A DNA stretch of 64,000 bases from Xiphophorus maculatus. Lineage: Eukaryota > Chordata > Actinopteri > Cyprinodontiformes > Poeciliidae. The translations under genes and the position numbers were made by a program. Positions within the stretch are counted from its first letter, which is position 1; each line of letters opens with the position of its first letter. Location: assembly GCF_002775205.1 (NCBI RefSeq), contig NC_036447.1:31557245-31621244 (forward strand). Reading direction: 5' to 3'. Under the pieces are notes generated by a model, which did not search any database, was not told where the DNA came from, and saw nothing but the letters and a program-made list of their open reading frames with translations. Shown in pieces: positions 1 through 64,000 of this stretch.

Positions 1-83
1 CTCTCACAAGATTTGTGAGTAGGCATAATTAAACAGAAATCCTGAACTCAGGGATAAATAAAATATTTTTAAACTAAACTATA

Positions 84-398
84 TATACACTATATTGCCA
101 AAAGTATTTGCTTACTCATTAAAAATCATAAGTGTTCCCATTGGTTCCAGGGCCAGATGTGTATAAAATTAAGCACCTAGGGATGCAGACTGTTTTTACA
201 TTTGTGAAAGAATGGGTAAATCTCAGGAGCTCAGTGAATTCCAATGAATTTCAGGAGCTGGGCTTGGCCCCTTAGTTCCAGTGAAAGGAACTACATATAC
301 CAAGACATTTTAGACAATTCCACTCTCCCAGCTTTGTGGGAACAGTTTGGAGCTGGCTACTTCCTCTTCCAACATGACTGTGCAGCAAAGGTTTGTTG
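84..398 (+). mobile_element. Tc1/mariner-like relic, internally deleted
   Basis: The left edge carries a terminal-repeat motif common in fish Tc1-like elements (CACTATATTGCCAAAAGTAT at 88-107). About 250-398 reads on the plus strand as the C-terminal part of a Tc1-type transposase: a GPLVPVKGT stretch, then an L-WEQ-like segment and an NMTVQQ stretch. Most of the transposase between terminus and C-terminus is missing, and frames are broken. The family assignment is from recall of fish repeats and was not searched. Bases 1-83 are AT-rich with nothing recognised. Confidence 0.6.
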
Positions 399-870
399 AT
401 GTTCACAAGATTGACATCAGCAAACCATTGACCAACACAATGCCACACATGCTGTCTGCCGTCTGTCCAGACCCAGGAGGCTATCAAATATGAGAATTTT
501 CCCACTCAAGTCAGATACAGTCAAGCTGATAACCTGGCAGCTTGTGCAGCTATCCGGGTGGCTGATGTCAGATGATCTTGGAGGTGAACATGTTGGATGT
601 GAAGGTCTTGGGCTGGTGTGGATACATGTGGTCTGCAATTGTGTGGCCAGTTGAATTCTCTGAAATGCCTTTGGACAGGAATGTGTGAACTTGTGGTAGA
701 GGAATGAGCATTAAATTCACAAGCAATAGCTCTAGTTGACATTCCTCCAGTCAGTTTGCCAATTGCAACATCTGTGGCATTGTGCTGTGTTCTAAAGCAG
801 CACAATGCAGTGGTATTTTACTGTGATCAGTCTATAGTACATCTGTACACTGTTTATTGGCAACACAGTT
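399..870 (-). mobile_element. Second Tc1-like relic, opposite orientation
   Basis: A minus-strand frame over about 521-805 resembles the N-terminal helix-turn-helix region of a Tc1 transposase: IGKLTGGMSTRAIACEFNAH, followed by a recognisable TPAQD stretch. The reading frame then decays. It abuts a different Tc1 fragment on the plus strand, so the block is a composite of two inactive elements lying 3' of the minus-strand P450. Confidence 0.55.
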
Positions 871-940
871 TAAAAATATTTTTCTCTCAGTTCAGCATAT
901 AAAGAAAAAGGGACTTACAATGCTATAGGCTTAACTGAAA

Positions 941-1212
941 AATTCAGTTATAGGAAAGGAATGTAAACTTCACCAAATAAACATTACAATTTGATTTAGA
1001 TATATTTCATAAGCTGGAAAAATCATATATATCCAAATACACATTATTACATATAGAAAAACAGGGACAGAAAATAAAGCTCATTGATTAAGTTGTATTA
1101 TAAGCGCTATATAAGATGTATCATTATACAACAAATTCATTTATGGGAAGGGAATATAAATTTCAGAAAATAAACTTCACAATTTGATTTAAAAATATTT
1201 CTTCAGCTGGAA
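941..1212. repeat. Diverged local duplication, two units of about 80 bp
   Basis: Bases 941-1020 and 1130-1212 align along their length. They share blocks such as CAATTTGATTTA and CAGCTGGAA/AAGCTGGAA, plus a similar GGAA-TAAA run. The copies are offset by about 190 bp. The second unit ends at the last codons of the minus-strand P450, so the first may be a duplicated piece of its 3' UTR. Confidence 0.6.
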
Positions 1213-1214
1213 GG

Positions 1215-4200
1215 TTAGGAGCGAGGGATCAGCTTCAGCTGGATGGGTCTTTTGGGTGCCAGCAAACCCTGGACATCCATCTCAAATGGGATCTGGTAGG
1301 AAATTCAATGTGCAGAGAGAAAAATGTGTGAACTGAATAAGCAATGCAAAGAACAGCTTGGCCATTTAATTCAAACATTGTAAAAAAAAAGAAAAGAAAA
1401 AAGCTATACTAGTCTAGAGAAACCTTATAGTAAAAGAACAAGAGACAATGAAATGAAGATCAGTATGAATTACTGTGCAAAGCTCAGTGTTAAGCAGAGT
1501 CTTCAAACTTTGGATGGACAAAAATAAGTGTCATATTGTTACGTAACACTAAAAACCTACCCATAAGCTTCCTCATGTAGCCTGAAAGAGGAGCAATATG
1601 CAGAGTTAATCTGTAATCTCACCTCAGTCTCTCTACACACAGAGAAGCTGTACTGCTGCAGGATCTCCACCACTGCCAGTTTCATCACCACTAGAGCAAA
1701 CCTCATCCCAATGCAGTTCCTTGGCCCTAACCCAAAAGGCATGTATGTGTATGGATCAATGTCCTCCTTGTTTTTCTTGCTGAATCTGATGCAAAAAATA
1801 CAATATACACATAAATATGTAACCAAAAGTATTCATACTAGCAGCAGACTTCTGCAGATGATACGCAGCAATGTGCATTTTTCTTCCTTATTTAGTGGTA
1901 GTTGTTCATTCCTTCTTACCTCTCAGGTTTGAATTTCTCTGGTTCTGGCCATATCTCAGGGTCCCGGTGCAGGGGCCATGTGGGGACCAGGATAACCATG
2001 TCTTTTGGAATCACAAGGCCATTTATCTCCACAGATGCTTTGGCCACACGCTCCAAACGTGCGGCAATGGGGAACAAGCGGAGAGACTCATTGATGACAC
2101 TGTCCAAGTAGTCCATCTCCATCAGAGGCTGATACTGAACAGGAGCCTACACAAACACAAGCAGGCTGTTTACCAGGTCATACTGCAGTTCTATAGGCCA
2201 GTCTGAATAAGTTAGGATATCATTCAAAAGTTAAATCATACCAAGCTGGTGCACTAAAAAAATCTATTTAAAAATGGGCAACTTTTAGTTTTAAATCAGC
2301 ATTTGTTAGATGGCTCATCAGGCACTTATTCCAGTTAAATACCTGATTTTTAAAGACCTAAATGCTTTACATATTCTATATTTGGCATATGTACCTTGTT
2401 GGGGAAGGTGGAATCAATCTCCTCCTGGAGCTTTCTCATGACCTCTGGGTTCGTGGCCAGATTGTAAGCCAAGAAAGAGAGAGAACTGCTGCTTGTTTCA
2501 TAACCAGCAAAAATGAAAATCATGGATTGGGAAAGGATCTCATGGTCACTTAATCCTGCAGAAAATACAACATGGTTCATAATAGTAAGATGTGTAGCTG
2601 TGTGATATTGTGAGTGTTTGAAGTACGTCTCACTTTTGTCCGTTTGCAACCCATTGTTCTTTTGAGAATCAATCATTAGTTGGAGAAAATCTACTCGACT
2701 CTGCAAGTAAATAAGAGCAGATCAGATCCCATTTCTAGGCCTGCTGATATAACAAGAAAAAAAAAAAGTGAAAAAAAAAACATCATATCTGACTGTACCT
2801 TCTGCTGGCTGGTTTCACGGTTTGACTTAATCTTCTCCAGAGAAGCATAAAAGAAGTCGGTCACAGATTTGGGGAAAAAAGAAAATTCTAACTTTTCAAA
2901 TATGGGGCCGAGGAAGGGGAAGAAAGCTGAAATTAAAGTAACAACAATTATAATACTACTGGACAAGGAAGGTCAGGAACTATTTTGTCTGTTACAACAT
3001 TAATAGATTGAGATTTAACAAAATTATATTCTATTTAAAAGCATAAAGCTGAAAGAGTAAATGATGCACATGAACCTAAAGGTTCTGTTTTTTTTTTAAG
3101 TGACAGAATTCTTTATTATTATGAATAACTAAACCATGAACTTGTAAACTAATATAAAACATCCAGTTTCCATGTCTTCTAAGGATTGAGGAATGAATTG
3201 GACTGTTATTGGAGCCACATATCATTAACCTTGTGTTTGTTCTTTCTTTATACTTTACCAACAGCAAGGAAGAGGGGGTTTAAAAAGTCAAACTTCAGCA
3301 TCTTCTTGATGTTTGTCACAAATGGTTCTGAAGGGTTGTTCAGTGAATCTATATCTACACTGAAGGCTGTACTGGTTACGACGTCCATGCTGTATGATCC
3401 AAAGAATCTGTAAACAAACACAAATATGTTTAAAATGTTTTGGCATTGATAGAGGTGAATTTAAGCATCTTGTGGAACAACTTTATAAAACGTCCTACTC
3501 CTTCAGTTCTAATGCTTCTCCCTTGTCTGCCTTTTTCTTCATGCTGCGGATCAGGTTAGCAGAATGACTCTTCATGACTTCAAACATCTAATGCACACAT
3601 AGAGACAAAAAAAAACATTACCACACACAAATAAAAATGGAAAATGTTCTGGTTTGAAATTAAAGTTCAAAATATATTAGACTAAATCCTGATAACTTGA
3701 GCATGTATGTAACGTCAAGATGCAATTTGCTGTTGCAATATGTTTATTCAGGGATTGCTGCAAAGTCAGAGACTCATAACAGTCTGTTGGGTTTCCTTTG
3801 AAAACTTTCAGCCATTTGATATAATAAATAATACTTGATTACATCGTTTTATATCCGAATCGAACTGCAATGTATGTGATTGAATTTCAATCTGTTTATG
3901 GGATTGGATTGCATTGACTGTAAATATATTTGTACTTAAAAAGGATCTGGTTTTGAAGCTGATCATTTTGATCAGCTGATCCGAGCAAATCACCCAGAAT
4001 CCCGAGTCCTCTCATGGTTTACTTTCTCCAGTTGTTCTACTAGTTTTCCTGTCTAGTAAATGAGATTGCTTTGATCTTGTTGCCATTTCCTGACATATAT
4101 AGATAAACAACTGGCTTGCTTCAGTGTGTCATGCAATACTAATACCAAAAGGAGAGAAGGAGTACTAATTAAAAAGGCTTAGACATTCTGCTTACTAAAT

Positions 4201-6946
4201 AAATCTAAGATATCAAAACAATATTCTCCATTAAATTTAGTCTATAGAATTTATCAGAGTTGTATACTAATTGCATGTTTCTTTGGGTTTCTCCACAGAA
4301 AAAACGCACTCCACTTTTTTGTGTTTCTTTTCGATGTGAGCATGCTATTTCTAATAAAAGGTGAATTCATTTCAAAGCTTTTTATTCCTTTTTACCAGCA
4401 GTGCCAATATATTTGGAGGAAGCAGTATGTTCATGTCAAATTGCTGTAAAAGTTGAAAGATGTAGAGAAGGTGGAGAAGCTCACCTCCTTCAGTCTCCCA
4501 GAGGTGAAGGAAGGAGACAGGACACTACGGATCCTTTTCCATTGGTCATCTTCAGCAATGGATACAGCATCATACAGGGGCCCATTCAGACGGAAATTCT
4601 AACATAATAAAACGGCAGCTGGTGAGAACTAAATGAAAAGCAAATCACTATGACTTCATATGGATTGTAGAGCAGTAACTGCATACTCTGCGGTTGGTGA
4701 AGAAAGAGTAGCATTCCTTAACCAGAATGGCCTTTATGATTTCAGGATCTGCAACACACAACACGGGCTGGCGGCCATCGTAAATACTGAAAGATTAGAA
4801 TGAAACAAACAGTTTAAGCTGAAACAAATCATTGGTTTATTGTGTCTATTCTTCAATGACAGTTACAACATGAAAACTCACCCCCATATTTTCCCATATT
4901 TCCTATAGCACTCTTGATCGAAGTTGAAGAACCCCTAATTACAAAAATAATGTTACATCAGAAATATAAGATAATTTAGAGAACACATTTTATACAATTT
5001 TCAGCTAAATGAATTAATAAATAATGGATCATCTTATTGAATGTTGCTCATAGAAGCTAATTTACATAATTCTGATTCAATAAATTTAAAAAATATATAT
5101 TTTATAAATTAGAGTTAAACTGAACTGCATATCTGTCTGTATTGGACTAATCTACCTAGACTATGTGATCATGTGTAGTGGTGAGGATCACCCAGTTCCA
5201 GTGAGACAGAGACAGGGAGCAGTTTAGAAATAAATAATGAAGAGCAAAAGCATACAACATTCACAAGGACCACAGGGAGCCAGAGCAGAACTAAAAAACA
5301 AAATCACAGGAACCAGGAACAATCAGGGAAGTAACAAGAAGAACCAGCAAGAAGTGAGTTTACGTGGAATTTAGTTCAAGTTGCACTTTTAGTTTGATTA
5401 TTTCTGCCAGAACTTTTCCCTTTAGCCTTCATTTGCAAACTAAACAAGAAAAACTACATAGAACACTGCATATATAAAAAAATTACATAAAATAGCTGCA
5501 TTTAAAATAAAGATGTAAAATATAATATAGAACTATTTCATGGAACTAAACTCCTGGCATTCACACTGGAACATTAGTCCTGTATGTTGCACAATAACAG
5601 AAACTTCACATTGTGATTCCTAAACTACTTCCCTTTTCTGAGTTTCACTTTTCATACGAGTTTTCAAGTTTCTTTTTTTTTTACATTAGTCAATGTTGTT
5701 TATTAAAACTCTCATTCAATTAACAGTATTCTTAGGGTCACTTGGATAATTCAAAATAAAATCTTATTTAAGAAATGTATGTGCGAGAATAAATTGTATT
5801 ATATTTATGTTAATATAAAAAATTATTTACTCATATCTTTAGTTAGACAGTCTATCAGAAGAGTTCAGATGGATGATATTCCTGAAAATCTGAACCAGAA
5901 CCAAATCTCTGTTGCACAGATTAACAGGATCTTCTATAGTTTAGCTTACAGAAGAAATTAAAATACTTAGACTTTTACACTGAATTGTGAGTTGATAGTT
6001 TTTACATCTTGAAATTTCAAGCAGTTTACAACAGTCAGATGTGGCTCGACAACATAATCAGGAGACTCATCTCTTAGTTGCAAAGGGAAAACAGAAACAG
6101 TTTATCTTTCATCTTGATAAATTGCATTAGTGTGGGTTTAAACAGGATTACAACATGACTATGCTCAGACTTCTAAAGATGTCTAAATGTGGCAGAAACG
6201 TTTTATTAGGATTGTTGGGCATAAATCTGGATCACATCAAGCAGACTAACAATGTCTGATTTTTAAAGTGTTTGTTTTTTCTTTATTAGGACAGGACATA
6301 CAGGGTGAACAGCTTTCAACTTGTTTTCTTTAGCTGAATAAGGGAAATGACTGTCCTTTATTACCCAATAAAAGTAATTGGACAATGATTGTAGAACAGG
6401 TTAATACTCATTACTACCAATACAATTACAGCATTTTACCCAAGCGTGAAACAATAATGAGCAATAAGGACATGTAAATCAGCATTTATCCTTTTAGATT
6501 TTCAAAAAATAAAAATAAAAATACAAAGGCTGCAAGGACTTCTGAAGAAGATCCACAATGTAATATCTTTGATTAAGATGTTAACATGATCTACTTTTTA
6601 TACTATAAGTGCGGTTTAAAAAGTGTTATACATACCCTTCGATAATTCAGCATTGTCCCAAAAAATGGGACAGGTTTAGGACCAGAGATACCTAATTTCT
6701 TGAAAGTTCCATAAGGCCAGTAGGCATACCTGTGGATAAATAAGGCTGAAAAATTATGTGTGAAGTAAAGACAAAAGCAGTCAATTCTGAGCGGAAGAGA
6801 ATAGAACAAATGTCAGTTTCAGAATCAAATAACTGAAAGAAATAAATAGATCAATACTCATTCATTAACACTCACACAAGGAGGAGTGTGACAAAGGCAA
6901 CCAGCAGAGTCCATGTCTCAGCGGAGAAGTACAAGAAGTAACCCAT
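1215..6946 (-). CDS. cyp3a: Cytochrome P450 family 3 (CYP3A-like), 13 exons, 497 aa
   Basis: A membrane-bound monooxygenase of the endoplasmic reticulum; the CYP3A family oxidises steroids and many foreign compounds. Coding exons in transcript order: 6876-6946, 6636-6729, 4882-4934, 4687-4786, 4485-4598, 3499-3587, 3259-3407, 2799-2926, 2634-2700, 2395-2555, 1920-2146, 1623-1785, 1215-1292. All introns are GT-AG and all phases agree. Exon sizes 71, 94, 53, 100, 114, 89, 149, 128, 67, 161, 227 and 163 match, as I recall them, mammalian CYP3A exons 1-12. Visible features are an N-terminal membrane anchor (about residues 6-24), the I-helix AGYET (305-309), the ExxR motif (E362-R365), KPERF, and the haem loop [10 protein letters not shown] with Cys442. 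The start is the only ATG giving the signal anchor [12 protein letters not shown]. It appears intact. CYP3A is the best family fit; another fish CYP3 subfamily is not excluded. Confidence 0.95.
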
Positions 6947-7000
6947 CTGTCCTCTCAGTGGAAGTATCTGTCTCTGTGACACCGAATGTCACCACCTGTA

Positions 7001-7035
7001 CCTTTTATCTCCTGCTGCACTGATCTGTTGCGCAA
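7001..7035 (-). promoter_or_regulatory. TATA-like box and C/EBP palindrome for the minus-strand P450
   Basis: On the minus strand AGATAAAAGG (7010-7001) lies about 55 bp from the ATG, giving a plausible short 5' UTR. TTGCGCAA (7028-7035), the ideal C/EBP palindrome, lies 17 bp upstream of it. C/EBP factors are established regulators of mammalian CYP3A genes. Binding here is inferred. Confidence 0.5.
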
Positions 7036-7476
7036 GATGAAGTGTGTGAAAGTTAAACCAATAGTAGCGAGGTGTGTCAAGGGAATATTGTCAAGGTAAT
7101 ATTACTAATCTCCTCTCATGAGAATGTCGTATCCTATATACATCTCAGGCTTGAATCATTACTGCTCCATTGGAGAATGTCTACTACTTCAAAGTTATAT
7201 TACAATACATGCTATTATTTACTTTATTGTGTCTTTTGTGAGATCTCCGAATACAATCTAAATTATGAGGGCCACTTTCAACAGTTTCACTGTGTATATC
7301 CTGGAAAAAAAGAGAAAATCTGTTTTTAATGCCATTTTTCCTCAGTTTGTTTTTAGGATTTCTAGTTTTCTGCTGTACTCATTCAGACATGCCCAGTCAT
7401 GTTATTGGATTTATGAGAAGCAGAAACTGCTTTTATTGTTTTTCTGGAGAGCCAAATGAGGCCAGAGGGTGACCAG

Positions 7477-7513
7477 TTACGTAACTCTGAAGGGAGGGAA
7501 TAAACCCTCCCTT
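7477..7513 (+). promoter_or_regulatory. D-box palindrome and TATA-like box in an inverted repeat (plus-strand P450)
   Basis: TTACGTAA (7477-7484) is a perfect D-box, the site for PAR-bZIP factors (DBP, TEF, HLF) and NFIL3. Fourteen bases downstream, AATAAA (7499-7504) sits between the exact 9-bp inverted arms AAGGGAGGG (7490-7498) and CCCTCCCTT (7505-7513). The start codon is 106 bp further on, so AATAAA could act as a TATA variant. Confidence 0.45.
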
Positions 7514-7619
7514 AACGGACTGCGGGCACCAATAGATGATTGCTGCCTGCAGTCGAATTCAAAGTACAATAAAAAACAACAACCTGAGCTCAACAGACTT
7601 TGGATCGGCCACATCAGTC

Positions 7620-10600
7620 ATGGACTTTTTTCCTTTCTTCTCCTCTGAAACATGGTTTCTCTTGATATCATTTATCTCCATATTTGTTTTGTAAGTATTT
7701 TTGTGATCAAATACGTTGTGCTCACTCTGAATATCAATACTCTTCAAAAGAAACGCATAAAAATGTTATTGCCATGAAAATAAGTTACACTTGCTGTACT
7801 GCATCCTGTCCAGGTATGGCCACTGGACATATGGAGTGTTTGAGAAGTTGGGAGTCAGGGGACCCAAGCCAACCATGTATTGGGGGACAGTTGGGAGGCA
7901 TAACCTGGTAATTATATAGTATGACATGAATAAATAAGGGGTGTTTTATGTTTTCACCATCTACATTTAAGTCTGATAGTAAGTAGAAATTACTAAAAAG
8001 ATGTTTTGTTTTTCAGGTGTACTACTTGGATGACAATGAATGTGCTAAAAAGTATGGAAGAGTATGGGGGTGGGTCCAAACTTTTTTTTTTATTTACAAC
8101 CACTAAATCTACTTTAGTATTGTCTCTGTATTTCCTAAACATTAATATTTGGGAAGTCAGAAATCTCCAAGGTTTTATGTCAAACTGCCCAGCAGTTAAT
8201 GATACATGTGTGATGCGTATTATTCTTCAGTTTGTATGAGCTCAGGAGGCCCATGCTGGCTGTGATGGATCCTGAAATGCTCAAAATCATCCTTGTTAAG
8301 GAGTGCTTCACATACTTTACCAACCGAAGAGTAAGGACACACAAGATAAACAGCGAAAGGAACAAGTGTTTGAACTCCCGTCTCTCTTCTCTAATATTAA
8401 AAGCAGTTTCAGGTTTTTGGTCTTATAGTTTTTCATTGAGCCTAAAATCACAAATAAACCTGTTTTATTTTTGTTAGAACTTCCGCCTGAATGGGGACCT
8501 CTATGATGCAGTGAACATTGCTGAAGATGATCAGTGGAGACGAATTCGTAACCAAGTTACTCCTTCATTCACCTCTGGGCATATAAAAGAGGTAGGACAG
8601 TTCAGGTCAGAGGTTTACATAAGCTCATAAAACTGACATCATATTAAATTTGGACTCTCAGTTATGGAATAAACACTTCTGGTTTAAAGTGAATAATTGT
8701 ATATTATGCAACTTTATCGTTTTTCAAAAGCAATCATTGGGCGTACAAATATAAACATAGTGCATTGTGGAGTTAGTGTCACTCACACATTTTCAAAAAC
8801 ATTTAAATACGCCTAAGCTCCTCCACGCTTTTTGAAGCCAACAAACATGGGCTTTGGGCTTTCTGGCCTTGCTTCTTGTTGGAAATAACACATGGAAGTT
8901 CCTCCAACTACCCCCCATAGATGAAAAAGAAAAAAAAAACTTCAGGATGATGAGGAACAATCCAATAACCACCCAGACTCAAGCCATTCATGAACTGAAA
9001 ACAATTGGGACACTAGTCTCACTGTCCACTATAAAGTGAGCTTTTCTGTGTAAAAAAGGCTCCTGGTAGCAGGGAAAGAAGCAACACATGCCAGTTTATT
9101 GTCCGGGAACCCCTCTGTACAACCAATGCTGATTGGTGGAGAACAGCGAACTCCTTAATTGAAAGCAAACATGCAGATTGATGCAGGCACAGATAGAATT
9201 TACTTTCTAAAAAAAATACAAAATACATGACTCAAAAACTTTTTTTTTTACATTTATCACATCAGCTGAAAAACATACAAATCTGTTAGAAGCTTGTGAT
9301 TTCCCCACGACTTTTAGATATTGATATCTGAAATATTTATATATATCCCTGTCCATGTATGAATTATAAAAAATAACTTACATTTATTTGGTGTTTTATC
9401 AGTGCACCCAAAAAAGAACAGCAAATGTTCAAATCATAAAGAGCCCAATATTTGTGTGATGTTCATGTCCATAATGTATGGAAACATAAACATCTGGTTG
9501 GAAATGTACGCATACAAACATCTTCACTCACTGTATGAATATTCTCTCCTCTTCTGCCTTTAGATGTTCAATATAATGCAGCATCATTCCCATAAGATGG
9601 TTGTTGGCTTACAATCTAAGGTGGAAAACAATAAAGTTATTATTATAAAAGAGTAAGTAACCCAGAGCAAATTATATGACAGAAAAGTTTCATCTCTATA
9701 TATATTTATTGTTTAGTGTACAATAAACATATGTATATATTTTTAAGAACAATTTAGCTTAAAACACAGGAGAACAACTGTAACAGTAGCTGCTTCCCCT
9801 GCGGGACATGATTTGGGGTTATTACTGCAAATTGGATGGATTGTTGTGAAGATAACTGAGACAAAACAGATAACTGGAATTTACCTTCAATAACCAAAAA
9901 TCTTGAAAGTACAATAAATAAGACAATATTGATGCATTTAATCATTAGATTATGTCAGACACTCTAATTTGGACATGGCTATAAGCCTTTACTTTAGATA
10001 TTTGGATTTTACATTACTGAAATATTTATTGATGATGTTCTGGTTATCATTTCTGTCACATTTCCATTATATTGAAATTTTTTTGCATTATGTTTTGTAT
10101 TTGAGGTGCCAAACTGCATGCAATCTCCTAGTGTTGAACACATTTACATACAGGCTGGTAACCTGAACCACGTGGCTGTATCTGGTGTGTATTCTAGCAT
10201 TTTTGGACCCTACAGCATGGATGTGATGGGGAGCTGTGTATTTAGTGTGGACCTGGACTCAATCAACGAGCCTTCAAATCCCTTCATTACACATGCTTCG
10301 AAGCTTTTTAGATTTCCTGTGCCTCTTTTCTTGTTTCAAGGTATTGCTGTTTGATTTCACCTTTTTGTCCATTAAAACTGCATTATCCAGCATTAAAACC
10401 GTGTGTTTCCCATGCTCCCTCAGGGTTTTTTCCTTTCTTTCTTCCTCTGCTGGAGCTCCTTGGAGTTTCACTATTCCCCAAGTCCTCTACTTCTTTCTTT
10501 AGAACAGTTTTGGAGAAAATAAGAGCAGAACGGAATGAGAGCGCAAGAAAGGTTTGTCAAAAACACACTGGTGCTAGTCCTGAATGTTCACAAATGTACC

Positions 10601-13600
10601 TGTAGATTGTTTAAAGTGGATATATTATGCTTTAAATCCTTCCTTTTCACATGTAAATCACTCACTTATGGTCTACATAAAGTAGGACTGCATTGCTTTG
10701 GTCTGAATTCCTCGTTATTGTAGCTCCACAGACTTTAACCAGACACTGTGAAGAGCCTCTGATGCAGGGTGGACAATATAAGGAATACACACTAGAGCCA
10801 AACGTTTTGACTTATTTACTTTGCAACTTCCGCATATTTCAACTTGGACCACAAAATCACTGGGATAAAAAAAATGGCGGATTCACAAAATTGATTAGCC
10901 AGAAGTCATGACCATGTTTAGCAGTTTTACAGCAAATGTGGTGACGTCATAGCCACAAAAATGTTATAGGCAATAGAGAAAAATGAAAAGACTGGAAGAT
11001 ATAACCTAAAAAGAATATAAAGATATCTACGCAGCACCGGAGAGATTAAATTACTTTTTTTTTTGTACTCCTAGGCACTTACAGCACTGAAAAAATTTAT
11101 TTAAGGGCTGAAAAGGTGGATTTTGTCTGATATGTCCATTTAATGAACTATGTTCAGTTAAAGCTACAGTATGTAACTTCTTTAAACTGTTACAATGTCA
11201 TGACTATATGCTATGAGACAGATCTGTGAAAAGATTGATCTCCTCCCCCTCCTGCATGAATTACTATTTCCATCTGTAGAAATGCACAACTCCCAGTCAA
11301 AAACAACCAATCAGAGCCAGGAGGAGGGTCTTAGTGTTTTTCATGTAAAGGCAGAAAAACAACTTACTGTGACAGGAAAACCGTTTATCTGCTATCATTG
11401 GTGGACATGCTAACTAGCCTTAACATTCACAACAGGCTCTGTTAACCGCAGAGTAGCAAAGAGAAAGGATGGTAGGGGGATGAGCAGAACAACATGAAGG
11501 GTGATTAGCAGCACTAAGAGCCTCCTCCTAGCTCTGATTAGTTATTTCTAGCTAGCTCTGGAATCACTGGTAGAAAGCAGAGGAGCTCAATTGTTTTTCA
11601 CAGATTGTCAACAAATATTTAAAAATAAATCCTGAAACTTTAAACTATTTATTTTGGTAACATAAAATTATGTGTTTGTACTTTCTGATCCATTTTTAGA
11701 ATATGGCAGATATTCTTCAGTATTTTATCAACTATCAAACAAAAAATCTCAAAAAAGTAATGGAGAATCAAGGTACAGTAATTATACAAGGATTTAATTA
11801 TACTCTTAGATACAAACTTGATTCTTACACAATATCATCACCAGTGTTAATGTACCTTTAACTGATTCCCCTCTTATCCATTCCAATAGGTCTTAATGAT
11901 CATGAGATCCTATCCCAAGTCACAATGCTTATCTTTGCTGGGTATGAAACTAGTGCCACCACTCTTAGTTTCTTAGCATACACATTGGCAAGGAATCCTG
12001 AAGTGATGAAACATCTGCAGCAGGAAATAGACTCAACCTTTCCAGAGAAGGTACAACCAACATTTCTGGCAAACCATCAAAGATTACAATGCATAAAAAA
12101 TAAATAAAAAATGCCATGTTTTAATTCCTCAGGGTCCCATCCAGTATGAAAGTCTGATGCAGATGGGGTACCTCAGCAGTGTGGTGGATGAGTGTTTGAG
12201 GTAACATGTTTTATTTTTGTGTTTTGTAAAGGAATTTAAGGTAAAAAACCTCTGTGTTTTTGCAGGCTCTACCCTCCAGCTGCACGTCTGGAGAGAATGA
12301 CTAAAGAAACTGTGAAGATCAAAGGAATCACAATCCCCAAGAACATGATTGTTATGATTCCAGTTTATGCTCTGCACCGTGACCCAGAGTTGTGGCCAGA
12401 TCCAGAGGAGTTCAAACCAGAGCGGTGAGCTGACCAGTGCTGAGATTTACACTGTAAACTCTTACTGAGTACTTTTAGTCACGTTAGACCTTGCTGCAGT
12501 GGTGTAGAAGGTTTTAAACCCCTTATTTGTTTCCATATCTTGTAGTAATTTTAAGAAGTCTTATTTAACAAAACAAAGGATTTTCAGTAATTTGGACTTT
12601 TTCAGCATTTTAATAGTTTTCTGTCAAATGATTTTACCTGAGCATGACAGAAAATTGTAAGGTAGATTCTTAAGATTATGAAAGTGGAGGAAACCAAGTA
12701 CCACATCAAGGCAATGTCATTGCTGACAGCATCCTTCAGTTAGTCTTCTGTTTGCCAAGATTTCATATAATATCCCATAGAAATTGACTTGATGGTGATT
12801 AAAATCAATTTTTTTGCCTGTCAAAACTTATCTTAGATTTTTCTTTTCAAAATTCAACAATCACTAAAATAAGTTTATTTAATTAGCCAGCTTGTATCAT
12901 CGATTGTGTTGTTTAACAAGCTGAATTAGACCAGAATTTTCAAGTATATTGACAGCTTGTTAATCTTTGAAATCTCCCACAATTAGTAAACAGTCATAAT
13001 CAATGCATATAAGAGATAAAAGATAATTAAAGTCAATACAAAAGTTTTTCAAAGTGATCTCGTTGTTTACACTGTCATGTGTTAGAGGCCTGGGGTTACT
13101 AGCGTTGAAAAGATTAGCAGTAAATAGTCATTTCCCAGCTTGATTAACAGTGACTTCGTGCTGGCGGAAAAAATAATAAAGCTCCCAGTAAATACTGTAG
13201 TGAAAATAAAAATGCCCTTGTCACAAATTGCTAGAAAGCAAACATCTGCACCTGCAATTTAAAACTTTTCTAAGTTCTCTCTTATCTATTGACAAGGCAC
13301 TGGACTGTAGGCCCAGTATTTATTAATTTAGAGTTTAATTGCTTAAAAATAAAAACAAACAAATCAAATTTCACAAATTCTCAAGGATCAACTTGGGAAT
13401 TTATGAAATTTGTTTAGGACAATAACAAAAAACACACAATCATACTTTTGAGTTTTATTTGATTTCAGATTTCAGATTTATTCAAGTCCCTGATGGAGAC
13501 ATGAATAAATCCCATACTTGATATTCACATCAAGTATGTGAATATAAAAAGACATAAAAAATAGGTAAGAAACAATAAAACATACCAAAAAAAAGACATC

Positions 13601-14150
13601 AAATATAAATCAACACATAATGAGAAGAGTCCAGCATTATATGTCATTATTGACCAACATTTGCCACCATGGGTTTGTACATTCCTAATGATAAAATGAT
13701 AAAACACACAGCCAAGCAGTTAAAAGTGTCACACTACTTTATGAATCATTCTCTTTTTGTGCTGTTTTTTAAGATTTAGTAAGGAGAACAAACAGAGCAT
13801 CAACCCGTACACTTACCTGCCATTTGGGATCGGACCACGGAACTGTCTGGGGATGCGATTTGCTCTGGTAATGATCAAACTGGCCTTGGTGAAAGTTTTG
13901 CAGAACTACAGCTTCCTGGTCTGTGACGAAACTGAGGTATTATTACAAAAGTAGTTTTCTTTCAAAAATATACAGTAAGAAATGTGAAAGTACATACTAC
14001 AGAAAAATAGAAAAGGGCCTACTTGACTTCTTTTCTTTATTTCCCAAGATCCCTCTGAGGATGCACCCTGAGGGCCTGATGGGACCTCTGGAGCCAATCA
14101 AACTAAAGCTACAGAAACGCTCCCTCAGCTCAGCAGACGTGGACAACTGA
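7620..14150 (+). CDS. cyp3a: Cytochrome P450 family 3 paralogue, 14 exons, 505 aa
   Basis: Same enzyme family as the divergent neighbour. Coding exons: 7620-7690, 7814-7907, 8017-8069, 8231-8330, 8478-8591, 9564-9652, 10198-10340, 10424-10551, 11700-11772, 11890-12050, 12133-12200, 12266-12424, 13774-13936, 14049-14150. All introns are GT-AG and the frame is continuous. Visible are the N-terminal anchor ([18 protein letters not shown]), I-helix AGYET (305-309), ExxR (E362-R365, ECLR), KPERF and the haem loop [10 protein letters not shown] with Cys442. Differences from the neighbour: the usual 227-bp exon 11 is split by a 65-bp intron (12201-12265), exon 7 is 6 bp shorter, exon 9 is 6 bp longer, and the C-terminal tail is longer. 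It appears functional. The subfamily (CYP3A versus another fish CYP3) is not settled. Confidence 0.93.
10610..11143. mobile_element. Non-autonomous DNA transposon (TIR element) in P450 intron
   Basis: Its ends are inverted matches: TTAAAGTGGATATAT on the left and, reverse-complemented, TTAAATGGACATATC on the right. The interior has no coding sequence. It lies in the intron between coding exons 8 and 9 of the plus-strand P450. Confidence 0.5.
11158..11670. mobile_element. Palindromic dispersed repeat, copy 1
   Basis: It shares long stretches with 43915-44330, including the CCAATCAGAG-CAGGAGGAGG core and the GTGAAAAGATTGATCTCCTC region. Each copy looks roughly symmetric, with CTCCTCC-type blocks answered by GGAGGAGG-type blocks. 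It is non-coding and probably a non-autonomous DNA transposon. It lies next to another such element in the same intron. Confidence 0.55.
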
Positions 14151-15163
14151 AAACAACAGGCTGTCTGACTGTATATCACGCAAGGCTAAGCCTATGTATG
14201 CAGTTGTTTGTAGCAGTTTGATTTGACAAAGAGCATGTAAGACTATTTTTTGTTAATGTTAATGAACAGCAATATTTCAGTTGAATATTTTGGAACATCA
14301 TCTTTTGGTTTTTTACATAGTACAAAGGCGGATTTCTGTTTCTCATCCTCACCTGAGTTTACCCAGACTTTCTTATTGAAATCATATTGATCAAATAGAA
14401 AATACATTTGTCAAAGTATGAACTTATTAAAGAGAAAGTTATTAAGATAATTTCTCCACCAATATTCTTTAGAATTGTATTGATTGATGGAAGAGCACAA
14501 TTTTTCAATATTATATTATTTCCAAACTGTTACCTTCTATAAAATATTGGGTCCACATAAATTAAATCTTTGTCCATGTTTAACTCCTCATAAGCAATAC
14601 TGACAAAACATTATGAAAAAAAATCCCAAATGTCATTTACTAAAGCTACAGACATGCCTTCCAGAAAGTACGGTACATATTCTGTTTGTTAAACGTAAGG
14701 TTGTTTATCTGCAGAAATCTTCAACCAAGCTGTTTTACAAACCAAATTTAAAACCCTTTTAGTGCCTAAAATAACAATTTCCTCCACCATTACTTTAAAT
14801 AATTCTAATAATTCATTTTAAATAAGAGGATGAATTGCAGCCTTCCTAGTGGAAAGTCATTTCCCTGGTGATCCAAAAGTGGGAAATGGTTGACAAGAAT
14901 GTGGAAACGACTCCTTTAACATTGTTCTTAACCCAGACTATAAACTGTCGGTAATCGTAGACAGATGGGTGGTTAGAGAACTCCTTACCTGATCGATCTA
15001 AACCAGAGGGGATTTGTTAATCAAAGAAAAACTTTAGATCATATATGAAGATTACTACATATCCTACATATTACTACATATCCTACATATCCACTGTCCT
15101 CCAGAGGAAAGTGGATATGTGGTTAACAAAAAACCTGTTTGTAAAAAATATTTATGCTAATCC
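14151..15163. other. Intergenic, AT-rich
   Basis: Holds the 3' UTR of the plus-strand P450. A variant poly(A) signal ATTAAA near 14426 is possible but unremarkable. No other gene or element is recognised before the LINE. Confidence 0.5.
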
Positions 15164-15830
15164 TCCATCCATCCATCCATCCATCTTCTTCCGCTTATCC
15201 AAGGTCGGGTCGCGGGGGTAGCAGCTTCAGAAGGGAGGCCCAGACTTCCCTCTCCCCAGCCACTTCTTCTAGCTCTTCCGGGGGAATCCCGAGGCGTTCC
15301 CAGGCCAGCCGAGAGACATAGTCTCTCCAGCGTGTCCTGGGTCTTCCCCGGGGCCTCCTCCCGGTGGGACGTGCCCGGAACACCTCACCAGGGAGGCGTC
15401 CAGGAGGCATCCTGACCAGATGCCCAAGCCACCTCAACTGGCTCCTCTCGATGTGAAGGAGCAGTGGCTCTACTCTGAGTCCCTCCCGGATGACTGAGCT
15501 TCTCACCCTATCTCTAAGGGAGAGCCCAGCCACCCTACGGAGGAAACCCATTTCGGCCGCTTGTATCTGCGATCTCGTTCTTTCGGTCATGACCCAAAGC
15601 TCATGACCATAGATGAGGGTGGGAACGTAGATCGACCGGTAAATCGAGAGCTTCGCTTTTTGGCTCAGCTCTCTCTTCACCACGACGGACCGGTACAGCG
15701 CCCGCTTGACAGCAGACGCTGCGCCAATCCGCCTGTCGATCTCCCGCTCCCTTCTTCCCCCATTCGTGAACAAGATCCCGAGATACTTAAACTCCTCCAC
15801 TTGGGGCAGGACACCCCCCCTGACCCCCTG
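15164..15830 (-). mobile_element. Rex3-like (RTE clade) LINE 3' end, 5'-truncated, with TSD
   Basis: The minus strand holds an open frame of 201 codons (15195-15800) equal to the C-terminal end of an RTE-type reverse transcriptase, with motifs FKYLGILFTNGGR, YGHELWVMTER and [12 protein letters not shown]. The 3' end runs into the GATG-type tandem repeat (ATCC on the plus strand, 15164-15183), as described for Rex3 elements. An 11-bp target-site duplication, ATGCTAATCCT, occurs at 15154-15164 and 15831-15841. The rest of the element is missing, so it cannot move by itself. Confidence 0.85.
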
Positions 15831-15841
15831 ATGCTAATCCT

Positions 15842-17177
15842 TCCATATGAAATTGTAAATTTTTGGTTGACTAAACAATTGTAAAAGCAAGATCAAGTAA
15901 ATATGACATTCACGTTTGGAGGGGTAAACAGTAAAGGTTTATGAGTGTTTTACAATTCTGTGGCAAAGGGCGATAATATCAAGCTGACAAAGCAGTGGAG
16001 AACAAACATGCGAGTCACATGTCTGGGTGTGTTAAATTAGGTGAAAAGGTAGCTGGAGTTGCAGTAGAGAGAGCTTAGTAACTGCTCGGGTTAGGGATAA
16101 ATCATTTGGCCTTTAGATAAAACAAATAATCCTGGTTTCATTAGTCCATATGAGTTAAGATTAGTAACTTCTCTTTAGGCCAGTCAATATGTTCTTTAGC
16201 AAACTAACATATTTCTAGAATAACATGTTTTTATTTAATTCAGTGCTTGTTGGCTTCACATAACGGTTACAGTACTAATGCTGGACATGATCATGTTGGC
16301 AATTTTTCACTTCTTCACATTGGAAAAGAAGCCCAAAATTCCCTGCACCATGGGCCCCAGAACAATTTCTAGAACAGGAATTTGCAACGTTTACAATCCA
16401 AAGACTTTTTTCTTCAGTCCAGCAGAAAGAAAAAAACAAAAAACAAAGACAGATTTAGAGCCACATATATTTTTACCTGACTTTTCAAAAAAAAGGCATC
16501 TTAATTTTTTTTAACATCTACTACAGAAAATCTGTTACAATTTTTAAATAATATTTTTTATTCCTATTTTTAGATTTAAAATGAAAACATAAAATGTTTT
16601 TTAAAAACATGATGGCTACAGTTTCTTATATAGGATGTTACTTGTACAGTTTTCAGCCTCATAACATAAAAATAGATCTTAAATAAGGGCCAATTGTTTT
16701 TTCACTGTTACAATAGCAATAATTAACCAAGAAGGGCCAGGCGGGGTGCTGCACTGCAAAAAGGCCTAAAGAGAGCCACTGGCCTGGTTAGTGATGTTAA
16801 ACTTCTGTTATCACTGACGGGATTTTCAAGAAACAAGAAAACAATGAAAATAAATTAACATTTTTATCAAAAATATATGCCCACTGCTTTTTACATTAAA
16901 AATGCATTTTTACTTTCTTTTGATATAGTTACAACATAAATACTAATTGTTTTTTGAAACAGTTTCAGAAAGTCAACAGCAAATCCCAAAAGTGAGAATG
17001 AATCAGAAAAAAATAAAAGAAATAACATCTGATAGTTGCTGCATCATTGCACAAACTGTAGAAAACATGTTGGCCAAAACTGAGGTAAGGTCACACTGCA
17101 GCAACCAGTGTGCTGCAGTGTGAAAAGTTTTAGACAAGTCCACAGAGAGAGCACCAGCAGGACAGCATGGCCAGGTG
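15842..17177. other. Spacer and gpank1 3' UTR
   Basis: AT-rich DNA downstream of gpank1. On the minus strand AATAAA occurs at about 16561-16556 and could serve as its poly(A) signal. No other feature is recognised. Confidence 0.4.
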
Positions 17178-19829
17178 TTACTGATAAAACGAAGCACGAA
17201 AATCTCTCTCCCAGTTTTTATCTTCTTGCTCTTTTCTCTTGATCTCATCCTTCTTCTGTCCTCTCAGTCCCTTTTTTTCTTTCATTTGCTGTTGGTTTTT
17301 TACGGCATCAGCATCACCAGCTTTGAAGTGAGTCACTTTAGGTCTTTTTATTGGTCCAAATCCCAGACCTTTCTGGTCTCTTTTTAATACGGTGGATACA
17401 GGCTGCTTAGCGCCGTCTGCCTCTGGGCCCAGACCTGTACCCGGTTTCCAGCCGCAGCGAACCATCATCCTGTAGCTGTTGCTGGACGGGGGGAGGCAGT
17501 AGTAAGGCGTGGGCTGAGGACGGCGCAGACTGAACTGATGCAGAGTAGAGGAAAGATGCGACGAGTGGCTGCCTCCGTACTCACAACGGCACACATCGCA
17601 CCACTGAGGCTGGAGCAAACTGAAAACATTAAGAAAACATGTCAGAGCAGACATGCCAAAAATATCTGACTGTCTTAACTCAGTGAATACAGCACCATGG
17701 ATTTGGTTGTAAATTCTCGTGAAATAAGAGTGAATTCTTCTTTTAATACAATGTGCATACAATATAGAAATTTGGATGGTTTTTTTAGTTTGTATTCTTG
17801 TATTTTGACAAATGTGCAACAGAGCGGGCAGTTTACGAATAGCTGTATCTTAAAAAACAGATGTAGTGTTATTACTATGGACCATTTGCTTTAAGATTTT
17901 TTAAAATATAGTTTAGTATAGTTGATATCGGACACTAGACATGCATAAATTAAGTCACATTTTTAGGCTTTAAATATTGCTTCAAATATTTGATCTCCAA
18001 AACTTCAAAGCTGCCCAGGAACTTTATCATGTTACATCCAGAAAGCTGCACCCAGCTGCTTTGGGGAAGGACATGGACACATGGTGGTCAAGTTGTTTTT
18101 TTCTACAAACAGCAGTAAAAAAAAAGTGTGCACACATTTGTGTGATGCAGGTCTGCAGTTGTCCCATATTCTTTGTTCTATTGCAATATGAAGGTTTGAA
18201 CAAGTTTAATACTTGGGATATTGTTTTATAACAGCCCTGCTTTAAACTTTTTCTTCATGACCTGTCTGAAGTGCATCTAGTTTTCATTAAGTTCATACAG
18301 CTCGACTCCATTCACTAATTAAATTGCATTTAGATGTATATAACTGATTCAAAAGAAATAGCCACAATTAGAAATATCTTAAATTAAAAAATAATCTCTA
18401 GCTTTTCACCAGGAGTAGGTGAGGGCAAATCCAAATATTACCTCATAATTTAAGTTAATGTAAAAAAATGAAATTCAAATAAAATGAATTGAAGTCTGTG
18501 GATATAGAATAGAATAGAATAGAAGTACTTTATTCATCCCAGCAGGGAAATTACTTCGCAGTTACAGCATAGAGACAAGACACAATAACAACTACCACTG
18601 AGTAGTAGTTGTCTATAAATTGTAAAAATATGAAATGCTGTTAATATAAAAAGCAACTTAAGAGCTTAGGATGTATTATAATAAAGTGAAAGTGGTATGA
18701 GCCACTATATCTTAGGTAAAAAGTCCAAACAAAGAAGTGTTTTAGCTTCACATATGCTTGTTTTGTATCCACATTATGTTCATATTAACTTACACAAATA
18801 CTTTGATCTGTTACTTCTGCATCCAGTAAAAGAGTTTATTTAGATATTGGAAAAAACAAACTTACTTTTGATAAGCAACATCACCTTTTCACAAAACACA
18901 TTGAGATGAATGCATTTTCCGTTTTTACATGGGTATCTTAGTTTTTGTACGCCGACTGTGAGTTATTTGTGCCAATGGAGTGATTTCTTCAGTTGTAATT
19001 ACATGTTCTAACCTGTAATGAGAATGTGTCTCTCTCTCTGGGCTTTTTCCAAAACTTAATAACTCTTTCAGGACGTCATCATGGCCAGCTGTGAAGAAAG
19101 GGGGTGAGTAAAGATATTCAGAAAAAATATACAAACCAAATTATTATGAACACTGACTGGTTAGCACAGACAAACGAATATACCTTCTGATGCCAGATCT
19201 TGAGCATCCTTGCCTCTTGTATCAACCACTCCGACCCAGGCTGCACCGTGCATCAGCAGCAGTCTCACTGCAGCTTTCTGTCCTGACCAGCTGGCACACA
19301 TCACAGCTGTCCACAGATAGGAGTCCTACAGGACAAAACGCAAACTGATAAATTACATTAAATCAAGCTGAAAAGAAACAACACTTCTGGGTGTTGCTAC
19401 CTGGAAATTAATGTCCACTCCTTTTGAGATCAGCTCCTTGAGTCCTGGAATGTCCCCCTGATGAGCGCAGCGCAGCAGCCTGAGCCCCTGCAGCTCCTGG
19501 GCTCTCTCTGATCTCTCAGACTGTCTTCTTTGGTTGTCTTCTCTTTCACGTCTTACCTCCATTTGGACCACAGACTCGGGTCGAACCTGCTGCACTCGTC
19601 CAGTCCTGATTCTCCTCCTCATTCTTCTATCAGAGCCCCTGTCACGATTGTTCCCGTGGGTTGCTCTCAGTGACTGGTCCTTCTGGGTTTTGTCATCTTT
19701 AATTAAGTCTTCATAGAACCTCCTGACTTCTTCTCCACTTATTTTGGAACTTTTGTTGGTGGACTTTTGTTCCGTTCCGAAACTAAAAGCATCATGGTCG
19801 ATGGCAGGAATAAATCCTAAAGCAGCCAT
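17178..19829 (-). CDS. gpank1: G-patch domain and ankyrin repeat protein, 362 aa
   Basis: Four coding exons: 19401-19829, 19184-19325, 19013-19088, 17178-17619; GT-AG introns with agreeing phases. Residues 1-110 are basic and low in order, including an FYEDLIKDD stretch like human GPANK1. Residues about 112-205 hold two ankyrin-type helical repeats (LRLLRCAHQGDIPGLKELIS, then WTAVMCASWSGQKAAVRLLL). Around 222-243 lies a CxxC...HxxxxxH finger-like cluster. Residues 262-305 are the G-patch (GWKPGTGLGPEADG, then LKRDQKGLGF), and the end is a charged helix (WERDFRASFYQ). G-patch proteins usually bind RNA or activate DEAH helicases; the role of GPANK1 itself is poorly known. ATG at 19829 (MAALGF) is chosen; an upstream in-frame TTG codon is not a likely start. 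Confidence 0.92.
18505..18620. repeat. LINE/SINE 3'-tail fragment with pentanucleotide run
   Basis: Tandem AATAG units are followed by ACTTTATTCATCCCAGCAGG and GAAATT. This resembles the common fish non-LTR tail in which a TTTATTGATCCC-like motif precedes GGGAAATT. It lies in the last gpank1 intron. Confidence 0.5.
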
Positions 19830-20343
19830 TCCAAGCGTCAAACTTCTGATTTTCCCGGTTAAAAGTTCACTGCTGCTTCAACAGTTACCTTATTAAGCAA
19901 TGCCAGTTACCTGTTAACAGCATAGCAATTTGCAGTCCGTGCTGCAAATTGCAACAACAAATTGAAGGCTAAGCTGAACCCTAAACTATCTTTAGCCACG
20001 AACACAACATAAACTAGCCGCAAGCCGTGGTAAAGGCGTTAACTTTAAATTAAGAGATACGGTAAGTGATTAGATAATAATCCTTCACATTACCAGGACA
20101 GCTTAAATACATACATTAGACAGAAACTCGGCATCATAAGCAAAAAGAGCAGAAAATGTTCGTGATCTTTGAAGCTAACGTTGTTTTTCCGGGAGCACTA
20201 ACCGTTCCGAGAACTAATTTGAGTGCTGCCACCTACCGGTTTGGGTGTTAAAATGTCTACTGAACTGTGATTCTGTTTTCTGGTTGAAATTCAGGACAAT
20301 TTCAACCAATTAGAAAATTTCAACCAATTAGAAAATTACTAAT
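19830..20343. promoter_or_regulatory. gpank1 5' flank
   Basis: Contains the gpank1 5' UTR and presumably its promoter. It holds scattered CpGs, for example around 20160-20240. No TATA box or further exon is supported by eye. Confidence 0.35.
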
Positions 20344-20353
20344 ATTTTTTAGT

Positions 20354-20464
20354 AATATTACTAAAAAATGATCCAGTATCATCAAGCCAAAAATACTTAT
20401 CATTTACAAAACATGACCTCAACACAGGATATTGTTTGTGTGAATTAAGTTTTATTTTTATGAC
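20354..20464 (+). repeat. Dispersed repeat, copy A
   Basis: Matches copy B at 22981-23088 closely and in the same orientation, with shared blocks including ACAAAACATGACCTCAACAC and GTTTGTGTGAATTAAG. Its left edge overlaps a perfect 26-bp palindrome (20344-20369). Its right edge runs straight into a gpank1 exon fragment. Confidence 0.75.
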
Positions 20465-20516
20465 TGCTGCTGATGCACGGTGCAGCCTGGGTCGGAGTGG
20501 TTGATACAAAAGGCAA
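20462..20516 (+). pseudogene. Inverted 55-bp fragment of gpank1 coding exon 2
   Basis: This stretch equals the reverse complement of 19210-19264 with one mismatch (AAAGG versus AGAGG). It covers codons for LLLMHGAAWVGVVDT of the second ankyrin repeat. There is no splice site or remaining gene structure, so it is an inert fragment. The left junction shares GAC with both donors. Confidence 0.9.
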
Positions 20517-21853
20517 ATTCAACTTGAAATAAATGAGGAATCTCGTATTTCCGATCTCAGGCAGTTTGTATTCAATAAAGTAAAAACATAAAAACCTGTT
20601 TTAATTTTGTAGTATTTTAATAATTTGATTACTCAAATTTATAAAGGGATGATTGAACTAAGCACACAAAATGAAGAGAAGTAAGACATCACCTTCAGCT
20701 TGTGTAGCTAACCATCCTGGTCTCTGGGTACAATAGTTTATAAAGCCTACAGGGTTTTTTTTCCTATGTTTATGTCTATGTTTTTTTTATGTTTATGGTA
20801 GAGTTTGATGTGATGTTTTTTTTTCCAAAATCTGTCTTATAATTTTCAAGATAAATGGAATACATTACTGCACATGTAGCTGGTTCTCAGGTCACCTTCC
20901 GGGATGATCTTAATTCTCCACTGCACTTAACACATGACCGGTTTTGAACAAAAGATCAAGAAGTCCTGTTGGTTTCTTGGACCTATTGAATCTGCATTAC
21001 AGTTGATATGCTTCATATTTACATTGTAAATAGTTGGTAACATTTTCTTTAAGCATTACTAAAGGTCACCCAGATATCACCAGATCTACTTGCAGCAAAG
21101 CTTGAGAACCAGTGGTATAATTTTTTAAAATCCATTTTGCCATGGCTTTACTAAGCTGTTTCTCATTAAATCGGGATCTAAACAGTGAGATTTCACAGAC
21201 GATGGCTTCCTCACATTATGATGACAAAAAAACAAGGCAGTTGTACAGAAGGCTCCCCTTTATTGTGTGATGGTATACATAAAACATGTTAATACTGTTA
21301 GGAAAACTACACAATATGACTGATCATCGTAAAATTACTTGTTTAGAATCAACAATTACATTTCTCCTCACTAAATTCACACGAGGTGGCGCTAAGCCAA
21401 ACGGCACACTTTTACTCTCGCTTTTCATCTTGAATGGATTTGATTTATTTATAATTATCCTTATTTTTCAAAGCATAAAGACTTTTTACCTGGTGTCAGA
21501 ACTGCGTAGAGTTCCCAAATTTTCCTTAAGAAAAAGTAGCAACATGTCAACATAAGTTAAAAGTAAAAAGATGCCATTCAAAAAATTACTCAAGCAAGAG
21601 TAAAACAGTATTTCATAAAAGTGTGACTTAAGTGGTGATCAAAAAACTTACAATGGCATAATTTTAACATATAACAATGATGTCATAAGACAGAAAAATA
21701 TTAAGTTATGGGCAAATACTGGTATATTATAGACTAAAATAAAAAACACACAATCATAAAATACATTTCAGCAGAATAAAGTGCATTTCAAAGTCAATTT
21801 TTCCATTACAAAATTTATTAAACTAATAATTACAATAATTAATAAATCAAAAG
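20517..21853. other. Spacer, nothing recognised
   Basis: AT-rich non-coding DNA with homopolymer runs. No open frame with protein-like composition and no clear repeat family. Confidence 0.4.
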
Positions 21854-22066
21854 TAGGGATGCTCCGATCAGGTTTTTTCAGCCAATTCCGATTGTGCTTA
21901 TTACATGCCAGGCAAGGTCACAGCACACGCAGGCTGCAAAGTCAGATGCAGGTGATCGGTTTTGGTGATCGGCAACAACAGTCAGTGATTGGAGATCATC
22001 GATCATACACTTTTTCATGGAAATCGGCCAATTATGATTGGTGGCCGATTGATCGGCACATCTCTA
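21854..22066. mobile_element. Short TIR element (MITE)
   Basis: The termini are inverted matches: TAGGGATGCTCCGATCAG on the left and, reverse-complemented, TAGAGATGTGCCGATCAA on the right. The interior is rich in CGATC/GATCG words, as in a widespread fish non-autonomous family. It carries a 21-bp stretch also found in the zinc-finger gene. Confidence 0.65.
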
Positions 22067-22620
22067 AAAAAGGGCATGGGCCGGCCAGTGACATAGTATA
22101 AGACTTTGTAAATTAAAAGTTCTGTTGATTTAGTTTGTCTTTGGACAGTTAAAATATACTTTAGACAGTTTAGAATAAACATTTTAAAGTCATTTTTAAT
22201 TTTGGAATTGTTTAATCCAATTCAAATTAAAAAAATCATTTATTAATCCTATGGGGAAATTAAATAATTAAATTTAATTTAGATTACTTTTGTACCATTG
22301 AGACCCTTCCATTATTTTAAGAGATTAAGAACACACCGGGGCAGGAAACGGGAGTCAGGACAGGAGATTGATTTTTTTTTTTTTACCTCTTTTTGAAATT
22401 GAAACATCAGATTAAGCCAACTTTTGTTTTCATTAAAGTTTAATTAGATTTGTAGTTATCTCTTAACTACATAAAAATATATAGTTCTATTCTTTTAGAA
22501 GAACAAGTTGGACATGTGTTCGAGAACCAAACCACCTGTTGCCATCCATGGCTTATCTAGGACAATATTTTGGTTTTGGAACTTAGAAGGTCATGATAAT
22601 ATGTTTTACTGCATCTTCTC

Positions 22621-22817
22621 AGGGGTGCCCAAAGTCGGTCCTCGAGGGCCAGCATCCTGCATGTTTTAGTTCTCTCCCTGGTGGTAATAATCTTTTCAGC
22701 AAGTCAATGTTCTTCTTAGGCCTTCTAATGAGCATCATTAGATCCAGGTGTGTGAAACCATGGAGAGAACTTAAACACGCAGGATGCCAGCCCTTGAGAA
22801 CTGACTTTGGGCACCCA
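22621..22817. mobile_element. Palindromic MITE with about 55-bp terminal inverted repeats
   Basis: Starts GGGGTGCCCAAAGTCGGTC and ends with the inverted GACTTTGGGCACCC. The inner arms also pair: CCAGCATCCTGCATG answers the CGCAGGATGCCAGC side. Non-coding. Confidence 0.7.
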
Positions 22818-22980
22818 TGTTAGATCAATAAATGGCATAAAAGGCACAGTAGAAAGCTGGTGTATAAAAAGAGATCTCTATAATAAACTGTAGGTCTGTG
22901 TATGGTGGATTTTGGTTAAAACATGTTTTTCATTACTGAAAGCATCCACAAATTTTAATCAAGTAGTGATAGTTCAAAAT

Positions 22981-23088
22981 AATATTACTAAAAAATGATC
23001 CAAAGTGTCCAAAAATACTTATCTTTTACAAAACATGACCTCAACACAAGATGATGTTTGTGTGAATTAAGAGTTTTATTTTCATGAC
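22981..23088 (+). repeat. Dispersed repeat, copy B
   Basis: Direct repeat of copy A (20354-20464). After the shared ATGAC the two copies diverge completely, because copy A switches to gpank1 exon sequence there. The following bases 23089-23719 are AT-rich spacer, with a TA-rich microsatellite at about 23336-23366. Confidence 0.75.
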
Positions 23089-23719
23089 ATCTTAAAACAG
23101 TAATAAAATACTTGCTGAAATAGCAACCCCACAAGCAAATTTAAAATGTTAAAGGAAGCAAAATTAACATAAAATGTTGGAAACAAAATCAACAAGAAAA
23201 ATAAATGCAATTTCCCTCCATTTGATCGTCTGCCCAGTTTCTCCAGTTCCTTAAGTTCCTTCTAGATTGTTCAATGTAGTGTTTTATTACAGTCACTAGA
23301 TGACATGCTTACTAAACAAATAACTTTTGTATGATGTATATATATATTTATATATATATATATATGTTCTGGGTGTAGTTGTAGCTCCATCAGATATGTT
23401 TATAAGTCATGTTTTCCAAGTCCAAGTTAAGTATAAAGATTCTAATGCCTGAAATAAAACATTTTCTCATTACATCTATGGAATCTAATTTACCTATAGC
23501 CCTCCATCACAATAGGTTTGAAATCTTGTACTGAACAATTTGTCCTTAGGCTTTAATTAGCACAAGAGGATCATTATTCTTCAATATTTTAATATTTACC
23601 AACAGTTATCTGTTAGGATTTTTGCATCTTAAATGTTTGAAAAACATTTTCTTGAACAACTGTTTCATTATAAAATGTTTATAAAATAAGTTGAGATAAA
23701 CTAGTTAGTCAGTGACTAG

Positions 23720-23725
23720 TTTATT
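23720..23725 (-). terminator. Candidate poly(A) signal of the Gag-zinc-finger gene
   Basis: AATAAA on the minus strand, 273 bp beyond the stop codon. It is a canonical hexamer in a suitable place; cleavage is not shown. Confidence 0.35.
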
Positions 23726-23997
23726 GCTTCAGAAAAGCAGAGCACCTTTCAATTATCAAGCTCTACATCAGTCAGTTCTTGTGTTTAGGATTACCTGTGG
23801 ACACACACTACGTTTATTGAAGACATGCTTCCAATACAATTTGGATTCTTGCACGTTCTCAAATAATATGACAGTGAATCCAACTACAGTCCTAAAAGTA
23901 TACCTACAAGCATGCAAAACTACTAATGTAATTTTCACAGGAAAATTAAAATGTTAATTTTAACATTTTAAAATTATCCTGCAATCCTGCAGATTGA

Positions 23998-26900
23998 TTA
24001 GATCATAGGGTGATATTTACTGATGTGTCTGTTTCTGTCCCCAGTTTGTGTAAAGGTTTGCCCACAGTGAGGGCAGGAAAAGGGTCTCTCTCCCGTGTGC
24101 GTTCTCATATGAACGTTCAGCTTGTCTTTGCTAATAAAGCGTTTGCTACAGCAGGTGCATGCGTACGGTTTATCCCCGGTGTGGTAGCGCTGGTGCATCT
24201 TCAGCTCTGTCAGGCGGCCGTACGTCCTGCCGCACTCTGGACACTCATAGCTGGGCCGCTCATCCATGTGCTGCCTGCTGTGGAGACGCAAGCCGCTGGA
24301 GGAGCTGAAGCTCTTGCTGCACTGCAGGCACTTGAAGGGTTTCTCCCCGGTGTGAATGAAGACGTGCAGCTTGAGACTGGCGGCCGAAGGGAAACCGTTA
24401 CCGCAGATGGAGCACAGGTGGGGCCTCTCGCCGGTATGGATACTTATGTGCCGCTCCAGCTTGTTCTTGTTCAGGAAGGTTTTGCCACAAAAGGGACAGG
24501 TCTGTGGCTGCTCTCCCTCGTGAGAGATCATGTGCTCAGTCAGTTCCACCAAAGTTGAGTAAGCCAGGTCACAGCGTGTGCATGAATAAGGCCTCTCTTT
24601 CTTAAACTTCCTGTGTTTGAGGCAGTGCTGCTCCAATTCCTCCTCCTGCTCGAAGGTCTCAATGCAGCAACTGCACTGGTACGGCCTTTCCAGAGTGTGC
24701 GTCCGAAGGTGATATTTGAAAGCTGTAAGCTTTAGAAAGACGTCGTTGCAGTGTGGACATCTGGATTCTCGTCTGTCGTGGACCTGTACGTGTCTCTTAT
24801 AATGAGACAGCTTCATGAAGTGTTTCTGACACAATGAACAGTAATACTGATCATGCTGGTGACTCTCCTCGTGTTTCTTCAGTGCATACTCCACTTTGAA
24901 CTTCTTCCCACAGGTACCACAAGGAAAAGACTTCCGATGAACCTGCATGTGGGTCTCGAGTTCCTCCGCACTGCCGAACCTCTCGTTGCATTTGGGACAC
25001 GTCCCACTGTTTTCCTTCACATGATCTTCGAGGTGTTTGTTGAGGTCTTCAGGGAAATAAAAGATTTGCTTGCAGTCAGGGCATGTGTAAAAGTCAGACT
25101 TTGCAGCTTTACGATGAGACATGATGTGCCTCTTCAAATGATACGAGCGGCCAAATTCTTTGCCGCAATCACCACAGATGAGGCTTCGAGGGCTGGGCTC
25201 AACCGCTTTGTGTAGTTTAAGATGCTTTTCTAGTGCACCCTTCTCTTTGAACTGCTTATTACATGCCAGGCAAAAAAGATCAATGTGAGCATGAGTCCTT
25301 TTGTGTATTTTTAGTTCTAGCCAGGTGGTGAAACTCTTCCCGCAGTGAGGGCAGATGTACTGCCCTAGACCATGCTGAATTCTCACATGACGTGTCATGT
25401 GATAGGACTGGCTGAACGTCTTGTTGCAGACGGGGCAACTGAAAGGTTTTTCCTTTGTGTGGGTCCTCATGTGTCTAGCAAGTTTGTTTGGGCCTTTGAA
25501 GCGCCTCCCAACACAAATGGGACAAGAATTGTCTCTAGTTTTCTTTAGTACAACTTTTTCAGAGTTAGTATCTGAGTTGACACCCTTAGTCAGGCAATGG
25601 CTCTCAGCAGCTTCACAAGCTTCTGCAGAAATATCGGATAATTCAGTTTCAGTTTTCACTTCAATGCATTGAGGTTGTTGTTGACTGCTTTCTCCCTCTG
25701 TTTGGGAAGACAGGTCTTTCTTGTGTGACTTCACATGATTACGAAGATCTTCATTGTTTAAGAAGATTTCGTTACAGTCAGGGCAGTAAAGGATTTGTGG
25801 CTTGTGCGTCTTCTTGTGTTTAAATAACTCTGCCAGGCTTTCCAGGCTTATCCCACAGGTGGGGCAAATATATGGGCCCGCAGCATGCTGGTTCCTCATG
25901 TGTCTGGTCATGTGGTAAGACTGACTGAATGTGAGATCGCAGAGAAGACATTTGAATGGTTTCTCACCAGTGTGTGTCCTCATGTGTCTGTTGAGCTTGT
26001 CCACTGTTTTGAAATACTTGTTGATGCAGATGGAACAGCAAAGGTCTTTTCCCTTAGTTGAAGGAGGGAAGAAGTCTTCATCTTTACTGTCATCATTGTC
26101 TTCGGCACAGCAACTTGACTGGTTGCTTTTTTCATCTTCCATCATCTGAGGTGATGAGGTGATAGCATTATCTAGTTCATCACAAGCCTGGGTTCTACCT
26201 TCACTACCACTATAACACATCATATCATTGCTGTGAGAGTTCTGATTTTTGATTTTGTCAGATTTTCTTTGGGCTTCAGTCACAAGTAGTTCTGACATGA
26301 CCTTTTTCTCACCAAGCCGGGGTCTTCCTCGTTTGCGCTTTTGTTGATGCTCAGTCACAAGATGTTCTAATGTAACCTTTTTCTCCCCAAGTCGAGGCCT
26401 TCCTCTTTTGAGCTTCTGTTGAGGTTCCGCCACAGGTGCCTTAAATTTAACCTTTTCTTCCCCGATCCGAGGTCTTCCTCTTTTGCGCTTAATTTGAACA
26501 GGAGTCTCTAAATCCTCTCCAATATCCACACTCACTTCATCAAAATCCAACTCCTGAGAACCACTTGAAGAAGGTTCTGCCTCTTTAGCAATAGTCAGAG
26601 CCTTGGCCAAGGTTAGACGGTCTTTCCTCATCAGAAGCTTCTCTCTGAGCTGCAGATTGTTTGTTTTCTCAATCAGCTGATCTAGTAGAAGTTTGTTCTT
26701 GTACCTTCCATACTGACAAAGCCTCAGCAGATTTTTTAGGGCTGTAACAAACTCATCTACAGTCTCTCCAGGCATCTGAACCCTTTGGTGGAACTTAAGG
26801 CGGTGCGCCTGAGTGGAATAATCAGAGCTAAAATGAGCAGTGAGTTCTGAAATAGCAATAGCATACGTAGCCTGATTCCTGATCAGAGTTGAATAGACGT

Positions 26901-27168
26901 TCTGTCCCTCTTGGCCCAGGAAACTTCGTAAAAGCACCAGCTTACTGGAGTCCTCCATATCTCTATCACCAAATGCTTTTTCACTGAATGCTTGAGCGTA
27001 GTGTTCAAAAGCTTTAAGCCATTTTGGCCAGGGCATGGTGAGTTCTCCTGGGACCAGAGAGAAAGGTGGCGGTGGGGGCAGGATTAAGAACAAAGGTTCT
27101 GGGCGTGGCTCTGAAGAAACTTCTTCCTTCACATCCGCCAAAGCTAACTCTGCAGTAATGTCACACAT
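23998..27168 (-). CDS. Gag-like/AT-hook/22-finger C2H2 protein, 1056 aa, single exon
   Basis: One uninterrupted frame. Residues about 45-197 resemble a Ty3/gypsy-type Gag capsid region: MPWPKWLKAFEHYAQA, LVLLRSFLGQEGQNVYSTL, HFSSDYSTQAHRLKFHQR, MPGETVDEFVTALKNLLRLC, DQLIEKTNNLQLREKLL, then LTLAKALTIAKEAE. Residues about 227-295 carry three AT-hooks (KRKRGRPRIGEEKV, KLKRGRPRLGEKKV, KRKRGRPRLGEKKV), which bind the minor groove of AT-rich DNA. An acidic serine-rich stretch (about 340-370) leads into 22 C2H2 fingers (about 377-1053), several joined by TGEKP-type linkers. The Gag zinc knuckle, protease and polymerase are absent. The inferred role is a nuclear DNA-binding regulator able to self-associate through the capsid-like part. 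ATG at 27168 begins MCDITAELAL. I do not recognise a named orthologue. A family with the same architecture may exist in other fish. Confidence 0.9.
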   Translation of the reverse strand: MCDITAELALADVKEEVSSEPRPEPLFLILPPPPPFSLVPGELTMPWPKWLKAFEHYAQAFSEKAFGDRDMEDSSKLVLLRSFLGQEGQNVYSTLIRNQATYAIAISELTAHFSSDYSTQAHRLKFHQRVQMPGETVDEFVTALKNLLRLCQYGRYKNKLLLDQLIEKTNNLQLREKLLMRKDRLTLAKALTIAKEAEPSSSGSQELDFDEVSVDIGEDLETPVQIKRKRGRPRIGEEKVKFKAPVAEPQQKLKRGRPRLGEKKVTLEHLVTEHQQKRKRGRPRLGEKKVMSELLVTEAQRKSDKIKNQNSHSNDMMCYSGSEGRTQACDELDNAITSSPQMMEDEKSNQSSCCAEDNDDSKDEDFFPPSTKGKDLCCSICINKYFKTVDKLNRHMRTHTGEKPFKCLLCDLTFSQSYHMTRHMRNQHAAGPYICPTCGISLESLAELFKHKKTHKPQILYCPDCNEIFLNNEDLRNHVKSHKKDLSSQTEGESSQQQPQCIEVKTETELSDISAEACEAAESHCLTKGVNSDTNSEKVVLKKTRDNSCPICVGRRFKGPNKLARHMRTHTKEKPFSCPVCNKTFSQSYHMTRHVRIQHGLGQYICPHCGKSFTTWLELKIHKRTHAHIDLFCLACNKQFKEKGALEKHLKLHKAVEPSPRSLICGDCGKEFGRSYHLKRHIMSHRKAAKSDFYTCPDCKQIFYFPEDLNKHLEDHVKENSGTCPKCNERFGSAEELETHMQVHRKSFPCGTCGKKFKVEYALKKHEESHQHDQYYCSLCQKHFMKLSHYKRHVQVHDRRESRCPHCNDVFLKLTAFKYHLRTHTLERPYQCSCCIETFEQEEELEQHCLKHRKFKKERPYSCTRCDLAYSTLVELTEHMISHEGEQPQTCPFCGKTFLNKNKLERHISIHTGERPHLCSICGNGFPSAASLKLHVFIHTGEKPFKCLQCSKSFSSSSGLRLHSRQHMDERPSYECPECGRTYGRLTELKMHQRYHTGDKPYACTCCSKRFISKDKLNVHMRTHTGERPFSCPHCGQTFTQTGDRNRHISKYHPMI

Positions 27169-27281
27169 TATGGGTTTTGCATGAAGGAGCTGATTGAAGC
27201 TCCTATCTAAACTTTGATGAATGAAGACGTCACCTTCCTTAGTCTGTCTTCAAACTTCTGCTGTTTCACCAGTCTTCTGAA
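27169..27281 (-). other. Probable 5' UTR portion with splice acceptor
   Basis: On the minus strand a pyrimidine-rich TTTATTTTACAG precedes 27281, with no in-frame upstream ATG extension. This suggests a non-coding first exon further upstream, joined here. It is predicted from sequence only. Confidence 0.45.
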
Positions 27282-27671
27282 CTGTAAAATAAACAAACAT
27301 AATGTAGTTAGGTTGTGTGTTTTTCTAACATTAAAAAGATCAGATTAAATTTTGAACTAACTTTAATATGCTAAAACTCAACAAAATTACATACACTTAA
27401 ACTCAAGGGGAAGGGTAAACCACATCAGTCCATCAAAGAAACATACAGGACAAATAAGAATGTACACATGTGCACATACACTAACAAACAATAGTGAATT
27501 CTGAAATTCTAATACGCCTAACGCACGACTTATGTCTGTGTTTGGGAGAGAACCAAACACTGCTCTCTATGGAGCAGTAGAGACGGAGAGTTTTGAGATT
27601 TGAAGCCAGGACCTTTTTTATTGTGCTACATTACTCTACCATGCAGCACCATGTGCATGAAAAAAAGTCTA

Positions 27672-27672
<1 letters not shown>

Positions 27673-27705
<33 letters not shown>
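27673..27705. repeat. AT dinucleotide microsatellite
   Basis: A pure AT run of about 33 bp inside the predicted first intron of the zinc-finger gene. Confidence 0.9.
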
Positions 27706-27709
<4 letters not shown>

Positions 27710-27799
27710 GTCTGTGTCTAACAAATGTAAGGAATAGACATAGAAACAGAAGTAGAGCGTCATGGATTAATACAGGTATTTTGACCTTAATGAAATCAA

Positions 27800-29890
27800 T
27801 AGATGCAGCCCTTAAAAAGGCCCTGAAATCAAAATTAATTCATGGCAAAAAATATTTGTTACTTTAAGAAACAAAGAAGTGAAAGCACTTCAAAAGGCAA
27901 AAGCTAACTGTTTTTATTTATATTATTAGAAAGGCCAGATGTGTTTCTAAAATTTTGTGGGAGCAACACAAGAAACCAACAGGCACACATTTTAAATTCT
28001 CAAACGGTTAAAACTTCAAGTGGTAGGAAAACTGCTATAGGACCCTGGTGAAATGGTAGAGGCCTTGAACAGTTATTTTCTGCATTCAGTATTGTTAATT
28101 GCTCATAGTTTCACTCTTGTTCTGTTTAATCCTATACCTATTAAAAATGATCTACCCATTTTTTTTCCCTAAAAGAAATCTAGAGTGCTAAAAGTACCGG
28201 TAATGGATTTGCTTCAGTTAAAGATGTATATATGATATGTCCTCTCAGATGCCCAAAGTTCTGAGCTTTGAGCAATAATAAGTACCCATTACTCTTTAAG
28301 TTGATAAATTCTTCAATTTTGAGTGGTACCGTTCCCATTGCATGAAAATCGGCAATTATTACACCCATCTTTAAATCTGGTAAGACCATAGATATTCAAA
28401 ATTACAGACCCATATCGGTCCTACCCACAATTTCAAAAGTAGCTACAAAATGGATATCTTAATAATAGCCCATTTTCCTTACATATGATGTATTTTGGCT
28501 TTCATCCCAAACATTCATAACGGCTACATAGAGAAAATTAGAACATCTTCAAATACAGGTAGTATTGTTGGGGTTTTGTTTTTAAGATTTAAGGAGATTT
28601 ACTGTGTCAAATGATTTACATTTGACACAGTAAATCATAAAGTCCTTATTTCTGCATTATCAAAATTTAGCTTTTCACCGACCACAATTAAATTGATTAG
28701 TTTTTATCTGACAGACTGAACATAATACATTTAAGTAATTACCTAGCTAGATACTTATAACTGCAAACTCACTTAATAGGGGCCCACATAGGTCAATACT
28801 TGGACCACTGTTATGCAGCTTAATCTTTAATGAACTCCCATCAGCTTGTGACAGTGTAGATATCCAATTGTATGCCAATGTTACTGTCATCTATGTACAT
28901 AGTAAAAATAAAAACAAATTGCTTGGAGACTTACTGATGCTATGCTTCAGCATGCCCGTCTTCAATTAAATGTTTCTAAAACAGTTAGCATGTATTTTAC
29001 TGAAAGACCACAAATTACACCTGACCCAGACATGCAGAGAGAAGATCACATTGGTCAAACAATTTAAATATTTTGGGATTGTCTTTGATACTAATTTAAA
29101 ATTAAAATCTTATGTTAAGAAAATAACAAAAACAGTTAAGTTTAATTTAGCATATTTTAGGTACATGTGCAAGATACGGTTTAACTAACTTGGTTACAAA
29201 AATATTCATGAATGCACTGATTCAAGCTAGGAGCAGGATGACCCATTTACTACAGCCTATTGAGGTACTTTATAAACAGACATTTAAAATCTTAGATTAA
29301 AAAGCCTGTAGGATACCATCATTGCAATATTTTAACGAAACATAATTTGTTGAGTTGGGAAAATATGACCATATTTGCACATCTCCGTTTGGTCTTTTTT
29401 TGTGTGTATGGTCTTGCACCTCCTTCATTTGAAGAGCTTGTCACATCGTTGTCTGTGAGGACCATCAGAGCTTTGCTGTACTTCTTAGACAGAGTACATT
29501 TGGTCAGAACTCATTTTGAGTGAGAGCTTTTCACGACTGGAATTAAATACCAAACAGTCTTTAAAATCATTTGCTACTAAAGAATGGCTCTTGGGTAAAC
29601 AAATGTGCAGGCACTGATCATCTGACTCATTTTTATTTTATTTGTTTTAATGTATTGTTGAACTTTTGTGCTTTATGGCTTTTTAATTATGTAACTTGAT
29701 ATAGTCATTTAGATAAAAATGCTTTTAATTTATCATTATTATTCTCCTGTTTTGGAAGAAACTTGTTGTCTGTATTGCATTGTAATATTTATATTGATTG
29801 TAGCTTGAGGGAGTACAGATGAAAACTAGTCTTTTTGGCTAACTGTGGCATATTATGTTATGTACATTGTCCCTTTTGAAATAAAAAACA
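27800..29890 (+). mobile_element. Decayed non-LTR retrotransposon (LINE), 3' half
   Basis: Plus-strand fragments of a reverse transcriptase survive in order: IITPIFKSG...NYRPISVLPTISK (about 28345-28435), FDTVNHKVL (about 28620-28650), LGPLL-NELPSACD (about 28800-28850), then FKYFGIVFD-NLKLKSYVKKI (about 29070-29130). The 3' end near 29880 has AATAAA. Frameshifts and stops make it dead. The left boundary is approximate, and it has a perfect hairpin at 28597-28635. Confidence 0.75.
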
Positions 29891-30409
29891 ACATCGCATG
29901 CCGAAGAGATTATGAGGTCAACTGAATCAGGTAAAGTAAATACAATTAAAACATGAAGGACAGGCTGCCATGGAGACCAGAGCTAACATTTGGATTAAAC
30001 AAGGACCTATCAAAATGTATTTATTTCTCTAAAAAAAAAGACAATATTCGCTTCGATTTTGATTAGAGATTAACAGTTATCACGTATTGTTTTGACTAAC
30101 GTCAATAATGGCATTCATTTTAAAACTAACTTCATCTATTGCCATCTTTAAAAGCCACATTTCTTTAAACGTGATTCAGATGGAGCACAAAACGATGGTT
30201 CCTCCAGGTTTAAGTCATATCCTATAATTCTTGCGAGTAGATCAGTTCCATGTTTTAAACAGTTGTAAAATGAATGAAGCAAGCACACCCAATATACCCC
30301 TCCTACATCCCTTTTCCCCTTTATAAAGGCTGTCTTCTATCTCCTACAGGACCGACAGCACATAACAAAGGTGCAAATATATAATGAAAAAATGAGCAGG
30401 ACAAAACGT

Positions 30410-30745
30410 TGACGAGACGGAGCACAGGAAAACTCACAACACCACAAAGAGGGGGTAAAGGGATGCCACAACTCACGACGTGTTCAGACCTCCACACACA
30501 CACACTTGGATCGCTTCAGCTCCGAGCGGCTGCCGTTAGTTAGAGTTCGTAGCTGTTCCTGCGCTGCAGATTTTAATCAGTCGACAGCAATACTGCGGTG
30601 TTAGGTCGATAAGCGGAGCTGGAAAGCAGCTAAATTAGAGGCAAACGTAAAAACAAGCCCGTTATTATCCCAATACTGTTTCCGGGGACCAAGCAAGCTC
30701 TCAGAACAGCTTCCTCTCACATGTCAGCGCCCTACAGCGACGCCT
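30410..30745 (-). promoter_or_regulatory. CpG-rich candidate promoter of the zinc-finger gene
   Basis: CpG is much denser here than in the surrounding AT-rich DNA. The stretch lies upstream of the minus-strand zinc-finger gene and its predicted splice acceptor at 27281. A CA run sits at about 30494-30506. There is no transcript evidence. Confidence 0.4.
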
Positions 30746-30867
30746 GGTGTCAAGGAGCCACAGGACAGCAAACAGTAAACTGAAAAAAGTTATTAAAAAA
30801 CCTTCAGATAAATTCAGGTCTTGTGACAATGGCGTCAGTGCATTATTACATATATGATATAGACATG

Positions 30868-30901
30868 TAATAATAATAATAATAAAATAATAATAATACA
30901 T
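30868..30901. repeat. TAA trinucleotide microsatellite
   Basis: About ten TAA units with one interruption. Confidence 0.9.
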
Positions 30902-33689
30902 TATTTAATATTCCTTTTAAACTGAAAAACTAGATTTTTTGTCTATCTGTATTCAAAATTTCTGTATCCAAAATTCAAAATGACTAGAAATATAAATATA
31001 GTAAGCTAAATAGAAAGGGAATTTTTTAAATTGTAATCGTTTTATACCTCAGAGTAAAAAAAGAGTACAGAATTTTGTTACAAAATACCTTTTGTAAGGT
31101 ATTCTTCTAACAAAAAAAAAAAAATCAAAAACAAACATAAAAGTCTTTTTTTTAAGTCATATTTTTACATGATTTCAAAATGTCTCCCAGATTGTTAAAG
31201 GCAGTGATGTCTTGGGGCGAAGCATATTCTAATTAAGGTGTAGATTATTACACCAGAATAAATGCCCAGAAAAAAAGTGCATCTTTGCTTCTGATTTTCA
31301 ATTTTTGTCATTTAAATATGAAGAGAGAAACAAATTTCTACTAATTTGTTTCTCAACACAAAAATTAAATTTAAAGATTTTGATTTTAAAATATCTAGAA
31401 TACTGTGTTTTTGTTTACTGGTTTTTGATGTGAAAGTCTAATCACCAAAACATACACCCACCCAGTGTCAAGGTTTCGCAGTGAAAAGTTGTGCAAAATT
31501 CAACCTATGATTTGAACAAATATATTCCATGGGACCAATGCAGAGGGTGTACCTGGAATGATGATAGAGCTAAGTAAACAAAGTCAGAGGCTGACCCAAA
31601 TTTATCTTGCCATCACACATTTTGTAAATGATTATAAATGAGGTTAAAAATAATCTCTAAAACTCATTGCTAGTAAACTGCAGCATATTCCATGCTTAAG
31701 CCAAGGGAGGAAATCCCATTTCATTATTAGAGGGGACTCTGAACAGGGACATTTTTTAAGAGCAAATTTAGGGGGTCAGCAGTGAAATATACAGTGAAAT
31801 ATAACGTAAAATGTGGTTTAAAAAGTTTTTAATGTGTTCAAGCTGCAAGACCAAAAATGTCTAGTAATGCTCAAACATGTGTTTTTCTCAGTAAGCAAAC
31901 TATAGAGACCCATAAAGATCAAACTAAAATTTAAATGCTTATGAGCTTGGTTCAGTGGCACAGAACCTCTGGTACACCTTTATAAAAAAATTAAGGCTGT
32001 AAATAAAAAGAAGTTGTAATGAGTAACTCCACTTGATAAAATTCCTCATAAATATTAATTTTGTTGCAGTGGCTCTCATGCAAGTTATGTGTTATTTAAA
32101 TCATAACTTAAGTTGCTTTACGCTTAAATCTTTTTTGGTTTTGCCATGTCCTCGATGGCTGAGAATCTATGAGTAGAAATAATGAAGATCTGGGAAGTAT
32201 AATTTAAACTTAATGCTCAAAACACCACAGTTTGTATAGAAAAATATTCAGATTTGTGTGTGTGGTTTTAGAGACTCTATGTTGAAGATGGTAAGAAATA
32301 AAAGCATACATTTTTGTTTTTCTCTCTCTCTCTGCTCTCAGCTCCCACTCACTGAGCTGTCAGCTAGTTGTAGTACTTAGTCCCTCCCGCTTCAAACTCT
32401 TCTCATAAAAGAGCTAAATATAATTGAGATATTTGCTACAAAAAAGACAAAAACAAAAAGGTTTAAGTCTATCAAAGCAATGCAGCCAGTTTCTAGACAA
32501 TTCTGAACCACCCTGAGCTTTCTGCCCATGGCTTAAGCACCTACAGATCTTTGCAAAAGTTGTCACTAATTGTTGAGGACACCACCTCCACTCTCCCGGC
32601 TTTCAGGCTCCCATCCTTCACCGACTTCCACCACCAGTGTCGGGTCCCGGGGTATGACATTCCTAACCTACATCGGGAATGCTCATCCGAGCTTATTGCA
32701 ATTCACAGCTCAATGTTGTCAGCCGGGGCCCGAGTGCCAAATAACTTTAAATTCATGCATGTCAATAAACCTTTTTAATCGCTGTTCTTTTTTCTGTCTG
32801 AGTCTCTCCAGATTGAAAAAGCTTTTACCAATTTTAACAAGTTAGAATGTGTGACATCTGCCAGAATAATGTCGTCTCTGAGTGCTCTCCCTTTGTTTGC
32901 ACTTATACTCAGGGGTTTAATCAGTGTCAATAGGCCGTCATGCTAATCAGTAATTTAAATGTCAGGTGTTTTCCTGTCTATGTTTAGGGGCAAAGTTGCT
33001 GAAATTAATTTGTGAGGGATTAACTCTGCCTGAGCAGATTAGATCCTTGTTACCCACTTCATGTTTGATCAGTGGACAAACTTCTCCTCCTGTTCCAAGT
33101 CAGTCCAGCTCAGACACAGCAGAAAACCATGTACATTGTTTCCATAATCAGTTTTATTGGATAGTAGGATTTCTTATTATCTGCCTCTCTGTTGCATAAC
33201 TGAGTGCCATTTGGAAGTAAAAATGCAGGCATATTTAAGTATTATGCATTTCTCTTGAATATACTAAAAGAGATTGCAAATGTTTGAAAAATTTAAGATT
33301 TGGCTTCAGTTGCACAGAAAAATATCTAATTTACAGATACAATCTGACAATCACATCTACTTATTGGCATCAATGCCATACTGCCATGAGTTGAAGGATT
33401 CTGTTTTCATCTTGTGGTTTTGTTCTATTCCACCCACAGTCTAATTTGCTCTTTGGTATTAGTGTGTGTGTGTGCATGGTTATTTTTTTGTGTTGCACTC
33501 ATTGGCACTTAGATGTTTAGTCATGGTCAGTTTAGTTATGGCCTATACCTGATCCTTGTGTGTTATGTCATCTCTTCATCTCCAGACAATGCTCCATCAA
33601 AGCTCTTCCATATTTATTTAATCAGTTTCACTTACTCCCATTGCAGCAGAACCCCTGATTCATTGATAGCCAGTTTTCCATTCCTCTTT
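30902..33689. other. Spacer, nothing recognised
   Basis: AT-rich non-coding sequence. The open frames near 32551-32845 have no family resemblance I can name and no splice context. Confidence 0.4.
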
Positions 33690-34080
33690 CCTTTCATTAA
33701 AGGAAAGTGGTTCAACACCAATACAAGACAGCCATGACCTGGAAGCTGCTCCAACACCATGGCCATCATCCATAGTCCAGCAAATTCTACATTGGGTTTA
33801 TTGAGGCACAGTGTTTTTCTGGTACACTGCACAAAGTGGATGGAACTCTACTTCACCTCAGTACAGCTAGATAATGGGAACTTTGGCACAATTTGGTGTC
33901 TAACAGGACAATAATCCCAAACACACACCCCAAACTGGTTTGAAGAGCAACACCTGTCACCTCTATTAAGGCTTCAAAGCAGCAACTCTTCATCTCCACC
34001 ACTTATTGCTGTTTCTTTTTCCAAATCAACTATGTGGGTGGAAGATGCCTGCAGTCAAACTTCCAGTTTGTCCAGTTGGA
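33690..34080 (+). mobile_element. Tc1-like transposase relic
   Basis: Around 33900-33950 the plus strand reads QDNNPKHTPNWFEE, matching the catalytic-region QDNDPKHT signature of Tc1 transposases. Flanks are decayed and boundaries approximate. Confidence 0.55.
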
Positions 34081-35824
34081 GTCAGAGACGTTGCAACAGA
34101 GCCATCTAAAATCCCAGTAGTCTCTTAGATTACAGTGTTCATGTCGTAGGGTTACTCTTAGGTTTAAGTAATCTCTCCTCCTGTTGTCTAGGGACAGGCA
34201 TCAGCAGAAAAACACAGAGGGTCCTGGTAAAAAGCTCTGCTGATCAGTCTTTGTCTACAAACACACTGCATGCTGTGTTTTCACTCGGTTAGCTCAGATT
34301 GCTTTCACTTCCAGGATACATTAAAGATGAAAAAAAGTAAAAGTGACCAGCAGAACCTTTAGAGTGATGATGGTAGTTCTGGAGTTCTGAAAAGAATTTG
34401 TTGAGTGCTGAAAAAAAGAGAAAAATACAACAAAGTATTTTTTTCTTGGTTGGAAAAATTGATTTAAAATCCTTCAGGCTAAAATAATCTCTTGCCAGAT
34501 GTGGGAGACACATATAAAGTGTTGAGAGCTCCTTAAAGTTCAAGAAGACTACACTTAATTTAAATGCAAAGAGAAAGAAGTTCTTCATGTCAGAGGTTTC
34601 AATAATTAAGTTCCACCTTTCGGTCACTTAGGAATAGCTAATCAATGCCAGTAAATCTGGAAACTTCATTTAATTTAGCTGCTGTGAAAGTAATGAATGC
34701 AGGGTAGCATTTTCACTGGTTTATATTTACTGTTTATTATAGATGAAAAGTTTCATGTTATAGACTATCAAACAATAACTTAAGCACTTTTCATTTTAGT
34801 ACTTCAATTTTAAGTTTAGATGCATGTTTTTGTTATTCTTGTGTAATTAAAGTAGTGATTACAGTTTTAACTCTGAGATTAAAACTCAGCATGGTGATAA
34901 ATGCAACTTTTTTAAGTGTAATTAGCTTTTGCCTCATTGTTTAATAATTCAGTTACCTACTCAACGTTTCTTTCTGATATATCTTTCCTCTTTTACTCCT
35001 TTAACTTTTCAGAACAAACAGTTTTACTTCGATATCTTGGGCTTGGGCCACATCTGTAATTCTGCCTGTGTAATAATGTGCACTTCCTTTTCACATACTC
35101 ACTAACACGCTGTTATACAATGACCATTTATTCACACTGTATGAGGCTGAAAATAAGCATGTCAGAGTGAGAAACACTGCTGCTTGGCCAGAGAACCTTT
35201 AAATCAATCAGACGCAAAAACTTACAGATGAATTTTGTTTACATGTTGAGAAACAGATCAGAGAGCATCAGTCACCTGAAAGTTAAACCAAGGTTCAGCC
35301 TGTGGGAGCTCTACCATTCAAATCTGAACAATGCTTCTTTGAAGAATCTGTAAACTTGCTCCCTTCTCTGTCCATTCTTCTGGATTTTTAAAAAATGTGA
35401 AATCAGACCTGTTTTCCCTCCTTCAGCCAATACACTTCCTGCTGTGTTCTTTTGCTGCTTGAATCAAACTAAATAAACATCAGAACTACATAAAACACAG
35501 AAGTAAAAAGGGCTTAAATGTACAAAATCCATCTTAAAACACAAACACACACACTATGGCACACTTTGCTGTGCAGTGAACTTCACAGATATTAGCGCAG
35601 GCTTAGTGAGCACAGAGCTGTTTCACACGTTAGCTTGTAGGCACGTGTGTCGCACTCAAGACCTGGACAAACAAAATAACATCTGGGCAAAATGAAGATG
35701 AAATGTTTGGGGCTTCAGCACAGTGCAAGCATTACTTAGGAAGCTGCAGTAAAAGGAGGACAGGAAGTACAGAGTTAAAAAGAAAAACAAAAAAAAAATA
35801 AAACAAACTAATTTTTCATATACC
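34081..35824. other. Spacer, nothing recognised
   Basis: AT-rich intergenic DNA downstream of sidekick. The minus-strand frame at 34289-34627 is low-complexity and unsupported. Confidence 0.35.
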
Positions 35825-37035
35825 TTGTAAAAGTATTAATGTCTTTAACTTTTTTAACATTTTACCATTTAAAACCACAAACTCCAGAGGTAGGAGGTTA
35901 GGGGTTGGACGAACATAGAGTAGTACAAAAAAAGGTAAATGATGTAAAAAATTTTAACAAAAATAATTGAATTATGGTGTGCTGTTTTTTTTTATTAACC
36001 CTCTTCACTCTGATACCCATAAATACAATCCAGTGTCAAATACTTAGTAAATGTAGTCCACCTGGGAGTATTTTCTTGTCAGTATAAATGTATGAACACC
36101 AAAGAACCCAGCTGACAGGTCATGGAGAAGCTGTGGAGGAGTTTAAAGCAGGTTTGGGTTACATAATGATCCCAATTTCTGAAAAACTCACAGAGCTCTG
36201 TTCAGTCCCCCAACTAAAAATAGAACTGGCATAGAGACCAAAGCAAACCTGTGGATGATGTTACTCTAGTCAGAGGATCCCACAATTTACATGTAAAGTA
36301 AATTGTAAATATAATGTTTATATAAACCCAATTCCAGTGATGTTGGGATGTTATTGTGTAAAACAATGTCTCAACTTCATTCGGACATGTTGCAGACATC
36401 AAATCCAAATAAGTAAATATTTGGGGGGAAGTTTACCTGTTTGAACATTATTGTGTCTTTGTAGTGAATTCAACTGAATATAGGTTGAAACTTCATTGGA
36501 GTTTCAACCTTATAAGACAACTAAAACTGCACATCAACCTGAATGCACCCACAGGATGGTGGCAGCATTATTCTTTTGGGGTGCTTCTCCAGCATAAACA
36601 GGATAGCAAAGAAAGGGTTAGACTTCCAACCACACCTCTCTAAGCAAACATCCAGAGCTACAACAAATGATCATGTCTGATCATGAATGGCTCAGTCAAA
36701 GTCCACATGTAAATTTAATCCAAGACTTGAAAAGGATGTTCACATCTGCTCTCCATCCTGTCTGAGCAGCAGCTGTTTTGCAAATAAAAATTGGCAAACA
36801 TTTAATCTGTAGATTTGCAAGTTGTGCAGCTGTGGCTGCAACAAAAGTTCTGATGCAAGGAGACTGAATACAAACGTGTAGCACACTTTGTTTTTCTTTG
36901 GGAAGTTTGCAAATTATCATTTTTTTTCCAACTTTCCAAGTATGCACCACTTTGTAATAGTCTATCATATAAAATCCTAATAATACAAGCTGAATTTTGA
37001 GGTTGCAATGTGATAAAATGTGAACATATTTTAAA
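35825..37035 (+). mobile_element. Decayed Tc1-like element with both ends
   Basis: The left end (CTTGTAAAAGTATTAATG, then AACCACAAACT) and the right end (near 36940-37030: CACCACTTTGTAATAGTCTA, ATCATATAAAATCCTAATAA) are inverted versions of one another. Between them, 36540-36730 corresponds to a transposase C-terminal half, recognisable from GGATGGTGGCAGCATTATTC and GGCTCAGTCAAAGTCCACAT. A second repeat is nested inside. The right end overlaps DNA that would belong to a long sidekick 3' UTR. Confidence 0.65.
36320..36490. mobile_element. Nested fish repeat fragment
   Basis: Begins with AACCCAATTCCAGTGATGTT, a motif that starts a common fish non-autonomous element, and continues with CATTCGGACATGTTGCAGAC. 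It interrupts the surrounding Tc1-like relic. Confidence 0.45.
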
Positions 37036-37730
37036 GTACTGTATTCCAATTCAAACATCGCTCTCCCAAACTGCTCAACACTCTGACATTTCAGGTAAGT
37101 GCTGAAAAACATCTGCTCATGCTCACTCTCTGTCCATTTCAGATTCAAAAAGCTGTGATTATCAAACATTTTTCTCCTTTCTTCTCTTGTCTGCTGTGGT
37201 ATCTGAAAGCTGGCAGCGCTGTGTTTGTGTGCATGAACCAGTCTGTGAAAAAACTTGTGTGCAGTTTTTTTCCCCCACAGCCTTTAAGTTCCCGTCTCTC
37301 AGCTGGAGATGCTGAAATAGCCCATCAGAAAGTGCGTTAAGTGGGGACTTATGCACTTAAGTGTAGGTACAGAAAACAGACGAGAAGTTTTGTGCAGAAG
37401 TTCCAGCTTCCTCCAGCTCCAGGGGGGTCTTAGCAAGACATTAATGGGCTCAACACATAAATACAGTCGTTACAGCTCTCTGTGGAGAGTCTCTGGAGTA
37501 GACAGGAGTACCTGGTTAAATAAGCTGGTGAGAATTTGTGGAAAATGAGGATGGTAATGGTGCGTTTAAGCACACTCAGAAAAAGAGCACACACTGAACA
37601 CAGGGTCTTCATGAGCAGAGACGAAGGCGAGTAAGGAGTGTGAGATTAGTTCTTTGGGGCGTGACGGCTCCTTTGTTCCCAGTTCCTTCAGCCCAAACAC
37701 ATGGCAGCACCCCTTTCTTCCATATGAGTG

Positions 37731-37750
37731 CGTGTGTGTGTGTGTGTGTT
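37731..37750. repeat. GT dinucleotide microsatellite in sidekick 3' UTR
   Basis: A short GT run, 33 bp from the sidekick stop codon. Confidence 0.85.
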
Positions 37751-37782
37751 TGTGCATCTTTGTGCAAATGCTGTCTCTAGAG

Positions 37783-40700
37783 TCAAACGAAGGAAGAAAA
37801 CCCGGTCACAGGAGTGCGTGACCCCGGCGGGTTGGCGCTGGGGTTGATGTGTGTGTGCGCGGGCTGCCCTGTGGGTGTGTAAGCTCCCCCTGTGCTGTGC
37901 TGCGTCACCACCGTCTGATAGTAGGGCTCCGTGTCAGCGGTGGCACACTCCTCGTAGGCAAAAGGACTCCCTGTCCCTTTGAGGCCCTTGGGCTGCCGCT
38001 TCCAGGAGTTGTAGTAGGTGGGGTCGCTCATGTAGTGGTTGACAAAGGAGTGCTTAGGCTGTTCATCCTCGTAGTCGCTGTCCGTTAACTGCACACAAAC
38101 AACAGGATGCTTTTCAACTTACCAGTTATTACAGGAACAAGAGTAAGACAGGAAAACTAAATTACTGGTACAGAAAAAATACTATTCTTTTATATTTTCT
38201 TGCTATTTTAAAACATATTTGAATCTCTATAAAAAGCAGGCTTCCAAATAAGTTGAGCGGATCATTGGCTCAAAGAAAAAGTGAAGAATAAACTCCCTCT
38301 CAACACGTCTGAGCTGCTGCCCTCTGGAGGGCGCTAGAGGCTAATTAAAACAAAGGCAAACCAACTCAGAAAACTTTTGTCCAAATAATGGTTACAAGCT
38401 GCTGTTAAAATCTAAAAATGAAGAAGAAACTTTTGTCCCTTCAAAGTCATAAACATGTTGATCTCAATCATCTCAGTCTGTCTCTTCAAACAGACTTTCA
38501 ACATAAAGCATGAAGTCTCTGTTTAACTACTTTTTATTACATTACCACAACAAACTTCATTGTATTATACAGAGATTCTGTGTGACAAACCAACACAAAG
38601 TTGTGCTTAATTTTGAAGTTAATATAAAGAATTAAAAGTGGGATCACTCTTTCATCTAACATCTGTAGATAACATCCAGGACAACTATCTGAGTTTAAAA
38701 CGTATAAAAAAGATAAAAAAATAAATAAAATAAAATAAAATAAAACAACAAAAAGTTACATAAGTGGTTTATTTATACAACTAGTGGCAATTCACAACAT
38801 GTCACCTCAATCCAATCATACATACATTCTAATTGACCCTTGTCACCAAGCAATGCAGTCAACTTGAGCCTATATTTCAAACTGGTAAAGTTTTCTATCA
38901 TATCTTTACATCCACAGCTCAGGTGAATTATCGTTTACAGAATGATTGTTCATTCTGCAATTCTGGCCTTCATGCAAGATGGATAGAATAAAGTCAGGAT
39001 TGAAAGAAAGAGACTTAGACTTAGACGTAGACTGACTTTATTGTCATTTTGCATGCACAGGGTGTATACAGAATGAAATTTCGTTGCATACGGCTCAGGA
39101 CAGTGTTTTGAGGTTCCAATGTTGTGAGGTTACTCCAGAATAAAATAAAATACAGTATAAAATATGAATATAAATATGAATATAAAATATAAAGTGCAGG
39201 ACTGACAGTAAAATGGAGTTACTTAGCTCTGTACATTTGCAAGGTATGAAGTGGAGACCAGAATTTTGAGTGCAGTCCAGTTAAGAGTTCAGCAGTCTGA
39301 TGGCAAGTGGGAAAAAGCTATTTTGGAACCTGGTGGACCTGCACCGGATGCTGCGGAACCTCTTTCCAGAGGGCAGCAGGGCGAACAGTCCATGGTGGGG
39401 GTGTGAGGGGTCACTGATGATGTTTCGGCCTCGGGACACGCAGCGCTGGGATGAAATGTCCTGAATGGAGGGAAGGGGGGCCCCAATGATCCTCTCTGCT
39501 GTCCGCACCACTCTCCTCACGTTCTTCCAGTCGGAGGCGCTGCAGCCTCCACACCACACAGAGAGGCAGCTGGTCAGAATGATCTCTATGGTGCATCTGT
39601 AGAACGTCTTCAGGATGGGCGGGGGCAGGTGTGCTCTTCTCATCCTCCGCAGGAAATACAAGCGCTTCTGTGCCCTCTTGACCAGAGACGCGGTGTTCAC
39701 AGTCCAGGTGAAGTCGTTTGTGATGTGCACCCCCAAGAATTTGGTGCTGCTGACCACCTCCACAGCCGAGCTGTTGATGAGCATTGGAGCGTGGCTGGGC
39801 CGGTTCTTCCTGAAGTTGACGATCATCTACTTCGTCTTGTCAACGTTCAGGATCAGGCTGTTGTCTCTGCACCAGTCCACCAGCTGCTCCACCTCCTCTC
39901 TGTAGTCCAGGTCGTTGTCGTCTCTGATGAGGCCCACCACCGTTGTGTCGTCCGCGAACTTCACGATGTGGTTGGTGGAGAACCTGGGGGCGCAGTCGTG
40001 TGTCATCAGAGTGAACAGCAGAGGGCTCAGGACTCAGCCCTGAGAGGAGCCTGTGCTGAGGGTGATGACATCGGAGGTGTGTTGTCCGATCCGGACTGAC
40101 TGAGGTCTGTCGGTGAGGAAGTCTAGCAGCCAGTTTCACAGGGGGGTGCTGAAGCCCAGGTGTCCCAGTTTTTCTGCCAGATGCTGTGGGATGATTGTGT
40201 TGAACGCTGAGCTGAAGTCCAGGAACAACATCCGCACATGAGTGTTCTTCTCTTCCAGGTGAGCCAGGCTCAGGTGTAGGGTGGAGGAGATGGCGTCCTC
40301 AGTGGAGTGGTTTCGGCGGTAGGCAAACTGGAACGGGTCGAATGTGGAGGGGAGTCTGGAGACGATGTGTTCTTTTACCAGCCTTTCAAAGCACTTCATC
40401 ATGATGGGAGTCAGTGCCACAGGCCGGTAATCGTTGAAAGAGGTGACTTGAGGTTTCTTTGGCACCGGAATGATGGAGGCAGTTTTGAGACAGGCTGGCA
40501 CTGTGGCTTGGTCCAGTGAGGTGTTAAAAATGTCTGTTAGGACACCAGCCAGCTGACCTGCGCATTCCCTGAACACCCGCCCAGGTATGTTGTCGGGGCC
40601 TGGGGCCTTCCGTGGGTTGACTCTTTTCAGAGTCTTCAACACATCGGCTGTGTCCAGGCAGAGTGCCTCCTCTTCCTGGTGGGGAACAGTTTTCTTTGCC

Positions 40701-43700
40701 GGGGTACTGCTCAGTGCCTCGAACCTCCCAAAGAAGTTATTCAGTCCATTTAGAAAGTCAGCATCAATTTCACCCACTGGGGGGAGGATGGATTGTAACA
40801 GCAGAAGTTAAGATTGAGGTTTGGCACAAGGAGTGTTGGTCAACTTACCTGAAGTAGTAATTCAAAACTAATTACTGATTACTTCCCCAAGAAAATAATC
40901 TAGTTAATACTTTACTGATTATTTATTTTAAAAGTATTTAGTTACTTTAATTACTTTATTTAGTTACTTGTTTTTGTTTGGCTTGTAACTTCATATACAT
41001 TTCACCACAAAAAATGTCATGAAATGCAAGTCTGATTTGAAGAATTTTTTCTGCACATTCCATGAAGAAAATCATGTCTCTCTACTGTTAAACTATATTT
41101 CTTCCTAACCATACAAAGCACAATTATTTTTGTGTTTGCATTCTTTCATTCAAAATAATGATAATATAATATAATTTAAATCGATGTCTCCTGACTGTCC
41201 TCTGAATTAGTACCATTTCCATCTTTTCACCTGTTTAGCAGGAGAGGGGCTGTCAGAGGTTTGCCCGGTGGAATCAATGTGGTAGCTGCATTGGTCAAGT
41301 CAGTCAGAGGGTCTGGGGGTTTCTGCAGCTTACTGTTCAAATCTGAAGTAGAGTTTTCACTAGAGATAAGTTTTCTTCCCACACAGAGCGAACAGCGCAT
41401 GCTAATGTTTTCATCACTGAGCTGAGCTAATGACGGCGCTTCCAAGCATTAAACACTACATTGTTCTGCTGCACTCTGTACTGTTTGCTGCTGATTTACG
41501 CTTTGGTCTGTTACCATGACCAGTGACGACGCAAAGACATGATTGTCATGACAGGATCACAAACAAAATCACAGTCTGCTTGCGTGGAGTAACAGTAATT
41601 TGATGACTTTTTTTTAAAAACTGTAGTTCCTTATTTTACTTGAAAAAAATAACTGGATTACATTAATATGTTACTGGCCACAAGTCATATTGGGACACAG
41701 CAAACAATGTGGGAGAATGTTCTCTAGTCACATGAGACCAAACTTGGAGTTCTGCACCAACATGGTCTGTGAGGCCACTCAGTGAGGAGGAAATTATGAC
41801 TTCAAAAGAAACATTAAAAAACCATATTGCAGTTTGAAAATGCACACAAGAACAGTAACTTCCATTTTTGGAGTCATGTCCTGATCTGGACATAATGAGC
41901 ATCATTACATTTGGATGGAAACATTTAAAGACATCAGTCCGGAAGATAAAAATTGGATTTCCAAATTAACAATGGCGCAAAGCATTCAGACAAAGTGGTT
42001 TAGCTTCAGAAACAAAATGGTGCATGTGTGAATGTAAATGTATGTACATGAATGTAAATGAATGTATTCTGTGGATGTAAACTTCTGGTTTCAACTGTAC
42101 ATCTCAAGCAAAATAAGTGAAAGTTTATGGCATGTCAAGGTTCCAGGCATGTGACTATTTTTGTAAGACACAAATTCACTAGGTACTAAAGTGTGAGACC
42201 TGTGTAATATGATACATACAGTATTTGTAAAAGATGCAATATAATCAGTACATACACACTATTTTCATTATGCTGTATTTGTCTAATATAGTAATGTTTA
42301 GATTTCTTTGTTATTCTTTGTAGTCCTTTTTATCTGGAATTTCATTTTATTATATACAACGATCAGAGACCTATTCTAATCTATTCTATTCTATTCTATA
42401 AAACCAAAGTTACAGCACAGCGATGTAATACCACAACAAATATCTTAAAAAGCCTTCTTAGAGCATCTATATCCACTGAGATTAACCTGGCTCTTTTCAG
42501 CTTCCTCTGATGGACTAAAAGCTTTGTACGAGTCAGAGCCTGTTAGCAGAGCTTTATGTTGTTTTGCAGGCTAACCCTTTGAGGACCATAATAAGTTAGA
42601 TCAGTCATGAATCTATGTTTCTCTTTTTAGCTTTTTTGACAGGAGACATGTTACACAAACTGAAGACTGAAAATACTTGTCACTTTTTTTGACTGTACAC
42701 CTCAGACAATATCAGACAGATTTTCTTCTTCCAAATGTAACATGCTTCTGAATTGCAAGGATCAAATCAATCACAATTGTTTGGTGACATGTGACAGTGG
42801 TTCCAGAATTTTCAGTTAATTTGTGTTTTGGTCACTTTGAAAGTATGAACACAAATGACAAGTGAATTTATGGCAGATACATTAACAGTTGATGTAAGCC
42901 AGAAAAAAAAAGCAAGAAAAGGAAGGAAGGATGAAAAGAAAGTAGAAAAATAGATGGACAAATGGTTTGACAAATTCAGGGTAAAGGGATGGATAGATAA
43001 ATGAATTTAGAGAACAGAATTTGGAATAAAGTCGGAAAAACCAAATATTTTCCCAAACTGAAAAAATAAATGCCCTGCTTTTCAAGACTTGTTAGAATAT
43101 TTTATATCAAATTATGGATTCAGCTTCATGAACTCTGTCCAGAACTGAAACTGATTGAGGCACAATGTGAAGGATTAATCTTTCTCACTATACAGGTATT
43201 AGTTTGATCCTTTCCTAACAACAGTAGAAACATAAACTCTGAGGCATTAACCCACACAACCTGTAGATAAAACTAGTGATCACACATGGAGGTGGAATTC
43301 TACACTGACCAACTGATCTTCATAAGTCAGACACACGGGTGTAAAATTGTGACACAAACTGAGATGAAGTTACACCAAACAGAAACAGGAGGAACTTAAA
43401 CTGAGGCAAACATTGGGAAGCCACATCCATAAAGACAGACTAGAAAACACAGATACCTCTGATTCAGAGACCTCAGTGGGTTTCTCTGTGAGTGTGGTGC
43501 TTTCAGTGAGCACGGCTCCATTATAGTTGTTACAGATATCTTCATCAGAATAGTGGAGTCCACCTGGACTGGGCCTGGGTGGAGATCTGGACACAAATTT
43601 GGATGATGAAACTGTTACTTTTCGTCCAATGAGGATTAGTGCTGTGTAATCCTCTGGGAGAGCTAACCTGGTCCCATTCTTTTTGAGGAAGGAGTTCTTG

Positions 43701-46700
43701 GTGTTGAGTGTTCTGCTGTTTAGCTCCAGAGAAGTAAAACCACCGTTGTCGAGGGTTACAGACTCCTCCCCTGGAGTAATGTGCTTTCCTGCGGAAATAG
43801 AAAAAAGGAGAAGGACGTTTGAAGAAGCTGGTCCAGTAGATTACTGTTACTATACAGCAGGACATCTTGTTTTTTTTAATTCTACCTCCACTACTCAGCT
43901 ATTTTTTTTACATATGTGTTGAAACTGTCACCATGTCCTGACAGTATGGTATGAGACAGAAAATCAGTGAGAAAAAAATCAAGCTCCTCTGCCTCCTTTC
44001 AGTGCTCCCAGTGCTAACTAGAAATAACCAATCAGAGGCAGGAGGAGGGGCTTAACGCAGTCAGTCACAATCTCATATAGCGCTGCTCATCCCCCTTGCT
44101 CTTTGCTATGCTGCAGCTCTCAGGGAATGTCATGAATGCATTAGCAGCATTGACTGACAGCACTAAGGCCTTCCTGTAGCAACAGCAGCTCAGGGAGGAG
44201 GTGGAGGAGATCAATCTTTTCACAGATTATCTGTGAGCAGACTCATTCCAACAAAAGTAAACAGAATAAAAAAAAAGTTGAATAAATCCCCCAGTCATGA
44301 TTTCTTATCACATAATGTAATCATCTGTTTGACAAATTTTATTAAAAATTATAGAAACTAAACAGCCTACAGTATTATTGCTGTATTGCTTTTACATCTA
44401 AAATAAATATTTCTCAATTAGTCTATTGTTACAACTAAACATGGATCCTTTTAAGGCGGAGGACGATTAAGGAGAAAACTTTTCTTCTTTCTGTTAAGCA
44501 AATGCAATAATTATGATAATTTACTCTCATCTGCTATTATGTCGGAAAGTCAATTAATCAATCAAAAATTTCAACATAAAGAAATAATTCACAAGTGGCA
44601 CCCTAACAATACTAAGAAAATTCAAGTTAAGTCATTTTGTGCATCTATTAGTTTAATTATCAAGCTATTTATGTTGATTAGATGTTAATCAATAATCCAT
44701 GCCTTTCTATTTCTTAGGGCTATAAATGTGGTGCAGCAAAGAGCCAAATGGCATTCTGGAACAGGGAAATGTGTGTTGATTTTCAGAAGTGGCTAAATTT
44801 ACAGTTAAATATAGTAATTATAATGAATATATTAACATAGTACAGCAATTAAATATGTTAAAATAACAGGAGCTGTGACAAATAAGACTAGAGGAGGAGC
44901 AAAAGTCAGCTTTCCACCTTTTCAAAGAGGAGGATGGAACAGAAACGAAATCTCTAAAGCTCAGTATTGGAGAAATGAAGCAAATGGAGTTAGGTTCAAC
45001 TGATCTTCATCATTTATTTGGCTTTGGTTCAATTCAAAATACCTTATTGATCTCTTAAAAGGAAAATTAAATATTAAAAGTGCAAATGATGTAGCTAGTG
45101 CCGCAACTACAAAAAGCTGAGTAGATTTCTGTACTAAAATAAAACCATTTGAGAATAATAAATTAAAGTGAGGAAAAGAAAAATCCAGTCAGACACTTGG
45201 GAGTGGGCTCTGTCCCGATTCATCAGAGTGAAGGAACAAGGTTACACCTCTCAGCTCAACAAGCGGCTGGAGGCAGTTTTACAAACAAACACGTGGATAG
45301 GTGCCCCAAAAGTGTCTCAACTTTTCAGTGTCATAAAAACAGACTATTCTGAATCTCTATGTTCAGGTAAAGATAAATGATGCTATTTAAGCTGAAACGT
45401 TTTTGTCTGAAGAATAAAAATAAATGGAGAAACATCATCTATACAATTGTGGCACCTGAAAGACTGAAGGGTTGAATAAGAGAAGCACAGACCTGTACCA
45501 CAGGCCTTGTACTTGGTGCTGTGTCCATGCAAGAGCAGAGTAAAGACCAGGACCAGGATGAGGATGAGGCCCACCAGAGCCATCACCAGCAGGAACCACC
45601 ACTCTTCATAAAAAGGACGCTCCGACAGCGCTGCATGCAGAGAGATGGATTAGGACATTAAACATGTCGGGTTTATTCTTGATTCTATTGAACATATAGT
45701 GCTACAAAAGTGAATTTAACAATATGCATGCTGCAATATTTGCTGGTCTATTTTGTATACAGTCACAAATGTCAATTTAAAATTTCAAACGTATATACAT
45801 TTAAAGAGCCTCAGTGTTTATTCTAAACTCTTTGGTGTAAAAAAGTGATTGAAAATCGATTTATTCACTGCATGTTTATGTCTGTCTGTGTAAGGTTCAG
45901 ATGGAACTGCACATGAAATCATCCCTTTAAAGCAGGGCTGCTCAGGTTCACTCCTCGACAGCCGCCACCCTGCAGCTTTCAGATGATTCCCTGCTCCAAC
46001 AAACCTGAATCAAATGAATGGCTCATTACCAGGCCTGTTCAGAGCCGATCTCGGTCTGTTGGAGTAAGAATGGTAGCTCTCGAGGATTGGACTTGAGCAC
46101 CCCTGCTTTAAACTATCCAGATTACCAACACAAGGAGACAGAAATAGTCCAAATAGTTTGGATGTAATTTTTACTTCTTTCCTTCTTACAGAAAGTTTCT
46201 GTTCATATTCGGTTTGTGGTGCATTTCTATCCTAAAGAAAAAGATATACAACTTCAGATATTTCACAACAAGATATTAATATGCATGGAAAAACCTCGCG
46301 AAAGCCTTATAGCAAAAAGTACAATGGCCACCGTAAGAACGGCTTACAGTATTCAGTTATGCCGCGTGAACTGATCAGTACATTATTGCGAGGGAAAGCA
46401 AAAGAAAAAAAATTCCCCATGTCCCCTAAAGGGCTCCGTATAAACCAACTTGGTCATCTGTAAAACAGACAAAAAATAAAAAGCTATACCTCCTGGGGTA
46501 AAATAAAGATGGAAAATTCCCCAGCCACACTCAAGAAATTATTTAAATACCACTCTCCATAATATATGATGATTGCAAAAACATTTCAGATAATTTCTCA
46601 TCAATTCTGTCAATTTGTATTTTCTTTTGAGCACAAGAAAATACAAATTTTCTTTCTATTTTCTTATGTCCATTGTTTGGACATAGCAGTCCAAACATTG

Positions 46701-49700
46701 TTTGGACTGCTATGTCATTGACTGTCCAAACATCATAGCAGAAGATGCTTTGTGATTTGTAAAAAACAAACAAACAAACAAACAAACAAACAAAAAAAAC
46801 ACAATGATGTTTTTTTTTTTCCCCAAATTATTCAAACAGATCATTGTGCTAATAATATACTTACATTAAAGATCCAAGTGACTCCAAACCACTTTAATAG
46901 CAATGGATACCAACATCAGGGCTTTTGCTGCTCCAGCATAAATAGGTATTTTCTATTTACTCTAAATGTCCTTTTCTGACATTAAAATTTGCTTAATGGT
47001 CTGAAACACATTAGTGCGACAAAAAAGAAAAAAAAAAGAAAATGTCAGGGGGAACATTTTTTAAAAGGGCAGTATTGTGTATTTTCCAGGCATAGTGCCA
47101 TTTCATGGCACAATCAAAGAACTATGCTGCCTTCACTTGTTATAAAAATGCTATGCATATCAAATATGACTTAAAAGAAATTCAACTTCATAATTTAACG
47201 CCTTGAAATTGGATCTTTGTCTCTTTAAAAACTCCTGCTCTTTCTGAAACTCAGGAACTCATCACAACATGGCTCCTCTATTAACCCTCTAACAAAGGTT
47301 TTGCCAAATGAAATCAGACTTTGCAGATGCACAGTTCCATCTGGTGTTTACTAATTGCTGCTAGCTAGTCTGAAGGAGGAAGTTGCAGGGAGGTCTGCTC
47401 TTTGAGGAGGTACTATTCCATTCAACTGCATACATAGTTGAATGGTTGCCATGGGAGACTGAAGGATTTCTTAAACATAGATGAAAGAAGACAACACTTC
47501 CGGTATGTTTTTAATGAAGGAAAAACATTATAACCTGATGTAAAGCTTAAAAAAGTCACTGATTTTACATAACATTGCCCGTTTAACAGCACAGTAGTGT
47601 TTTTTAATTTTACACTCATTCAGCATATTGTGCATTTAGAATACGAAAAGTAAAATGTTGCAGCAAATCCTTTGAAAATAAAGACAGCTCTAAGTGTCTG
47701 TTCCTCTGATCTGTTCATTAGAAGTGCTAAAAAAATGTTTAAAGCTAACTGATAAGTATCTGAGTTTAGATTTATGTTTGACCTTTTACACAGGCTGTAG
47801 CTGAAGCAGTTCTGCCTTTAGGTGGCAGCAAAAGCCCAATCACCTCAGTATCTTCCTCCTCTATGTTGCATCCATCAGGCAGACAATATGTCTAAACTAC
47901 TGTCTAAACTTCCCCAGCTTTATCTCCAGTGGTTTGCACATCTGTGTGTGTTTACCAGCAAGAGCCACGGAGGGTGCGCTTGGCTGTCCGTAACCATAGC
48001 GATTCACAGCAATGACTCTGAACTCATAGCTGACCCCTGACCTCAGACGCTCCAGTGGCACGGAGATGGACCTGCTGGCTGGAGGGAGGAGTCGGATGAA
48101 GGAATCCCAGACTCCCTCGTCTACAGGAATACAAGTTTCATTAACACAAGTGGATGGATATAATTAGTAGCTGTGAGTAAGAAGGACACATTTTAGATGG
48201 GTAAAATATTGTGGTGGAGACAGTAATTGCTGTTACGACTTTTAATAAAGAGGCTTATTCATTGTTAGCAGAAGAAAAATTAAATCAAAGACTACAATTG
48301 CTCTCCTGCAGAGTGCTGAAGCTGTTTCCTTTCCTGTATGACACACATGCCCACGCACGCCCACCCCCACACACAGACACGCACACACACTGGTATTTAA
48401 TTGTGCCTGACTTGATTTTGCACAATGCAGAGACTTGCACTCAGAACAGTTTAGTGTGAGTAAGTAAAATAATCAGTACAGACAGTACAAAGGTCGGAGC
48501 AATGAGTAACAGAGCTCACCTGAGGGACGCGCCTCCACAACGTAACCAGTAACAGGAGTTGCACCCATGTCTCCCTCTGACCAGTGGATAGTGAGGGCAG
48601 AGGATGTCTTGGTGATGGACATTTCCACCGGCGGCCCCGGGGACCCTTCAGTATCAGAGGAACACATTCACATGTAGACATGGTACTGATTTGTGTTGTT
48701 TTCCTGGGAATCAACCCACAGAAATTAGTTTAATCCTACCTATAATTTATTAGCAATGCACAATACATTGGCACTAACATCAGTATCGACTGGTATTAGT
48801 CATTTTTTAACATATCAGTATTGGTTCGATAAAAAAAACTGGCTTGATAATAACAATAAGTATTAATTTCCATTTTTGTTTCCATTTGTGTCAGGAGGGG
48901 AAGGGGTAGAGGTTGGTACTTCATGTTTGGTTCAATACAATTCAATACATTATCCTGGGTTTCCTTAGATAGAAACCTTTTAACACATTGAGTGATTAAT
49001 TGAGCATACTGCACTGTTTGATACCTAGGATCAATTGGAATGTAAGTGTGATTGAATTGAAATAATATTTTGTAAAATGCCTTGAGATGACATTTGTTGT
49101 AAACTGCCAGTATATAAATATAGTGAATTATTAATTGTACTGGCAAAAAGCTTGTTGGAAATTTGTAAGGAATGCTGAAAACAAGGAGCAGTGCAGGGAC
49201 CAGTTTAAATGAGCGACCATTTCTACCAAGAAGAGTGGTCAAATATCCATCCATCCATCTTCTTCCGCTTATCCGGGGTCTGGTCACGGGGGTAGCAGCC
49301 TAAGAAGGCTCTCCCCAGCCACTTGTTCCAGCTCCTCCGGGGGAATCCCGAGGCGTTCCCAGGCCAGTCGAGAAACATAGTCCCTCCAGCGTGTCCTGGG
49401 TCTTCCCCGGGGCCTCCTACCAGTGGGTTGTGCCCGGAACACCTCACCAAGGAGCCATCCAGGAGGCATCCTAACCAGATGCCTGAGCCACTATAACTGG
49501 CTTCTCTCGATGTCAAATATCCAATTATACTTAATTTCTTGTGTGAAGTAATGAAAACTTTTGGGAGAGTCCAGATTTGAATCTGAAGAAGAATCCAAGG
49601 AGGAAGCTAACGTTTAGGGTGATGGCAAGGAGGTCTTCAACCGTAAAGGAATTAAACCAGAGGAATAGAAAAAAAGCCTTTCAGCAGTTGTGACTGCTGA

Positions 49701-52700
49701 AATGCAAATGACAAATTTTCCATTGAATATTTAGATGGGTATAAAAAACGTAAAAAATAAAAATAAAAACTGAGAGCAGAGATGTAACAATAGTCCCATT
49801 ATCCTCTGTTAGACAAGCTTCTTAGTTAAGTAAAAATAAATTTAAAATACAATCTGTTGAGGGTATGAATAATTTTGGGCTTAACTGTATAAACTGGGAC
49901 CTGTATTTAAAGGTTACTTGTATGTAAACTTCATACCTGTATTTTGCTAAAAAGAAATACTTTAGAAGGTCAAATCAAATCTTAATTTCTTTTTTAATTT
50001 TCAGCTGGGGATATCTAAATCTTTGCTAAACAAAACACCAAAAGACACTTTGAATGTTTAATACTCTAAATAAAATCATTTGAGTTGAAGCAAAGTCTAA
50101 AGTGACAACATGTAGAGATTTCTGTCAGCTCTGCCCACCTTTCACAGGTTGAGCTGTGATGTTTGCTTCCACTGCTGATCCGTAGCTGACTGTGAGAGCT
50201 TGAACCCCAAACATATATGTTGCTCCTTTGATCAGGTCTCGAACTTTTAGCCATCGCTGCCAGCTCCCTTTCACATCAACTGTCACCACTTTACTCACTC
50301 CTGCAGATTTTTGAGGAGAAAGCACTTTGTAACAGCAGACATGCCCTTTAGTGAGTGAGTGTCTGTGTTTGTGCATACCTTGTACAGGAGCGGTGGGCTG
50401 ATAGATGACCCGGTAGCCTTCCACTTGTCCATTGGGAGTGAGTGGAGCTCCCCAGGACACGTTGACGCTCCCCCCCATCACTTCAGAGAAGGTCAGGTAG
50501 CTCGGCTGGCTGGGCGCTGCGGAACAAACAGACCAAGGAGATCAGAAGACACGCTGCCTGATGGTTTAGTTTTCAGGGAACTGAGTTGTAACGAACTTCC
50601 TACCAGACTGCAGAGTCCGGGTCCCACGGGGGTCACTGGGAGGTCCATCCCCAGCAGTGTTAAAGGCAGTCAGTGTGACCATATATGGTGTGTAGCTGGT
50701 CAGGTTTGTGAGGTGAACCCGGGTATCTGGGACAAAAATCACCTTCATCTTCTCAGTCTGGTTCTGGTTGTCTCTTTCCCAGTAATGAATCTGGTACACA
50801 GTGAACAAAAGATTCATACTGTTGCCATTCCATAAAAACCTTGTATTCAGCCTCATTCAAACTGAAAACTTTAAATATAACCCAGTGCAACCAAGTCCTT
50901 TAAAATTCACATAAATTGTAAATCTGTGTGTAATCTAGTTTTAAGGACAAATCCAACTGTACAGTGAAGGTTACTTAAAGAACTTCAGTGAATGAACAGC
51001 ATGAAGAAACACAGCAGGTCAGAGAAAGTTGTAAGAGAATATCCAAAGCTTTTTTTCTTTTACCCCTTCAGGGGGTCTTTTGTAGGCTCTAGTGTCCCTT
51101 ATATGAAAGTAGGCTGACAGGAAAGGGGGGAAGACATGCGGCAAATATCGTCGGGTCCAGGAGTCGAACCCGCGACGGCCGCATCAAGGACTCAAGGCCT
51201 CCAAACATGGGTCGCGCTATCCTGTACGCCACCACGGCACACCCAGAATATCCAAAGCTTTAAACATAGAACACAGCTCAACTCAATCCATCATCTGGAA
51301 ACTTGAAGAGGAACAACTAACTATATATTAAGTGATAAAACATTTACATTTGTTATTGTGTTTACACTGCCCTGATAGATCTCAGAGACCCTTCATCCTT
51401 TCCTTATGGTATAAAATCCACAGGGTGACAACACAACGCTAGGAGTACGACTAAACAGGAGAGTATCTAGAATAGGTACTAAACAGACATAACAAAAAGT
51501 AGATCTCGCATTGGGTGCTCGGGCGCAGGAAATATGGCAGCCATCTTGGAGCGGCCATCCGTCCTACTTAGCTAAACCAAAAAACAGCAGAAGATGCCTC
51601 AGCACTGCAGGAAATCTTTGATCAAATCAATGAACTATTGATGTGAGAGCTCGGGGGATGACATCTGCTTTAGGAACATTTTTGGTCATTTTTAAGAAAC
51701 CAACAAATTATTTATGTTTTTTGGGTTTCAAATAATGAAAAAGATACAACTGTTGTATGTTTTTAGATTAATATTTGTTGAAAATTATGATAAAAAGCAT
51801 ATACTTTCCACCTTAATGACAAGAAAAATAGATCTAAATATATTTCTGGTAGTTTTGGTGTCACTGAAGATTTTCTTTGACTCATGTAACTTTTCTGAAG
51901 CCTGCCTTTATGTGTTGAGTCAATTTTGTCTTTGAACACTTTAGCACCTTTTTTTTAAACAGATAAACGATACAGGAACAACAAACTCATTATTGTCTGA
52001 TCTGCAGTCAGAAGGTAATATTGTGGTGTTTATAGAGACTGATCCAGAGCCAGTCTTCTGTTAAAGAGAATGGTTCAGAAAGGCGTACACAAAGAATAGA
52101 GTACCAAGAAACCACAAAAACAAACATGCACATATAATCATAATGATGTGCTGAACAGCACAGTGTAATAATTAATACAAGATGTATTTGTTGTCTGAGA
52201 ACACCTGAATAAAGTGTTCACTCAGTTGTAGATAAGATCTGATACTTTGCTAATATGCCAATAACTTTTCAAATAGCAAAATAAGACTGGTATATTTAAT
52301 AAATGCTCTACATTTTTTAATTTGTCATAAAAACTGACGTTGAAATATATTTTTGGGTGAACGCACTATCTTGCAGTTGGGAAATAAAACTGCAGCAGAG
52401 AGGTATACAAATGGATCAATTTTCTTGTTATTCAGAATATATAGCACTATGGAGCACCATAATCCATATTTAGTGCTTTCAAAGCTGAAGGTAGCAGCTT
52501 CTGAGCAGCACTTGAGGGCAGCATTTGACCGTATCTTTTCTTCTAGGAGTTCTTACTGTAATGAAATACACAATAACTCATTGATACAATCAGCTAAAAA
52601 TCATAGTATATATTACCTTCAGCTCACAGGGGGAAGTTCCATTTAAACAGAATGATATGCCTTGCTGTATTTAGTGAGAACTGCAAAATAAAAGTTGAAC

Positions 52701-55700
52701 TCACTTTGTAATTTCCTCCATTGTTGTTCAAAGAATCAGACTTTGTAGTTGGAATTTTCAGGACAATTAAAAACAAACTTTTTATCTATCATAGATGATT
52801 ATTTTTACTGTATAAAAATGTTATTTAAATTTTTCAACTGTTGAGAATTGATTTAGTAGTCTTCCCAAAAAGACTTTCACTGTTTTTGTATTTTTGTCAC
52901 TGAACATGTTTCAGATGATCAAAAAGAAAAAAAAAATCATTTTGAATATTGTGTGATGGTCTGTTTCTGAATTGCTGTGTTAGTTTCATGTACTTTTTTA
53001 AGCTGCCCACTAATGGAAAAGGGCCAATATTGTTCCATGTTTTCTCCATGTGTGGTTCACTGGAGTCCCAAAGCCTTACAAGCTGCCTTTTAACTCTTTC
53101 CAGACAGATAAATATCAAGACATTAATCTTATTTATTCTTGCTATAGGATAGGTCTTTGAGGTATACCACACATGCTCATTACATTTAATATACAAAATC
53201 ATTCTCGGATATTGAGATTTCACTCAATCAGTTCTGCTTGTTTTGCGGAATGCGTTGTTTAAAGCTACATCATGATTATGCAAATTAGCTGCTGCTGGCC
53301 AAGTCCTCTCAACTCACTGTTTTCATTAGCTCCTGCTAATGCGGAAGCACAATAACTCACCACAAAAATATCTTTTTCCGCAAATGCAACCTTTTTTTTA
53401 AAAAAAATTACCTTTGCAGGGTTAGAGGAGAAGCAATTACCTCTATATGTAAAACAACAACAACAACAAAAAAAAACACAGACAATGTCAGTATGTCTGA
53501 GTGCCTGACATACTGTCACAAATTGCATCTTCTCAATATAAACTATCCCTTTCAGTTTACTACAATTCCAACATTAAATGGAGATGACTAGTGGATCTAG
53601 CAGAAGCTATCATTCAGTGTTAGCTTGTGCTAAATGACAAATCATGTTCATCCTGAACAACAATACAAAAGAAACCATTATGTATGCCATCATCTGCACA
53701 TTTGTGATGAACAGCAGGAACAAAACCTGCTACCAAGTCTTTTGGTAAATCTTGTTAGTAGTTTTCAAAGAACTCCTTCCTAAACTGATCTGCACAAACT
53801 ACAACTTTCTCTGGCAACATCACAAGGGACATTGCAAACAAAACATAAAATGAAGCCACACAGCTTTGTTCTATGTGACTGGACACCTGCTCTGTATTGC
53901 AGCCAACAGCAAAATATGTTCCATATCCAACAGCCATTGTGCAGCAGCATAAATCCAGCAGAACAACCAGTGTTGTATTGTAATGAAGTGGGTGGAGCTC
54001 CACTTGTGTTGCCAGATGAGGGGCTGGACATTGCTTGGATCTGCTAGGTAAGAAAATTGTGACGCAACAATTTAGAGGCTTTTGAAACAGGGTGCTTTGC
54101 AGAAACCAAAAAAAAGCTCTTGGACTGTTCCTAGAAGCAGGAGATGAGTACAGAAATGTTCAAAAAGTGAATTTTACATAATAGTGAACCTTTGAGATTT
54201 AGCAAAAGTGGCAACTGAACTTTCATACCAACCTACGTTGATTTCAGATAGCTTTTTTTCTTTAAGAAGTACAATCTAGATTTGAAATTTGAGTCATAAT
54301 AACTGAGGTTATTTTATGACAAAGTAAAGTCAATTTTGTTTACATACATGTATGTATTTTTGTTTACATACAGTACATGCATGTATGTAAACAAAATTAA
54401 CGTTATTTTGTCATAGAATAACCTCAGTAATTATGACTCAGATTTCAAATCAAGATTGTACTTCTTAAAGAAAAAAGCTATCTGAAATCAACATAGGTCG
54501 GTATGAAAGCTCAGTATCTATATGAATATCAAATAAATTAGAAGAAGTGATCAAAGTTCATTTATCAGACAAGGCACCTTTTGAAAATAAACTTTAAGAA
54601 GGAATTCAACATACTTCTCATTAGTCTCACATTTACATAATAAAAATGTTTTTTATGTGTCTGATATAATATCCTAATCTTAAATGTGTCTTCTTTAGCT
54701 GCAATTATAACAGAATAGCTGCATAACTAACATAAATAAACACTGTGTTACTGAGAAAAGTGAGCTTTTCTATAAACTATAAAATTGTAATAACTAACAA
54801 ATTTAATGAATATGAGTATGTAAAAAAAATAAACCTGGAAAGGCAAGTTTTCTATAGCACCACTCATACACATTTGTTTGATTATTTGATTGTTCTGGGT
54901 ACTGGCTTACCAAGGGTTAAAATATGGCCCAATAACATGTTCACCCTGCTTTGCACAAGAAGAAACTACAACCGTAAGACTTTTTCTTGGTTCTAGCACT
55001 GTTCTGGTGCAAATGATAGACCAGGCATTTAACAACTTGGTGCCTCTCACAACAAAGGTTAAATGGTACCTGAAGACTAAACACAGCTGTGTATTATCAT
55101 TATATATGGTTCAGAGGTTTAGGCCCTGAATGCATCAGAGCCAGAATGAAGACTGGCAGGTGGTACAACCACTAATCTTTGATAAGCACAAAACTAAACA
55201 AGCTCACTGCCAAGGAAAAATGTGCAGAAGCTGACTTGGCATGGTGGGTAAAAAATCCACCAGACAGAAAGGAGGAACAAAGAGAATCTGGCACTGAACA
55301 AAGAAAAACAAAAAACTTGCATCATGAGGGAGCACAGGAGCCATGAAGATCAGGTTGTTGATCAGAGACTGAGAGCAGGAGAGACAGTTGTGCAGAATAC
55401 TGACTGAACCAAAAGCAGAAATATCCAACAGGAGCTTAAAAAACCCAGATTAACCCAACAAAGACAAGAATTCAACAAAACAGAGAGACAATTTGTTCTG
55501 AAATCAAAACCTCCTAAGAATCACAGGTAGAACCAGCCAAGCTGTCGCCTTTCCTCTTTGTGTGTTACCATCCTGTTGTCTGAGCTATTCATCAAACAGT
55601 AAAAGAAGTCACAACCTCTAAATTCATTTATTATTCTTTCTTTGCTCTTGTTCTTTCATCTTAATCTCTTACCCCCCTCCAGTGCTTTACAACCTGCTCC

Positions 55701-58700
55701 TCAAACCTAAACCCGCCCATCCGGCAGTTTAAACACCATCCCTCCATCTTCTTCTCTGATCTGGATTCTAGGGGAACCACTTTTACGTCTCATTCCTTTG
55801 CTCTGCAAATATTACACTCCTTTCTTTAACATTTCTGTCCTTAACTCTGACACACACCAGTGTCTCAAGGACAGATAACCTTGCGTCTGAAGTGCCTAGA
55901 GTAAGAGATGGAGGACGGACAAAGAAATCATACTGAAACCATTAAGGAATTTTCAGATTTTCTTTCATATGTAATTCTTTTTTTCTTGTCTCTTAGATAC
56001 TTGAAGACACAGCAGCATTAACCCTCCTTCAGCAGGCTTGATGTAGACACTTATTTTAAGCGTTTATTTAAGTGTGTGTTTGAGTCTCACTTTGCCTTTC
56101 CCCTGGCAGACATGTTGTATTTGTTCCCTGTGTGTTTGTGCTTGTTTCTCACCTTGTAGCCTTGGATGAGTCCATTCTGGGTCTCCAGGGGCGGCATGTC
56201 CCAGGTCACTTCGAGGGTGGAGGGAGACACGGCTGACACCTTGATCAACTGAGGCGCCACCGAAGGAGCTGCAGCCGGAGAGACGAGAGGTGCTGGTTAC
56301 TGTGTGTGAACAGCTGCATGTTAAAAGACTGGGAAACGAGGAAAATATGCTCTACCCTTCCAATTAGAATGAGCCTCAGGCAGGACCTTGTTATGCCACT
56401 GTACTGCACATAAGAATGAACACTGAGCTGTGTGCACCTGAGGCTGGAAGAGAAGTCCATATCACCTGATTTCATCATTCCCCTCCAGGCTTTTCTGGCT
56501 CCCCCTCCTGCTACGCTCCCCTATCCTCACCTTTTACTCCTCACTATGTGGTACGTACGGCCTACTAAACTCTGCAAACACACTCACACAGCACACTAAC
56601 AAACACACCCCTACACATGCATGGGTGATATGAATGCAGTGCTGCTCCGATGCACTGCAAGTGGAAGTGTTTCTAAAACAATGTGGAATTCTATTTACCT
56701 CTACTCTTGTTTGTAGTTTACAAATGTCTTGCTGTTTCAGGTGTGTGTTTGTGTGTGTGTCTTTGTAATTGTGGGTTGAATGACAAAGTAAGCTGGCTGT
56801 TTTAGGACTCCTGCTTTGACTTTACAAGTAAACGTAAAAGAGGTACAGCCTTCACTATAAAATAGTTAACCTTGTGTCATATTTCATGATGGATACACAT
56901 GGATGCTTCCTATTAGAGAACAAAACAGAGACTTTAAAAGATCATTTTACTGAAGCAGGGTGGGGGGACCGGACAAAGCCCACTAGAAAGAAGACAAAAA
57001 GTCTAAAACTCCAATAAGATTAAAAATCTTTTTAACTGAAAGTGCACTTGGTTCCTCGGTACCTTTGAACAACTTCACACAATTACATGAAAGGTTGTTG
57101 ATGAAATCCTAAAAGCTATCAAAACTCAGAATTGAGCATCTGCACTGGCTGAAAACAAATTTATTTTCCTTTTTAGTCTATTTTTTCGTTGTTTTAGCTT
57201 TGTCACTGCAACTTCAAGCAAAATATAACTTACTGTTATTCCTTCTGTCAAACAGACTAACATCAGGCTGTTGAAATGCTGTCATTTTACCAAAATGCTC
57301 TGAATTTACAGCAGAGGTAAACATTTACTTTTCATGGAAATAATACTCTAAAGCACACTAGCAATTAGTTCAGGATACCTTTGAAAGCAACCTTCGTAAT
57401 GAATTACAGTAATAAAAAAGACAATAAAAGGCAACAGGTCTTTAACTTGACCTGAGCTGGTGTCTGTAACTAAACCTAGCAGAAAAACTCTTCAGAATGC
57501 TAATACAGACTATGCAGTGACGCTCCATTCAACCTTCAGGAGTCTGACTGTTTCTACTCTGCAAACAGTTGGAGGTAATTTAGAGCAATGCTTGTAGAAT
57601 AATTTCAAAGAAACTCAAGGTTACCTGGAAATTAAATATCCATGTCCTAAAGAAAGATATCGTGTGTATAGCTTGTTATTGAATATGGTAAAAACATAAA
57701 GGTGTAAAAATTGAAAAGTCTGAAATTTCTTTCTTGCACTGAAGGCATTCACATATCTCTACTGAGAAATGGAAATATAGAGGTTGATCTGAAAACAAGA
57801 CTTTCTTCTGTCATATCTTACAATTATAAATATGTTTCATGATTGTTTCTTTTCACCTACCTGCCTCTCCAACAGACACCTCAACCGGAGCGGATGGATG
57901 GCTCTCACCGATGATGTTGTAGCTCGTCATCACAATATGATAATGTCTGAACTTCTTTAGTTCTGTAAACAAATGTCAAATCTTTTCAAAGCATTTCTGT
58001 TGCACTAAACATGAAAACACACATCTCTAGTCAGAAGTTTACATCCGACATTAATGTCAAAATAATGTCATAATAATTGTACAGTACAAAACTGAGGATT
58101 TATGTATATTTTTTTTCACCCTGTGTAGATTAGAGAACATCCCCAATGAAGTCACACTTTTGGACACAGTTCTAGTTATCTCATTAAAAGTGAATATGAC
58201 ATTTATAACCATAATCAGTGTATCAGGGTAAAGACTTTGGCTTTATGTTGGTCGACTTTGTAACTTACGTGTCAACTCAAACTCTGTGAGTGAGGCACTG
58301 CTGACTGTCTTGAAGGTGCTCTTGGCTTTGGAAAAGTGAAGGAAAACAAATGGAGAGGAAATCAATTGTGCTTTGAGTCCAACAACAAACTGCTCAATTA
58401 TAATGGGATTTAATAGAATCACTGTATTGAAGAACAAAGCATTCAAAGACATTTTTGCTTCAGTATTGTTGCAGGACTCTATACTTTGCAGTGGGTAGAA
58501 ATTTTTCCACCACTCTATACCTACAGACAGAGATGCTGCTGAGTTTGAGGAATAGAGAGGAGAAAAATATCGTTACCCAAAAATAGATGAAAATAGATAA
58601 ACACAGCATAGTGTACAATGCAAATAAAAACATTTATCAAAGCTGAAAATTATCATTTAAACAAGGTTCTCTGAATTAGTGGCAGTCCATTCCGAGTTTT

Positions 58701-61700
58701 CCAACACCAGGCAATCCTGACATCATGAGGGTCCAACCAACCGACGAGAACACAACTGATGGCAACACAGGAGCTACATCATGCATGTCACATTTAATAT
58801 CACAGTTTGCAGGCTCACTTTTCCCTCTAAATTAACTGTCATAAAGGCAATGTTGAATTGCAAATGATTAACAACTTTGTAAAACTTAAAACTCTTCATT
58901 TGAAGGAGAATTGTACAAGACAGTTAACTTACAGTTACTAAAAAGTAAAGTGCTTTGGTGAAAAGAACATCAAGCTTACAAACGTCAGCGAAGTGCATTT
59001 ATCAGGACTTTTAAAAACGTGGTTGACAGACAGTCTGCCAATACTGTTGGAGCATGCACAACTTGTAAATGGTGTCACTTTGTGTAACTCACATTGGTTG
59101 CAGCTTAAAATTCAGCCAATCAAACAGTATTATGACTAAATAACACAAATTTATCTGTCAAGGTTTAACTGTTACAATTTTTTCCAGTGATTTATCCTGT
59201 TTTTTCTGTTTGAGACTTTGAATTATTCAGAGCTGAACAAAAACTATGTTAAGTTTTGTGGCCATATTAGTAACAACAACAAAATAAACAAAATATTTTG
59301 TGAGCTGTGGAGCCACACAGCTCACAAGCTAAAATGGCAGACAATAACTTGTTGGCATAACTTGTCCTTCACGGTTTCTAATTGGCTTAGAGTACAATAT
59401 GGGCCTAATATATGTCTGTCACTGAACCAGAGGGAGACTTTCTGTGTTGCAGAGACTTTATTTTCCTAGAATGACTAGTTGCTCTGCAGCTTCAGAGTTT
59501 TTTTTAAAGGCAATTACATGTGCAATTGGTCACACTCTAGAGCCTTGAGATTCTCAGATTTGGTTGACCCTTTCTCAATTGGGTAAGAGGGCAAATTGCA
59601 AAAAATAACACATACTTTAGATTAGATTGTTGAAAAGTTAAGTTAGAGGTGTTCGTGTACACCATGGAGTTATTTCTTCTCAAGTAGAGTTGACGTAGCA
59701 GCTGGCTGACTCCATAAAAAGCAGATCTACTTACCTGTAATGAGGGCACTTGTGCTATGGTTTTTGGTTGTCTGGACTCGGTCATCACTGACAGTGGATT
59801 CATTTGCAGGAAGCTCCCTGTAATACAGCCTGTATCCAGTCAGGACTCCATTAATACTGTCTTCACTGGGGCGCTAGAAAACATGCAAACCGACATATAC
59901 TGCTCAAAAAAATAAAGGGAACACTTTAAGTGTTAAACACCTGTTTAAGTGTTCCCTTTATTTTTTTGAGCAGTGTATATATTTCCATAGACATTAGTAA
60001 TACATTTCTTCAAAGACAACTTGTGAGCCTATTATATTTTTTTTCAAATGAGCTAGTTTTTTTTTTTTGCCACAGACAGGACAAAGGAACGCCAGCAGAA
60101 CTGCATTTGAGCTGTATTTTATTAGTCATCCAATTTAAAAGGTTAGAGTATCGGTCTTGCAGTAACTTGCAAAAAGGAAAGTGATGCTTCAATAGGTTTG
60201 GCACTCTCATAAAGGGTGACGAAATTGCTGGTGACTTTGTGTTTTCATTGCCTCTTTCTGCTTTGACATAAGGCTACAAAGATGAGAAAAGACATTTACA
60301 GACAGAAGAGAAAGAGAGGCAAGCTGTAAAGTACTCAGAAGGGATCTACTGTCTTTTCCTCTTCCTCTCTATTTCCTCTGTTGCTGGATTGACTGCTGAG
60401 GGCACCTTTCAACCTGTACCACATCACCTGCTGGTATATAATCATTAAGAGTTGAACATTTCTCTCCTGGCTAAGACAGTCCATCCCTCAGTTCTTTTCT
60501 ACTTTCCTCTGTACTTAAAATTTATCCTCACTGCTCTTTGACATTTTCTGCTTTAATAAATAAGAATAACCAATTTCACAGACACCAACAGAAAGCAAAT
60601 TTATATAAAATAAAAATCTGACAAGCCTCGTCTCTTAAAGTAAATGATTAACCTGATCTTTTAAGATATAGTATGTTGAGTTGAGATCTATGTTTAAAAA
60701 GGACATTTGTAATGTTTGAAGAAGAGAAATACCTTCCACTGCACCATTACTGAGGTAGTAGTTGTTGGTTTCACTGAGAGGATCACTGGCGGCTCATTAG
60801 GAACTGGAAAGAAGACAGACAAAAAAATGAACAGGTAATTGCTTCATACAGACATCAGCTCCACTGCATCCAGGTTTCCCTTCATTCTTTAAGCATTCCA
60901 ACCCTTACCGTCCTGTAGAGTAGTAACAGCCTCTGTCTCCTTGCTGAGGACACTATCTCCTACGTCATTGGTGGCAAGCATTCGAATCTTGTATGATGTG
61001 AAGGGCTTCAGCCTAAACAACCACAATCAGAATCAGCTTTATTAGCCAAAATGTGTGCACTAACAATAATTTCACTTTAGTGAATCTTACACTCCCTGTG
61101 AGTAAGCACTCACAGCGAGTGTAAGATGCAAACAGACACAACATTGTCAAATTCCAGTGGAAAAATACTGTTAAGGGATTTCTACATCTGAATATGATCT
61201 TATTTAAATCCACATGTTCAAATGTTCATATTGAAAGACAGAAACTTGTTGCACAATCATCGTCATGCATAATTCACAACATTTATCTCAGTGTCATTTC
61301 CCATTTTGAACCATTTCATTTGTCAAACATTAGCAGTGAAATTGGTGCATAAATCAGCATTCTGGCAAAATGACATGTTGTGGGTTCATGAGATAAAACA
61401 AAACAAAAAATAAACATTCAAAAATGTATTTTTAAAGGGTTTACATGAACAGACAACAATTGTTTATAAAAAGTTTATTAAAGCTCCCTGATGCTCAGAG
61501 AACCTAAAACTAAACTCAGTTAAATTGTGTTTCCAAAAATTATTAACTGGTTTATTAAACTTTGAGCAGAGTCTCTGGTTTCTGGCTTCATAATACTGAA
61601 GGAGCAAAGAGTGATGAGGTCCAGTAAAGGGATGTAAAAACTAAAAACAAAGTGAACTTTTATTGGAGTAACTGTTGTAAGTGTAACTGAATGAGTAAAT

Positions 61701-63908
61701 AATCTCAATTGAAACAGATTACTGAGAAAATGCTAAAGGAAGAGTTTGAAACATGGCTAAGAAAAAAAAAGGATTTATTGCAAGTTATGTAGTCATCACA
61801 ACAGTAACCAATATAACCATATTTTTAATACTGAGGAGTGTTGATTGACAACATGCTAATTATTTATGACTGTGCAGAAGCAGCCTAATACCACTGAAGT
61901 TTGTGTCTGATTGGCATGGACTGTACTTATATACACCAAATTAAAGGGTCATTTCATTGTTTTAAAGGACTCTGATCTATATTTGATCATATCTTGTGGA
62001 AGAAATAAATAAATAAAAATAGACACGGATTTTAGATTATTTAAAACACAATTAGTGAGTCATGAAAATTAACATAGGGCTGGATGGTATCAGGAAAGCT
62101 TAGTGCCATTGTTTATTCCTATGACAACATTACTCGAATTTAACACATATTTTCTTAACTGCTCTCCATCTTTTTCTTATAAGCCTCCACCACTACTAGT
62201 GAATTTCAGCATTATAAATAAAACTAATATTTTATAATATAAATAAATAAAATATAAATATAATATAAATAAAATTAGTATGAAACTATAGTACCTGAAA
62301 TATACCAACTTCAGCATCCAAGCATTTCTTTGGAGTTGTTATTGTAATGATCATTTCCATATATTAGATCCCCATTTATTCCATTTAAGAAAAATATAAA
62401 ACAGACTTCTGTATTTTCCTCTAAAGTAATTTGTTAAATCCAAATCTTGTCTTGTTTATTGTAAGCTGAACGTATCATTACACACCTTTCTGGGTCTTGG
62501 ACAGTCCTGTGTGTCACTGTTCTAGTTATTTTGGTTTGTATGACTCAGGGGTCTCCAACTCCAGTCCTCGAGTGTCTCTGTGTTGCATCACTGCTCCAGC
62601 ACACTCGAATCAAATGAATTGCTAGCTTCTGTAAAACCTCCTGACATGAAACAAACTTAATTCTGCCTTTTGGTTCAGTTGTATTGGAGATGGAATGCAT
62701 GTAGAAACTGTGGGTCAGTGGAACTTGAAGACTGGAGTTGGAAATGCCTGGTTGAACTTATTGCCCTGACGGTAGATGTGTGCAAGTTTAGGATTTAATC
62801 AAATTTCTTGTAGCCATTTCCTGACTTATAATAATACATTTTGAAGAGCAGTGAAGAAAACTTAGCCTCTGTTTTACATTATTTCTACCCCCTAGGGAAA
62901 CCAGACGTAATGGATAAAATATTCCTCAATATTCTGATTAAAAAGCAAAATACCCCTCAAACAGATTTCAGCTGCATTTATTTTACAGAATCTGTCCCTG
63001 CGCCTTCTTAAAAAAAGATAATAATTATTATTATTCCTCAGTCTGGGCTCTTGTCTGTACTTAATGTGTGGACTACAATTCAATGGTAGTGAAAATAAAT
63101 AACAAGGGAATTTATTTATCTCTATGATGAATGCCAGTAAATGTGGAGGGTGCTGTATGTGATTAAAGTTTGCTGTGTCTTAGCATTTGTAGGAAAATTT
63201 CCCGACATGAGATACTCAGAGCTCCTAACTAAGCCCTACTAAAAACAAGAGATCAAATAAAATCTGTAAGATATCATTTATGCATAAAGAATACGTACTC
63301 TTCCATAATTTATTGCCAGTCTTATTTTTAAATTTTTAAATTATTTGTCTATCCCTCGAAGGCATTTCTTCAAGTCATAAAGAGGAATTCAAGTGCTTAC
63401 CAAAACCAAAAAAACATTTAAAACACTACTGTGTACCTTGAACAGCTTAGGATAAATATTTTTCTGGAATAACCTTCTCACCTTTTTTCAGACATGTTTT
63501 GCTCTTTCAGTGGCCTTAGAAAACCACACTAGTGCTTGAATAACAATTAGCCTTCACCTTTTCTCACCGTCTCCAGTGTCAAAGTGTTTTTATTGCAATA
63601 TTCAAACAACATCTGCATTTCTCCTCTGTTCAAGGTGAAGGATATTATGAGCCCAGAATAACAATATATATCAGCCAATTTAAAAATGCCTAACTCTAGA
63701 GGCCGTTGTTATCAGAGTGACATAAAGCAGTAGCAAATCATAAAATATTGAAATTCTATGATTTGGTTTACTTTAACATTTTACTGTTTATGTTTATGTA
63801 TTACCTTCTAGCATCCAAGTAAATTTTGTTGAGAGAGACTGAGATGTTTGTGAAGCTGCGGTTTTGTACCAGTTTGAAGGAGCGATCCACCTCAATCCAA
63901 GAGGAAAG
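37783..63908 (-). CDS. sdk1: Sidekick cell-adhesion molecule, C-terminal 16 exons (partial)
   Basis: Homophilic adhesion receptor of neural synapses (family: six Ig and thirteen fibronectin III domains). Exons in transcript order: 63805-63908, 60909-61012, 60733-60803, 59735-59873, 58269-58325, 57861-57962, 56153-56268, 50604-50790, 50379-50516, 50139-50300, 48520-48645, 47956-48120, 45493-45630, 43668-43788, 43457-43586, 37783-38088. These join in one frame of 721 codons plus stop. They encode the end of one FN3 domain, four more FN3 domains (motifs [47 protein letters not shown]), a transmembrane helix (about local residues 503-525, after FYEEWW), and a cytoplasmic tail ([36 protein letters not shown]). 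The tail ends in the PDZ ligand GFSSFV. The acceptor at 48645 is AAG. The sdk1 symbol leans on CYP3 linkage; sdk2 is not excluded. Confidence 0.93.
38525..38640. repeat. Tc1-like terminal fragment
   Basis: Resembles the end of the Tc1-like element at 35825-37035, including the GACAAACCAACACAAAGTTG stretch and TGAAGTT. It lies in the last sidekick intron. Confidence 0.4.
39010..40805 (-). mobile_element. L2/CR1-type LINE, 5'-truncated, three nonsense codons
   Basis: Minus-strand reverse transcriptase: [51 protein letters not shown], the catalytic box [24 protein letters not shown], then a C-terminal [20 protein letters not shown]. One frame runs from at least 40777 to 39281 with three in-frame stops: TGA after FSTPL, TGA after GSSQG, and TAG before MIVNF. 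The 3' end near 39010 carries the TTTATTGTCATTTTGCATGC tail and a GACTTA repeat. It is recent but dead, and sits in the last sidekick intron. Confidence 0.85.
41640..42100. mobile_element. Sleeping Beauty/Tc1-like relic
   Basis: 42071-42099 reads, reverse-complemented, as ACAGTTGAAACCAGAAGTTT followed by ACATCC, close to the inverted terminal repeat of salmonid-type Tc1 elements. The interior near 41675-41790 includes TCACATGAGACCAAACTTGG, a transposase-region landmark. Left boundary uncertain. Confidence 0.5.
43915..44330. mobile_element. Palindromic dispersed repeat, copy 2
   Basis: Same family as 11158-11670: ACCAATCAGAGGCAGGAGGA core, with GGAGGAGATCAATCTTTTCA on the right answering the CTCCTC side on the left. 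It lies in a sidekick intron and is non-coding. Confidence 0.6.
45926..46113. mobile_element. MITE with TTTAAAGCAGGG ends
   Basis: The termini are exact inverted copies (TTTAAAGCAGGG and CCCTGCTTTAAA). The interior CTCGACAG/CTCGAGG and CAACAAACCTGAATCAAATG motifs recur in other fish elements, including 62546-62755 here. Confidence 0.65.
46612..46716. repeat. Two consecutive perfect hairpins
   Basis: Arms 46612-46626 and 46635-46649 (AATTTGTATTTTCTT and its exact complement) enclose an 8-nt loop. Arms 46680-46696 and 46700-46716 (GACATAGCAGTCCAAAC and its exact complement) enclose a 3-nt loop. Located in a sidekick intron. Confidence 0.9.
46764..46793. repeat. AAAC tetranucleotide microsatellite
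   Basis: About seven AAAC units followed by an A run. Confidence 0.9.
47062..47585. mobile_element. Non-autonomous DNA transposon
   Basis: Left end TTAAAAGGGCAGTATTGTGT; right end, reverse-complemented, TTAAACGGGCAATGTTATGT. The interior matches a fish repeat I recall, with CAACACTTCCGGTATG and TTTTTAATGAAGG near the right side. No transposase. Confidence 0.6.
48900..49140 (+). repeat. Non-LTR retroelement 3'-tail fragment
   Basis: Contains ATGCCTTGAGATGACATTTG, TTGTAAACTGCC and TATATAAATA in the order typical of a common fish LINE 3' end (CCTTGAGATGAC, then ATATAAATAAA). Confidence 0.5.
49250..49511 (-). mobile_element. Second Rex3-like LINE 3' end with TSD
   Basis: Near-identical to the start of the copy at 15164-15830, but shorter: an ATCC run, CTTCTTCCGCTTATCC, and the [20 protein letters not shown] coding tail. 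A 12-bp duplication GTCAAATATCCA flanks it at 49238-49249 and 49512-49523. Confidence 0.85.
50985..51310 (+). mobile_element. Tc1-like relic split by a SINE
   Basis: The left part (GAACAGCATGAAGAAACACA, GCAGGTCAGAG) and right part (TCAACTCAATCCATCATCTG) read as one continuous Tc1-family 5' segment once the SINE and one duplication are ignored. Same family as 35825-37035. Confidence 0.5.
51053..51244 (-). mobile_element. tRNA-derived SINE with 17-bp TSD
   Basis: The minus strand begins with a tRNA-like head holding an A-box-like TGGCGTACAGGATAGCG and a B box GGTTCGACTCC. A unique body follows (GATATTTGCCGCATGTCTTC) and a GGGGTAAAAG tail. The duplication AGAATATCCAAAGCTTT occurs at 51036-51052 and 51245-51261. 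The head is SINE-type, not a functional tRNA gene. Confidence 0.85.
54214..54515. repeat. 300-bp fold-back element, arms of about 135 bp
   Basis: The left arm from 54214 pairs with the right arm ending at 54515 with only scattered mismatches. Shared blocks include GATTTCAGATAGCTTTTTT, TTTAAGAAGTACAATCT and TTTTGTTTACATACATG. The centre is a short TACATG-rich loop. Located in a sidekick intron; no coding. Confidence 0.9.
59898..59979. mobile_element. Paired Tc1-type terminal repeats without an interior
   Basis: Left ACTGCTCAAAAAAATAAAGG and right inverted CCTTTATTTTTTTGAGCAGT join almost directly, with only about 25 bp between the arms. The arms match the terminal repeat of an abundant fish Tc1-like element. 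It lies about 25 bp from a sidekick exon acceptor. Confidence 0.8.
61026..61080. repeat. Retroelement tail fragment
   Basis: AATCAGAATCAGCTTTATTA then GCCAAAATGTGTGCAC resembles a frequent fish LINE/SINE 3' end (AGAATCAGCTTTATTGGCCAAG). It is immediately followed by a strong hairpin at 61084-61127. Confidence 0.45.
62546..62755. mobile_element. MITE-like repeat
   Basis: Left AGGGGTCTCCAACTCCAGTC and right GACTGGAGTTGGAAATGCCT are inverted matches. The interior CACTCGAATCAAATGAATTG resembles 45926-46113. Located in a sidekick intron. Confidence 0.65.
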
Positions 63909-64000
63909 CTATTGTGACCACAGAAAGTTGCTTTATTTTATTGCTTTGATTTTTCGACCTGCATATATGTAGAATATGTAGCAGTCTCAGCAGAACGTTA
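63909..64000. other. Sidekick intron at window edge
   Basis: Intronic sequence only. The upstream Ig and most FN3 exons lie beyond the right end. Confidence 0.7.

Follow-up and report, generated by a model that had tools for sequence, protein, structure and literature searches.

A fish gene joining a Ty3/gypsy-type Gag capsid region to AT-hooks and C2H2 zinc fingers, probably a domesticated host gene

Capsid lobes self-associate in Arc, PNMA2 and SCAN, the last of which is a dimerisation domain. Arc/dArc and PNMA, domesticated Ty3/gypsy capsids that form particles, are to our knowledge without a C2H2 array or AT-hooks, and ZBTB24 is laid out as BTB, AT-hook and C2H2 fingers, with a BTB domain that, as far as we know, is unrelated to Gag. 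The SCAN zinc-finger proteins (ZSCAN/ZKSCAN) are described as combining an N-terminal capsid domain of Ty3/gypsy-type Gag with C-terminal C2H2 fingers (PMC3406341, PMC3424704); SCAN itself is presented as the C-terminal portion of the capsid of a Gmr1-like element, and its combination with fingers as already present in the Anolis lizard (PMC3406341). In a survey of mammalian metaviral capsid genes, the capsid profiles used missed SCAN proteins and a SCAN profile was not built (PMC11011659). PMC9468604 terms BTB an oligomerisation domain and says that the AT-hook of PATZ proteins is believed to confer an alternative DNA-binding specificity. Ray-finned fish have C2H2 proteins with N-terminal domains of their own, the KRAB-like and FiNZ proteins (PMC11603059).

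Within the 64,000-nucleotide stretch of the Xiphophorus maculatus genome analysed here (the window) lies a single-exon frame that unites a Gag capsid-derived region, three AT-hooks and an array of C2H2 zinc fingers (Table 1). The open span runs from stop to stop over 23998-27249; the opposite strand of the same region has many stops, and the base composition of the coding sequence itself would lead one to expect about 56 of them, with a probability of about 1e-25 that none occurs. The ATG is preceded by an in-frame stop inside the predicted 5′ part of the coding exon. The earlier note had claimed an open frame of 1056 codons, naming no strand, and three AT-hooks with 22 intact zinc fingers in one exon; the frame holds on the minus strand, and a sequence scan recovers every one of these motifs. 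Two overlapping 500-base windows of the candidate promoter stretch have CpG observed/expected values of 0.79 and 0.95 and a modest G+C content (0.47 and 0.38). An upstream frame of four codons (27168-27182, minus) ends in a stop that shares bases with the main start codon (TAATG), an arrangement that could allow reinitiation.

Table 1. Position and basis of the features of the Gag/AT-hook/zinc-finger gene, in window coordinates
Feature	Position	Strand	Basis
Coding sequence	23998..27168	minus	ATG at 27168, stop 23998-24000; 1056 aa, single exon
5′ UTR part of coding exon (predicted)	27169..27281	minus	Predicted splice acceptor TTTTACAG, exon start 27281; prediction only
CpG-rich stretch, candidate promoter and non-coding first exon	30251..31000	minus (strand assumed)	Prediction only
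Possible splice donor	30476	minus (strand assumed)	Prediction only
Candidate polyadenylation signal AATAAA	23813..23818	minus	About 180 nt past the stop; prediction only
Gag capsid-derived region, aa 30-205	26554..27081	minus	tblastn, own-genome search, capsid profile
Three tandem 75-nt units, one AT-hook each	26276..26500	minus	RGRP at aa 230, 255, 280
22 C2H2 zinc fingers, aa 378-1053	24010..26037	minus	Motif scan, Pfam zf-C2H2
Fingers 1-2, duplicated block, copy one	25885..26037	minus	Codon comparison with fingers 5-6
Fingers 5-6, duplicated block, copy two	25372..25524	minus	Codon comparison with fingers 1-2
C-terminal fingers 17-22	24010..24498	minus	TG(E/D)(K/R)P linker precedes 4 of 6 (18, 19, 21, 22)

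Twenty of the 22 fingers are spaced as C-x2-C-x12-H and the remaining two, fingers 1 and 5, as C-x2-C-x13-H, with a gap of 66 residues between fingers 4 and 5. Sequence matches of the region of fingers 17-22 in the PDB are to fingers of ZFP568, CTCF and ZBTB24. Psi-K-x-E motifs at residues 13 and 504, and at 757 and 855 inside fingers, would suit SUMO-linked repression, although motifs of this type are common.

Upstream of the gene, the minus strand of 37783-56296 carries fibronectin-III exons (Pfam fn3 for two) and a C-terminal piece ending in GFSSFV that has no Pfam match; read by eye, we take these together to be a sidekick gene. Downstream, at 17178-19877 on the same strand, lies a G-patch gene (Pfam G-patch) that presumably resembles gpank1, and P450 exons at 1557-13954, which we take to be CYP3A-like, occupy both strands in what appear to be two opposed genes (Pfam P450 for one exon per strand). 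Fragments resembling LINE reverse transcriptase were recognised by eye at 39281-40807 and 15195-15833, both minus; Pfam RVT_1 matches 40136-40807 in the first and is without a match in the second.

The origin of the N-terminal part was approached through profiles and through the genome itself. As a single sequence it matches PNMA at E 0.005 and Retrotrans_gag at E 0.006 in Pfam, both below their curated cut-offs (the Gag part alone scores 16.7 and 17.1 bits for PNMA, against a cut-off of 25), and reaches an Arc capsid in the PDB at E 0.26. Structure prediction without an alignment yields a mean pLDDT of 42 for residues 1-206 and of 53 for residues 44-202, and fold searches with the result are not significant. 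Generic profiles give a hint of Gag; what settles the question is the likeness of this part to retrotransposons elsewhere in its own genome. Searched against 704 Mb in 101 contigs, residues 1-206 give 40 matches including the window itself, hence 39 others, the best four at E 8.9e-24 (41% identity), 3.2e-23 (43%), 1.6e-22 (37%) and 1.5e-17 (36%) and the weakest at E 2.0e-4; within a small set of loci, tblastn of residues 30-205 finds the Gag of locus L011 at E 1.5e-25. When the window Gag is aligned with 11 element rows, the profile of these 12 sequences places capsid chains of dArc1 (E 5e-5 and 3e-4) and dArc2 (E 0.013) at ranks 1-3 of a PDB search, followed by unrelated matches from E 0.08 onwards. 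No relatives were found in viral contigs or in bacterial and archaeal genomes.

The elements to which these 39 Gags belong were characterised from sequence taken at every one of the places. Stretches of 8.3-8.6 kb surround 20 of the matches; a further 13 are represented by 1.5-2 kb of downstream sequence and the remaining 6 by 2 kb of it. A pol match is present in 35 of the 39 stretches, namely 19 of 20 (L009-L028), 12 of 13 (L036-L048) and 4 of 6 (L050-L055); the stretches without one are L026, L045, L053 and L054, in a scan whose filters could have discarded matches beginning inside Gag, and at L045 a short post-Gag stretch alone matched. The L009 pol match lies on the other strand, though a neighbouring frame at this locus has CCHC and protease motifs. 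In a Pfam scan of six frames from element loci (L010, L011, L014, L018 and L027 among those named), each of the four long frames (L011, L014, L018, L027) has reverse transcriptase, then RNase H, then integrase, a CCHC knuckle is found in three of the six (L010, L011, L018) and Retrotrans_gag in four (L010, L011, L014, L027), above its curated cut-off solely in L027. Several of these related elements retain long uninterrupted frames. Together, the own-genome matches, the Pfam domains of the elements and the dArc matches of the profile identify the N-terminal part, by homology, as a Ty3/gypsy-type Gag aligned over residues 30-205, in agreement with the earlier note, which had assigned the first 200 residues to such a Gag.

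Within that family, the position of the window Gag is loosely fixed. A tree of the window Gag with 18 of the 20 loci, built from the best matching piece of each and leaving out L022 and L024 for their stops, places it weakly (79/88) and on a long end branch (1.41 changes per column), the nearest sampled element Gag being about 42% identical.

How far does the architecture match the systems described? SCAN (PF02023) has no match at E 1 in the full protein, in residues 1-225 or in the 12 aligned Gags, and no SCAN chain appears at E 10 in the PDB sequence searches. A comparison with Gag and SCAN profiles, suggested earlier, returned Gag-type matches below threshold and nothing for SCAN. The idea of a fish architecture comparable to SCAN zinc-finger proteins, with AT-hooks added, is supported, without a SCAN match. 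Membership of the SCAN family itself was rejected for want of a SCAN profile match, the protein having the C-terminal C2H2 array of that family. Gmr1 elements have integrase before reverse transcriptase, unlike the four long frames related to the window Gag; the source element of the gene itself may differ from these. The SCAN-finger genes form a large family, whereas no second copy of this gene was found in its own genome, and SCAN is reported to be the C-terminal portion of the capsid alone (PMC3406341), whereas the Gag match here spans residues 30-205.

The likeness to PATZ1 and ZBTB24 consists in an N-terminal oligomerisation domain, a presumed one in the window protein, ahead of AT-hook and zinc fingers; PMC9468604 describes the BTB domain and the AT-hook of PATZ. 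AT-hooks and C2H2 fingers are present in the window protein, and BTB has no Pfam match in it at E 1. The Gag profile links the protein to Arc/dArc through dArc1 and dArc2, and PNMA is the top single-sequence Pfam match of its Gag part, below threshold; those capsids form particles. Like the fish KRAB-like and FiNZ proteins, it is a ray-finned fish C2H2 protein with an N-terminal domain of its own, but that domain is a Gag, and KRAB has no Pfam match at E 1.

Comparisons within the gene bear on its maintenance. Between fingers 1-2 and 5-6 (52 codons), pS is 0.87, a saturated value, and pN 0.23; a longer comparison of the finger block copies over 105 codons gives pS 0.87 and pN 0.31. The 13-codon cores of the AT-hook units have pN of 0.05-0.12 and pS of 0.42-0.70, on 9-10 synonymous sites, and the whole 25-codon units show a weaker contrast (pN 0.11-0.27, pS 0.44-0.54). 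Since synonymous differences far exceed those at other sites, the internal repeats are old and maintained at the protein level. Of the 17 columns of the Gag part that are invariant among element rows (columns with letters in at least 9 of 11 rows), 15 are retained in the window sequence, as are 8 of 13 further columns conserved at 80% or more; the element rows include near-duplicates and represent fewer than 11 lineages. The retention of these positions could in principle date from selection inside an element.

The surroundings of the gene lack the marks of a transposon. Outside the Gag part, pol matches in the window are nothing better than E 0.38, and no LTR-like direct repeats of at least 40 nt occur within 22-31.5 kb. 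The 183-residue linker/AT-hook part matches itself alone in its own genome, as does the DNA of the Gag and AT-hook parts. For the finger array there are at least 259 own-genome matches, with 65 of 1358 candidates scored, and the next best reaches 43% over residues 422-664 of 680. C2H2 finger matches are numerous on two contigs, C13 (about 6.2-8.2 Mb) and C14 (about 24.0-24.7 Mb), and Gag matches lie in or near the finger cluster of C13 (for example L018, at 7.73 Mb). At all 39 other Gags, a finger-array match is absent from the sequence taken, all of which lies downstream of the Gag at 19 places. Isolated C2H2-like motifs occur at L016 and L021, in short frames.

The absence of pol and LTR-like repeats, the lack of another copy, the kept Gag columns and the divergence pattern of the repeats speak for a host gene constrained at the protein level and against a dead transposon. 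We therefore consider it probable that this is a domesticated gene, in which a Gag capsid was joined in frame to a C2H2/AT-hook protein and kept under protein-level selection. The intact frame and the predicted gene anatomy, with its CpG-rich stretch, splice acceptor and polyadenylation signal, fit such a gene. The earlier note had likewise favoured selection over a dead transposon, and the pS and pN values of the repeats, the 15 of 17 columns and the want of a second DNA copy support that choice.

Among other explanations, the gene could encode a host-defence factor whose Gag part poisons the particles of related retrotransposons, in the manner of Fv1 or RTL8, while its fingers and AT-hooks silence their DNA. 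Many related elements reside in the same genome, several with long uninterrupted frames, and most element-invariant Gag positions are retained, as this explanation would have it; restriction by a captured Gag has precedent in Fv1 (PMC3424704), and RTL8 is described as antagonising PEG10 particles (PMC11684626). Against it, the four nearest Gags are just 36-43% identical, so that mixing in one particle is doubtful. Anti-transposon finger families are, moreover, fast-evolving and multi-copy, unlike this gene, which was found once and has constrained fingers; a defence role appears improbable.

An equally improbable alternative gives the Gag part no function: a host zinc-finger gene would merely tolerate it as an in-frame addition at the N-terminus, and the AT-hooks and fingers would do all the work. 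Within-gene constraint was measured on the AT-hooks and fingers only, and the long end branch of the Gag fits this account, but 206 open codons and nearly all element-invariant residues have been kept despite the low identity to the nearest Gag; capture from an unsampled element lineage could equally explain that retention. A relic copy of a retrotransposon that had itself acquired a finger array, which would account for the Gag homology, is hardly credible and was rejected, since no second DNA copy was found in the genome, no LTR-like repeats or pol beside the gene, and no finger array in the sequence taken at the other 39 Gags, and since the 1056-codon frame is intact.

For the domesticated host gene that we favour, the simplest reading of its architecture would be an oligomerising DNA-binding regulator, SCAN- or BTB-like, with the SCAN zinc-finger proteins and BTB/AT-hook/zinc-finger proteins such as PATZ1 as what seem its closest working analogies. 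By analogy with these, capsid-mediated oligomerisation of a nuclear DNA-binding regulator is likely. The capsid part would self-associate as a dimer or higher assembly, the AT-hooks would grip AT-rich minor grooves, and sequence specificity would come from the fingers, above all those near the C-terminus that follow consensus linkers; several copies of the protein, acting jointly on chromatin, might then regulate transcription, with repression the likelier effect. A further-reaching version appears rather unlikely: that a two-lobed Gag capsid was captured independently in the fish lineage and would assemble beyond dimers, giving multivalent, capsid-scaffolded chromatin complexes that bridge AT-rich sites far apart. 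Such a protein would be a convergent counterpart of SCAN, and a fuller one.

In a literature search of open-licence full text, judged by titles and the starts of abstracts, no paper among the matches listed was recognised as describing this gene, which may be annotated in fish databases; the novelty of the Gag/AT-hook/zinc-finger gene is provisional. It would suggest that retrotransposon capsids were joined to zinc fingers on more than one occasion among vertebrates, with different element lineages as the source. Such repeated capture would support the notion that a self-associating capsid offers DNA-binding proteins a ready-made module for oligomerisation.
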